Assembly: GCA_902728285.1 (NCBI GenBank)
Contig: CACVBU010000032.1
Coordinates: forward strand, 434,001 to 498,000
DNA from: Clytia hemisphaerica
Taxonomy: Eukaryota > Cnidaria > Hydrozoa > Leptothecata > Clytiidae
Length of the DNA: 64,000 nt
Direction of reading: 5' to 3'
Below are positions 1 through 64,000 of this stretch, one piece after another. Each line of letters opens with the position of its first letter. Position 1 is the stretch's first letter. Under the pieces are notes generated by a model that saw only the letters and a list, made by a program, of their open reading frames with translations, was not told the origin of the DNA and made no database searches. The translations under genes and the position numbers were made by a program.

Positions 1-1685
1 GTAAAGTAAATCGGGACTAAAAATTTCTCGTTGCTATATATACTTTTACTTGAGTCCCGAATGCAACCTTTTCGTAGACCAATTCGGGACCGTCCCGAAT
101 CAAACCTTTATATAGACAGATTCGGGACCGTCCCGAAATTTACATTTTCAAGACAAGCTATAATAAGCCCGTATAAATAAAGATCTGCCCCACACTTCCC
201 TGATTTTCAAATTCAAGCCGCCATATCCATCTTTTCAGTGACTCGGATATTAAATATGTATTATATATACTTTTACTTGAGTCCCGAATTCAATATGTTC
301 GTAAGGTAAATCGGGACTAAAAGTTTCTCGTTACTATATATACTTTTACTTGAGTCCCGAATTCAACCATTTCGTAGGCCAAATCGGGATCGTCCCGAAT
401 CAAACCTTTTTAAAGACAGATTCGGGACCGTCCCGAAATTTACATTTCAAGACAAGCTATAATTAGCCCGTATAAATAAAGATCTGCCCCACACTTCCCT
501 GATTTTCAAATTCAAGCCGCCATATCCATCTTTTCAGTGACTCGGATATTAAATATGTATTATATATACTTTTACTTGAGTCCCGAATTCAATATGTTCG
601 TAAGGTAAATCGGGACTAAAAATTTCTCGTTGCTATATATACTTTTACTTGAGTCCCGAATGCAACATCTTCGTAGACCAATTCGGGACCGTCCCGAATC
701 AAACCATTATATAGACAGATTCGGGACCGTCCCGAAATTTACATTTTCAAGACAAGCTATAATTAGCCCGTATAAATAAAGATCTGCCCCACACTTCCCT
801 GATTTTCAAATTCAAGCCGCCATATCCATCTTTTCAGTGACTCGGATATTAAATATGTATTATATATACTTTTACTTGAGTCCCGAATTCAATATGTTCG
901 TAAGGTAAATCGGGACTAAAAGTTTCTCGTTACTATATATACTTTTACTTGAGTCCCGAATTCAACCATTTCGTAGGCCAAATCGGGATCGTCCCGAATC
1001 AAACCTTTTTAAAGACAGATTCGGGACCGTCCCGAAATTTACATTTTCAAGACAAGCTATAATTAGCCCGTATAAATAAAGATCTGCCCCACACTTCCCT
1101 GATTTTCAAATTCAAGCCGCCATATCCATCTTTTCAGTGACTCGGATATTAAATATGTATTATATATACTTTTACTTGAGTCCCGAATTCAATATGTTCG
1201 TAAGGTAAATCGGGACTAAAAATTTCTCGTTGCTATATATACTTTTACTTGAGTCCCGAATGCAACATCTTCGTAGACCAATTCGGGACCGTCCCGAATC
1301 AAACCATTATATAGACAGATTCGGGACCGTCCCGAAATTTACATTTTCAAGACAAGCTATAATTAGCCCGTATAAATAAAGATCTGCCCCACACTTCCCT
1401 GATTTTCAATTCAAGCCGCCATATCCATCTTTTCAGTGACTCAGATATTAAATATGTATTATATATACTTTTACTTGAGTCCCGAATCCAATATGTTCAT
1501 AAGGTAAATCGGGACTAAAAGTTTCTCGTTACTATATATACTTTTACTTGAGTCCCGAATTCAACCATTTCGTAGGCCAAATCGGGAATTTTAATTTAGT
1601 CCCGAATCCAAACATTTCGTACGCAAAATCGGGACTCAAGTAAAAGTATATATAGTAACGAGAAACTTTTAGTCCCCATTTACTA
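1..1685. repeat. Satellite array, about 300-bp unit in a 600-bp dimer
   Basis: A unit of about 300 bases recurs near positions 1, 301, 600, 900, 1199 and 1500. Two variants alternate: one has the spacer 'cgtagaccaattcggg' and the other 'cgtaggccaaatcggg', giving a higher-order period of about 600. Each unit carries the palindrome TCGGGACCGTCCCGA, usually twice. The right end (about 1610-1685) is an inverted copy of the unit start, so the last unit is bounded by inverted repeats of roughly 55 bases, as in a tandemly amplified inverted-repeat transposon. The array runs off the left edge. No coding frame is seen. Confidence 0.9.
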
Positions 1686-2151
1686 TATAATAGTATAAAT
1701 CAAACCATCGATCAATTTTTTTTTTCATCGTTTTCGACTTCCTATTTACGTCGTTCTAGTTCGGGACAGTCCCGAGCGGGACTCAAGTTAAATTAGGCCA
1801 TTATAACCAACCCGACTGCAGAACTAGTGACTTTTTTTCTGACAGTGACTGACTTGAACTGTGGTGTCTTGACTGGAACTTTTTGAAGAAGAGCTTGAAA
1901 GGGGTAAGAGCTTTGTTCATCATAACTGCTTCATGCATGTATCCGTAACACCTCTTTCATTCATTCATTGTACATTGGTGGACCTGTTTGTTTATCTATT
2001 TTATGAGATTAGAGAAGACAGGAAGAAACGTTAGAAGAATACATCTTTCCCATAGCATAATTCACAAAACAGATGCACATGCATTATTTTGTTTCTCTCC
2101 ACTGTTTGGCAGTCTAGCAGAAAGTTAATTCTTCTTTTAGAAAAAAGACAA
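1686..2151. other. Stretch with no recognised feature
   Basis: This is unique-looking A+T-rich DNA between the satellite and repeat copy A. It has one more satellite-like motif near 1760-1790 (GGGACAGTCCCGAGCGGGAC). I see no exon or RNA gene. Confidence 0.4.
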
Positions 2152-2270
2152 TCAATTGTAAAAGGGGTTACGCACGATACGAAAATCTCATGTTCGCAGG
2201 CGAAAGGTTTTTTACACTACATACCGTAGCCGTAGGATTGCTAAACTTCCTTATTCCCAGCGAAACTTTC

Positions 2271-2884
2271 TGACAGTTACATCAATATGCCTTCTTACCT
2301 GTCTTTAAAAATATAAATAAAAGTAATCACGGAAAAGGACGCGAAAAAAAAATACATAAGTGTGAGAACAGAGTAATCAAACTCGTTAGAAAAAGTACCA
2401 TTAGAAGTCATAAAAAATCAACCTGAATAAAGGCAATCGAAATTCCAGAGAACTTCAAAATTCCCCAAACAACATTACATTACTATGTCAAACTCCCATA
2501 ACATGAATTTTACAATTACGTCAGAGTAGATAACGCTCGCCACCGAAGAGGTTTATTTGGAAAGGGTAATTATATTTTATTGTTCGCTTCTTTTTTAAAG
2601 ATTCGCCGGGTTGGAAAAGTATGAATTTCTTTGTACATATTTTACCTACCCCAAATATTTAGGAGGCTGAGTTTTAAACGAATTGTCAAGTTGAAACGAA
2701 CGATAAATGTATCAAGGTCTGTTTTATTTACCCCCTGGTGACTTAACAAAAGGGACTTAACTCGATGTTACAATCCAATTATTGAAAGTTTGTGTCGGCC
2801 TTTTCATAATGAGCGAGACATACGTTCTCTGATTACGCAATTTTCATATTGACATTTTCGAGGCATTTTGATGTAACTGTCTGA
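2271..2884. mobile_element. Inverted-repeat insertion within copy A
   Basis: The left end GACAGTTACATCAATATGCC is matched by an inverted right end GGCATTTTGATGTAACTGTC, with one mismatch over 20 bases. The stretch interrupts sequence that is continuous in copy B at about 43473-43490. This fits a non-autonomous DNA transposon of about 0.6 kb. No clear target duplication is seen and there is no coding frame. Confidence 0.65.
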
Positions 2885-4954
2885 TTGCTAGTGTACAACG
2901 GAAAAGGACCAAAACGCCACAAAAGTAGATTTAACACCGATTTTTGCCGGAGACGCCTAGAACATTAACAGTGTAATCTCATAACCGATCACCATTGCTA
3001 AGGCATATGATGATCTGAAAAGTTTCTCCAGCGGAATTTTACAAAACCGCGTTCGGCGGGGTCTGGGAAAAACTATGACACGTGACCAGATACCGGTATC
3101 CGATTGGCCCGCAGTTTTCAAGATTTATTTATCATTTTATAGGAAACAATTTTTTGTAAGAAATAAAGTAGCAAAAACCTGTATCTTTTGAAAAATTGAA
3201 TATTTTCCAAGAACTTTTTCAGATGATAACAGGCAATTGTACATGGAACAATCTGAATCTTCACCTGTCAAAAATACTAACTTTTTTCCTGTTGGAATGC
3301 CCTTTGAGCACCTGAACATATCATGGCTACAAAATCATAAATAATATCATTTAATTTGGAGTTTTGAGACCTTTTCAAGCCAGAAAATAATTTCCAGAAC
3401 TTAGAGTTGGTATTTGTTTATCTTCCAAATCTATTAAAAAGTTCTCATGAAAGTTTTTTGAAGTCTGATTGCAAAAAGTATCAACCCAAAAAACTGATCA
3501 TTGAAACCGCTTAAAAAAGCTCAACAAACATAAAATTTCACCAATATTTTATCCAAAAAGAGTATCCAAATATCCAACAATACAAAGAGAGCCTAAACTA
3601 GTCAACCTCTTAGTGTTTGAATCAAATTTTTTGTCGGTTGAATGCCTGACAGACATTTCGCACACGTTAAGTTATAATTGTTCTGATAAAATGCTTCATT
3701 CCTCCTAATAATCAAGCAGATAGCAAGAGAGAAGTAATCATTACATAAGAGAACATACCTGTAATAATTTGGTTGGTGTTTGAGCCTTCATCTTGAACAA
3801 AAATAAGAAAACATCCAAGCAAAATCAGTTGTACAAAATACAACTTTCAAAACAGTCTTTCAAAGCTTTTAGGTCAATAAGTATGAGCAGCCACTTCTGT
3901 GGGTGTATTTCAGAGCTACACTAAAATAAATAAACAACATTTGAAACATTGAACTTTCCTTTATAAGTCTCAAAATCCATAAAAAATTCAAAACATTGAC
4001 CAAGAGCCAAAACGTAAATTTCAGGCGCCATCTTGGATTTGGTTCGGAGCAAGAAAGCCACGGTCGCAGTAGAATCGGTTTTGTTTAGCCCACGCATCCA
4101 AAGACGGCCCGAGCAAATCGATAAATTTTATGCGAATGCCGCGATTGAATCGTGAAAAGTACTGTACTCTGAAATTTCAGAGTGTCGGCCATCAAAGAAA
4201 ACCCGAGAACCTTTGCAGGTCTTCTTGCAGAACCATTCCTTTTAGAGCGCATGTGTGGAATGAGTGGAGCACGAAGAGCTGCTTGGAGGTTAAGAACAGT
4301 GAGGCTGGAACTTCAATTTTTGAGGATTACGATTTTACCAGCTTTTTAGCGATTTGTGCCTCGCTAACCCAAATCTCGCAACCTCTTTACCTTTAAGGAA
4401 TATCGAAATTAGAGTTTTTCAGCGTTCCGAAAAAACGCAAAGCAAAAAATTTTTCATCTTCACATGATCGATTCTCAACAACAAAATACATCTTTTGGTC
4501 TTTGGGTTTGTTTCTGACGCTTTTCCTTCAAAGAATATCGATCACTTTCCTTTTCCCCTCAAGCGCGTGAGAAAAAAATGATTAGCTCACATTCTCGCGC
4601 GGGCGAATAAAGATGAGGCGGCAATCTTGCACTGAGGGTGCTACTTAGTTTCCGCCCTTTTTTGCGCCCACAATAGAATGATCCAAATACGGGGGTATTC
4701 CAAATGATAAACGATGTCGTTTTGTAAGTGTTTATTTTCTAAGAGATACAAATAGTATATATTGAATATTATTAACTTATTTATTTAAGTATTTTTCAGC
4801 CCAAATTTAAATATCTGGTTAAATAAAAAACAAATGATAGCAGTTCCGTTTTTCCTCAAACCCCCGGAAAAAGTTTTTTTGCCGACTTAGCTATTTTACA
4901 AATTTCGGAAAAGAACTCCCATAGGAATTCCGATACATAACCCGATTGGTTCAT

Positions 4955-5219
4955 TGGGCTCTTCCAGAAAAAATCCGTTCATGGGGGGTGGAGGATATAT
5001 TATTTTTTTCATGAATTACCCCTGGACATTTTGATTTTTAACCCCCTGGACACGGGTTATACCCCTGGACAAACATCAAATCAACCCCGTGGACACAAAA
5101 AATTACCCCTGGACATTGGAATTTACCCCCTGGACATTGCAATTTTTTGGTATTTTTTCAATACCCCTGGACAATTCATCCTCCACCCCCCATGAACGGA
5201 TTTTTTCTGGAAGAGCCCA
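4955..5219. mobile_element. 265-bp MITE with about 43-bp inverted ends
   Basis: The ends are an essentially perfect inverted repeat: it starts TGGGCTCTTCCAGAAAAAAT and the complementary sequence ends at 5219. The interior holds several copies of a 10-12 base motif around 'acccctggaca'. This fits a miniature inverted-repeat transposable element. It lies inside the 2.4-kb insertion of copy A, so it is a further nested layer. Confidence 0.8.
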
Positions 5220-6299
5220 TTTCGGAACGGCTTCAAGAAAGTCATAATGGCAGATGATTTTAAAAGTTTCTGAGGAAATGTGTGGAATTTATCGATGTTG
5301 ATGGATTGTTGATTCTTTAAAGAAAAAAGATAACAGGTATAGCTTTTTCTAATCCTGGAATATCGTGGTTCCAGCTACACTGTAGAAGCGAAAAGATCCC
5401 GGAGATGGGGCAGGTATGTTTCCCGGGAATGAGAAAGTTAGCCATTTTATGATACAATTTTAAAAACTTATACCTAGCTGTTTGCGTGATGCGTGATTGG
5501 GAAATAATTTGAGGCATGATTTGGGCTATTTTCACGATACTTGCATGGTGAACAAACCTTTTTTGGTAATTTTCATGATCATCACGAGAGCAAGGAAAAT
5601 TTCTATCAATGCATTTTAAACATGTACAAACTCTGGTGAACCAAAAGAAAGTTGATATTCTATTTTCAAAACAAACTGCTTTTTTGAAGTTTTTTTTAAC
5701 TCAAATATCTTAAAATTTCGACCTAAAATAAGAACATAATAAGGATTTTTTGGTATAAAAAATGTCTTATGATACTTTGCGCAAAGTAACAGAATTTCGT
5801 TCCGTCTTTTTCTCTTTTCTCGTTTTCTTAAATCAGGGGGTAATGGTATATATACAAAAATTGATCTTGTTCATCAAAAATTGAGAATATTTTACAATAA
5901 GAAAACCAAAGGAAAATTTATATTTTCAAAGTAGATGAAATATTTTGCATATACTTTCATATATAAAATATTGGAAAAAAGGTTTAATATATAAAATATT
6001 GCTTGGAGAAAAGGTAAAATATATAAAATATTGAAAAAAAGGTAAAAAATTATAGCATCCAAAAGTTATATTTTTTGAAATGCATGTCAAAAAGTTAAAA
6101 ACTTTCAAAACAGGGAAACAAATTCATAATTTCAAACATACACTTTTTTTAATATAAGAACAATTTATAAGAACAACGAGGCTCAAAATCGCCAAAAAAT
6201 AAGAACAATGTAAGAACAATGCTGAGCCTGAAACTACTCAATTTCAAGCATTTTAGGGGTCAAAGTAATGAAAATTGGGTATAATGCCTAAAATACCAA

Positions 6300-6545
6300 A
6301 TTCACAGCAAAAATTTCCACGTTTTAAAAGCACGTGGAAGAAAATGTCCAAATTCACAGCAAAAATTTCCACGTTTTAAACGCATGTGGAAGAAAATGTC
6401 CAAATTCACAACCAAAGGTTTTCCACGTTTAAAATGCATATGGAAGGAAATGTCCAAATTCACAGCAAAAGTTTCCATGTTTTAAACGCACGTGCAGCAA
6501 GAAAATGTCCAAATTCACAACCAAAAGTTTTCCACGTTGCATTTT
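6300..6545. repeat. Minisatellite, about 53-bp unit
   Basis: Four to five diverged tandem units contain 'ttccacgttttaaacgcacg' followed by 'gaagaaaatgtccaaattca'. The same array, longer, is in copy B at 45060-45610, so it is an internal part of the repeat family. Small reading frames across it are by-products of the period. Confidence 0.8.
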
Positions 6546-6840
6546 TAAAACACCAAGGGAAATTCAACCATTAATCAGTAAATTTTGCTCTGAGTTTAAA
6601 TTTTTACACTAAAGCTAACCAGTTCATATCCAGCCGCAACCATTTCCTTGGGTGCCGCAACCAGTGTTGTTTATTTTTGCCGCCATCTTTGTTTTGACTG
6701 TTATAAAGCAGTATGGTCCGATCAACAATACGCTTCCGAACCGGGCGACGTTTCCCGATCGAGAAGGATACTTATATTTTCCCCGGACGTTTCTCGAAGA
6801 AATGACGTCTTCATTGTCGTATAAAAACATATTACTTTGA

Positions 6841-7979
6841 ACTTACCATTTTTACCCCCTGCTTTTAGATTGCGTCTTCTGTGGGCGTGAAATCAGGCGG
6901 AGACTCAGCGCTCTCATTATAAGTTTCTAAGGTTGTCCTATTGTTTGCATGCTAAATCCATACACAATGACGTCAATGTTTGGCGGCATACCTGAAAATA
7001 AACAAAAAGATTACCATCATATTTCATTTGCATAAATTACACTACCTTATAAAAATTATACCAAACAAAAGCGAGTTTAGGCCGCCCGTCTAGAGAGCGT
7101 GAGCCCTGATATTTTTGTCTCGCGATCGATATTCTTCGAAGGAAGAATTAGCCAAAAAAACCCATTGACAAAAAGACGTCTTGCGAGACTGGGAATGGAT
7201 CCTGCGAAGATGAAAAAATTTTAACAAGGCATTTTTTGGCAAACCCATGAACTCTAATTTTTTTCTTCCATCAAGCTAAAAAATTTGGTTTGGTTAATCG
7301 AGGCAAAAATTAGCAAAAAGCTGGTGTTTTCCGTAAATCTGAGAATCATGATAAGATCCTCACTGTCAAATCAAAAAAGTGAACAAACAAGCTTCGTAAG
7401 AAAAAACACTTTAACTACCATTCATAAAAATACTTGTCCAAAATGACGAGTATGTTAGAAAGTATTTCCATAAAAATCAGCGTGATACAGTTTCCTTCCT
7501 CTGAAATATTGATAAAAAAGTTGATGCAATCAGTTTTGAAATTAGTCGTATAAGAAAATAAGAAAAGAAGAAGACTCTACATTGCGATCAAAACATTTGA
7601 GACACAGGGAAGAAAGAAGACCTTGCATTGCGATCAAAACATCCGATGGACAAAGTTTCTAGCTCAGGTTTGAAATAACAAAGTAAACCAGTATATTGAA
7701 TCTCCGGATGGATGTAAAAAGTTCCCGTATTTTTCTCAACTGAAAACCACACCATAGACGACAACTTTCAAAACAAAACATAAACAAACTTTAGAAAAAA
7801 AGGGGAAGAAAAGAAAATTCCTGAAAAAACATGCTGTAGGGAAAAACTAAATCATGAAATGGCTAACATCCTGGTAAACTAAGTAGAATTATAGAATTAT
7901 AAAAAAGGGGGATTTTTGTTTATCAGTTGATATGTTGTTTTATTTTTTTTACTGTTATTTTCTAGGTGCTACTAACATC
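6841..7979. other. Upstream region of UBAC2, no clear feature
   Basis: A+T-rich sequence precedes the first UBAC2 coding exon. The tract ending TTTTCTAG at 7965 is a good acceptor, so an upstream non-coding exon probably exists. I cannot fix its position or a promoter. Confidence 0.4.
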
Positions 7980-10900
7980 ATGGCTGGGTTAGTCAAACCA
8001 GATTCTATTTCAACTCTTGGATTCGGTATGGATTTTTTTCATTTCAATAAGATTTGATAATTTTTTGGACCTACCTCAGAGGTTCTTTAAGTTCGTTCGT
8101 TCGTTCGTTCGTTCGTTCGTTCGTTCGTTCGTTCGTTCGTTCGTTCGTTCGTTCGTTCGTTCGTTCGTTCGTTCGTTCGTTCGTTCGTTCGTTCGTTCGT
8201 TCGTTCGTTCGTTCGTTCGTTCGTTCGTTCGTTCGTTCGTTCGTTCGTTCGTTCGTTCGTTCGTTCGTTCGTTCGTTCGTTCGTTCGTTCGTTCGTTCGT
8301 TCGTTCGTTCGTTCGTTCGTTCGTTCGTTCGTTCGTTCGTTCGTTCGTTCGTTCGTTCGTTTTGTCTTGAAAAATATCGAACAGGACTGGTAAAGAGAAA
8401 AACCTTCACAATTTATGCCAAAATGTAATGACCTAACTGGATTGACTTTTTTTGAATTGTTTTAAATACACAGGTTGCAAAAATAAAGTTTGAAGTTAAA
8501 TCATGCTTTTACTCGAATTTTCATGTGCTTATTACACGACCTTCATTTCTGATTGGTTCGAATTCATTAATACGAATAAAGTAATTAAATGTGAGTTGTA
8601 TACCAAGTAACAAGGGAATAAAATCACGTGAACATTTTCGAGTAATCACATGTTTTGGCTGCACAATTCTATAATTTTGCGTGTGTTGCTTTGAGAATTG
8701 ATACTGATACTGATGTAAACAAGAAATTCCTATCTAACTTTTAAGTTATTCCAAACTTTCATTTAAAAATACGATTATTTATATAAGGATACGTTCCAGT
8801 TTTTTGGGATAATCTGATTATAAACTTATGTTAGGGCTTTATTTTTCAGTTTGAATATCTAACGACAGCTAACGATGAAAAGTTATTTTTAGCAAATGCA
8901 AGTGCTTCCAAGTTGATGATGATAGCAACTGGGATAGGATCAGTTAGCGTATATTTCTTGCCAACCAAATATTATCAGAGGTTGACGTTAAATCTAACAG
9001 ATATTATCAATCAGGGACAGGTGAGTTTTCATTTCTAAAATCTTTGAATAGCTTTACAGAGGCCCCGGTGCTTGATAGCTTCTTTCTGTCGTTTTTGACA
9101 AAATACACTCAATCATTTTTTCAGGATGGGATTTTTTAAGAATTCTGTGACTAGCGAGGTTAAGCAAGAAGCTATCTATTACGTGCGGAATCTATTACGT
9201 GAGTTTTTAGACTGGATCCGAGGTGTTTTAGCCTGATTCCTAAAGCTTCACGGCATAGAGAAAAAAGAGGTTAAGCAAAAAAGGCGATCTATTACGTATG
9301 ACGTAATGTCGATTTTTCCATATTTCACTTTCGGCCCCTACTTCTGAAATTTTCTACCTCTTTTTTTCTTTTCCAGTTTTCTTGTTGGGAGTTTGGTCTA
9401 TAAAATCCCCTTACTTTCAATCTTAATCTACTTAGTTTTTCCCCAAGACAAATGTTTTCACAAAAATTAAAACTAGGAAAGCATAGTCAGAGTTTTCTCT
9501 ATATTACTTTTACTATTTTTATTCAACATTTTTATAAACAAAAAATATGTCTCTGACTTATCATTTCAATGAATTCTTAACATTGCAATAAAAATATATA
9601 ATTTCATAATTTCATTCCTAGTTTACATAGGTACCAATAAAAAATTACTGCTTTATTTATAAACAAAAAATAATCTGTAAGAGCATAGACATAGTGTACA
9701 GTATGTCATAGTATGTCATCCTTATTTAGCTGAATTTCTATATGAATGCTTCACCATTACCAATAAAAACACTGTTATAAAAAGTGTGCAAACCTGGTCT
9801 CGTGTTTCATATCTGGCAGGTGTTCCTTCTTCTGCTTCTTTACATTTCAAGGTACCGATATCACCTTTTTAGGAAGGGAGATGTCTCTTTAGAATCCAAC
9901 CAATCAAACCAAACGTTATAACGTTATAATGTTGAAGAAGTTGAAGGATGACCAGTCAGTTAAAATTTTTCAGCAAAGGATTGAGAACTTGAAGCAGTAG
10001 CGGTGTCCAGAATAAAGAGCTTTATATAATTTTGGGGAACGGTTTGAAGTTCAGCGGTTGTGTGACATCAGGTTTTTAGCAGGCTAATTTGTACGTACAA
10101 TATTAGTCAGATAGTTGATGATGAATGAAGAGCAGGAATTGAAACTCGTTACTTAATTCATAGTTGTAGCAGTTGAAATTGGAAAAATATATAAAGATTT
10201 CTTTTGTTTTGCTTCGGGTGGAGGGGTAAATTTCTTTGAGCTTGGCAGAGTGTCTTTTTCGTGTTTGTTGTTTTGGGTGGGTGACATTATAACTTTGGCT
10301 TCTTCGCACTTGATGGGCTGGCACCACAGTCAGAAACACTAAAAAACATGAAAAAGAAATATGGTTACATGCTGTTCATTGTAAAGGTTACTTTGGATGT
10401 ATTTGGACTTTGAGAGCATATAAAAAGCAAGATAAAAAAGAGAAGAAAAACGAACAGAAAAAAGAACCAGAAGAAACTTTCTGTTTGTTTTGGTTTGATA
10501 AAAAAGTCAGCAAAGGTTATTTAATTACACTTACATCTTGACCTTCTTTTGAGCAATAAATTCTTTCACTTTGTTTGTATGCATCATAGTTTGTTTCCAC
10601 AGATGAGATTCAAAAACTTTCTTCTGTCAGCTCAAACTTGTCAGAACAGTCAAAAAAAATCTACCAAAGTTTCTTTTCTGTTTACATTTTTTTCGGGTGA
10701 TTTTTTTTTCCTAAACGATTCAGCCCAATCTCCGTAAGGTAAATTTCCCTGGATCATGCTTATATCCTAATCGAAATCTATTACGTGAGATTGGAGAATT
10801 TCGCGCAATAGATCCACTCTTCAAACTATGACGTACAGGTCAAATTTCACGGGACAGAGTTAGCCTTGAAATTTGGGCGCTAGCCTGCGAAAAACTCACG

Positions 10901-13900
10901 TAATAGATTCCGTACGTAATAGATAGCTTCTTGCTTAACCTCGCTACTATTCAAGCTTTTTTGTTAAAATATCCCGGCGATACCGCCAACCCAATTAAAC
11001 AATTAGACTTGAGAATGAAAAATATATTGTAGTTAAATGTGATTTCAAGTCAATAGAGTTACTCTTTTTTTCATCCTTTTTATTTTATTTTTATTTATTC
11101 TTTATTTAAAGTTGGGTAAAAACCTGCTAGAAAATACAAAAGTAAATTCTAATTAAGTCCAACTGTTGTAAAAATATTATATAAAAGCTATTAAAATAAA
11201 ATCCTAAGAAAAAGAAAACGAAAAACTATTTAGAGCAAAATAAGGGGCCTTCTCTATGACAGCTGAAAATATTCTTAGAGATTAATAAACGGGGGGGTCC
11301 TAATAAGGTCCGGGGGGGGTTGGAAAATTTTCAAGCGGGGGGGGGGGCGTTTATTTGGAACCTAAGAGTACGCGGCCCAAGGCCCTGCGTAGATTTAAAA
11401 ACTTCAGTGATGAGGGGTTTAAGATTTCGTGCATGAATATCTACAGAGTTGCAATCAGTTAATAAAGTACCATAGTTCGAGATTGATTTATTTTTCAGAG
11501 CACAAAGTGCTCTGTGATGGCATTTCTCAATCAGGCTATTTTCCCCTTTCCACAGAACATCCAAACAAGTGGGCAATAATTAAAGGGATAAAAAAATATA
11601 AGAGTTAACGAGAAGCTTTGCTTTGTCTTCCGATAAGAAATTTCTTACCCTTCTTAATGCCCGGAGTTTTGGTTTGATTTCTTACATAACTCGGTGATAT
11701 GAGGAATGAATGACAGTCTGCTGTCAATTTTTATGCCCAAAAGCTTAACAACATCAACGCTTTTGATGTTATTTTTAATTCTATCGGAAGAAAGAAAAAA
11801 GAAAGAAGAAAGATTTAGGTTGAAGGTGCCAGGATATATGAGTTGAAACTTTGAGGGGTTTGCAACCATTGAGTTATGCTTAAACCAATCAAGAACTATG
11901 CGTAGTTGACGCAAAAGTTTTAAATTCACATCGTCTATGCTGGGGCCAGACGATTATAAGGTATTATCATCTGCAAAATTTGATATTTCTTTTATAATAT
12001 AAAATAGTAAATTCTCGGCTAATTTTTCTTAGGAGTGGTATACACAGAGACAAAAATGTCAGTGTAGGACTTATTTAGTTGTATTTTGTCATATGATTGA
12101 AATCCCACCTTGAACATGGCCATTTAGAAAGTCTGTTTTTTGAGAGTCTGAAAGGACTATTTACTAGGGGGTGATTTTTTTTCTGAAAGACAGATGATTG
12201 ATATCCACAACCTAAAAACACGGCTTTATTAGGCACCTCCCTAAAAGTACTTAAAATTCGCATTAAATTCCTAAGAAATAATTAGAAAGATGTAGCCTTA
12301 AGGATTTAATATTCTTACAGTCAGGTCAGGTTAAAAGATTTTTCCTACTCTCAAATTTTTAATTTTAGAACAGTTTTTGTTTAGTACATAATACTTGAAG
12401 GGATATTGTTTTAAATTCTCTTTAGGTTTGGCGACTGTTGAGCTCACAATTCATGGGAGAATATTTGTTGACAGATACAGTATCCACTTTGTTTCTGATC
12501 TATCACTTCCGTATACTGGAACGAAGATGGGGTACTTCTAAATTTATGGTAATTAATTTTGTATTTTATCTCTCACTTATCATTTTATTTATATGTCATA
12601 ATTTGACGTACTGTAAATACTGGAACATGTTTTGATAACTTAAACCAGACCACAGGGTTTGTGTGGATAATATTTTGCTGCTCTTCAAAACATATTTTTC
12701 TTTTGTGTATTTAGTCACACCTTCTATCTAGCTGGTCGCTGTCACTATCACTTTACTATGCTATTTACAAAAGCAGATTACTTGAACACACTGGGCTGGA
12801 TTTACAAAATGTCCCTTCTGGACTGTATCTTTTTCGTTCATTAGTTTTTGAAATTATCTTTAATAAAAATTCCAATCCATTTTTGACGATTGGATAAATC
12901 TTTCAAAAGCTATCCAGTAGCAAGTTTACACGTTTTTTTATGAGAACATCATTTTAGTTTTTTAATGGAAGATAAGTTTTAAAATATCGATACAAAAGCA
13001 TCCAAATTTTTGAATCGGGTGTTCTTAACTTTTTTTGTTTTAAGCCTAAAAATGTTCTTAACATATTTTCATTTTTTGAGCGTTTTTGTCAATTTCCCTA
13101 AGAAATTGGGTGTTTTAGAGTCTGCAAAGTCTTGCAATGTTCTTAGCTTGTTCTTAACTTTTTGATCATCGAAGCCTTATGTTCTTATATATTTTATTCT
13201 TATTAAAAAAACGTGTATCTGTGTTATTCTGCGACGGAGACAGTAAGCTTCTGATATTTCTAAATCAATCTAAATTGACTGAGGACGACAGTTAATCTGC
13301 ACTTTTACTGTCTTCGATTTTGCAGGTCAAAATTGCAAGTTATTCCAAAACGCTTCAGTTACTCCGCCGTAGTCAAAAATGCTAATACATAAAAATTTGC
13401 TAGTATTTTTGAAAGAGGCTTGTCAAGAAATTTGTTGTTCACCATTAAGTACTTTATTAGAGTCGCTAGACATTAAAAACTCAATCGTGCTAAGTGTTAT
13501 TTTCCTACATGTCCACCCTTATTTCATTCAGGAACTAATAATTCATCCAAAAACCTTTCACATATTTTACCTTAATCAAATAAGTAACATACATGAAAAC
13601 AGATATGGCCCATTATTTGCAACCTTCGTTCACTTTCTATTGGACATTCCACCTTCATCGGATGCACGAGCAACAAACACAAACAGATTGTCCCTTCCCA
13701 CTGGCAACACCTGGCTTGTCTGCCTGATCATGTTAAAGGTAATCTTTATAATGATTATTTTGGTAGAGGTTTTTACAGTGGCTTTATTGATGCCTTGAAA
13801 AGGGGGTCTGGAAACATTTTAAAGCAATTCCAAATTGATTATTTCTTGTCATTGAAGCTTTCCTTCTAATGAATTTAAAAAAGATCAAGTGATATTTAGA

Positions 13901-16900
13901 GATGTCTTATTATTACATTGTCAACCCAACTATAATTATAATTATATATAATCTACTGATTTTGTTTTGGTTGTATACTATGTTGTTGCATTTAGATGCT
14001 GATTTCACTTGATAGTCCGAAGGTACCACTCCTATCGCTATGTGGAATTGTAAGTTGCCCTCTTTTTGGATAAAATGGAAATACAGGACCCGTTTCATTC
14101 TAAACCGAATCCTTTTTAAATAAGTCTCGTTTGATAGATTAGTAATAGTAATAATATGACATTTTTCACGAAATGCCATATCATTCCTGGTTAATTATAT
14201 GACTGATTTTGTTATTTTTTAAAGAGCTATCCGAAATGAGGTCTCCAGAAGTAAGACAAAAAATTTATGATGTATTTCTATAGGGCTCTATAGAGATATG
14301 ATGAGTTGCTTCAAAACACAAATCATTCCATATCACTTTCAAATTGTTGCAGATATTTAATAAATATAATATCAAACAATAAAACTAATTAAGCAGATAT
14401 TCGGTAAGAAAAATCGGATATCGAAAATTATTCAGTCGAGCTTGATGATATTTAGCCAGTACCTTCCCACAAACCAAATTTTTTCTTTGTTTTTTAAATC
14501 GCGATAAAAAAGCGGTTTTCGTCTAACAGGCTAGATGATATTCGACGAAGCGAAGCTGAGTCTGGCTGAGTCGAATATCATTAAAGCGAGACTGAATAAT
14601 TTCGATATCCGATTTTTCACGTTGAATATATGGTTTATCGTTCACCAATGAGCAGAAATGTATTTTACTTTTTTGTCCCATTATTATTTTGTCATTCACA
14701 GTCTTTCTCTCTTTTTATAACATTTTCGAACGTTTTACTACACGCTTTTTTTTTTATAAGAATACACTTTATAAGAATGTCCATGATGAAAATGGCCAAA
14801 AAATTAAGAATATGCTAAGAATATCACCATCATCGAATTTTGCTGTTCAAACAAAGAATGTCATTTTTAGAGCATTCTAAATCATAAATTGCCAATTACC
14901 CCCAAGTAATAAGAATGCTGTAAGAATATTTTAGGATGATTTTCCCAAAAAAGTTAAGAATATCCATGATGAAATGGATTTACACCATTCTTATAAAAAA
15001 GAAAGCGTGTATCTTATTTAAGGATGTCAATTTCATGGTTTTTTTCTCTTTTGTTAAAAAGCACTTCCTTTTTATCTGTTTTATTTATGTGACATTTAAA
15101 TATTTATTTGATCAAAAAACTATTTTCTTTATGCTCGCTGCTACAGAAGAGATATTTTGCTATCGGATATCTAAAAATATTGGACAGTGCGTTTTGTTTA
15201 GAGGTGGACGATAATCCAAAATAATCCACAATACAAACATTCAAACAATAGCATTGGGAGGAAGATTCTTCATAAAAATTGTATTTTCGGCTCCTTTGCA
15301 AAGACGCCTGCATTATCATCAGCGAGTCAGGTTTATAATAATCATAGTGCTATATTCTTCTTTTGTATCTCCATTCAAAATGGTCGTAAATGAAGTGTTC
15401 AAATTATATCCAGTCTTCGAAAGTTCGTCCATTTTTGAAAGCATTTATCGAAATGTTTGTGTTTTTAAAGTTTTGCCATAATAAAAGAATAACATCATCA
15501 TCCAACAGCTCGAATTTTTCGTCTCCTTTGACCGGACAGCTACTCAAAATATTTGCATTAGTTTTTTAAAACCTGTCTACTTTTGTGATCGAATGTTGCC
15601 CAAAAATAATTAAATGTTTTGGAAACTCGAACACTTACGTGGCGCGTGAAATTATGTTAGGAGAAAACAGCTTTGATCAAAAATATTTCTTCTAAAATTG
15701 AAACGTAGAATTTTAATTTCTCCTGAATGGTTCAACAGTTTTGTTGTTTACCCGTTGTAAACACTGCGTCTTGTTTGTGGCGGGACGGCGGAAAAGTGGG
15801 CGTATCATTATTTTTGGCATTACAAAATAATACCCCGTGGTAGGATAAAAGTGTGCAACCTAAATAAAATCATTCATATAATTACATCTTTAAACAAATG
15901 AAATAGTTTGTGCGGTTGATTCATCCAAAGTTTCTTCACTTCTACAATATGTGTTGTTTTAACTTTTCATTAAAATGGTTCTTCGTTTTTTGATACCGGT
16001 AGGCGTAGAATAATTTCTGTTTCTTTATCATTATAGGTAGCTGGCATACTGCAAAGATCCAATTTCCTTGGTGTTCAAAGTTGGTTTAAAATACCAAAAT
16101 GGTTATCACGCACAAGCAGCAAGGTATTCGGTTTTCTGGGTTTAGTTGACAATTCGGAGGAGTTTTCATCGCGCTCAGTATTGATGGGAGCCACGCCAGA
16201 GATTCACGAGGACATGCTTTATGATTACGCGATGCAGAGGGGGAGAATGATGCCAAGAAGATTTGGACCTTCAAATGATAATGTAAGTTGTCTTGTACCA
16301 AAACAGTATGAAAGCTATCTGTTGTTGTTATTATACCTTTTCGCTTAAACATTATCATTTGTTGAAAAATGATTCTAACGTTGTAAAAAAAGTTATTTTG
16401 TTTTTTTTACTTTTATCTTGATTCTTTTTTAGTCTATCTTACATTAGAATTCCCCAAAAATTAATCTCAAAGTACACTAAACGCTAACACAATCTTTTTT
16501 ATCTTAAAAAACTGTGTTTACTGATATTTTCTCTTTAGAATCGTGAACAGATTGGTCAAGGTTATGCCGAAGTGATGAACCCCTCTTCCCCTTTCAATTT
16601 CATACGACACCCATCCCCACCGCCACCGCCACCGCCACGCATCCCTTCACCGCCCACGCCACCCGAGAATCCTCAGCCTCCACAAGCTGAAATTTCAAGC
16701 CCACAAACTGATAATGTGCCAGAAGAAAAGGTACTAGGATACTTCAAATCTGAAAATGTTTAACCCAGTGATTCTTTGCATATAAAAACGAAAATTTGAG
16801 ACTTTCGATGATGTCAATTTTTGCGCAATGGTAAAGGTTTATTTTGACCGTTTCCGTTTGACGTCATTTTTACCCGCGGTCAGCTATTTTTCTTATAACT

Positions 16901-17270
16901 TTATAAATGGTAAGAAAACATGTACATGGGGATTAAGTCACGCCTTGCTTTAGCTCAAAGTTATTTCCCATTCCTTTCGGGTAAGGTTTTTGTTGTTCGT
17001 TCTTGTTTGTTCTTGTTTTGTGGGTGAAATTCAAATCAGTTAGGAACAGCAGCCTGCTTGAGTTTTGGTTGAAGATTTCCTTAACCGAATTTTGTGAGAT
17101 CGGTCTAAAGCTATCACATTAGAATAGAAATTTGAATTTCGTCTTCTATTTTAATATAGGTTCAAACGTTGGTTGATATGGGATTTGATCGTGATGCAGT
17201 GCTGAATGCTTTGGCAAGTACAGAAAATGATGTCAACCAAGCCACTGCCATTCTCCTCTCTGCTTCATGA
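7980..17270 (+). CDS. UBAC2: UBA domain-containing protein 2 (rhomboid-like ER protein)
   Basis: Coding exons: 7980-8025, 8869-9020, 12426-12548, 12715-12824, 13603-13738, 13996-14049, 16037-16282, 16539-16730, 17160-17270. All join in phase to give 389 residues (human UBAC2 is 344). UBAC2 is a catalytically dead rhomboid/Derlin-like multi-pass ER membrane protein that binds ubiquitin through a C-terminal UBA domain and acts in ER-associated degradation with UBXD8/FAF2 and gp78. Family landmarks seen are VWRLLSS and FRILERRWG (residues about 67-100), NVPSGLYGPLFATF across the exon 4/5 junction, MGATPEI in exon 7, and a C-terminal UBA (about 354-389) with the MGF motif. Exon 8 encodes a proline-rich linker. 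The start of exon 2 is the least certain boundary: 8869 keeps phase with exon 1, while an acceptor at 8849 would not. The introns hold transposon remnants. Confidence 0.92.
8091..8361. repeat. Perfect (GTTC)n microsatellite, about 67 copies
   Basis: An uninterrupted tetranucleotide tract of about 271 bases lies in UBAC2 intron 1, only 65 bases after the donor. It is preceded by 'ttggacctacctc', the same sequence that begins the tandem-repeat element at 39572. The tract may therefore be the expanded microsatellite of a related, mostly deleted element. The RSFV and NERT repeat peptides on the two strands are artefacts. Confidence 0.97.
9152..10946. mobile_element. 1.8-kb non-autonomous DNA transposon with 57-bp TIRs
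   Basis: The left end TAGCGAGGTTAAGCAAGAAG (9152 onward) and the right end (10890-10946) are inverted copies over 57 bases with a single mismatch. The repeated submotif 'atctattacgtgag' occurs inside both arms and again near 10780. The element sits in UBAC2 intron 2. The interior has only short frames and no recognisable transposase. No target duplication is obvious at the flanks. Confidence 0.82.
11227..11371 (+). mobile_element. Truncated copy of the G-run MITE family
   Basis: Only the right half of the family is present: 'gagcaaaataaggggcc', 'aataaacggggggg', a run of 12 G, then the terminal 'ttatttggaacctaagagta'. It abuts a LINE fragment on its right. It lies in UBAC2 intron 2. The complete copy is at 42627-42920. 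Confidence 0.8.
11375..11930 (-). pseudogene. LINE reverse transcriptase fragment (C-terminal, broken)
   Basis: Two minus-strand frames carry the region just after the reverse transcriptase palm of non-LTR retrotransposons. The first, 11929 to 11654, has NSMVANPSKFQLI and the typical KLLGIKIDSRLSF..HI motif. The second, 11576 down to about 11375, has the downstream connection region with ARNLKPLITEVFKS. A frame change or gap separates them, and the catalytic YADD-type motif and endonuclease are absent. It is a dead 5'-truncated insertion in UBAC2 intron 2. Confidence 0.75.
12927..13217. mobile_element. MITE, TACACGTTTTTT family (UBAC2 intron 4)
   Basis: It begins TACACGTTTTTTTATGAGAA and ends with the inverted AAAAAAACGTGTA. 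The interior has repeated 'atgttctta' motifs. TA at both ends suggests a TA target, as in Tc1/mariner-derived MITEs. Related copies are at 14739-15011, 18759-19141 and 44179-44450. Confidence 0.75.
14407..14619. mobile_element. 213-bp inverted-repeat element
   Basis: About 30-base ends are inverted copies: GAAAAATCGGATATCGAAAA on the left and the complement ending TTTCGATATCCGATTTTTC on the right. A second internal inverted pair surrounds 'gatgatatt' and 'aatatcatt'. It lies in UBAC2 intron 6 and would fold into a long hairpin in the transcript. Confidence 0.75.
14739..15011. mobile_element. MITE, TACACGTTTTTT family (UBAC2 intron 6)
   Basis: It begins TACACGCTTTTTTTTTATAA and ends with the inverted AAGAAAGCGTGTA. 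The interior carries repeated 'ataagaat' motifs in place of the 'ataagaaca' of the other copies. It is the second copy of this family within UBAC2. Confidence 0.75.
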
Positions 17271-17694
17271 TCTCTAAGCGGTACCCAGTAATTTAGGGTG
17301 GAACAGACAGAAGCTGGTGTGGAAAACCATTCACATAGACACAGTGTGTAACGCTTTGGCTGGGTACAATTTCTCTACTATCAAGTTGATCAGCCAGTGA
17401 GCAGTCCACAGTGATTGACTGTTCTGGAAGATCTTTGAGGTTTCCTTTTGCACGCACCGGACAAAATTCAGAATTTTCCTCGATAAATAAACAAAGTCGA
17501 ACGTGGATTATTTTGTTGGGAACAGAGATTTAAGTTAATTTGATTATTATTTGCTTGCATTTCTTGCCAAAGCGTAGTGCCTTGTAAAATTGAAATCACA
17601 TGATTGATATTATGCCTTTGCACACTTTATTTGGCAATTTTGAAGCTAATTGGTTTTGTACATTTTTCAAGTATTAAAGAATTTGTTGAATAGC

Positions 17695-17700
17695 AATAAA
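17695..17700 (+). terminator. Candidate poly(A) signal of UBAC2
   Basis: An AATAAA hexamer lies 425 bases past the UBAC2 stop. Another AATAAA at 17486-17491 is equally possible. The choice cannot be made from sequence alone. Confidence 0.35.
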
Positions 17701-18758
17701 CAATCGATAAAATTTCTGGTTGCTGTTGAAAAAATATTCCCAGGCAATAGATGATTGTGTCAAGGATTATCTTGGTTGACTTAGGATGCTTTTTATGGGT
17801 TTTTATAATAGATATATTCTGTTATTGATTTGTGTATATAATTATTTGGATTATATTTTATAGAACACTTGTAAGAAATTGTAAATATTTCATTCTCTTT
17901 TTTTTGAATTCATAAAAATACCGAAAACTTTGATGGATCGGATAAAACTGATTCCATGACAAGACCTAAATGGATAAGCTTAAATTGATAAACAATTTCC
18001 TTATTTCTCGAAAAATGTTTTTCCTTCCAAGAAAAATAATGATAATCACGTCATAGACATTTGAAAATTCCTTTAGATCCATGTATGGGTTGCTGCGTCA
18101 AATTTTCTAAGGTTTCTATTATGCAAAAAGGTAAATGGAAAAAGATGACACGATTTTCTTCATTTATAGTTAAAATCGAGATAAATATGCACTATAAGAA
18201 ATTGGATTCCCCTATTGATGCTTCTATGTCGAAGAAAGGCTGTCATTTTTACCAGCACAGTTTCATTCTTCAAGATTGTACAAAATTGGAGAAATATTGT
18301 TATATTATTTTCATTAACCACTTTCTTTTTTCAATCCATCCAAAAAGGAAGCTTTCCAGTTTTCAACTCTAGACTTTTCCTCTTGAGTAATAAACGGAGG
18401 GGTTGGAATAAGCGGGTGTGGGGGGAGCCTAGTTTTAGACCTTGCTCCTTCTTATAAAGAGAACAAGAACATTATGCTCGGAACCAAAGAGACGTGACAT
18501 AGCCTAAGATTGAAATTGCCAGCAACCTCCAGAGGTTAGCCTAGAGTCTCTTACTCGAATTACCGAGCCATTTTTTTAATTAACTTTCTCAAAGAACAGG
18601 TTTGTAAGTCTAGGCTCTCGGTGCCTAACGAATTCGTGGTTCCTTATACTTACCAGCCACATGTGGTTTTATAGAAGTCTGCGATTCAGACCAGTTTAAT
18701 CGAGACTTGGTCTACTTTTTAATGCAACAATCAGCATTTATTAATTTCAAAACAACCG
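17701..18758. other. Intergenic, no gene seen
   Basis: A+T-rich DNA. At about 18388-18425 there is a short scrap resembling the G-run MITE family ('taataaacggaggggttgg'). Overlapping short frames at 18061-18457 show no family features. Confidence 0.4.
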
Positions 18759-19141
18759 TACACGTTTTTTTTTTATTAGAACACCTAAAATTTGGCTGAG
18801 TCTGGATGTGCTTATTTTCCTGGCAGTTTTCAGCCTAAAATGTTCTCAAATAATGCGCTCTTAATTTTTTAGACTATTCTACGACTCTAAATCGACAATA
18901 TCATGCAAAATAAAGAGAGTAAAGTTTGGGCAATATTTGACTCTCGATTTTAGAAAATCCATCCCTAAGTTCGGTTAAAAAAACTGCTTGAAAAGAGGAA
19001 AAAATGTAGTATTCTTGTCATTTTTTTCAAAATTGAGGCAGGGCATGTTCTTATGATGGCCTATGATGTTCTTAATTTTTCGCCAAATTTCAGCCTCAAT
19101 GTTCCTTATAAACTGGGTTCTAATAAAAAATAAAACGTGTA
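18759..19141. mobile_element. MITE, TACACGTTTTTT family (intergenic)
   Basis: It begins TACACGTTTTTTTTTTATTA and ends with the inverted AATAAAACGTGTA. The internal motifs 'atgttctta' and 'cagcctaaaatgttct' match the copy at 12927-13217. It is the longest copy in the window at about 383 bases. Confidence 0.75.
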
Positions 19142-20513
19142 TAGCGCAGGAACAATTTGGCTAAAAATTACTCCCTTAGGTTTTTTTTTACTCTGCTCTT
19201 ATCAAAAAAGGGAAAAGGGACGTCAACCATTGAGTTTAAAGCCCCCGAAGGGCTAGAGTTCAATCTCTAACCTTTCTCAGGCAAGAAAAAGTGAAGCGTT
19301 AAAAAATGCACAGCATTTTTGACGACGGATTGAATCTAGCAATTCCTTTGTTTACGATTGATATTTTTTTCGAAATTTAGCGGTAAATCTTAGTTTCAAT
19401 CTTTCATTTGTGTAAAAACCAGGCGAGCCGCTCAAGGCTGTGCGACTTTGGTAGGATTTGTTGGCTTCAAATCCTACGATCCTACCAAGGAGATTGACTT
19501 CTAGCCCGTCGGGCTTATACTTCATTGACGTCAACCACTCTGGACTTGTACTTGCTGTTAGCCCGTGTAGTGTCATCAAGTGTGCATTCTTGTAGAACCC
19601 ATCTTTTGTCAAATTCAGATAGATCGAGATTTTAGGTCCCGCCCAAGAGAAGGGTGGTTACATTTTTTTGTTTATATCTTTTTTCTTTAAAACCACGAAT
19701 CTCGAAGAAACCAAAGAAGGGCCAGGATAAGGAAAAAAAATAAGAAAATAAGTAGAATTAGGAGAAAAAGTGTCCTTGATAAGAGTAAGGGAAAGAATAT
19801 CTCGCTCCGCCATGTGTTTTGGGAGGAGGTGGGTGTAATGTGGGCGGGATGGTATAGGTTATACGCCCTCTGGCCTACTTATTATACGGCAGCCGAATTT
19901 CTCAATGTTTTGTTTTCGAATTTTGGCGAAATTTTTACCATCCACCAACTTTTGCTGTCTTTTTAAATTTTACTGTCTTTTTTTATTTGCCTTTTTGGTA
20001 ACTTACTTCACATTTCATTTAAAGGGAACGACGCATGGTATATTTATGAAATGCGGATCTAGCATTGGCACAAACACCCATACAGAGGGGTATTTAGGAG
20101 TGCTGGATCATAACAAAAACCAAAAGTGACTTTATTCCAAAAAATATATTCAAAAAAGTGAATATAATTTACTATAATGTTCAACAACAACACAAAAAGA
20201 CTTACATAAAACTGAAAGAAAAAAAGAATGTCTTTTTCTTTTGAATGAAATCGAGTGTTTCTATTTTTAAATGAAGACATTCTATTGTGAATTTATTCGA
20301 AAACTTCTTTGCAATCTTTTTGTTTACATTTTGTCTTCATTCACTTTCGTTTACTGTTGGAAACATAACAAAGTTTTAGCTATACTCTCAAACCACGTAT
20401 AACTGTCGGTTAAGCCAATCAGCTTTCGGGCTGACATCAGCATGTATTTCAGAGTATACCATGGAATTACCAGCAACTCCGACCCCTACTATAAGTATAG
20501 GGCGAACCCGAAA
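19142..20513. other. Intergenic, no gene seen
   Basis: It contains a minus-strand frame at 19352-19612 with no recognisable domain, and a purine-rich tract near 19720-19760. No splice-supported exon is identified. Confidence 0.4.
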
Positions 20514-21366
20514 AAATTTTTTGTTTCCGGTCCACCGGCCGGGTGAAAATTTATTTCGTCGTCACCCGGCCGCATTTTTTTTCGTACATCATCGTTAGGG
20601 TTAGTGGAAAACTTTAGTGAATCAGTTTTTGAGGCGTGTGATTTATCGCACGTGATATTTTATATTCTACTGTAAAATGCACGCCTAGAAATCACTTGGA
20701 ATGAAGGTTTTATCCTGATCATTGTTATAAAAATGAAATTTTATTCATCTCAAACTAAGCCCTGCATTGTTTTTGTTAATTCTTGCTTGCAACTCAACTT
20801 TTAAGAATGTTTTTTTTTATATATACAACTTGGTTTTTATAAAAGAATCATGCTGATTTGTGAGTAAAATAAATAGAAACATTCACAAAGTGGGGACTTT
20901 TCAGTAAGTAAACAGCTTTGTTTTTATAAAAGGAATCATGCTGACTTGTGAGTAAAATAAAAAGAAACATTCATAAAGTGAGGATTTAAAAAATTGGGGA
21001 AATGTTTCTCTCACTTTGCTTTTTTCTCAAAAAAGTTCACTTCGTAATCACGGTTTGGAGCCTTTAGCAATTGAAGATAAAATATTCAAAATGAAAGAGA
21101 GTGTCCAGTTCTTAGAGATATTGTAACACAATTGAAAATTTAAACGATGAAAATTAAGTATTTGAATAATCACACGTCTAGACCACTATAAATCAAAATC
21201 TAGGCGTGCGATGATCACACGTGAATTTTTCTTATGCCGAAGCACTTCTACACGAGTGCTTTAAAAAATCGATTTTTTGGGATTGAAATTTAGGAAAAAA
21301 AATTTTTTTGCGGCCGGCCGGGTGAGTGTTTTTTTCGTCACCCGGTGGACCGGAAACAAAAATATT
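20514..21366. mobile_element. Inverted-repeat element, CCGGAAAC family (0.85 kb)
   Basis: The left end TTTTTTGTTTCCGGTCCACC is inverted at the right end (GGTGGACCGGAAACAAAAAT). Both arms also carry CGGCCGGGTGA-type GC islands in an A+T-rich background. Internally, two direct copies of about 90 bases start near 20830 and 20920 ('aacttggtttttataaaag'). Smaller relatives are at 37646-37944 and 44680-45040. Confidence 0.75.
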
Positions 21367-21844
21367 TTTAGGGTTGGCCTAGCGCTATTCCCTTTAAGGA
21401 GTCAGGCAAGTTGTTGATTTTTTTATAGTATCGTTTTCAATCTATAGTATTTATCATTTGCATTTATATAAAGTAGTAGATCAGAGTTCAAAGACCGTTT
21501 TGTTTTGTCCTGCGCTGCGCCTGTGCGGGGCCTGCCTTACACCGGAAACCCGTCCTGAAATTTCCATGCCATTTACTAAGTTCATTTTATAGAATCTATC
21601 AGTGGAAGATCGGGAAGGCTAGGCCTGCCTCTGCTGGTGCTTCTTGTCGCTTCTTGCGGCTTGGGTCACTGAGATAGAAACCAGTGGCGTGGTTGAAAAG
21701 GGAACCAAGGAAGGATTGTCATTACTCAACAAAAATGCCAGTCTTGAAAGAAGGGAATATCTATGAGCTGGAGAATTTCTCAGCGTAGCCTTGAAGTAAG
21801 CCTATTATGAAATCCAAAGTCTTTACTCCATTTACTACGTGTAG

Positions 21845-23110
21845 GACCTGACGTAATTAATCGAACAGTTCGATTACCGAACTAATCGAACTTTGTCAAA
21901 CTTAATCGAACGACGAAAGTTCAATTAAATTCTTTAATCGAACTTTTCAAAAGTTGCTAAAATTGTGAGTATTCGATTAAGTTTGACAAATCATATTAAG
22001 TTCGACAAAGTTCGACAACAAGAAAGGTTCGACAAATTCGACAAAAAACTCCGTTCGATAAAGTTCGCCAAAAAAAAATGACCTCCTTTGGGTACTACCG
22101 TGGACGGCCCCTGGGGGTCCCGGCCGAGGTCTAGAGGGGTCCAATTGGTGCCCTACTGGTCAGGGGGATGTGAGGGTACACGTCTGCACCGTTGGGGGTC
22201 CTTCAAAGTTCCTCAAAGTGTTGTCAAAAGCTGGCAAAAATTACGAAAAATGACCTCCTTTGGGTACCGGCCCTGGTGGGACCAATCGAGGCCTCTGCAT
22301 CCCTCCACAGCCCCCCGTATCCCTTCGGACCCCTTCGGATACCCTCAGCCTTGCTCTCCCTCAATGCCAGCACCCTCCATCAGTGCTCCGAAGCCTTTAA
22401 AAGGCTCAGAAATGCTTGAAAATTGGCAAAAATCGGTCAAAATTTGAAAAAATGACTTCCTTCGGGTACCACCGTGGAACGCCTTTGGGGGTCCCGGCAG
22501 GGATTTCCGGGAGTTCGATTGTTGCCAACTGGTTAGGGGGATGTAAAGGTACTCCCCTGAACCGGTTGGGGTGCTTCAAAGTTCCTCAAAGTGTCGTCAA
22601 AAACCGGCAAACATTGGAAAATTGGCGAAAATTGGGAAAAATTGGGAAAAATGACCTCATCATTTGGGTACCACCGTGGACGGCCCCTGGGGGTCCCGGC
22701 CGGGGTTCCGGGAGGTTTGATCGGTGCCCACTGGTCAGGGGGATATGAGGGTACACGCCTGCACCAGCGGGAGTGCTTCAAAGTTCCTTTAAAGTGTCGT
22801 CAAAGGCCGGTAAAAAGTGCAATCGAATTACGCGCAAGTGGAGCGGCCTTCAGTTGCTCGGGTTTTCTCAAATTTTTGTTTGATTAAACTTGACAAAGTT
22901 CGATTACACTAGTTCGATTAAGTTCGAATAATGTAATCAAACTAATCGAACTGTCGAGGTCTCTTTAAAAAAAGTTCGATTAAGTTCGATTTCAGTAATC
23001 GAACTTAATCGAACTTTGTATTTTGAGAAATTTGTGAGTATTCGATTAAATTTCGACAACCGAACTTTGTCGAACATCAATCGGCCAACAAAGTTCGATT
23101 AAGTTTGGCT
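21845..23110. repeat. TTCGAT-rich repeat element with a GC-richer core
   Basis: Two arms (21850-22075 and 22870-23110) are built from many forward and inverted copies of 'ttcgattaagttcga'. They flank a GC-richer tandem core. Both arms share 'gtgagtattcgattaa'. It looks like a composite repeat with palindromic ends. No protein-coding signal is seen despite open frames. Confidence 0.7.
22074..22800 (+). repeat. Tandem repeat, about 175-200-bp GC-rich unit, four copies
   Basis: Units begin near 22074, 22247, 22449 and 22647 with 'aaaaatgacctcctttggg' or close variants. They contain 'ggacggcccctgggggtcc', 'tcagggggatatgagggtac' and 'ttcaaagttcctcaaagtg'. Frames of up to 119 residues cross the array in several registers, which is expected from the composition. 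Confidence 0.8.
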
Positions 23111-26100
23111 GTGGTATGAAAAATGTAAAAAAGCGAAGTACAGCAGTTTATACCTCAATTGCAGTAAAAAATACTACAAACACTAGTCAAGGGAATTCCT
23201 CGACTGGATTACAGTACCCTGTATATTTATTTGCATTAGGTAAATGCATTGAGCTTTATATACCCTGGACCAAGTTTCTCAATCCCGTCCAAGGAAAATC
23301 TTTGATATATGTTTTTTGAAAAATTGTATCCTAATGGCAGCAACCACTCGATAGCGGTGTAAATGCATCGAGAGCACTAGGTCTAGCTCCCTCATATACT
23401 TTTGATGATGTAGCGCCGTTAGACCTTGCAACACTGCAATGACTTCTTTGCTGGTCCCCCTTTAAAAAAGCTTCCATCAAAGATGGCGGATATAGCTTGG
23501 TCCAGGGACCAAGGTTCCACCATAACTTTAGTTCAATTTTCTTGAGACAGTTTTTTTCAAAAAATTAATTTATTAATTAACATTTTCTGTCTGAAACCTT
23601 GCTCAGATAAGAGAATGAAGAAGATTTAACTCAGAAAAATCTGAGTATGAATCTCTTGAATCAGCTTGAATGGGGAAAAGTTGGAAATGATACCAAGATT
23701 TAGCTCATTAAAGTTGCCATTCATATATATGCAACAAGTAAGGTAAAGTGTAATTTACTTTGAAAAAGAAATATTTGATAGTCTACTGTTCTTTAAAATA
23801 CTTTTTTAGTTGGAGCAATTCTCAGCTAATCCAGATGACCCAATTTCCTCATTTGTGTATTTGAAATATCTTTGAAATACCAACCAGACAGATGTTCTAA
23901 TGGAGTTAATTGCCTTCAAAAATTATCATCTACCAGAAATTGTCATAAAATTGTGTCCTCCCCCCCCCTTCAGTCCTGACAATTGGCGCCGGCATACGGC
24001 AAATGCCGAGGCAAAAGCTGAATTAAATTGGATTATAGTGTGTTTGCGTCGGCAAAAAAAATGCCAAGGCAAATTTTTCAAAAGACTTTTACTAAAAATG
24101 ATAACTGCCGAAACAATCGAAGAACTGCAATGTAACAGTGTAACGTCCCCCGACCTCCCTTTAAATTGGGAAAAATGCCGAGGCAGAATCCTATTCTGCC
24201 GAGGCAAACAGCAAATTTAGCCATTTGCCTTGACAAAAAAATGCTGAGGCAAAAAAAATTGAATTGCCAGGGCTGCCCTTTATAAAGGGGGGGGGGGGAA
24301 CCAATTTTCCAATTTTGAATGGGTGAGGGGGGGAATAAAAATTTGAAAAGTAAAGGGGGGAAAAAAAGAGGGGGAAAACATCGAAAGTTGGCGAATCTGG
24401 TGGGGGAAGTGTGAAATCATTTCAATTTTATCTGAGCAACAAAGGTCAGTCACATGATATCATGTGATTAGATCATCACTTAAAGATTAACCAATTTTCG
24501 TTCTATTTTGTCTACTATTCCTTTTGCAGCAAAATTTTACGTTTGTGTCAGGTTGAAATTTGAGAAATTTACACAGGTATATGGGGGGAACACTGATATT
24601 TTCAGAATTTTCTGGGGGGAAAGCAAAAAAGAGGGGGGAAACTAAAAAACTGAAAAGTCATAGGGGGAAAAAAAAGAGGGGAGATTAAAAAAAATCAAGA
24701 ATTTGGTGGGGGGAACAAACCCTGGAGGACACTATGAAATTGTAGCATTGCTGGTAGCAGGCTGGTGTTCTTAGCTAACTGCATTAGAAATTAGCTGTTA
24801 CAAGTTAGATTGTTAAATTTATTGTTCCAGAACTGGTATTTTAACCGAAAAAAAAATATTTATGGAATGTTTTTAGAAAGAAAGAGGTATTGGTCATTAA
24901 TAAACTTGGCATTTGAAATTGTGGTATTGAAGTTATTTGTTTCTGCTGAAGGTTACAATATAATGTGAATCTCCAAGCAATTTTAAGAACATAAGAATTC
25001 AGCATATCAGTATCTTGCTGGCTACACTACTGTTGAGTCTAGCAATCTATTAACTACAGCCGCCAATAAGCTGGTATACAGTTGGCCAGCAACAATTGTG
25101 TAAAATCTCTTTTTAGAAAAGGATTTTGCCTAAAGGGGTAATCTGCCGGCAACAAAAAAGAAAATACCCAGCAATCGGCCAGTAGCAAAGGAAATTTGTT
25201 TACAGTTTTTGTCGGCACTTTTTCCACTCTATTTTCCATCTACTTTTATTACACTGGGCTACACCAAACAAATAACCGGCTGATTGCCAAAAAAAATAAA
25301 GCCTTTTTTTTAATTCAACACATTTTTGGTAATGTTTTCAGGGAATATTTCTCTTATTTTTTTGAGTGGGAAATGAGGAATCAAACAGAATCAGAAGGTC
25401 ACTTTAGTTTTGATTTTTATTAATTTTTCTTAATATATCAAAGCTAACTTGGATTTTGATAAGGCTGTTCCTTAACTAAAAGTTACTTTAATAAAAGATT
25501 AAAAACATAAATTTCTCTTTGATTGCAGTCAGTGTTATTGTCCATCAGTAAGAATTTAAGCTTATTAAAAGAAAGATACAGGCAAAGAAGAAAATTGTGC
25601 AATACCTTTAATCCTTTTTGATAAAACACCATTTAACTTTCATCTAATGCTAATGTGTTAATAATATTCAAATTGAACCCTTACAAAAAGTAATTGTCGT
25701 TCAAAATTACAAGTTGAATACAACTTTATTACTTCATAAAAAGTGTTGCATTATTTTTATTCTTCGAAATCTAAATTTTTGTTATTTTATAACTATCTAG
25801 CCTTTTTGAGCTGCTTTGGTTTATTCCCTCCAGGAGCAACCTACTGTTCATTGATCATTCTACTTTTCTTTTTCTCTAATTATCAAAAAAGAAAGGAATT
25901 TCTAATTGAAACTGTCAACAATGGATATCAATTCAACTTGCTATTAATTTTTTTCAAAGGGGGGATATCACTTAATGGGCTTTGTCTTTTTTAATATTGT
26001 TTTGTTGTGAAAGGAAAGCTCTTTTAAAATCGACTTTTTGAATACATTAAGTTTGTAAATAAAAGAAAGACAGCAGTCATCAGTTAGAAGGTTGAGTTTA

Positions 26101-26155
26101 AAAATATGATGATTTAATTGAAATGTAGAGGCATATTTTTGAACCTTTGGTTAGG
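23111..26155. other. Intergenic, low-complexity patches, no gene seen
   Basis: At 23985-24250 there are repeated 'aaatgccgaggcaaa' motifs in both orientations. At 24280-24720 there are many runs of 5-12 G in a purine-rich strand. The remainder is A+T-rich. The last part must hold the promoter or 5' exons of the next gene, but I cannot place them. Confidence 0.45.
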
Positions 26156-29100
26156 ATGAAGTATTTACATGAAATCAAAGTTAATACTGACACTTCTAAT
26201 GTATTTACAGTAACTTTAATGGCAACAGATGGAGCTGAAGATAAGTGTCGACTTTGTGGTAAAAGAATTGATGGTGAAGTTGATAAGTGGTATGTTCCTT
26301 ACCACTCCAACTGTTTCAAATGCTCCAGTTGTAAAGTACCTTTAAATCCAAGGAATTATTTTTTAACCAACAAAAAGCAATTTTATTGTTTTAAACATTA
26401 TGATCATGATGGCCCAGACAAGCATGGACATTTCTTCAGGGAACTTAAACAATTTCGTAAATATTCTATCGAGAAATCAAAGACTTCGACAGTGAATGGG
26501 AAAACCTCCCCTGTAAAACAACATTATCAAAAAAATGGACTCGTGAAATTAGATTGCAAATGTTCAAGTGGAAAGTCTTCAGGTTATTGGTATGAGTGTA
26601 CTTTCAGAAATTGTCCTTCATCACAATGTTATCTTAAATCGAGAGACTTTAAACATTTTCATGTGGCAACCTGGAAGATCACATCTGGTAGAAGCACAAC
26701 ACAAATTGAACACAGTGAAGAAGAACTTTATGAGATGTGCTATCATGGACAGAGACATGCCAATTTTTATTCTGTAGATGAACGTATTGGTCCTATTGTA
26801 TTGAGTTTGAAGCATGAATCTATCATGAAAATCCCTTTTTACAGGTAATTAATTCCCCTTACAGATGTTTTGAGTCACAAACTAAGGGTCTACCCTCCAC
26901 TAGCTGATAGATATCTTCAAATGCATTAAAAAAAATTTTATTCAGAAGACAGATAATGCACTCAGTGGCATAGATTGTGGTGTTCCTGGAGTATCAACCA
27001 TACACCTATCTACCTGTACAGGACCAAGAAAGACTGATCTGATAAAATTTCTATATCAGTTTTGGTCAAAACTGATATAGAAATATAGTCTATCTCTTGA
27101 ATTTTTTCTTTTTGATTCTTTTTTTTTTCTTCATTTAAATAGGATTCTTCTACGATCTTCATCACACATCACAGAAGGTTTAATCCCAACGACCTCATTC
27201 TGTTTAAATGACTATGATGATAATGCAGTACTGGAAGTCATCAGTAGAGAATTGGACCTTACTTCAGACTTGAGACAATTCAATGATTCCATTCCACCTA
27301 CCAAATTGCTCCTGTTGGATAAAGTAAGAAACAGATTGATCATTATAGTCCATTGATATGATGGTATTTGATGAGCACTCAGCCAATTGGTCAATATAGT
27401 CCAATGGTATATGTAATAGTATTTGCACTCAACCCAATATTCCAAAATAAGATTGGTATCTTTTATTCTGCTAAATCTGACTTTGCAATCTTAAATTGTA
27501 AAAATAATTTCTTTTTTCCAGGTGATGTTGAAAAGTGAATTCAAAATAGGTGTTGTTTTCGTGGACAAAGATCAGCTCAAAGAGGAGCAATTTTTTACCA
27601 ACACTACACACAGTGACGATTTCGAGGAATTCCTTACATACCTAGGCGAAAAGATATCATTGAAAGGATTCAATGGTTACAGCGGTGGCCTGGATACTGA
27701 CAATGGATTGACTGGAGAGCATTCCATTTACAAAGAGTACCACAATTTCCGTATGATGTTTCACGTCTCAACTCTCTTGCCAATGGAAGAGCATGATGAC
27801 CAGAAGGTAATATATTAAGATTGAATTCGATTAAAAACCCGGCTTCTGTGGATTGATTCGTCAATTAGACAGTTTTTTGGTTCTATGCTTTCACTTCAGA
27901 ATTGCCTACAAAATTTCTTAAATTTTTGAACTATAGAGATTTTAATGAACTTTTTAATGAATGAATTTCTGAATGTTGTTAACAAAGGTGTATGGGTAGA
28001 GATTTCAATTAATTTTCTTTTAGACATTCATAGCTCTTTGCTAATCAAAAGTACTAATCAATAAGACAGTATTACCAAAGTATGAAATTCCAACCAAAGC
28101 CTTGTTATGTTGTGTTTAGTCACGTCGAAAAAAAGTTTGGCAGACATGTGAAGTATATTTCATTTCCTTCCAAAGGAAAATGATTGATATTATTTGAACA
28201 GGATACCTAGCGAAGGAAATTGTTTAGAAATTTTAATATGATATTGCCATTTCATTTACTATACATTACCAGCAATAAAAGGTAGTCTGACTTTCTCTTT
28301 GACTAATTTTTCCGTCTCAAAGTTTTAAAATAGTTAAGATTTACTCGTTGTCATGGTTCCATACTTGAGACAACCAGTTCTTTTTCTGTCTTACTTCCTG
28401 TGTTTTGAGGCATTTATCCTTATTTTATATTGGTGTTTTGAATTTCCACAACAGCAGAATTCTTAAAATCCCTGATCTTGGTGACATCACTAATACCCAT
28501 TCACCAGACTTCCTTTTTAAAAACTAGCAATTCTATCTCGAGTAGGAAGAATTCTCAAGAGTTTTTCTTTGTTTTCGACAGTTATTTTCTTTTTGACACG
28601 TAAAATAGCTGCTATGTCAACTCCAGTTATATAGCTTAAAAGTTTTTAGTACTTTTGAGAGCACGCTGAAGAAGAATTTCAATATCCCTTGTCAGTTTAT
28701 CATTGCTTCAGTTTCTGAGTTTGTTGAGTATCTTATGGTTAAGGAGGAAGTAGACGAAAGAGGAATCAGATATGTGAGGTTTCCATGATTCATTTGTATC
28801 ACTGAGAAAAATTTGTCTGCTCTTGTACGTGGTTTATAGTTCAACCATACAATGATTAAGTTTGTTGATTGCTTTGTGTGCTCAGATAATTAACATACAT
28901 GTACTGTGCCACATGCCAAGACATGCTGTTTGATGATTGCAAAAAATGCCATCAAGAGAAGAAAAAAATCATCTTTCATCATAATTGCAGTGATTGAGTG
29001 CTCGTGACTTTTTTAAGAGTTAATTGATTGGTTAGCTTGTTTCGAAAAAGAATAACCTGTTATCTATACATTTTAAGCATTGTCTTTTGACAAATTGCCT

Positions 29101-32100
29101 TGTGTGCGTTGATCTTTTTATTTTTGTAAAAGTAATTATGCAAACACTGCAATAATGTTTCTAAAATCATTTATCTGTGGTGATTAGCTCTTTTGAACGA
29201 CCACATTAGTGAGTTTTGAACCTAGGAAATATCAAGTGGCGTGCAGTGATTTTCCTGTATACAAACTCCTAACCATTTCAATCCCTATCTCTGTCAAAGA
29301 TCACTTTCTGTGATTCTCTTCAGTAATTCGAACATTCAAATTATATTTCTAGTTCGAATTTAACAAAAAACATAGTATTCTAAAGACCAATGAAAATAAT
29401 CCTTTCGATAGTCTAATGAGATCCATTTATTGATTTTACAGTTTCTTATCTACATACTAGCCCTGTTTCTAAATTGTTGAAAGTTCGCTTTGTATCCTCG
29501 TATTTTCCAAGAAAACCTTAACGAAAGCCATTTCGTTTTTTCTGTTCACCAGCTCCAAAGGAAAAGACATATTGGGAATGATATTGTTTGTATAATTTTC
29601 CTTGCACCTGGCGCTCGTTTCGACCCAAACTCGATCAAATCAAATTTCCTTCATGTTTTCATCATAATTCAACCACAGATTTTACATGGAGAACTATTTT
29701 ACAAGGTATCAATGTTATTTTCTTTTCACTCTTTATTAAATGGTAAGGTGGACCGATTGCTTGTCGTTTATTCACCTCATCACTATGTAGTAGAAGGAGC
29801 TATTCGAAATGTACTTTTACTTATATATAAATTCGAATGTACACTGTACAATTGAATTCTTGAAACATGAAACAATTCACTGATATTTCTTTCACTCTCA
29901 GGTCGATGTTGCTTCGAGAGATTTTGTCCAAAATTATGGACCGCCACTTCCCAAGAATAAACTGTTCAAAAATGTAAGTTTGGCTTTAAATTTCACAGCC
30001 TCTCCCCGCTGTTCACGTTCTTTTTTCCTAAAATTTGTTGTAAGATTATTTGACAAGTTCTCCACCCTCTTGTAAAAATCTTTTCAAAGGTTCCTTTAAT
30101 ATTGTATTGATGTAGGTAATATTTTGAGCAAAGTCTCTTCCTTTTCTTGGAGGCTCATCAAGAAGGAAATACTGCTTCCAGCGTTAGCCTTAGATCCTGA
30201 GGATCATGAGGGATGAAAAGCAATAATCTCTCTTTATTTATTTTTTTTTAGGATTCATCTTTTCAACGATGGCTGTACGCGAAGATAATCAACGGTGAAA
30301 GAGCGAGTTATCGTTCACCCAAGTTCGCTTCCATGCAGGTAAAGAAGTTTTTATTTCTGCTTCACCCTGTCTTGGTGATATGGAAGGTGTTAGAACTGAT
30401 CAATAAGTCCAATTAATGTTCATTGTGTTGGACACTTGTAGGTAATAGTTTGACTGGTTCAATAGTTGTATCAAGACGAAAAAAACGGGTTGAAAAGAAT
30501 CAAACGGGATTGTATTCGCTGGTTATGACAATCGCATATTATATTATTCTTGTTTTTGTTCAGGAACGTACTCGTCGGCAACTTTTAGAAGAGTTAGTGC
30601 ATGATCAAGCTTGTAAGGAAGTTCAGCCGTCCCTCAAATTTTCGAAGAATCCTTTTCAACGGCTTCTTCCCCTTAGGTAAGCTTACGTATTTCGTCATGT
30701 CAATATATTATAATCAGTTAAAATAAGTGGAAACGAGTGGAATTTATAGTATTAACCTGCATGTTAGAACCAAATAGATTCATTACAACAAAGAACTCCT
30801 TTTAGGAATAAGTTCACCAAGCTTCTTTCAATAGAAGAGAATGTAAAAATCTTGTTTTACTTACTGTTTTGTAAACTTAACAGAAATTTGTGTGTTTTAA
30901 CCATCATCAAAGATGGTTTTTAAAAGTATTTGATAATTGATTTTGAATTTTTCTACATTACACAGACACAGTTTCACTCGATCGTCGCCACATACTCCGT
31001 CCTTGCAAAGGTATCAGGACAAAACAAGCCATTCATGCATTCATTTCATTCACTCATTCGCTCGCTCTAACTAACCCACACTCTAATCTATATAGCTCAA
31101 ATCAACGCTATTATACATAGTATCTGAAATAGGGAGGTTTTATTTTCAGATGAATTTTCGGATGTTTTCTGAGGTTTATTTCTGTGGAAACTTAATTGTT
31201 TTAGTTTTTTTGGTTTATCTATCGTGTGTTCATCACATCATATTGTTTTACTCATACTGTAGCTTTCTCTTCTCAATAACTAGGTCGATGAGTTTTGCAG
31301 CCGACCATATTGGTATAACATCACCGGCTGACCAGCTACGACGTGATCTTAAACGCTCTTTAGCCTGTGGAATCAGTCAATATCATGACGTCATCTTTCT
31401 CGTTGGTAAGTTTCCACAAAATCTCCTGATCCCTGCGATTGATGATAAGTAAGTCTGCGACTGCAGTCGATAGCTATCTACCCGAAGGTAGGGGAGGGTG
31501 TCACTCTTTTTCCCTGGATGGCTCCACTTACCCTTGATCCTTCTCTTAATTGCTGAGCATCAAGCAGAGAGACATCAAGTACCATTTTTGGAATCTTTAG
31601 TATGACCTGAGGTTTGAACCCACAACCTCGCGCACCGTAATCGGATGCTCTACCACTGCACTATGGTCCCTGCGATTAGTTAGATATGAAAAGTCAGTTT
31701 TTCCACCAATCTTCGTTGCTCAATCAGATTTACATTTCCTAGTTTAAAGGTCCCAAAAAAAGGCCACATCAGCTGTGCCTTTCGTAATATCAAGGGACTC
31801 AAAATGAAATTTATCAAGCTCCTCCCGAATTTGAAATCCGTTTTCCTGAGGGAGAGGCCGCCTCTCTAGCTTTATATTCTTTTTCCAGGTAAAGAGAGGG
31901 GAGGCTCAGTTCCCGCTGTAAAAGCTCTTTTGGCTATGAAAAGCAGGTAAGATAGACATTGTCGCCACTGTTCATCGTATTTCGATTTTATGATTGATAC
32001 AGCCATTGCGTATTTTCAATGGTAAGGAAAATTACTCTTAGGTTCCAAATAAATGGGGGAGGGGCTGGAATAAACGGGGGTGGGGAAAATTTTCGAGATT

Positions 32101-35100
32101 TTAATAAACGGGGGGGGCTAATTGACGGGGGTTGGAAATTTAGGCTGTTTAGAGCAAAATAAGGGGCCTTCTCTTTGACAGCTGAAAATATTATTAAAAA
32201 TTAATTCTTACTTGTTACTTGTGTTACTTGTGTAGTTGTTTGAGCATCCTGCTTCAGGTAAGGTTCTTGGTGAACCACGCCTCCGTGTGATTAATCTGTC
32301 GAGAGAAAAAGAATCTCAGCAGATATTTTTCATGTCAATTATTGAGTTTGAATTAGCTCTCCTGCATCCAGTATATCCATGAATCTGGGGTTCATCTGGG
32401 ATAGACTTAAGGTGTGTGTCCAGGGCTCTTTTGAATTTATCGATAGAAATGTTTTTGAGGTTTCTGATGCTCTTTGGCATAGCATTAAAAAGTTTTGCAC
32501 GTTGCACTGCAAGTGTGCTGTCTCTAAATTTTGATGTTTGATTCTTTGGAATTGACAGTGTTTTTTTCAGTGGTTTTGATACCATTTACAGTAGGTACAA
32601 TCTTTTCCATCACCTTCCAGACATACATTATTCTGTAGCGTTCTCTTCGCCTTTGAAGTGACACTCCCAATAATTGTTTGGGGTGCCATTTATCTTTTGT
32701 AAGAAGGACTTTTGAATATCTTCAAGTCTCTGAATGAGACCAACTGCATTTGGGCTCCACAGAACGGAGCAATATTTTAATATTGGTATCACCAATGATT
32801 TATATAGTACGATCATACAATTTAAAGACCGTGAAGAAAAAGTTCTCAGGATCCAAGATGTTAAGTTTTTAGCCTTTTCGATTACTGCAGTAATTTGCTT
32901 CTGAAATGTGCAATTACTGTCCATCAGGATTCGAACGTCTTTCACAACATCTTTGTTTTCAATTTCAACACCAGACGGTGATGTATAGCTTGTTTGAGTC
33001 TTGATCTCATGGTTCTTTCCATAGCGCAAGAGTTCAAATTTTATATCATTTAGCTTCATATTGTTGTCATCCGTCCATTTATATATTCTATCAAGATCGT
33101 TTTGAAGTAGGACAGCATCTTCTAGAGTTTTGACTTCCTTTGTGGCGCGAGTGTCATCAGCGAAGGATTTAAGAAAGCTGTGCACCACTTCCTTGTCAAT
33201 ATCCCCAATCAATATGAGGAAAATCAAAGGTCCCAAAACACTACCTTGAGGGACTCCTGAAATGACCTGTTGTGATTCAGAAGTGACACCATTCACTAGC
33301 ACTGATTGTTTTCTCTCTGTTAGGATGGACTTTAGCCACTGTAATAATTTTCCATCTACTCCTAGTTTCTTTATTTTTCGTAGTACAATTGAATGGTCTA
33401 CTTTTTCAAAAGCCTTTGAAAAATCTAGGTACACAACATCCGCATTAGCATCTTCGTCCAATATATTTAGTATCAGGTCATATTGTTCCAAAGGCTGACT
33501 CAAACATGAACGCCCGCTTCTGAATCCATTATTCCTTATTAGGTCTGGAAAATTTTTCGAAAAATCAACAAGCAGGGGGAGTACTAAGAGTACGGATTGT
33601 TCCCCGACTGTGCCCGGACTTAGAGATATCCGATAAATTTGGTTGGTGTTTTCTAGTTAACTCTGCTTTACCTTTTTCAACTTTCAGAGTGTTCAACGAG
33701 ATGTTTTTCCCTGGTTCGTATCAATCTTCCGCGCCTCGTCGTCGTTCGTCCGTCTTATCGCGCGTTTCTCCTCACTACCTTTCGCAACACCTCCGTAGCA
33801 GCAAACGACTGTCAGACTTTTGGAAACGCAACAACAACACGACAGCTAACAACGGTTCTACAACATCAACAACGACAGCCTCCTCATCAAATGATTCCTC
33901 TCCTTCTAAAAACAATAACCATTCTCCTGAATCGAGTATAGTTGATATAAAGGAAGGTCAGCTGTCCTCTAAGGTAAGCTTGCTATAGCTTTAAGTTATA
34001 TTCACTATTCATGTTTTGCCCATTTCGACTGTTCATTTTGTTTCACTTATGTACGCTTGCCACCTTTTAGAGTCTTTTCGCTTCTACATTGTTATATCTT
34101 ATCATAATAAGATTCTCATATGTGATCTAAACATAAAAATAACCCAGCTATAAAAAACTATTTTTTAACTTTCCTTCTAAGCTTCAAGTCACAGAATTTG
34201 ACATGGAGGAGTTCTCGGCGTTGATCGAATACATCCAAACAGGTTCGTGTGTGATCACACCAGAAACTGTGGTGGGTTTGGCGTGTGCTGCTGAGTATTA
34301 CCAAGTGGACGAGCTGATCGACCTTTGTGAACGCTCTTGTCAACAAATGTGTGATATAAGAAACGTAAGTCGCCTTGATCACGGTAATCATCGATTTGAT
34401 GTAATGTGAAAAACAATATTTTAGAGTAGGATCTAGAATGAAAGAAAGAAACGAAACGAAAGTGGCGCACGGTTTACCGTCTTTGTATCATTGGTGTAAA
34501 AGTGACAATAGAACACCCTTTCGATGTGGATTTGTGATACTTTTCAGATTTGTTTGCCTTTTTCTCAGTCTTTCTTATTATTCGTTTTTAACTAATTTAG
34601 TCTAATAAAATTTATATTTATTTTAATGTATATCTCTTGGTTCAAATATATTAGGGAAATTGCAGTGTAAAAAAATAGGACATGGCTATTGTTTTGACAT
34701 ACAACTAACTGTTCTCGACACTGAATTGAAGTTTCATGCTTCATGTTTTTCATTGTTCTTCTAGCTACCAGTTCTATTGACGTCAATCAGACAACATATT
34801 TTGCGTTACTCCATCGCTATCAAGCTTGAACAATATGTAAGTGTCTGTCATACAGTAGTTGCTCCCTTTCTCACAAATGCCCTTATTATTCGTCCAAATT
34901 TAAGGAACAAATGAATTTTAAAAGATTCGAATCTGAAATTGGCCAGCTATGCTTTCGTGTTTGTCACGGTTATTTTAGACATCCAGTCTAAATCAAATGC
35001 TAATTAACAATCAATTTATCTTTCACTTACTTACTTACAGGTGAAGTCGTTCACGGAATCTTGCAATAACGAGTTATTTGATTTTTTCGACATTTCGTCT

Positions 35101-38100
35101 CTGTCCCATGAAGTGTTCGACTGTTTGCTCACATCGACATTCGGGGTGAGTTAGTTTTCACCTCTTAACTCCACTTACAAGCCATTCAAAATAAATGTGA
35201 TTATTTTGAATGGCTTGTAATAAAAGTTTCTTTTCCCGCCAGAGCTCACGTTGCAGATTGAAACCCTATCATTTCAATTTCTAGTTTAGTTTCATCATTG
35301 ATGTTTGGCCATAGGCTCATCTCTTCTTCATGCTTAATTCAACTTCTAACGCTTCCAAAACGAACTGTAGTTATTTATATTTTCACGTGTAAAAAAATCA
35401 GTATTGATCATCCAATTTATCAAAAAAAGCTGATTTACTTCTCTTTCAAAGAAAAGGAGGTGATGATATTTATACAATAAGCGTAGAGCCGTGAACCAAT
35501 TACTGAAGTTTATTAAGAGTAATTTATTTTCTTCAGGTTGACGATTCACTCAACTTCAGTTGAGCTACAATCTGACAATGTCTGTGTGTGTGTCTGTGTG
35601 TCTGTGTGTGTGTCTGTCTGTCTGTCACAAAAACTTTAGGGCAGCCTGGAGACTTCAAAAATGCTTGGATTTGGTTGATATTTGGCACACTTGTTCCTTG
35701 GGTGAATATCTGGGGGTGTTTTTTTCATTTTTTGAAAATTTTGATTTTTGGGGCCTGGGGACGAGTTTTTCGCCAAAACGAGGCTAAAACTTTGGGGCAG
35801 CCTGGAGGCTTCAAAAATGGTCGGATTTGGCTGAAATTTGGCACACTTGTTCCTTGGGTAAATATCTGGGGGTGTTTTTTTCACTTTTTGTAAATTCTGA
35901 TTTTTGGGGCCTGGGGACGAGTTTTTCGCCAAAACGAGGCTAAAACTTTGGGGCAGCCTGGAGGCTTCAAAAATGGTCGGATTTGGCTGAAATTTGGCAC
36001 ACTTGTTCCTTGGGTAAATATCTGGGGGTGTTTTTTTCACTTTTTGTAAATTCTGATTTTTGGGGCCTGGGGACGAGTTTTTCGCCAAAACGAGGCTAAA
36101 ACTTTGGGGCAGCCTGGAGACTTCAAAAATTGTTCGATTTGGCTGAAATTTTGCACACTTGTTCCTTGGGTGAATATCTGGGGATGTTTTTTTCATTTTT
36201 TCAAAATTTTTTATTTTTGGGGCCTGCGGACGAGTTTTTCACCAAAACGAGGCTAAAACTCTGGGGCAGCCTGAAGACTTCAAATATTGTTCGATTTTGC
36301 TGAAATTTTGCACACTTGTTCCTTGGGTCCTTGGGTGAATATCTGGGGTTTCATTTTTCATTTTTCAAAATTTTTGATTTTTGGGGCCTGGGGACGAGTA
36401 TTTCGCCAAAACGAGGCTAAAACCTTTGGGCAGCCTGGAGACTTAAAAAATTGTCAGATTTGGCTTAAATTTGGCACACTTATTCCTTTGATGAATATCT
36501 TGGGGTCTACAATTGGGCCTATAAATAACTTGAAGCTACTGAAGTTGAGCCCAGTGCGTTGCGCACGTTCGACTATTTATTAAGAGTAATTTATTTTCTT
36601 CAGGTTGACGATTCAAAGAAGAGGGAGGCAATAGAAGAATGGCACGAAAGACTTTCTACATTTCGTAAGTATCCAACTTCAATTTTTCCTTTGTTACTAC
36701 GATCAAAGCACATATTATTTACACGTATTCGACCTTGATTTTGTGTTGCTTTTGTTTGTGCTTCAAAGGGTTTCCAAACATTGAACTGTGAGGAATTAAT
36801 ACACATTTTTGGGCTGGAGTTGCTAAAGATTTTCATGATTTTAGCCAAAAAGTTGCTTACTCTCGGGTACCTAATACTTTAGGCGTACAAATTTTCGCGA
36901 GCAGAAACTTTCGCGATTTTCGCGAATTTTGGCCCTTTTCGCGAAAGTAAATGTCTTTAAAAATTCTAGGAAGGGCATTCGCGAAAGATTATGCTCGCGA
37001 AAAATTCTTGATAAAATAGAAAATCTGTAAAACTTCAAACTTTAAATAAAATGGAACTTTTCTGGCATTTTTTAGCCTGCTAAAAGACTAATAAGTCAAA
37101 GGACAAATGTTTCAAGCCAATCCACGAAGTATTTGTCCCTATCTAAGCCATTTTTTCATGTGAAAATTCTCAATTTTACGTCTTTATTCGCGAAAGTTTA
37201 TGCCCGCGAAAAATATTTTTTCGTTAAATTCGCGAAAGTAAATGTCGTGAATTTCGCGATTTTTCGTCCTCGCGAAAGTTTCTGCTCGCGAAAGATTGTA
37301 CGCCTAAAGTAGCCCCCCCCCCGCTAATTAATTTTTCGAAAATTTTCCACCCAGGACATTCTTATTCCAACCCCCCCCCGCTTATTAATTTTTGGGAAGA
37401 TGATTTCAAATTCCCTCTTTTGTCCTAATTCTGCTGTATTAGCCTCATTTTCAAAATTTTCCACCCAGGACATTTTTATTCCAACCCCCCCGCTTATTAA
37501 GTTTTGAGATTTTTTCCAACCCCCCCCCCCCGCTTATTCCAAAGCCCCCGGCTATTAGGTACCCGAGAGTATGCATTTTGAGCCAAAATTGCTTAGCGGC
37601 TCCAAAAAATTTCACTTATTACTTCATTTTATGCCCAAAATACCTCAAATTAGGCGAATGATAAAAAAGGTTTTGTTTCCGGAATGCGGGTGAAGGAAAA
37701 AAGTTATCATGCGGCCGGCCGGAAAATAATTTTTTTTTGCTATTTTTAATAATTTATGGCTAATTGAAATAGAGTTTAAGAATAACTTTTATGTATAAAT
37801 ACAGCATAAATTATGCCCTAAATTACAACAAGTACGGACTACTAACGAACGAAAGTTTGCGGCCGGGTCAGAAAATTTTTTTTTTTCACCCGGCCGGTTT
37901 CCGGAAACAAGAAATTTTTTTTGTTTCGCCTTAGGTAGGCAATTTGATGCCAATTTAGGCAAAATAATTCTGATTTTCAAGGTAATATTGGTTGCTTTTT
38001 AGTTCATACTCAGTATGGGCTATGGTTGATAAGCCAAGTTGCTTCATTCTTTGGCCATTTTCAGGGCTGATGAAAAACTGAGTATATTTATGACTATTAT

Positions 38101-38223
38101 TTTTCCAACACAGTGAACGCCAATGAAAGCGTGCGTTTGAAAGACTTACTACTGCAACACGCAGACATCGATTCCACGCAACTTAAAGACGAGGGAGAAA
38201 CCATGATATGCGGTGACTATTAA
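26156..38223 (+). CDS. LIM - RapGAP - BTB/BACK-like fusion protein
   Basis: Coding exons: 26156 (or 26219)-26844, 27143-27323, 27522-27806, 29553-29705, 29902-29973, 30252-30338, 30564-30676, 30966-31010, 31284-31405, 31889-31946, 33688-33973, 34182-34364, 34765-34836, 35041-35145, 36604-36664, 38114-38223. All phases agree: 852 residues from ATG 26219 or 873 from 26156. Numbering from 26219: LIM zinc ligands C10, C13, H29, C32, C35, C38, C57, H60. A Rap-GAP domain (about 260-470) has [19 protein letters not shown] and [14 protein letters not shown], where N373 matches the Asn thumb of Rap1GAP. A BTB fold (about 550-725) has [20 protein letters not shown] and [16 protein letters not shown], split by a Ser/Thr/Asn-rich insert. 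A BACK-like tail follows. Predicted role: GTP hydrolysis on Rap, with BTB dimerisation or cullin-type contacts. The BTB part recalls the insect serine-enriched (gprs) protein. The start and exon 1 acceptor (possibly 26210/26211) are unsure. Confidence 0.88.
31441..31666 (-). mobile_element. tRNA-derived SINE with 11-bp target duplication
   Basis: Read on the minus strand, the right part gives a tRNA-like head: 'agtgcagtggtagagcatc' (A box) and 'gtgggttcaaacctc' (B box), about 40 bases apart. The body of about 160 bases continues leftward. The direct repeat TCCCTGCGATT at 31430-31440 and 31667-31677 flanks it exactly, as expected for retroposition. It sits in the intron after the exon ending 31405. 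The cloverleaf is imperfect, so it is not a functional tRNA gene. Confidence 0.85.
32033..33592 (+). mobile_element. G-run MITE split by a LINE insertion
   Basis: The left half (32033-32211) starts TACTCTTAGGTTCCAAATAA and runs to 'gacagctgaaaatatt'. The right end (about 33536-33592) resumes with 'ttattaggtctggaaaattt' and 'aaaaatcaacaagc' and finishes CTAAGAGTA. The missing middle is occupied by a minus-strand LINE. All lie in the intron between the exons ending 31946 and starting 33688. Confidence 0.75.
32212..33535 (-). pseudogene. LINE reverse transcriptase, 5'-truncated and frameshifted
   Basis: The minus-strand frame from about 33535 to 32628 encodes a non-LTR reverse transcriptase: [38 protein letters not shown] and the catalytic FADDT (Phe for the usual Tyr). 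A second frame, 32585-32316, holds the usual C-terminal tail ([25 protein letters not shown]). A frame break between 32628 and 32585 separates them. The endonuclease and 5' region are missing. The 3' tail toward 32212 is a short simple repeat ('cttgttacttgtgttact' on the plus strand). It is dead as it stands, but relatively recent given the long open palm. Confidence 0.9.
35509..35548 (+). repeat. 40-bp direct repeat, left copy (duplicated splice acceptor)
   Basis: Identical to 36576-36615. It contains the polypyrimidine tract, 'ttcttcag' acceptor and the first 12 bases (GTTGACGATTCA) of the exon that really begins at 36604. If this left copy were used, the frame would read VDDSLNFS and stop at once. 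Confidence 0.9.
35549..36575 (+). mobile_element. Helentron/HINE-like tandem-repeat element
   Basis: It starts with CTCAACTTCAGTTGAG, itself palindromic. A (TGTG/TGTC)n microsatellite follows at 35580-35628, then six tandem units of about 156 bases (from 35641, 35798, 35953, 36109, 36266 and 36430), each with 'gcagcctggagacttcaaa' and 'ggcacacttgttccttggg'. Near the right end are ACTGAAGTTGAG, the inverse of the left terminus, and the hairpin GTGCGTTGCGCAC. Short inverted ends, a microsatellite, a tandem core and a 3' hairpin are the layout of DINE/HINE/pearl elements. The 40-bp flanking duplication is not expected for that class. The 186-residue minus frame is an artefact of the period. Confidence 0.75.
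36576..36615 (+). repeat. 40-bp direct repeat, right copy (functional acceptor)
   Basis: Identical to 35509-35548. Its last 12 bases are the start of the RapGAP-BTB exon 36604-36664. The pair flanks the HINE-like element. Confidence 0.9.
36858..37571. mobile_element. Outer inverted-repeat element of a nested pair
   Basis: The ends TACTCTCGGGTACCTAATA and TATTAGGTACCCGAGAGTA are exact inverted copies, resembling the G-run MITE termini. The right part has 'ccccccccgcttattaattt' motifs, reading as the G-run family on the other strand. A second complete element (36875-37311) lies at its left end. All are in the last intron of the RapGAP-BTB gene. Confidence 0.8.
36875..37311. mobile_element. Inner MITE with TTCGCGAAA motifs
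   Basis: The ends TACTTTAGGCGTACAA and TTGTACGCCTAAAGTA are perfect inverted copies bounded by TA. The interior carries about ten copies of TCGCGAAA or TTCGCGA in both orientations, so long hairpins are possible. It is inserted just inside the outer element. Confidence 0.85.
37646..37944. mobile_element. MITE, CCGGAAAC family (0.3 kb)
   Basis: The left arm 'ttttgtttccggaatgcggg' and the right arm 'cggccggtttccggaaacaa' are inverted. Outer flanks 'caaattaggcgaa' and 'ttcgccttaggtaggcaatttg' extend the inversion loosely. CGGCCGG islands match the 20514-21366 copy. Confidence 0.7.
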
Positions 38224-38605
38224 TATTATTTATTATTTTGACCATCGAATTTCGTGAAAAACGGGAACGGTATTAAACCCATGCTATTACTCCTATTTTA
38301 CCTCCTTTTTCTTTTAGAGAACAAGCTTTCGATACCTGATTGATTGAAGATTAAATCAAAAGTTTCCAAAGGAAATCGCTCAGTTATTTGCACTTTTATT
38401 CTGCTTTTAAAAGGGTCCCGCGTTTTTAATATTTTTATCCGTCCTTGCTTTGCTTTTATTTAGAACATGTTGTCGTTTTGCTATATGAAAATATATTTTT
38501 TATGATCAGGCGTCCTTTTAATGTTAGTATCTCTTTACGGCGCTTACATGTAATATTAAAATTCGTGATAATGTGTAAGTTTCATAAAATATATACATGA
38601 AGCAA

Positions 38606-38611
38606 AATAAA
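38606..38611 (+). terminator. Candidate poly(A) signal of the RapGAP-BTB gene
   Basis: An AATAAA hexamer lies about 385 bases past the stop at 38223. It is the first good hexamer I noticed downstream. Confidence 0.35.
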
Positions 38612-38992
38612 GGCCAATTCTCGGGGTTTTTTGGGTGAAAAGAAAAAGACGAAAACTACGGATACTTATATCGGGAATTATCTTTACTCCACGTTGTTTT
38701 CTTCTTCAATATTCGGAAATGCTTTTCTATGATTCGAAAAAAAGTCATTATTGACAGTAACGTTGGCTAGCAGATATTTTAAGCTTTTATTGCTATTCTT
38801 TGGGGTTCCTAATTCATGCCAATACTATAGCAATCAAATGCATCTAAAACGAGGCATCTGGAGAAGAAGAACAAAATGTAAAGTCAAATAATAGTAAATT
38901 AGCTGATCTCTGTATTTCTTTATATTTTTGTCTATTCACCCTTGGCTTTTTACCCTTAGTATTTATTATGACTTGATTGACAGTCAGGAGTA

Positions 38993-39416
38993 ATACCTTA
39001 AACAAGGCGTATACCTTGTTCAAGTAAGAATTCAAAATTTCTATTGTTTGATACTTCCTATTTAGGAAGTAGTGGGAATATTTTCCAAACTAGGAAAAAG
39101 GGCACTCTCTCGTCTATACTATTGGAAAGAGCACGAAAAACTGAATTCCCATGGTGATTTTTAGAAAATTCCACAGCCGGAATTGATCACAATCTTCAAT
39201 TTTAAAACAACCTTAAAGTCCAGTCTACATGAAACGAAATCAGCTTTTTTAAAGGGTGTACACAAAAAATACAAAACAATTTAAAATGGTACCCGACGTT
39301 TTTTCAAGAAATCTTTAAAAATACCTTGAACAAGGTACCCCTACCTTAAACAAGGTATATGCATGTACCTTGTTTAAGGTACATCCTAAACAAGGTATAC
39401 GCCTTGTTTAAGGTAT
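38993..39416. mobile_element. MITE with ACCTTGTTTAAGGT palindromic ends
   Basis: The left end ATACCTTAAACAAGGCGTAT is inverted at the right (ATACGCCTTGTTTAAGGTAT ending 39416). Further copies of 'accttgtttaaggta' cluster at 39320-39400. The terminal repeats are themselves near-palindromic. Intergenic. Confidence 0.75.
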
Positions 39417-39571
39417 CAGCTCGTTACTTTAGTATTAATTTTCTTATTATATATGTCATATATTTATAAGATCTATTTGTTTACAGTTTTATTACTATTT
39501 ACTCTTTTGTTTTTTAAGAAAATTTTTTATTTATAAAGACATGAAATATAAAAATAAAAGCAAATTATTTT

Positions 39572-40932
39572 TGGACCTACCTCCGGGTGCCCCGGTGGAT
39601 GTTCTATAAATTAACCCATGTCCGTCCGTTCGTTCGTCGTTCGTCCGTCCGTCTGTTACCAGCTTTTCTCAGGATTGGCTCATTAGTTTTTTCTGATTTT
39701 TTGCACAATGATGCAAAATGGCAATGCCCAGAACGTGACGGAGCCCGATTTTTGAGAAAAAATTTATTTGGGCAAATTTGGGCCAAAAACTACCTAAAAA
39801 TAGGGTTTTTGGACTTTGTGCAAAATCCTGTCATTACTTTTTTCTGATTTTTTGTACAAAGATGGAGGGCAAGATTCTCTAAAGAATGGCTGAAGTGGTT
39901 TTTCCTGGAAAATTCTTATTCGCCTTAAAAAACGGATTTTCGTATTTTGGGGGAAATTCCCTTTAACCAAATAAGAAAATATAGCTTTTCTCAATGTTGA
40001 CTCGTTATTTTTTTCTGATTTTTTGCACAATGATGCAAAATGACAATGCCTAAAATGTGTCGGAGCCCGATTTTCGAAAAAAAATATATTTGGGCAAATT
40101 TGGGCCAAAAACTGCCTAAAAATAGGGTTTTTTGGACTTTGTGCAAAATTCTGTCATTACTTTTTTCTGATTTTTTGTACAAAGATGGAGGGCAAGATTC
40201 TCTAAAGAATGGCTGAAGTGGTTTTTCCCGGAAAATTCTTATTCGCCTTAAAAAACGGATTTTCGTATTTTGGGGAAATTCCCTTTAACCAAATAAGAAA
40301 ATATAGTTTTTCTCAAAGTTGACTCATTATTTTTTTCTGATTTTTTGTACAATGATGCAAAATGGCAATGCCTAAAGTGTGACGGAGCCCGATTTTCGAA
40401 AAAAAAATATATTTGGGCAAATTTGGGCCAAAAACTGCCTAAAAATAGGGTTTTTTGGACTTTGTGCAAAATCCTGTCATTACTTTTTTCTGATTTTTTG
40501 TACAAAGATGGAGGGCAAGATTCTTCAAAGAATGGCTGAAGTGTTTTTTCCTGGAAAATTCTTATTCGCCTTAAAAAACGGATTTTCGTATTTTGGGGAA
40601 ATTCCCTTTAACCAAATAAGAAAATATAGCTTTTCATAATGTTGACTCATATTTTTTTTCTGATTTTTTGCACAATGATGCAAAATGACAATGCCCAAAA
40701 TGTGACTGAGCCAGCTTTTTAAGGAAAATTTTTTTGGGCAAATTTGGGGCAAAAACAGCTTAAAAGGTTTTTTGGGTCTGGATGGTTTAAGTGATTTTCG
40801 TATTTGGGGACATTCCTTTTTACCATTTTACATTATTCAACACACAAGCTTTATTTTTCCATTCTGAATTTTTGTACAATTATTGTCACTTTTTTCTTAT
40901 TTTCATCTGATTTTTATCATTAGGTAGGTCCA
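39572..40932 (+). mobile_element. Tandem-repeat element with tetranucleotide microsatellite
   Basis: The ends TGGACCTACCT and AGGTAGGTCCA are inverted. After the left end comes a (GTCC/GTTC)n tract at 39620-39657. About three and a half tandem units of roughly 320 bases follow, each containing 'tttctgattttttgcacaat', 'gggcaaatttgggccaaaaa' and 'aagatggagggcaagattct'. The layout parallels the 35549-36575 element with a different unit. Open frames across it are by-products. Confidence 0.75.
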
Positions 40933-41602
40933 TTCAGCATGTTGCTTGTTTTTATTAATTCAGAACTTAATTATTGAAAAATATTTTGAGTAGAAAATTG
41001 GGAAGAGCTGGAGTTTTTATAAGATGTTTCACTCATTGGTCATCTAAAGTAATAGAGACGTTCTTTAGAAAAAGTAGCAAAATTATTGTTTTATAATATG
41101 TTTACCAACCAACTGAACTAAATTTATCAAATAAGAACTTGTAAAAAACCCACAATCATGGTCAAAATCTTATTTTACTTTTTGACATTTGGGAGTTTGG
41201 GCGAGAAAGTCGATTTTGGGCAATTTCTTAAATTTTGTCGGATATTTTAATTTGGCACGGGTTGATAGACTTCAAGGCTATATTTTGAGCCTTGCTGGAC
41301 CATTTTTAAAGTCTAGCGTTAAAACTCTACCATTCCAATGTTCCAACCCGGGAAGGAAATTTTTTTTCTAATATATTACGACTATGATTGCAGCTTGACG
41401 CAGAAAATTTGGTAAAATTCAGAATCTTTATTCCTTTAGGTCCCTTCTTCTCAAATTTTAGTCAGGCGAGAAGAGTTGCCTTTTCCTTTTAACTAATCGT
41501 AAGTGGATAACCGTCGACACATTTTAACGTACGAAAATAACGTCATCCAAAAAGTTTGAAAATTGTTCATGAAATTTTTCAAAAATGGTAAATCTGCATC
41601 AC
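40933..41602. other. Intergenic, nothing recognised
   Basis: A+T-rich sequence without inverted ends, tandem repeats or exon signals that I can support. Confidence 0.4.
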
Positions 41603-41868
41603 TACTCTTAGGTGCCAAATAAACGGGGGGGGGGGTGGAAAATTTTCGAATTTTAATAAACGGGGGGGATCTAATTGCCGGGGGAGTTGGAAATTGTACT
41701 TCTGAAACCCCAAAAATAAGGTAAGTATAGGCTAAAATCAGGCTATTAAGAGCAAAATAAGGGGCCTTCTCTTTGACAGCTGAAAATATTCTTAAGAATT
41801 AATAAACGGGGGTCCTTATAAGGTACGGGGGGGGGGGACTTTTCGAAAAATTAACAAGCGAAGAGTAA
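41603..41868 (+). mobile_element. G-run MITE copy, right end damaged
   Basis: It starts TACTCTTAGGTGCCAAATAA with 11 G, and the interior matches 42627-42920 closely. The right terminus is cut short after 'ttaacaagcg' and 'aagagtaa', where the next foldback element begins. Confidence 0.85.
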
Positions 41869-42551
41869 CTAAAGTCTGTTCACGATAAGTGTGCACTCAT
41901 TTTTCTTTTACCTATAACTTTTGAAGGAATTCTTCAATCTTTATAAATTTGGTATCGTTGGAAAGATATTTGTGAGTGGAACAATTTGAAATAAAAAAGT
42001 CTTTAAAAAAATTCTAAAAACGAAAATGAAAATGAAGAAGAAAAAAATGAAGATCTTGTAGAGAAGTGCTATAACTTTCATTTTCATTGGAGAGATTTTT
42101 TAATCTTAGGAGGTCATCACTGTGAAAAAATTTTGCAAAAATATTTATTCAAGATAAAGTTATGATACAAAGTTTATAAGTGATTGACCCCAAAAAACAG
42201 CAGAAAACAGGAGAAAACAGCGTTTTTAGACGTCAATCAGCTTATAACTTTGTTTGATATCTTTTGACTGAATGATTATTTTTGAGAAATTTTTTCATAG
42301 TGATGACGTTCGATAATCAAGGATTTGCTTCAGTGAAAATGATAGTTATAGCACTTTTCTACAAGATCTTCATTTTTTTCTTCTTCATTTTCATCTTCAT
42401 TTTTAGAACTTTTTTATCGATTTTTTTACTCCAAATTGTTCCACTCACTAATATCTTTTCAATGATACCAAATTTATAAAGATTGAAGAATTCCTTCAAA
42501 AGTTATAGGTAAATGAAAAAAGAGTGCACACTTATCGTGAATAGACTTTAG
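41869..42551. mobile_element. Foldback element, about 330-bp imperfect arms
   Basis: The left end CTAAAGTCTGTTCACGATAA is mirrored by the right end TTATCGTGAATAGACTTTAG. Matching continues inward: 'ttcaatctttataaatttgg' against its inverse near 42470, 'gaagatcttgtagagaagtg' against 42350-42370, and 'ataaagttatgatacaaag' against 42240. Almost the whole 683 bases is one hairpin. It ends 585 bases before the USP start codon. Confidence 0.85.
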
Positions 42552-42626
42552 CCAAATTTGCTGAATTTGGGCGGGAGGCTATAAATTGAACTTTTCACCT
42601 TTTTTGAAAAAAATATTCCCCGATAT

Positions 42627-42920
42627 TACTCTTAGGTTCCAAATAAACGGGGGGGGTTGGAAAATTTTCTAGATTTTAATAAACGGGGGGGACCTAATTG
42701 CCGGGGGGGTTGGAAATTGTACTTCTGAAACCCAAAAATAAGGTAAAAATAAGCTAAAATCGGGCTATTTAGAGCAAAATAAGGGGCCTTCTCTTTGACA
42801 GCTGAAAATATTCTTAGAGATTAATAAACGGGGGGTCCTAATAAGGTCCGGGGGGGTTGGAAAATTTTCGAAAAATTAACAAGCGGGGGGGGGGGCCCGT
42901 TTATTTGGAACCTAAGAGTA
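42627..42920 (+). mobile_element. G-run MITE, complete reference copy (294 bp)
   Basis: It starts TACTCTTAGGTTCCAAATAA and ends with the exact inverse at 42920, including TA on both sides. Inside are five runs of 6-10 G with the repeated phrase 'aataaacggggg', plus 'gagcaaaataaggggccttc'. No coding capacity. It is the best copy for defining the family. Confidence 0.9.
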
Positions 42921-43135
42921 CCGAGTTCTATTTCGGGTTTTAAATCTTTTTCGTGATCCTTGAACAAGAAGCCGCTCGAATCCAGTCGTCTTTAACAAGT
43001 ACGATACTTTGTGCTTAAATCATGGGAGATATTCCAGTAGGAGACGACTGCATTTGGACATCTTGGACGAGTTGGTTTATTTTTTACATCTCTCAGCTCA
43101 GTCAGGAGGATCTTCAAGTTTCACAAAGAATAACG

Positions 43136-46100
43136 ATGGCTTCTCAAACTGAAAAGAAGGTTCTTATTGCAATGGATGAAAGTGAACACAGCAAAAGAGC
43201 TTTTGAATGTAAGAACTTTTTTAATTGTTATGTGTCGGTCCAGTTGGCACGCGTCGTCAACCTGCATCCAATTCCACTCAGTTCCATGCCATCAATATGC
43301 CAAAAATATTTTGTTCAACCACCTTCACTTCAAGATAGGCCACCATAGAATGAACTTCCTTTTATAGGATCAATTGTAAAAGGGGTTACGCACGATACGA
43401 AAATCTCGTGTTCGCAAGCGAAAGGTTTTTTACACTACATACCGTAGGATTGCTAAACTTCCTTATTCCAAGCGAAATGTTCCGATTACTAGTGTACATC
43501 GGAAAAGGACCAAAACGCCACAAAAGTAGATTTAACACCGATTTTAGCCGGAGACGCCTAGAAGCAAAAAGATCCCGGAGACGGGGCAGGTATGTTTTCC
43601 CGGGAATGAGAAAGTTAGCCATTTTATGATACAATTTTAAAAAGTTGTACCCAGCCGTTTGGGTGATGTGTGATCGGGAAATAATTCGAGGCATGATTTG
43701 GGCTATTTTCGCGATATTTGCATGGTGAACAAACCTTTTTTGGTAATTTTCATGATCGTCAAGAGAGCAAGGAAAATTTCTATCAATGCATCTTAAACAT
43801 GTACAAACTCTGGTGAACCAAAACAACTTTGATTCTATTTTCAAAACAAACTGCTTTTTTGAAGTTTTTTTAACTCAAATATCTTAAAATTTCAACCTAA
43901 AACTTTTTCTCTTTTCTCGTTTTCTTAAATCAAGGGGGTAATGTATATCTACAAAAATTGATCTTGTTCATCAAAAATTGAGAATATTTTACAATAAGAA
44001 AACCAAAGGAAAATTTATATTTTCAAAATAGATGAAATATTTTGCATATACTTTCATATATAAAATATTGGAAAAAAGGTTTAATATATAAAATATTGGA
44101 GAAAAGGTAAAATATATAAAATATTGAAAAAAAGTAAAAAACTTTCAAAACAGGGAAACAATTTCATAATTTCAAACATACACTTTTTTTAATATAAGAA
44201 CGATTTTATAAGAACAACGAGGCTCAAAATCGCCAAAAAATAAGAACAATTTAAGAGCAATGCTGAGCCTGAAACTACTCAATTTCAATCAATTTAGGGG
44301 TCAAAGTGATAAAAATTGGGTATAATTCCTAAAATACCTGACTTACATCCTATTAATAAGAACATATGATTGATAGAAGCTCAAAGTGCAAAAAAAAAAA
44401 AAAGAACAGTCGAGGCTCAGAAAAATTTTACTGGTTCTTATAAAAGTGTAATGCAAAAGAAATCTCATATATACTGGGAAACATTTTCATAATCTGAAAG
44501 AACGTCGAAAGGAAAAAATCCCCCTAGCAGAAGGCATTTTGTAATTTTCAAAAGCATGCTGCAAAAGCAAAAAATGTCACAAAATTGGCAATCATAATCT
44601 CCAAAATTTCCAAAAAGAAAAAAAGTCTTCATGCCAGGATATTGCTTGAAAAAATTTTCAATTGAAGCGAAAATAAAAAAATGTAGCGTTTCTGGAAACC
44701 AACCGGGTGAAAAATAATAATTTTCTGATCTGGGTTCATCTATATATAGTTCATTATAAAAAAAATCAAGTTGGAGCATTTTAAGCTATAAAAGTAGTTT
44801 GGTTAGATATTCTCACTCGTAGATCAAGAATTGTTTGTTAGTTAGTAGTTGATACATTAGTATATTCAGGGCTTACTTCATACTGTTCGTACATAAAAGT
44901 TATTGTTAAAGTTCTATTTCAATGATCTTATATATTACTTAAATCATCAAAAAAATATAATAAAATTTTTTTTTCTGACCGGCCGCATCAAAGCTTTTTT
45001 CCTTCACCCGCATTCCGGAAACACTACATTTTTTTTTTTTTTTGCCTGACAGCAAAACTTTTCTACATTTTTTAAATGCATGTGGAAGAAAATGTCAAGT
45101 TAACGACAAACATTTTCCACATGTTTAACGTACGGAGAAGAAAATGTCCAAGTCCACAGCAAAAATTTCCACGTTTTAAAAGCACGTGAAAGAAAATGTC
45201 CAAATTCACATAAAAAATTTCCACGTTTAAACGCACGTGGAAGAAAATATCCAAATTCACAACCAAAAGTTTTCCACGTTTTAATCGCACGTGGAGGAAA
45301 ATGTCCAAATTCACAACCAAAGGTTTTCCACGTTTAAAATGCACGTGGAAGAAAATGTCCAAATTCACAGCAAAAGTTTCCACGTTTTAAAAAACACACG
45401 TGCAAGAAAATGTTCAAACTCACAACCAAAAGTTTTCCACGTTTTAAACGCACGTGGAAGAAAATGTCCAAATTCATAACCAAAAGTTTTCCACGTTTAA
45501 AACGCACGTAGAAGAAAATGTCTAAATTCACAGCAAAAATTTCCACGTTTTAAACGCGCATGCAAGAAAATGTCCAACTTCACAACCAAAAGTTTTCCAC
45601 GTTGCATTTTTAAAACATCAATCATCAATCAGTAAATTTTGCTCTGGGTTTAAATTTTTACATTAAAGCTAACCAGTTCATATCCAACCGCAACCATTTC
45701 CTTGGCTTGGGTGCCGCATCTACCATCTGACCATCATAAAAAAGTGAGTTCAAACTTTTTTGATGTCGCAAAATTTTTCAAATATAGCATGGTCAGATTT
45801 ATCCACAAATATTCAGTCAACTGCCTTGTTAGAAATTGTGTAAATATACGGGCAAAATTGAAGTTAGTTTGTTGTGAAAGTTGATAAAATATCGAACGGA
45901 TAAAATATCCTGTTTTTCAAGAAGAGATTGCACCAATCTCTCATGCCAAACCAAACGAAACATCAAATTCAGGAAGGAATAATAAGAAAACTTCATCATC
46001 AACCATTTCTTGTAACAATCACACAAAAATCATGATCCAATTCAACTCATTAAAGCATAAAAACCAAAGAAAAATAGCGAAAGAGCGGTAGCAACCAGTT

Positions 46101-49100
46101 GTTTATTTTTGCCACCATCTTTGTTTTGACTGTTAAAAGGCAGTATGGTCCGATCAACAATACGCTTCCGAACCGAGCGACGTTTCCCGATCGAGAAGGA
46201 TACTTATATTTTCCTCCGACGTTTCTCGAAGAAATGACGTATTTATCGTTGTATGAAAAACATCCTACTGTTTTTCACGCCGGAGCTCGATTTAAACAGA
46301 GATTTGGAAAAAAATCCATTACGTAATGCTTCCAACAGACAGTCGGGTACAGGCGATAATTCTCCATATTGGAACTTAAGACAGTTGCACACGACGACGA
46401 AAGTCTGAATGGAAACGAGGCTGAAAAAGGGTAAAAATCGATTTTATCACTCCGCATATCAGCTTTTTTTCCCGCGCTTTTGCCAAAAGAATCGCACTCG
46501 CTCGTTGCGCTCGCTCGTGCGTAATGAACCATATTCGTGTGGCTTTCAGCCTTGCACAACAGTCAGGGCCTCATCGGTCTTTTATAATATTAGTTCGGAT
46601 AGAATAAAAACATACATGATCAACATAACCAAACCTTCTGTCTTGCGTTTACTCTTTCCTTCCCACAACTTTCGTTTTTGCTTATGTAGGTTTTAAAATC
46701 CACAAGTAATGAACCTCTTATAGCTTTATCTGAATAAATCTGGTTGAAACTTTCTATCAGGTTTCATTCCGCACGTTTTTTATCCACGTGGTGAACCGCT
46801 TGAAACTTGGAACTTTCCCGTGAGCGCGATTGGGCGTACCGCCATCGCGAAATTTTTCGTGAAAATTTACCGTATTCTAACGCTAAATATAATCTAGATA
46901 GGAAACAAATATTAAATTTGATTCTTTTTTTGTTCGTATTTCTAAATTTCCCGATAAAAAGAACTATTTACAAATTATTTTCTTTAACGGGCGTTGAATC
47001 GACATTGACATATTTAATGATGTCATAATCATAATAGACCTTTTTTCAAAGAGGCCACCCTGTTGAATAATTATGTAGTCCAGCAGAAAAACAGTGATAA
47101 ACCATGAATAATTATTACAATATGTATGATACAGTAATTATGCATGGCTATATCATTTTTTTATGGCTGGACTACATAATTATTCAACATGACATCCTCT
47201 TTGAAAAAAGGTCTATGCCGTGCATATTTTGTCAACATCATTTTCCTTGGATAAATACCACTAAAATATACAAGATAAGTAAACATAAATTTATCACCTG
47301 CGAGCACAGCTTAGCTAAGCGCACCTATCTTATTCATTATCTAAGAATTGAAGCGGGCAAAGATTATCGCGCGGGCTGATAGCAGACAAAGGTTATTTGA
47401 AGATATTTTCAGTTATAATCCAAGGTAGAACAAACTAAACATAGAAAGGGGGTATTTTTTAGTGCTCTATACGATGATCGCTATTTTTTTTTGTTTCTAT
47501 GTTTAGATTTTTCTACCCAGCCCTTTGCTATATGTACGCGCGCCCTGTTGCTAAAACCTTTGCTTGAAATCGAAAGTGAAACCAAGATAATTTAGCGCAC
47601 ACTGCCGTTCGTGTAATATCGATAAAGTGGAATGAGATCCTGACTGGCCTTGCACTCCTTCACAGAGCCTATTTGAGATATTTTACTAACTAGCCCAGAG
47701 AAAAATTTTAAACCTTTATTATTTGAATGGGCCATTCCAGTTTTTATTTGTTACCCCCCAATGGACAACATGGAATTTCCGTAGCAAATTGCTTTCAAGA
47801 AAGTCCGGAATTTCCGTAACAAATCTACAAAATACCTATCAAAACTGTGGAATTCCGTTACTGTAAGCTAAAAAAATCACGGAATTCCAATACCCCCCGC
47901 TTGTTAATTTTTCAAAAATTTTCCAACCCCCCGGACCTTATTAGGACCCCCCCCCGTTTATTAATCTCTAAGAATATTTTCAGCTGTCAAGAGAAGGCCC
48001 CTTATTTTGCTCTAAATAGCCTGATTTTAGCCTTATTTTTACCTTATTTTTGGGTTTTAGAAATACAATTTCTAACCCCCCGGCAATTAGGTCCCCCCCG
48101 TTTATTAAGATCTAGAAAATTTTCCAACCCCCCCGTTTATTCGAACCCCCCCCCCCCCCGTTTATTTGGAACCTAAGAGTAAGTAAAATTCATGGAATTC
48201 CGATACTTTCTCTTAAAAGTTTGCCTGGAATTCCGTGCCAAAATTTATTTCAAAAATTGATGTCATCCATTAGGTAGGGCGGTCGGAAGTCGTGTATTTT
48301 CCCGCGCGACACAAAAGACGGGGCAACAAAAAAAGGATAAAAATAAAATTCAGAATTAAATATCTAAATGATAAAGAAAGATATCTGCATGATTTTTTGT
48401 TCCAAAAAGAAAATAATTTATTCACCTTTACAGTGCAAAAAACCAGAAGTCTTTAACGTTCTTCGTTCATTTGTAATCTTCGATTTTCAGAGCTTGGGTT
48501 GCCCTATTTGTTGTGAACAAGATTACGACACTGCCAATTTGGAAAAACAATGGTTACTTTTGTTAAGATCACGAAGGAGCAGATCGGTCCCGTAACAAAC
48601 GGTTTTTTGTATTTGAAAGATGGTATATCAAGCTTTCTTTTTCGTTCTGTGGGGTCGTGCATTGTCTTCCAGCAAATGTAAATCAAAGAATTAAATTTTT
48701 TCGAAGAATCCGTCATATTTAGCGAAAGGTAACAGCAGAGAGCTTAGACCTTCCTCTTTCATGCTGTACAATTATCTTTCTTGTATCTATATCTGCTCCA
48801 TTGTAAGAGAAGTTTAATGGTATAGTGACCCCCGTCTCTATGGCTCGCACTACGGAAAAACACTCTCGCCCCAAACTTCCCGCGCAGATTTTTTTGTAAA
48901 ACACTTTCGATTTCAGTGCCGTGGACATGTTACAAGATGGCAGGAGGTTTTTGAACAGGAATCTTCAAAAAAATGGAACTTCAAAATGGAATATCTGAAA
49001 AACTACTAAAGGTTGAAAGATAAGTGACTCCTCATTTTTTTTCTGAGAATAAGGGCTTTTCATTAAACTTGGTTTGACATTTTGAAAATGATTTTGAAAT

Positions 49101-52100
49101 TTCGACTGACCCCCTACATTTAGGGGGTAATGTTTTTTTTCTGGAATGGCCCAATGCATGCCTTTTTAATACTCAAATATAAAACAGGGGGCGGACGACA
49201 CAGGATTTCCGAGGGCAAAAGTTTTCACCAAAATTCAAAATTTCCAAGGTGAGAGAAGAAAATGTATGAATTTCTAAGGCAATTGAATTAAAAAAGGCCA
49301 GGCCCAATTGATTTTTTTGAAAAATGCATCGGTCGGTCGGTCGGTAGCTAAAACTGGAACATTTTTTTCATTTTCCCACCAAAAACCTCCATTTTTGAAA
49401 TCCCTCAAGCAATCGTTGCAATTCTAGAATCCAACCACGAATGTAAAGAAATAGCCTAAAAGCCCGGATCCACAAAGGCACCCGCTGCGATCGCAAGATA
49501 ACTTCTAGTTGGAGATTAAGGTGTTCGCGGCGTGTGCTTAAAGGAATACAGCTGTGACTCTCTGCTTTTTAGGTGCTTGATATTTGTTTTTAAGTACAGG
49601 TTACACCGGGACATTTTCTGTGCGCAGAGTGGATGTTGTTTATAGAAGAATCAAAGCAGTCAGTTATAAAAAAAGAACCGCAGAGATATTAGTCATCATG
49701 TGAAAAGGAGGTAAAATTGTTTTGATTTTTCCGACTCAAAGTGAAACACTTTTTCTCAAAAATGTACGTTTGGTATGTATAAAATAATGTGATATAAGTA
49801 TTTAGACATTAGAATAAGTAATAAATAAGTAGTTCTAGAAATATATGTAGTCTTCATGTTGGAGAGCTCTCCCAGTCATATTAAAATTTATTTTGTCAAG
49901 ACAGTCAGACTTTTTCAGGGCCTCTTTGAAGGCATCATAAGTATTTTTCTCCCTGATGGAATTAGGAATATTATTCCGCACAATAGCAGCTCTATATTTG
50001 AAAGAGCGTTTATAGTCAACAAAAGTAAAGCGTGCTTGGTTAATTTTAGATGAGTTTCTGTTACCACGAGCAACTGATTTTGTAATGTGATCTGTTAAGA
50101 GGGGTGGACACGGACCTTGTAGATTTTATACACTTTGCAAGCTATACTCTTTTTATAGTAGTAAGCAATTCTTTTCCAATTTTGTAAAAGATAAAACATA
50201 GACATCAGAGACTTCTTCAAACGATTGCTGAAACGAGCTGCTCTGATATGGACTTTTTCAATACTGGACAATCTAGGGTGTCTGAACAATTTCCCCAGAT
50301 AAGGATACCGTAAAGAACAGATGGAAGGATACCTTGAAAATAAATAGTAGATAGAGTAGATTTTGGCATTCCTCTCATTTGATATAGCTTTTTAAGTTTA
50401 ACAATAAAGCTTTTTGTAACTTTTTGAACATGGACATCCCATTTCAATTCATCATCAATTATTACACCCAGACATTTTGTAGAGTTTATCACTTCAATAC
50501 TTTTGTTGCAGATTGACAAATTTTGAAGTGGACCGATAACTTATGATAGAATCATAACTTTGCAATGCTGACCTGAAAGCTGACGTAACCTGAGCTGAAG
50601 TTGGCTTTTATTTGCCGACGTGATTTACACTCTAGGTTGGCGTGCCGACAAAAGAAATGTTTTGGGTCGACAAAGCCGACCTAAAAAGGAAAAATATTAT
50701 TTGTTAGGTTAATCTAATTGTGTTATCATTTGATAACACATGATAATCGAGCCTCATTCCATTCTCTTTATAAAACATAAAACTTATTAACACAATTATT
50801 AAGGAGGTCCTATTAAGGAGGTTATTAAGGCGAGGTCCGGAATTCCTGAGTTATTTTTTCCGAGTTAAGAAAAAACCAAGTTATCCGGAGTTATGACATC
50901 ATTTTTGGAATTTAGTGACGTCATTTTTCATTTTTTAACTCGGGAATTTTTACATCTTTTAACTTTCCGAGTTATTTTCCATTTTTTAACTCAGGAATTT
51001 TTGCTTACTTTAACTTTCCGAGTTATTTTTGAATTTTTAACTCGGAAATTTTTTCTTCCTTTAACTTTCCGAGTTATTTTTGAATTTTTAACTCAGGAAT
51101 TTTGGCTTCCTTTAGCTTTCCGAGTTATTTTTCTTCATAAATAAACACCAGCTTTAATCTATTGATCCAATACCAACCAAAATCAAAGACATAACCATCC
51201 ATTACCTATTTTTCCCATTACCAACTAGAAAAACCTTAGCCTGCTTTGACTAAAATGAATAATCAACAAACAAGTGAATAATTGAAAAACAAGAACTGAA
51301 GTTAAAACCTGCTAGATAAACAAAGTGTAAGCCCTTCAAAAATCTTACAGCATAAATACTGTGTAAATCTAAAAAAGTACAGCAGGTATGGAGGAATCGT
51401 GTAAGACCTGTTCGGCTCCATAGAAGCCCGGGGGTACTAGGATTGCGAGCTAACGGGTATTTGCTGCAAAAATCGAGGAAAAAACTGATTTTTTGGGATT
51501 TTGTGACCCTTATTGGAACTTTTGGCTGTTTTTACAAGGGACTGAAATTAGATTTTGTGATTTTTACGACCCTTCAAAGGTCCAAAAAAGGCAGCCTTAA
51601 GGGCGGCATACCCGTACGTGCCATAGTACTCAATCACAAAACTCTTCTTCTAGATATTCAAGCAAATATTAAATTTGTGGTGTGCTTGTGGTTTCGATCA
51701 ATAGATTAAAGCTGGTGTTTTTTTATGAAGAAAAATAACTCGGAAAGCTAAAGGAAGAGAAAATTCCCGAGTTAAAAAATGAAAAATAACTCGGAAAGCT
51801 AAAGGAAGCAAAAATTCCCGAGTTAAAAAATGGAAAATAACTTGGAAAGTTAAAGGAAGTAAAACTTCCCGAGTTAGAAAATGAAAAATAACGTCACTAA
51901 ACTCCAAAAATTACGTCATAACTCGGGATAACTCGGTTTTTTGTTAACTCGGTTTTATTAACTAGGAAAAAATAACTCGGGAATTCCAGGCCTCGTCGCG
52001 GGCCCCCCTGATATGAGCAAGGGAACAATGTTGGCCACCCCTACTGAAAATTTCAGATCATCATCATGGAATAAAAAGATATAGTCAAATCTTGTAGGGT

Positions 52101-55100
52101 TATTTTTCAAAAGAATTTTGCCAAAATCGATTTTCGCATTTCCCCATTTTACCCTACGCAAACGCACGTGGCACGCGCCCGCCGCGATCGCAAAATAACT
52201 TCTAGTTGGAGATGCGTTTGTAGCCCTTAAGGGTACCTTTTTTGGACTTCCAAAGTCCTGCTAAGGGTCGAAAAATCAGAAAATCAAATTTCAGTCCCAC
52301 TAAGGGTCGGAAAAATATAAAAAAATTTCAACTTTCTCCCCCCTGAAAGATCGAAATTTGGTCAAAATTGGTCAAATTTGTCCCGCTAAGGTTCGTAAAA
52401 TTCCCAACATTTCCCTTTGTTTTCTCCTTTTTAGTCCCGGTAAGGGTCCAAAGTTCGAAAGTCGGGTGGCACCCCCCGTCAGCTTGCAACCCTAGTACCC
52501 TGAGATTCGTAGCCTGAGCTTAAAGGAATACAGCTGCAACTTTCTGCTTTTAGGTGCTTAATATTTGTTTTTAAGTACGGGTTACACCAGGACATTTTCT
52601 GTGTGCAAAGTGAATATTGTTTATAGAAGAATCAAAGCAGTTATCATGTGAAAAGGAGGTAAAATTTTTTTGGCCAGAGGACACAAACCAAACTATCAAT
52701 TGGGCCTGGCCTTAAAGTATTATTTCTTCTCCTCTGGACCTCTATAGAGCTGCCAGTCAAAATCTCAATCTTAGTTTTCAAATTCAAAACCTTATGCCAT
52801 TTGAAAGCCCTTATCATAAGAGAAGAATGAGGGGTCATTTACCTGGCAGAAAGTTTTAGCTCTTGAGATAATATCAATTTGAAGTTCCAATTTTACAGCT
52901 CCTTTGGTAACACGACCCCCCAGCTAAATTCCACGATTTTTTGGCACTCAGTTTCGATTTTGCTCGACCAAATCTCGGTGCGAAAACCAAAAATTGGGGT
53001 TTTACCTTGCGCAGCCTTGAAAATCAGTCAACCAGCTTCAAACTTTTGTTTACTACAAATGATGTGAAAAAGATATTGAAAAACGGTTTTCACATTTAAA
53101 AAGAAAAGCTTTTGGCTTTCAAAACATCCACGCATAATTAATTAGTTAATAACATTTAAAGTTTTAAAGAAAATCTGAAAACAAAGCAAAAATGTCTCTT
53201 TTGACCCGAATCCAGAGGAAAACCCGAGCAAAGTGTTGATATCGTAAAAACAGGAATCGCTTGGCGAAAGCATGGTGAACAAATTATACTCGTTATTTTT
53301 CATTTAGGATATTTTTAAATGTACATAGACCTGAAAAAAGAAAGATATCATATCATCATATCATCGTTCACTGCTGGCAGGAAATGGATGGCCAAAGGAT
53401 TTAAAATTTTACTGCGTTGAGCAAAACAAAATGAAAAATAAGTCGACAAGGATAATTCTCCCTTTCTTCATTTCTTAGAAGAGGGAAGTGAAAAAATAAA
53501 CGAAACATAATGTCATCAATCAAAAATGAATTGAATGTTGAAAGCTCGAAATTTTCTACCCGAAGGTAAACAATCAAAAAATCAAAAAATGTTATCATGG
53601 TGACACATCGATTTATTGAGCTTCTTCGTTGTATTGTCTTTGTTCATCTATTCCCTCTTTCCTCCATCAAGGTCAATTCGACTTGAAAACAATTATGTGA
53701 GTCGAGTTTGAATAATTCCAGAAATGACCATTTCATTTAATGTGTAGCATCATGAAAAAAGTTCCAATCTTGTTCGAATTTACACATGAGCTGCATTTTA
53801 GTCATTTACCATGTCCATATTCCATTTAAAATTGATATTTGAAATAATTCTGTGTCAAGTTTGAAAAATCAAGCCACCAATCCACCAATTCGTAAAACAA
53901 GACAGATCCAGAAACAACCATTTTCACACGTAGCATCATGGAAAAAGTTCCATTCTTGTTCAAATTTACACATGAGCTGCATTTTAGTCTCCATTGCCAT
54001 ATTCCATTTAATCGGTATTTGAAATGATTCTGTGTCGAGTTTGAAAAATCAAGCCACCAATTCGTTAAACGAGACAGATCTAGAAATAACCATTTTCACA
54101 CGTAGCATCATGGAAAAAGTTTCAATCTTGTTCATATTTACACATGAGCTGCATTTTAGTCTCCATTGCCATATTTCATTTAATCGGTATTTGAAATAAT
54201 TCTGTGTCGAGTTTGAAAAATCAAGCCACCAATTCGTTAAACGAGACAGATCTAGAAATAACCATTTTCACACGCAGTCACACGTAGCAGCATGGAAAAA
54301 GTTCCAATCTTGTTCTAATTTACACATGAACTCTATTTTAGTGTCCATCAACAAATTCCTAACCTGAGATTGTTGCATGGAGTTCACCACTGAGGATTCT
54401 CGTACTGACGTATATTTGTAATCAAGGATTCAAACTAAATAGATACAAAGATCCAAAATTAGTTTATATGAAAAACAAAAATGAATAAATTCTAAGACTA
54501 AGTCTATATCAAACAAAGTCTAGAGTATATGAGACTAGGGTATCATACATACAAGAGAGGATACATTAAAGTAAACAAGAGGAAATATATTGAATAGTAA
54601 ATAATAAATAATGCTTACCAGCTTGCCAGAGTGAAAGAACTGTGAAGGAGAATCCAAAATGTCAAAATGATTTGAAGACTATCATTGATTGACTTATGTT
54701 TGTTTACATTATTTAATATTTATGTTGAGAAAATGACTAAGTCCTGAGGTGTTGACTCTCTGAGTGCTACATGTCAACTGAACTCTGAAGAAAAGTGGAC
54801 AAGCTGCCATATTTATAGAAAATCTAAACCAAGTTGGCCATAAATACTAAAATTATGAAAAATAGCTAGGAAATGTAAATATGATGAACCAAGTTGGCTA
54901 TCAAACTAAAATTGATATAAACTAGAAAATACAAAATGAATTATCATAAATTATGCAGAAAACCTGGTTTTCACTGAAAATACTGAAAAATGCACTTAAA
55001 AGGAACCAGAATAGATACAAAAACAAATGGAAGAGATTGAAGATAAAATGAGTTCAAACTTGAGATATTGATAAATTTTGCAGTTCAATAAGTTCAATAT

Positions 55101-58100
55101 TTGTCAAATTACAGAGATCAGATTGTAATTGATTTCTGCCCACCACGCTGAAGCTCTAAAGGGATGGGTGAAAACATACAATCTGACGAATATGCAATCT
55201 CGAAATCGTAAGGACCGCGTTCGTCTAAAAGGACTGGGTATGACAACAAAGTTGCGTGATTGTGTTTATGAATAGGGCGCCGTATCAGTTTTTGACTTTC
55301 TGGCGCACAGCAAGATTCTTGTTGTAAAATTTTCCGCGGGAGGACTATTTTCCTCAGATGTATAATTTTCAAGTGCCTTCAGAGGTTTACCGTGCACGTA
55401 AGAAAATTATGAACAGCTGTTATCAGGTTACAAATTCCAGAATCAGTTTTACTTGAAATGATTCTGTGTCGAGTTTAAAAATCATGCCACGTCCCATTGT
55501 CACTGATGTATGACTGACCGTTGTTAACAGCGACAGATCCAGAAGTAACCTTGTGTAGCATCAAGAAATATATTCCAATCTTATTCAAATTTACACATGA
55601 GCTGTATTTCTGTTTATTTATTTCTATATTAGAAGCCATTATTTCCTTAAAATAAGGTCTTTTTGAAAACAAGAAACTAAAAATGAAAGTGATTTAAGGT
55701 AAAATTTTCACTCAGAAAGCTTTATGAAAACTTGACCAAAAACTATAAGATATGACAGAATGTTGAAAAAGTTTACAAAGAAAAATCACTACAGTACAAA
55801 GTTTATTTAGTTTGAGAGTCTCTTGACCACTAAATCAAAGAAAATGTTCAAGAAAGTATGAATCAACACATAAAATCAATCTCCTCGCTTCGACCGCCAT
55901 CTTGTTTTGTTTTGAAAACGTTTGTGGTTAAGGAGCACTGCTAATTAAGCGCTGTTTCTACCAAAACGGACAGACAGAAGGAAACACGGACAACAAAATA
56001 GTGAGACTCTCTTTAAAGGCCCACTCGCTAGCGCTGGGCCAAAAATAAAAGGAAATGATATTTTCGCGACATCCTTAATTTTACCAAACAGAATATACAT
56101 TGTTCTGCGTTTTTCAGAAATTTTATTCTGGTCCGTATTTTTTTGAGTAAGAGAAGAAGGAAGACAACATGGTGCCTGACCATGATAAAAAAATAGTAGA
56201 TCTCTGTACCTTTGGCAAAATGACTATTGCGACTTAATTTTTATGGCAATCTTAAATCTGATTTTTGTAAATGATCAATCAAAGGTTTTTAATCATTTTA
56301 TCATGAACTCAAGCATCAGTTTGTAAAATTTAGGGCAAAAGGGGTACCCAAATAAGTAGCCCAATTGGGGTACCCTACCTTTAAGGAACACCGGATAAAT
56401 ACCACTAAATACCACTAATATTATACAAAATAAGTAAACATAAATTTATCACCCGCAAGCTTACTGGTGAGTAAGATTGCAAAGAATATTTTCGGTCTAC
56501 TAAAGTGATCTGGATTCCCTAGCCTACGGAGGCTTACAGCATTTGGGTAAGCAAGACAAAAGTAAAAAAAGCTGGTTTTTTTCAGCTGGTGCTTGAAATA
56601 TTGAAGATTGTTAAGACTTTAGGTACGTCTTCTCATTCCTTTAGAAGGGTGGTCAGTTTAAACTCATTTGCAAAAATAGTCTAACAAAAATCCTTTATCC
56701 TCAGAAAGAAATGACAGGTGACTTCATGTTCATTTGAGAATTCAGACTACTGATGTCTTGAGAAATCAAAACCGGACGATTAATTGCAAGTTTATTTAAT
56801 ACTTCTAGATAAAAAAAAAAAAAAACAAAAAAAAAAAAAACTTTAACATCTACAATTGAAAGATAATGTCCAACGTCATTCATTTCGCTAGGAGATACTC
56901 AAAGCACATCTTTTGGAAATGATTTTCCCAGGCTATAACTTTTTTAAAGTCACAGTACCTTGCCCCATGCAACTGGACGAGAAGATTAGGAAAAATAACT
57001 GAAATAAGTAGCTGTAATTTGCTCAAGGTAACTGCATCTCTCATTAAGTTAGTAATCCTATTTCAAAAAGCTTTCAGTAAGTGAAAGAATTTGAAACCCC
57101 AAATTCTTATTGAGATATTTATGTTGTATACCTTTTTAGATTATTTGAGGAATATTGCGCAGAAAGATAAAGATGTTTTGATTCTCTTACACATCTTCAA
57201 TCCACCACCTCCACCAGCTCTGTCTTCTAAAGGTTTGTTTTTAAGGGTGAATTTTCATTTTGATTGTTTGATGAAAAAGAGTACTTCATGAGACTTTTTG
57301 TTCGTTCAAAAAACTTATTTTCAACATAAAGATACATATACAGGTACAGATCAAAGAGAATTTCTATTAAAAGGTTGTACATATTTATAATTCAACATTC
57401 TCCTACGTTTATTACATGCCTTTTAAAACTTTTTATGTCAGGCAAAATGTCACACATGGGCATGGGGATGCATGGAGCAGAGCACACTCATCCATTTGGT
57501 TCTGACTTTTTCCTTTCAGGTAGGAGGATTTTATAATGTTATTCACATGGGATCAATGAGAATTGGGTTTCCAATAGCAAAGAGATTAGTTTAAAAATTT
57601 TTGAAAATAAATCCAGTGTTTTTATATCTATCTTTAAAAGTCAATATTTTTAAACATTTGCTACAATAGAAAAAATGAAATAGATCCCTACTCAGCGTAT
57701 CCCATAATAAATGTCACATGACAGGACATATTGTAATTAGAAAGAAAAAATGGCCCTGAAACAGGCTAGACTGAATTTAAAGATGATATATAATTTTTTC
57801 AAAGATCCAAAAAGTGAACATTGGATTGCTTGGAGGAAAACAGTGGAAGATAAAGTTCAAGAATTAAAGACATATCTGAGCGTATATGAAAAGCAATGTG
57901 TAGAAAACCAAGTCAAATGCCATTCTATTTTGCATTCTGGAAATCCTGGTGAAGCTATATGTGAAATCTCTGAAGAACGTGATGTTTCATTAGTCATTCT
58001 TGGTTCAAGAGGTTTGAATAAATTGCGCAGAACTTTTTTAGGTTCAGTCAGTGATTATGTCATTCATCACGCCAGGAAGCCAGTCATGGTTGTACCTCCT

Positions 58101-58109
58101 CAAAAATGA
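43136..58109 (+). CDS. Universal stress protein (UspA family)
   Basis: Coding exons: 43136-43208, 57140-57232, 57442-57519, 57745-58109, all in phase; 202 residues. UspA-fold proteins are small alpha/beta, often ATP-binding and homodimeric, and respond to stress. Seen: the first beta strand KKVLIAMDESEHSKRAFE (residues 7-24), DVLILLHIFNPPPPP, and the C-terminal nucleotide-binding motif G-x2-G-x9-G-S at 168-182 (GSRGLNKLRRTFLGS) followed by VMVVPP. Both halves of the fold are present, so the gene should be intact. Exon 3 adds a Met/His-rich segment (residues 58-72). The start at 43136 gives the normal USP N-terminus; an in-frame ATG at 43022 would add 38 residues and is less likely. Intron 1 is about 13.9 kb and packed with repeats. 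A possible poly(A) hexamer is at 58726. Confidence 0.92.
44179..44450. mobile_element. MITE, TACACTTTTTTT variant
   Basis: It begins TACACTTTTTTTAATATAAG and ends with the inverted TTCTTATAAAAGTGTA. The interior has repeated 'ataagaaca' and 'gaggctcaaaatcgcc'. Copy A carries the corresponding left part at 6139-6250. Confidence 0.75.
44680..45040. mobile_element. MITE, CCGGAAAC family (within copy B)
   Basis: The left arm 'atgtagcgtttctggaaacc' pairs with the right arm 'cattccggaaacactacatt'. CCGGGTGAAAAA on the left and TTCACCCGCATTCCGG on the right are the family hallmarks. Confidence 0.65.
45060..45610 (+). repeat. Minisatellite, about 53-58-bp unit, roughly ten copies
   Basis: Diverged tandem units of 'ttccacgttttaaacgcacg' plus 'gaagaaaatgtccaaattca'. 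The CACGTG E-box-like core recurs in many units. It corresponds to 6300-6545 in copy A but has about twice as many units. Confidence 0.85.
46266..47034. other. USP intron 1 segment, nothing recognised
   Basis: A short CpG-rich patch 'cgctcgttgcgctcgctcgt' lies near 46499. No exon or element ends can be supported. Confidence 0.4.
47035..47215. mobile_element. 181-bp MITE with TA ends
   Basis: The left TAGACCTTTTTTCAAAGAGG and right CCTCTTTGAAAAAAGGTCTA are exact inverted copies. A second inverted block, 'gaataattatgtagtccagc', continues the arm. It is compact enough to fold almost end to end. Confidence 0.88.
47216..47886. other. USP intron 1 segment, nothing recognised
   Basis: A+T-rich with a weak inverted pair 'gaacaaactaaacatagaaa' (47428) and 'tttctatgtttag' (47493), perhaps a small hairpin element of about 80 bases. 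Otherwise featureless. Confidence 0.35.
47887..48181 (-). mobile_element. G-run MITE copy, opposite orientation
   Basis: It reads as the complement of the reference: C-runs of 6-13, 'ggccccttattttgctctaa', and a terminus TTATTTGGAACCTAAGAGTA at 48162-48181. The left terminus is missing or degraded near 47887. Confidence 0.82.
48182..49477. other. USP intron 1 segment, little recognised
   Basis: It contains (TCGG)4 at about 49330-49345 followed by unit-like sequence, possibly a remnant of another microsatellite-led element. No exons seen. Confidence 0.4.
49478..49725 (+). repeat. Direct repeat, left copy
   Basis: The block from 'cgatcgcaagataacttcta' through 'ttaaggtgttcgcggcgtgt' to 'catgtgaaaaggaggtaaaa' recurs at 52178-52665, where about 260 extra bases split it. 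The two copies bracket a LINE fragment and a foldback element. Confidence 0.75.
49840..50520 (-). pseudogene. LINE reverse transcriptase C-terminal fragment
   Basis: Minus-strand frames hold the connection region and tail of a non-LTR reverse transcriptase: STKCLGVIIDDELKWDVHVQ, GILPSVLYGILIWGNCSD, then HIRAARFSNRL and finally ARFTFVDYKRSFKYRAAIVR near 50030-49970. At least one frame change lies near 50270. The palm and catalytic residues are absent. It is a different lineage from the 32-33 kb copy by sequence. Confidence 0.82.
50830..51996. mobile_element. Foldback element with subrepeated arms
   Basis: The left arm (50830-51140) and right arm (51712-51996) are inverted copies. Each is built from four to five subrepeats of about 57 bases with 'taactttccgagttattttt' and 'tttttaactcgggaattttt'. 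The outer ends are CGAGGTCCGGAATTCC and its inverse GGAATTCCAGGCCTCG. The central 570 bases are unrelated, with 'gacccttcaaaggtcc'. The structure is like Drosophila FB elements in outline. Frames across the arms are artefacts. Confidence 0.85.
52178..52665 (+). repeat. Direct repeat, right copy with an insertion
   Basis: It matches 49478-49725 at both ends. The middle (about 52212-52510) is extra and holds 'tcccgctaaggg'-type motifs that also occur inverted at 51530-51610 inside the foldback centre. Confidence 0.7.
52666..53739. other. USP intron 1 segment, nothing recognised
   Basis: A+T-rich, no repeat structure or exon that I can support. Confidence 0.4.
53740..54350 (+). repeat. Tandem repeat, about 170-190-bp unit
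   Basis: Units begin near 53742, 53934, 54101 and 54283 with 'gtagcatcatggaaaaagtt' and contain 'tttacacatgagctgcattt' and 'gatatttgaaataattctgtg'. A single displaced unit is at 55440-55620. In USP intron 1. Confidence 0.8.
54351..57139. other. USP intron 1, right part
   Basis: One dispersed unit of the preceding tandem repeat lies at 55440-55620, and an A-rich tract at 56809-56840. No exons seen before the acceptor at 57138-57139. Confidence 0.45.
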
Positions 58110-58725
58110 TACATAAATGTCCCATAATGAAAATGTTTGCGAGTGATAATGTGTGAATTTTGTGATATATTATTTCATATGAATTTTAGGTTTAGATCAC
58201 AATGAGTATAAAATGCACATTCAAATTATTTATTATTTGCCATTAAAATTATCCTGTTTTTTATTCTACTTTTAGAGCTTTTACCAATATTAATTTGACT
58301 CTGACACCACGTTTCTTTCTGTACCCGATTCGTTTTTTAATGTTTTTGTTTTGATTTTCTTTGAATTTGATTTTTATAACTACTATTTATTGTACTGAAT
58401 GCGTTATGTTTGGTTATATGTTTTGTAATGATAGGAGAATAATATATTGTTTTGAATGAGTTGACAGACTACTATTTAATTGATGTTACCTTATTGTAGT
58501 CCTTCAGACAACCATATATTCTACATTAGATAATCTGTCGAAGGATAACTACTAGCTCATCTTAACGATGAGAACAACAGAGAACCACCATGTTGCGATT
58601 TTCTTTCATGTGACATTTTTTATTCTAAACGTTTTTCGATCCACGTTAAGTTTTTCCAATAATCTTTTGTTACATATGCAATATTTTATTCTATTCAATA
58701 GTAAATACAATTAACAAATCAATGA

Positions 58726-58731
58726 AATAAA
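58726..58731 (+). terminator. Candidate poly(A) signal of the USP gene
   Basis: AATAAA lies 617 bases past the USP stop and only 38 bases before the TTC12 start codon. If used, the two genes nearly touch. It may instead be chance within the TTC12 leader. Confidence 0.25.
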
Positions 58732-58768
58732 AAAGTGACAACTAAGCAGAAAACACCCCAAGAAAACT

Positions 58769-60029
58769 ATGAGTGGAGACAAAGATTTGGATTCGTTCCT
58801 CAAGAAAATTGATGACGTTGGTAAGAAGTTATACTTTCCTTAACAGCTATATTGTTATACATCAAGAATTCAAATGCTTCCAAAAATAGCTATGTGGTGG
58901 TTATTACATAGCAATTAACTCTAATAATAGCTTATTCCAAATTAGGGCCGAAAGTTTAAACCTTAGCATAGTTTATCGTTAGGGCATTAGCTGATAACTT
59001 CAAATAACTCACCTGGTAATACTCCAATTGCTCCTTGTTTCTGAAATTGCCCTTTTTTGTTTTGTTGAGGTGTTTTCACAGCATTTTTTAATTTTAAGCG
59101 ATTTATTTTACAGGTTCATTGATTCGAGACATGAACACAGGGAGCGAAGAGAAGAGAAGTAAAGCAATGGAGAAAGCTGACGAATTTCTGACTGAATATC
59201 GTCAACAACAACATTCATCTGATGGAAGTTCAGCCGTCAACCGATCTGTTATCAACAAATACACAGATGATGAACAAAAGGTTTTTTTTGATAATCTTAA
59301 CAAAAATAATAACCTTTGAATGTCAGCTCTCTGAGTTTTTTATGGCTAAGCTGATTGCAGTAATTCATGCTCGCTTGGCACAACCGCACTGAGAAGGAAG
59401 AAAAATGTGTCTTTTAAAATTTTAAAACGGTCTCATATTGTCAATCTATCAAGGAAGATTGAACTCAATATCTGTCTGAATTTTCGGGCACCTTGAAACG
59501 ACCGTTGTAACAAAAGTGGTATTCATTTTTCAGCCGACATCTCAAAGGAATGAAATAAGCCAAGGTAAGATTTTCGTAAAAACATAAAAGACAAGTTACC
59601 TTAAAATGCTGAAATGCACTAATGTTTCTGAATCATTATAATAAAATGAATAATAATGTAGTACTCATTCACTCAAAACGCAACTGAGCTGATTTTCAGT
59701 TCGCAGAAAATTCTCTTTTTAGAGACTTTATGAATGTGGTCTAAAATTGAAAAATAATTATCTTAAGGAAGTCAACATAAAAAGGATTTGAAAGTTTATT
59801 TGTTTTTGGTTAACAAACATCTTTCATAGAAGCTTTCATGGCATCAGTGGAGCGAGATGCAACAGAAAGGACTGAACGACGTCAAAAGAATCTTGTCACT
59901 AGTACTTCATACAAAGAGAAAGGAAACAGTGCTTTCAAAAGTGGTCACTTCACTGAAGCCATCGAATGGTACTCCAAAGCCATCAGTCTGTCGCCCGACC
60001 AAGTCACCTATTATTCAAATCGTACACAG
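58769..60029 (+). CDS. TTC12: Tetratricopeptide repeat protein 12, 5' part
   Basis: Coding exons: 58769-58820, 59114-59280, 59534-59564, 59830-60029, all in phase for 150 residues, ending at an intact donor. TTC12 is a cytoplasmic factor needed for axonemal dynein arm preassembly, and its loss in humans causes primary ciliary dyskinesia. Family signs: the N-terminus MSGDKDLDSFLKKIDDVGSL resembles the human DLQKFLKNVDEISNLI, EAFMASVERDATER (84-97) matches EAFLASVEKDAKER, and the first TPR begins KEKGNSAFKSGHFTEAI and runs to YYSNRTQ (150). The remaining TPRs and the armadillo-like part are not found before 64000, so the gene continues outside or has a very long intron containing the minus-strand BTB gene. 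The start is the first in-frame ATG and fits the family length. Confidence 0.9.
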
Positions 60030-61259
60030 GTCAGAACTTTCTCTTGTTTTGATTTTTATATTAACATTTTATTTCATTAAGATACATACAAATCCCAATC
60101 CCAAAATATTCGTGAAATATTCATCTACTATAACATGTTAAAAAACAACAAGGAATAAAAACTGTCAATAAATCACCCAATAAAATTCTACCAAATTATA
60201 TTTGGTTCGCTGGATATAGCCGCTTTAAAACAGTTGCAAACAGTTGCCTTCGTCAAATTTAGAACGCCATGCCTTATACCGAGTCTGTTAAATGACGCGC
60301 CTTACGCGCCTGAATTTTGACGCGCCCTCTTACGCGCCTTATTATCAACGTGCCCTAAATTTTTGACGTGCCTTACAGTATTACTACCTTAAATTTTTGT
60401 AAATTTTGACGTGATTTTTATTGCCCCCCGGCACGTGAAAGGCGAATGTTCTGCGAAAAATTATTCAGAAAAAAAGACGACAACAACGGCGGTTCATTTC
60501 ATTTTTTCTGATTTATTACCAGATAAATTATGATGTTATCTTATATGTTATTATTTTGACAGGCATTGTACTGTTCTTTTAGGTGTTTTATGGGCTTTTT
60601 ACTATCAATAGCGCCTCTGTAAAGATAATTGAAAAAAGTGTTACGAGTCCAAACTTTATTTTGTTGAATATTTTACTTCTTCGACCTCAATCAAACCCTG
60701 AATTTATATTGTATGATTTTCTTCATGGATTTTTCGAATGAAAATATTCTAGTAGGAGTTTCATTTATGAAATTTATGTTCAATGTTGTCCGATTATCTT
60801 TGACGACCACAAGCACACACCATCATGATTAAGCTAAAAATCGACCTTGTAAATTTCATGATACCAATCGAATAGATCAACCAATAAAAACCCACCCACT
60901 CTTGGAAAAAAAATTCAACAAAAAAAAAAATAGATAAAATAGAAAAATAAATCAGACAAATTAATTTGGAAATCAATACTACTTGACAAAGCTTACCATG
61001 TATCTTTAAATCAATAGTTTTAAAAGTATGCTTACGCATCAGCCCTATCTGACCAATAATAATGTAATGCCTATGTATACATATTCTACCATTCTTCAAA
61101 AAGAAGTAAACTATTTTTGACAAGAGCTTCGGCATCACATAATTAAAGAAAATTTTTTAGGAATTATAGGAGATTCAGATTGAAGGAAACTAATTGAAAG
61201 TTTTGTTACGAAAATGATGCTTGTAAAAACAAGTATGCTATGTTTGATTTATGAAAAAA
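60030..61259. other. TTC12 intron or downstream region
   Basis: At 60285-60400 are short repeats of 'gacgcgccttacgcgcc'. The remainder is A+T-rich. No further TTC12 exon was recognised. Confidence 0.4.
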
Positions 61260-61630
61260 GTTATTACCGAAGGCCAAATTTGCTTTAAATCAAAAGTTAT
61301 TGAGAAACCATTCTTATAAAGACGATGCTTAAAAGAAAAATAGATATGCTCACGTTAAGCACAATTCCTTCCTGGCTTTGCTAAAGAACTAATTACCGAA
61401 AGCCTAATTCCCTCAAATCAAAAGTTATTGATTGGTTTCTTCGATGCTTATAAGAAAAATGAATATGCCCACGTTAAGCACAGTCCCTTACTTGCTTTGA
61501 AAATACTGCTTACCGAAAGCCTAATCCCCTCAAATCAAAAGTTATTGATTGGTTTCTTATAAAGAAGATGCTTATAAGAAAAATAAATATGCTGACATTA
61601 AACACAATTCCTTACTTGCTTTGAAAAGAA
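61260..61630 (+). repeat. Tandem repeat, about 115-120-bp unit, three copies
   Basis: Units contain 'ttaccgaaagcctaatcccc', 'tcaaatcaaaagttattgat' and 'atatgcccacgttaagcaca'. They are diverged by a few bases each. Non-coding. Confidence 0.8.
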
Positions 61631-61636
61631 CTAATA

Positions 61637-61711
61637 GCGAGGTTAAATATCGGGTTTGCTCTAGAACGTTTCCTTTCAGTTTCTCGTTCTAAAGCAAATC
61701 CGATATTTTTG
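61637..61711. repeat. Small inverted repeat
   Basis: 'aatatcgggtttgctctaga' on the left and 'ctaaagcaaatccgatattt' on the right form a hairpin with about 24-base arms and a short loop. It follows 'aatagcgaggttaa', which matches the end of the 9152-10946 element, so it may be a remnant of a related transposon. Confidence 0.6.
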
Positions 61712-62267
61712 CCCGGGGTATGTCTGCCTAGCTTTCGGGTTAGCCTGTAGAAAAGAAAACATTTAAAACAAAAGAGGGACAAAAGAAAAGAGAAAAACCG
61801 TTGGTGGGCAAGCCTGGGCAGAAATTAAAATTACTAAATGTAGACGGGCCTTAAATTTCAAAACAAAGGCTGAATAAAGTCTAAACCAGGCTCTATCCGA
61901 TCCGTCAATCAAAACAAACTTATCGAGAACAAAAAAAAATATTGCTTGCGAAAACGAAAGTGACACACAAAAAAACAAACAAACAGACACACAGACTACG
62001 GTTATTAATATTTAGATAAGAATATCAGGGTGAGATTTCGGAATAATAGGCCTATTACAATAGAAAAATAAGAATAATTCTCACCCTCAGCCAACGTACA
62101 CTATTCTTATAAAAAAAAAGCGTGTAATTAAAAATAGTTCAACTTAATATGTTTTATGATTTTCCCTTAAAAGAAGATTCTTTCGTAAATCTACTAACAG
62201 GAGGCTATACTAACCTTGTTGCAAGCCACGTGTTACTATGCAGGTCCTCCTTCAAATATTTCAAATG

Positions 62268-63732
62268 TCAAGGACAATGCGTACTTGGGCATCGATTTTT
62301 TTTATATGCACCGCTACACATGCTGTACATACGGAACCATAATCGAAACTTTGTCAATCGTTTTTTTATCGTAAAATTTAAAAGAGAAAAATCTTTCATC
62401 AATTGAAATTCTCCAAAGACTGCTGCACCTCTACCAATTTGATTCAGTATATTTTCCGTGGCTTCTTTTGAGAAATTCATCTCACTGGCCAGCTTCAAAT
62501 ATTTCAATAGGATTTTTGGTCGTTTTTCTTCAATTTTTTGAATGAATTCTTCGATTCTCTTCAATAGTCGGTCAACTTTATATTCGGCTGCAAGAGTCGC
62601 CAACGAAAGCATGTCAACTTTTTCTTCTAGAGAAATTAAAGAAGTTATAAAGATTGGAAATGTCTCTAAAAGAATCTTAAATAAAGATAAAATATGAAAT
62701 TCTTTTAGCCCGATTTGCAGAAATGCTGGCTTCTAGCTGCGAGCCACTATTCCCCTTTTTGGGTTTCAATTTTAACCATGCTGTTGTAGATGATGCTTCT
62801 TTTGATTCTAGATAAAAAATGATCGAAGGGGGTAGATTCTATTGGGGGACCCTGGGACTACAAAAATCAAAAAAGGTTGGTGCTAGTAGAGTTAAGCATC
62901 TAGAAAGAAAAGCAAGTGATAAGATAAAGGAAATTATACAATTGAAGACATTTCCTTTTTTAAACTTAGAGACGTTTTGCACATAGAGGTGACACCGTGC
63001 GAAGTTAGATCCTATAACAATGTTTACCTCTGATCATTGTTGGCTTCTTCAGGAACGTCAAAAATTGAACCACTTGATCGAAACATTTTCCTGGTAATTC
63101 CAGAATTTTCTTTCCATTTACATCTCGCGAAGCGGTCTCTAACATTTCCTCGAACACAGGAGATGCTTCACTCAAAACAAACGAATCCACATAAAGCTTG
63201 ACATCCTCAGCAATGAGAATTGCATAATGAGCATTATTCGGTTCAGCTAAGAAGCTGTTTTTATCGTTACCGTCAAATTTGAAATGGTCAGCATTCTCAA
63301 AATCCTTTTTAGCCGAAAGATCGATAACCCTGTCTTCATACAAAATGACGTCACAAAATTTGAAGATGTCCTCTATTTCAGTTAAGAATTTGTTATCACT
63401 CGTGTGGCTTTTGGATTTTTCGATCAAGGAATTTCTGATCAATTCATATCTTGTGATTGGCTTCATATCGATGAATGTTTTATTCTCTTTGGAGATCGTA
63501 CTAAGCTCCATACGAGGTTTCTTTCTCAGTAAGGTACGATACAAATTCTTCAATTCGAACTTATCGGCTTTAAGTAGGATATCCAGTTGTTTGTCATTGA
63601 GTTGGGTATTGTCTGAGATTTGTGATGGACCATCAGGATGTTTCAACAGCAAGAAGTTTTCCAATTCTTTCTTCAGGACCTCCAAACCCCATTGATTTGA
63701 CAATTCAAGTAAATTGTTGAACTTTGTCGAGG
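62268..63732 (-). CDS. Tandem-BTB domain protein, 3' part
   Basis: Two minus-strand exons: 63732-63028 and 62626-62268 (stop TGA at 62270-62268). The phase agrees across the 401-base intron. The first exon opens with the end of one BTB domain (KFNNLLELSNQWGLEVLKKE) and then, after a charged linker, begins a second BTB (HYAILIAEDVKLYVDSFVLS, SPVFEEML, ILELPGK). The second exon completes it (VDMLSLATLAAEYKVDRLLK) with a short helical tail. BTB proteins dimerise and often act as cullin-3 adaptors. The 5' exons, with the first BTB start, lie beyond 63733 or outside the window; 63733-64000 shows none. The last 50 residues, after LNQIGRG, are less domain-like and may be read-through past an unused donor. 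Confidence 0.82.
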
Positions 63733-64000
63733 CTAAAATATAATTTCGAGGGATTTTAATGTAATGTTATAATAAGAAAGCTCAAAACTTTGTCTGCCCT
63801 CTTGAAAGTTCATGCATGTTAAAGCGAAAAGAGTCTTTTAATCTTGAACCTGGACCTGAACCTGTCTGTCCAACTGACTAAAATTCGTCGTCCATACGTA
63901 GTTGGCATGAAACTTTAAGTTCTAAAACGAAAAATCAAAGTATTTTTCTTTTAATTTGAACAAGCTTTGATATCATCGAGCACTCTCGGCAGATAGAAGA

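Follow-up and report, generated by a model that had tools for sequence, protein, structure and literature searches.

What distinguishes one RapGAP from another is its partner domains, which determine its location and its regulation. In the window analysed here, 64,000 nucleotides of DNA from Clytia hemisphaerica, sequences for a LIM domain, a Rap-GAP domain and a BTB domain follow one another on the forward strand. Two questions arise. Do these domains belong to one gene, as the initial annotation proposed, or to neighbouring genes? And if there is a single gene, what would a BTB domain do on a RapGAP? A RapGAP with its own BTB would couple Rap inactivation to BTB-driven assembly.

Reading the sequence from 26156 to 38223 bears out the gene model originally put forward. 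Sixteen exons join in phase into a frame of 873 amino acids that ends in TAA. All 15 introns begin with GT and end with AG, and the joined exons contain no internal stop. The exons, in window coordinates, are these:

26156..26844, + strand, exon 1: LIM domain, then a Cys-rich linker carrying YWYE, then the first part of the Rap-GAP dimerisation domain (open frame and Pfam)
27143..27323, + strand, exon 2: remainder of the Rap-GAP dimerisation region
27522..27806, + strand, exon 3: first half of the Rap_GAP domain
29553..29705, + strand, exon 4: catalytic Asn-thumb helix, KRHIGN
29902..29973, + strand, exon 5: Rap_GAP domain
30252..30338, + strand, exon 6: Rap_GAP domain
30564..30676, + strand, exon 7: end of the Rap_GAP domain and linker; immediate stop if the intron is retained
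30966..31010, + strand, exon 8: 45 nt, in phase, bridging Rap-GAP and BTB; frame kept if skipped
31284..31405, + strand, exon 9: segment ahead of the BTB, and BTB start
31889..31946, + strand, exon 10: first half of the BTB
33688..33973, + strand, exon 11: BTB helix VFNEMFF, then polar insert
34182..34364, + strand, exon 12: second half of the BTB
34765..34836, + strand, exon 13: C-terminal tail, without family match
35041..35145, + strand, exon 14: C-terminal tail; weakest donor
36604..36664, + strand, exon 15: C-terminal tail
38114..38223, + strand, exon 16: C-terminus, stop TAA

The coding score is above zero in all 16 exons (only 0.03 in exons 4 and 10), a score trained on 15 exons of this same gene, all but the 45-nt exon 8. 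When acceptors are ranked among AG sites, the weakest are those of exon 8 (top 11%), exon 9 (top 16%) and exon 12 (29%). The exon 14 donor, the weakest in the model, falls in the top 25% of GT sites. The exon 15 acceptor has an exact duplicate about 1.07 kb upstream. At the 5' end, inspection finds an acceptor-like sequence, TGTATTTACAG, ending at 26210, so the start codon may lie at 26219 and not at 26156. Further exons may lie upstream of 26156.

What does this frame encode? The domain search that had been suggested for the joined protein recovered LIM, Rap-GAP_dimer, Rap_GAP and BTB in Pfam, all four over their cut-offs. The LIM match spans residues 31-82 (E = 7.4e-8, 33 bits against a cut-off of 22.9), and by inspection the zinc-ligand set is complete, as claimed, with eight ligands: C31-x2-C34-x15-H50-x2-C53-x2-C56-x2-C59-x18-C78-x2-H81. 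The x15 spacing is a little shorter than usual for a LIM domain. LIM domains are also the top PDB matches; an AlphaFold prediction of the exon 1 protein alone has a mean pLDDT of 33, too low for use. Rap-GAP_dimer matches residues 190-249 (E = 1.4e-11, profile positions 3-62 of 106), and Rap_GAP matches residues 315-494 along nearly its whole profile (E = 5.9e-61, positions 2-185 of 185). The BTB domain, likewise sustained, is found in two stretches, the better at residues 696-752 (E = 6.1e-14, 52.6 bits against a cut-off of 20.5). Once the polar insert is removed, the match is unbroken (E = 6.2e-17).

The C-terminal tail is another matter. It had been called BACK-like, a description that we do not recover: in two pieces that hold the tail, Pfam gave no BACK match at E up to 10, with most matches above 0.1 dropped by the filters. 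All that phmmer finds over this region is a weak run to KBTBD2 (E = 0.077). Kelch and MATH likewise have no Pfam match in the 873-residue protein. Neither does GoLoco at E up to 1, a short motif that could lie in upstream exons.

The Rap-GAP part has a clear nearest relative. Solved Rap1GAP (1srq, 3brw) matches residues 190-502, covering both the dimerisation and the catalytic domains (phmmer, E = 2.8e-66), and the catalytic part is 45% identical to Rap1GAP. The Asn-thumb helix, KRHIGN at residues 389-394, aligns with that of the solved protein, in agreement with the motif first noticed. In Rap1GAP, N290 is the essential thumb and its helix includes K285, R286, H287 and I288 (PMC7804450); all of these are retained here. 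Its catalytic and dimerisation domains and its Asn helix place the predicted protein in the Rap1GAP class of GTPase-activating proteins. A separate genomic copy, at G000:C195, is nearer to human Rap1GAP (55% identity over 124 residues), and Rap/Ran-GAP copies on four further contigs of the same genome give weaker matches than C195.

Is the BTB part of the same gene? The LIM domain lies in the same open exon as the first part of the Rap-GAP dimerisation domain, so joining them requires no splicing. The union of Rap-GAP and BTB depends on exon 8, which is flanked by two short introns within the 607 nt that separate exon 7 from exon 9. Alternatively, the gap could be the border between two same-strand neighbours, one gene with LIM and RapGAP that stops past exon 7 and a BTB gene that begins near exon 9. 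Such an arrangement is conceivable because an unspliced exon 7 runs into a stop right past its donor (ORF end 30680) and because exon 9 contains an ATG at 31288. The frame is open upstream of this ATG, and neither exon 8 nor exon 9 has more than a middling acceptor. Yet the exon 7 donor is strong, within the top 0.7% of GT sites, and the phases agree on both sides of the gap. The two putative genes would be only 607 nt apart, and AATAAA, ATTAAA and TATAAA do not occur in 30677-31888; this absence is weak evidence, since just 1.3 such hexamers would be expected in the 607-nt gap. The in-phase 45-nt exon also argues against a border: its GC content is 0.51, against 0.27 and 0.33 in its introns, and it has the top score of the 17 in-phase cassettes in the gap, overlapping variants counted. 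The CpG observed/expected ratio is 0.87 across exons 4-7 and 0.70 across exons 9-10, with no break at the gap; the large shift lies further upstream, across intron 3. We consider two genes unlikely. The sequence supports the original claim of one gene with LIM, Rap-GAP and BTB, which we take to be probable.

If the gene is single, its BTB domain might still recruit CUL3, so that Rap or its partners would be ubiquitinated. BTBD6 and SPOP are among the closest solved BTB domains, and the earlier reading had allowed for a ubiquitin-ligase scaffold as well as a BTB dimer. The CUL3-contact residue speaks against the scaffold. In our alignment, Glu606 occupies the position of Ala77 in KLHL3, which is Ala in KLHL3, SPOP and BTBD6, and the A77E substitution in KLHL3 is reported to severely disrupt CUL3 binding (PMC3616122). 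The phi-x-E motif can be read either way: at the usual spacing in the unbroken sequence stands S612-Y613-Q614, and the long polar insert comes next. When the insert is removed, phmmer sets I689-K690-E691 opposite M-E-E of SPOP, and I-V-D opposite L-A-E of BTBD6. A displaced phi-x-E may therefore exist, given the alignment of I-K-E with the SPOP motif. The absence of a BACK match in the tail counts further against recruitment. Because of the Glu at the contact position, a ligase scaffold is somewhat disfavoured, and we regard CUL3 recruitment as improbable; the sequence is compatible with a BTB dimer.

It is least probable that an assembly fault or an inserted element joined parts that are otherwise transcribed separately, leaving a structure private to the individual or species and without function: introns 10 and 14 do contain repeats and a reverse transcriptase fragment, but the elements seen are intronic, with none at the Rap-GAP/BTB border, and the frame runs without a stop through 16 exons that all score above zero, albeit with 15 of them in the training set and two scores as low as 0.03.

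The model that we favour, at about an even chance, is a single gene for a Rap-directed GAP in which the BTB serves self-association and not CUL3 recruitment and the LIM domain serves placing. The Rap-GAP module would pair through its own dimerisation domain, and its Asn thumb would convert Rap-GTP to Rap-GDP. The BTB would provide another surface for self-association, and with it a dimer or a larger assembly. In other RapGAPs, GoLoco or PDZ domains do the placing; here the LIM domain would do it instead, possibly directing the protein to sites of actin or adhesion. Exon 8 and the polar insert may act as regulated linkers. The Glu at the CUL3-contact position makes a clear prediction, testable with purified domains.

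How widespread is this domain order? Among the matches listed from the open-access literature we found no LIM/Rap-GAP/BTB trio, which does not establish that none exists. One lead, C. elegans F53A10.2 as a possible LIM/BTB RapGAP, was dropped but not disproved: one paper terms it a Rap-1 GTPase-activating protein and another's list pairs it with SIPA1L1, the passages concerned do not give its domains, and the part of PMC2447299 consulted does not name it. Pattern searches of viral contigs gave 14 matches with the RapGAP piece, none with the BTB piece and 51 with a two-row RapGAP alignment, and the same alignment gave 174 in GTDB genomes; no relative was among them. These searches say nothing about rarity, because both collections hold hardly any animals. 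The initial annotation likened the BTB part to insect gprs (CG18471), which it took as a possible remnant of a longer ancestral gene. As a doubtful extension, we can imagine that early-branching animals share a separate RapGAP branch: a BTB that no longer binds CUL3 would build RapGAP assemblies, the LIM domain would direct them to sites of adhesion or actin, and insect gprs would be the BTB half, split off. The gprs passages of PMC1352350 carry no domain detail. Recurrence of the order in other animals would put a date on a domain shuffle, and BTB genes that stand alone might owe their origin to it.

Several known families share parts of this architecture. SIPA1-like, GARNL3, tuberin and RalGAP proteins have a Rap/Ran-GAP domain in common with it, combined with PDZ, CNH and tuberin partner domains, and the four weaker copies in this genome are candidates for these families; the solved tuberin and RalGAP structures match far more weakly in phmmer than Rap1GAP does. 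KLHL3, SPOP and BTBD6, which are CUL3 adaptors, share its BTB domain by sequence and possibly a displaced phi-x-E. They differ from it in the contact Ala, here replaced by Glu, in the long insert that it carries in the alpha3/beta4 loop, and in that it has no Pfam match to the Kelch, MATH or BACK domains of such adaptors. Rap1GAP comes closest, since its dimerisation domain likewise precedes the catalytic one and its Asn-thumb helix is identical, but at the N-terminus, where Rap1GAP carries GoLoco (PMC12329598), this protein has LIM, and at the C-terminus it has a BTB.

Joined together, the sixteen exons that the initial annotation named or implied form a single phase of 873 codons followed by TAA (26156-38223), and all 15 introns of this model have GT...AG borders. 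In the joined protein, Pfam finds the following domains above their curated cut-offs.

Domains of the joined protein (plus-strand gene; residue numbers)
Residues 31-82: LIM, 33 bits
Residues 190-249: Rap-GAP_dimer, 45 bits
Residues 315-494: Rap_GAP, 206 bits
Residues 696-752: BTB, 53 bits (the best of two stretches)

Two further Pfam BTB models score below their own cut-offs. The first half of the BTB domain is matched independently (E 1.5e-5), and the halves become one domain (E 6.2e-17) when the polar insert between them is removed. Because the joined frame is open and these domains exceed their cut-offs, the proposed trio of LIM, Rap-GAP and BTB is real at the level of sequence and no chance reading.

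The LIM zinc ligands are complete, as had been claimed: inspection finds all eight. In the PDB, the top hits of this part are LIM domains, from FHL, MICAL-type, abLIM and PINCH proteins (best E 6.2e-5). The LIM domain, the linker and the first part of the dimerisation domain all fall in one stop-free exon, so their union needs no splicing. By inspection, a sequence resembling an acceptor stops at 26210, eight bases ahead of the ATG at 26219, so the protein may start at this ATG (852 residues), or further exons may precede exon 1. CpG becomes scarce at about 24.5 kb (observed/expected 0.25 at 24500-26155), which hints at a transcription start somewhere before 26 kb. In 1.5-kb windows, 24000-29500 (0.24-0.54) and 56000-58500 (0.37-0.48) are two of the most CpG-poor stretches of the window, whose average is 0.88; both are perhaps footprints of germline methylation. 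The former covers only the 5' part of the gene, and it sets in some 2 kb ahead of exon 1.

Do the Rap-GAP and BTB parts belong to one gene? The initial annotation joined all three domains; the domains and their phase are borne out, and the union of Rap-GAP with BTB in one gene is probable. The exon 7 donor is strong (top 0.7% of regional GT sites), and introns 7 and 8 (289 and 273 nt) fall within the range of the gene's other short introns. Among 17 in-phase cassettes between exon 7 (ending at 30676) and exon 9 (starting at 31284), a number that includes overlapping variants, the 45-nt exon 8 scores best; the score was trained on the gene's other 15 exons, a small set. The rise in CpG also favours one gene, falling across intron 3 and not at the Rap-GAP/BTB border.

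CpG observed/expected along the gene
Exons 1-3 span: 0.32
Intron 3: 0.58
Exons 4-7 span: 0.87
Gap between exons 7 and 9: 0.80
Exons 9-10 span: 0.70
Intron 10: 0.61
Exons 11-14 span: 1.16

It is improbable that there are instead two genes, a LIM and Rap-GAP gene ending after exon 7 and a separate BTB gene starting near exon 9. Some signs do favour two genes: if intron 7 is retained, the frame of exon 7 meets a stop immediately, exon 9 contains an ATG at 31288, and among AG sites the acceptor of exon 8 reaches only the top 11% and that of exon 9 only the top 16%. Four other acceptors of the model are no better or little better (introns 1, 11, 12 and 15: 15%, 29%, 18% and 18%), and its weakest donor is that of intron 14 (top 25% of GT sites). 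No AATAAA, ATTAAA or TATAAA lies in 30677-31888, which supports one gene only weakly: at the rate seen across the window, the 607-nt gap would contain about 1.3 such hexamers.

For the Rap-GAP part, the closest solved chains are Rap1GAP 1srq (E 2.8e-66) and 3brw (E 1.8e-65), over residues 190-502; the other four matches, tuberin and RalGAP included, are far weaker. The catalytic part is 45% identical to human Rap1GAP. The Asn-thumb motif noted earlier is intact as KRHIGN (residues 389-394); one study gives the Rap1GAP thumb as N290 and the helix residues as K285, R286, H287 and I288 (PMC7804450). The genome (417 Mb, 951 contigs), judged to be an animal's by its gene families and introns, yields 13 Rap_GAP matches spread over six contigs. 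Two of these matches are the window gene; further copies lie on C195, C236, C232, C308 and C643. Against human Rap1GAP, the copy on contig C195 shows 55% identity over 124 residues; against the window gene it shows 43% over about 121 columns. We infer from this that the window gene is an additional Rap1GAP-class paralogue, distinct from the animal's Rap1GAP gene itself. By inspection, the C195 copy (L001, L007) has an exon reading QERTRSML that seems to start near the position where exon 7 of the window gene starts, and its other intron positions look unlike those of the window gene.

The BACK-like tail could not be upheld: Pfam finds no BACK domain after the BTB, a phmmer run through the tail reaches KBTBD2 only weakly (E 0.077), and none of the eight PDB matches of the tail piece alone (E up to 10) is a BACK domain. 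Exons 13-16 contain no named domain. A perfect 40-bp direct repeat (35509-35548 and 36576-36615) flanks an insert of about 1 kb, largely a 156-bp tandem array, and duplicates the exon 15 acceptor with the first 12 bases of that exon. Use of the upstream acceptor copy would give VDDSLNFS and then a stop, removing the tail.

A ubiquitin-ligase scaffold had also been suggested. In KLHL3, according to PMC3616122, the CUL3 motif phi-x-E is M83-S84-E85, and A77E, M78V and E85A severely disrupt CUL3 binding. At this site the sequence of the solved KLHL3 chain is CAMFTGDMSE; with gaps removed, SPOP reads SAMFEHEMEE and BTBD6 YAMFYGDLAE. Among the ten corresponding residues of the window protein (letters not shown), Glu606 takes the position of KLHL3 Ala77, and S-Y-Q occupies the place of phi-x-E at equal spacing. 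From there to D-I-K-E-G and strand 4 the chain runs through about 73 residues, among them 21 Ser, 9 Asn and 7 Thr. With the insert removed, phmmer places a gap that sets I689-K690-E691 on SPOP M-E-E, and it aligns I-V-D with BTBD6 L-A-E, so a displaced phi-x-E motif is possible. Mainly because of Glu606, CUL3 recruitment appears less likely than plain BTB self-association.

Other features were seen in the window.

32628-33656, minus strand: within intron 10 and antisense to the gene, part of a reverse transcriptase (Pfam RVT_1, E 2.4e-19); the stretch 32001-33500 is likewise CpG-low (0.52)
57741-58106, plus strand: universal stress protein ORF (Pfam Usp, E 6e-22)
43019-43345: ORF whose start resembles that of the Usp ORF, with no match above cut-off
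63008-63766, minus strand: ORF that barely passes the BTB cut-off (21.5 bits against 20.5), about 25 kb from the gene
8091-8361: perfect GTTC repeat, 67.8 copies, several frames open
1-1587 and 39661-40765: tandem arrays of about 300-bp and 323-bp units

The BTB part may resemble insect gprs, a likeness proposed in the initial annotation. PMC1352350 equates gprs with CG18471, single in Drosophila. Among the papers listed from an open-access library for the domain set, gprs and RapGAP evolution, none describes a protein that combines LIM, Rap-GAP and BTB, a weak negative limited to that library. The constituent families are all known, and newness lies at most in their combination.

The predicted protein carries its domains in the order LIM, Rap-GAP, BTB, with an intact catalytic helix. 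Going by what is known of these families, it would promote GTP hydrolysis by Rap with its Asn thumb, pair through the Rap-GAP dimerisation domain and self-associate through the BTB, and the LIM domain would help to place it. It is like Rap1GAP in the dimerisation and catalytic match and in the complete KRHIGN helix, whereas KLHL3, SPOP and BTBD6 all have Ala where its BTB has Glu606.
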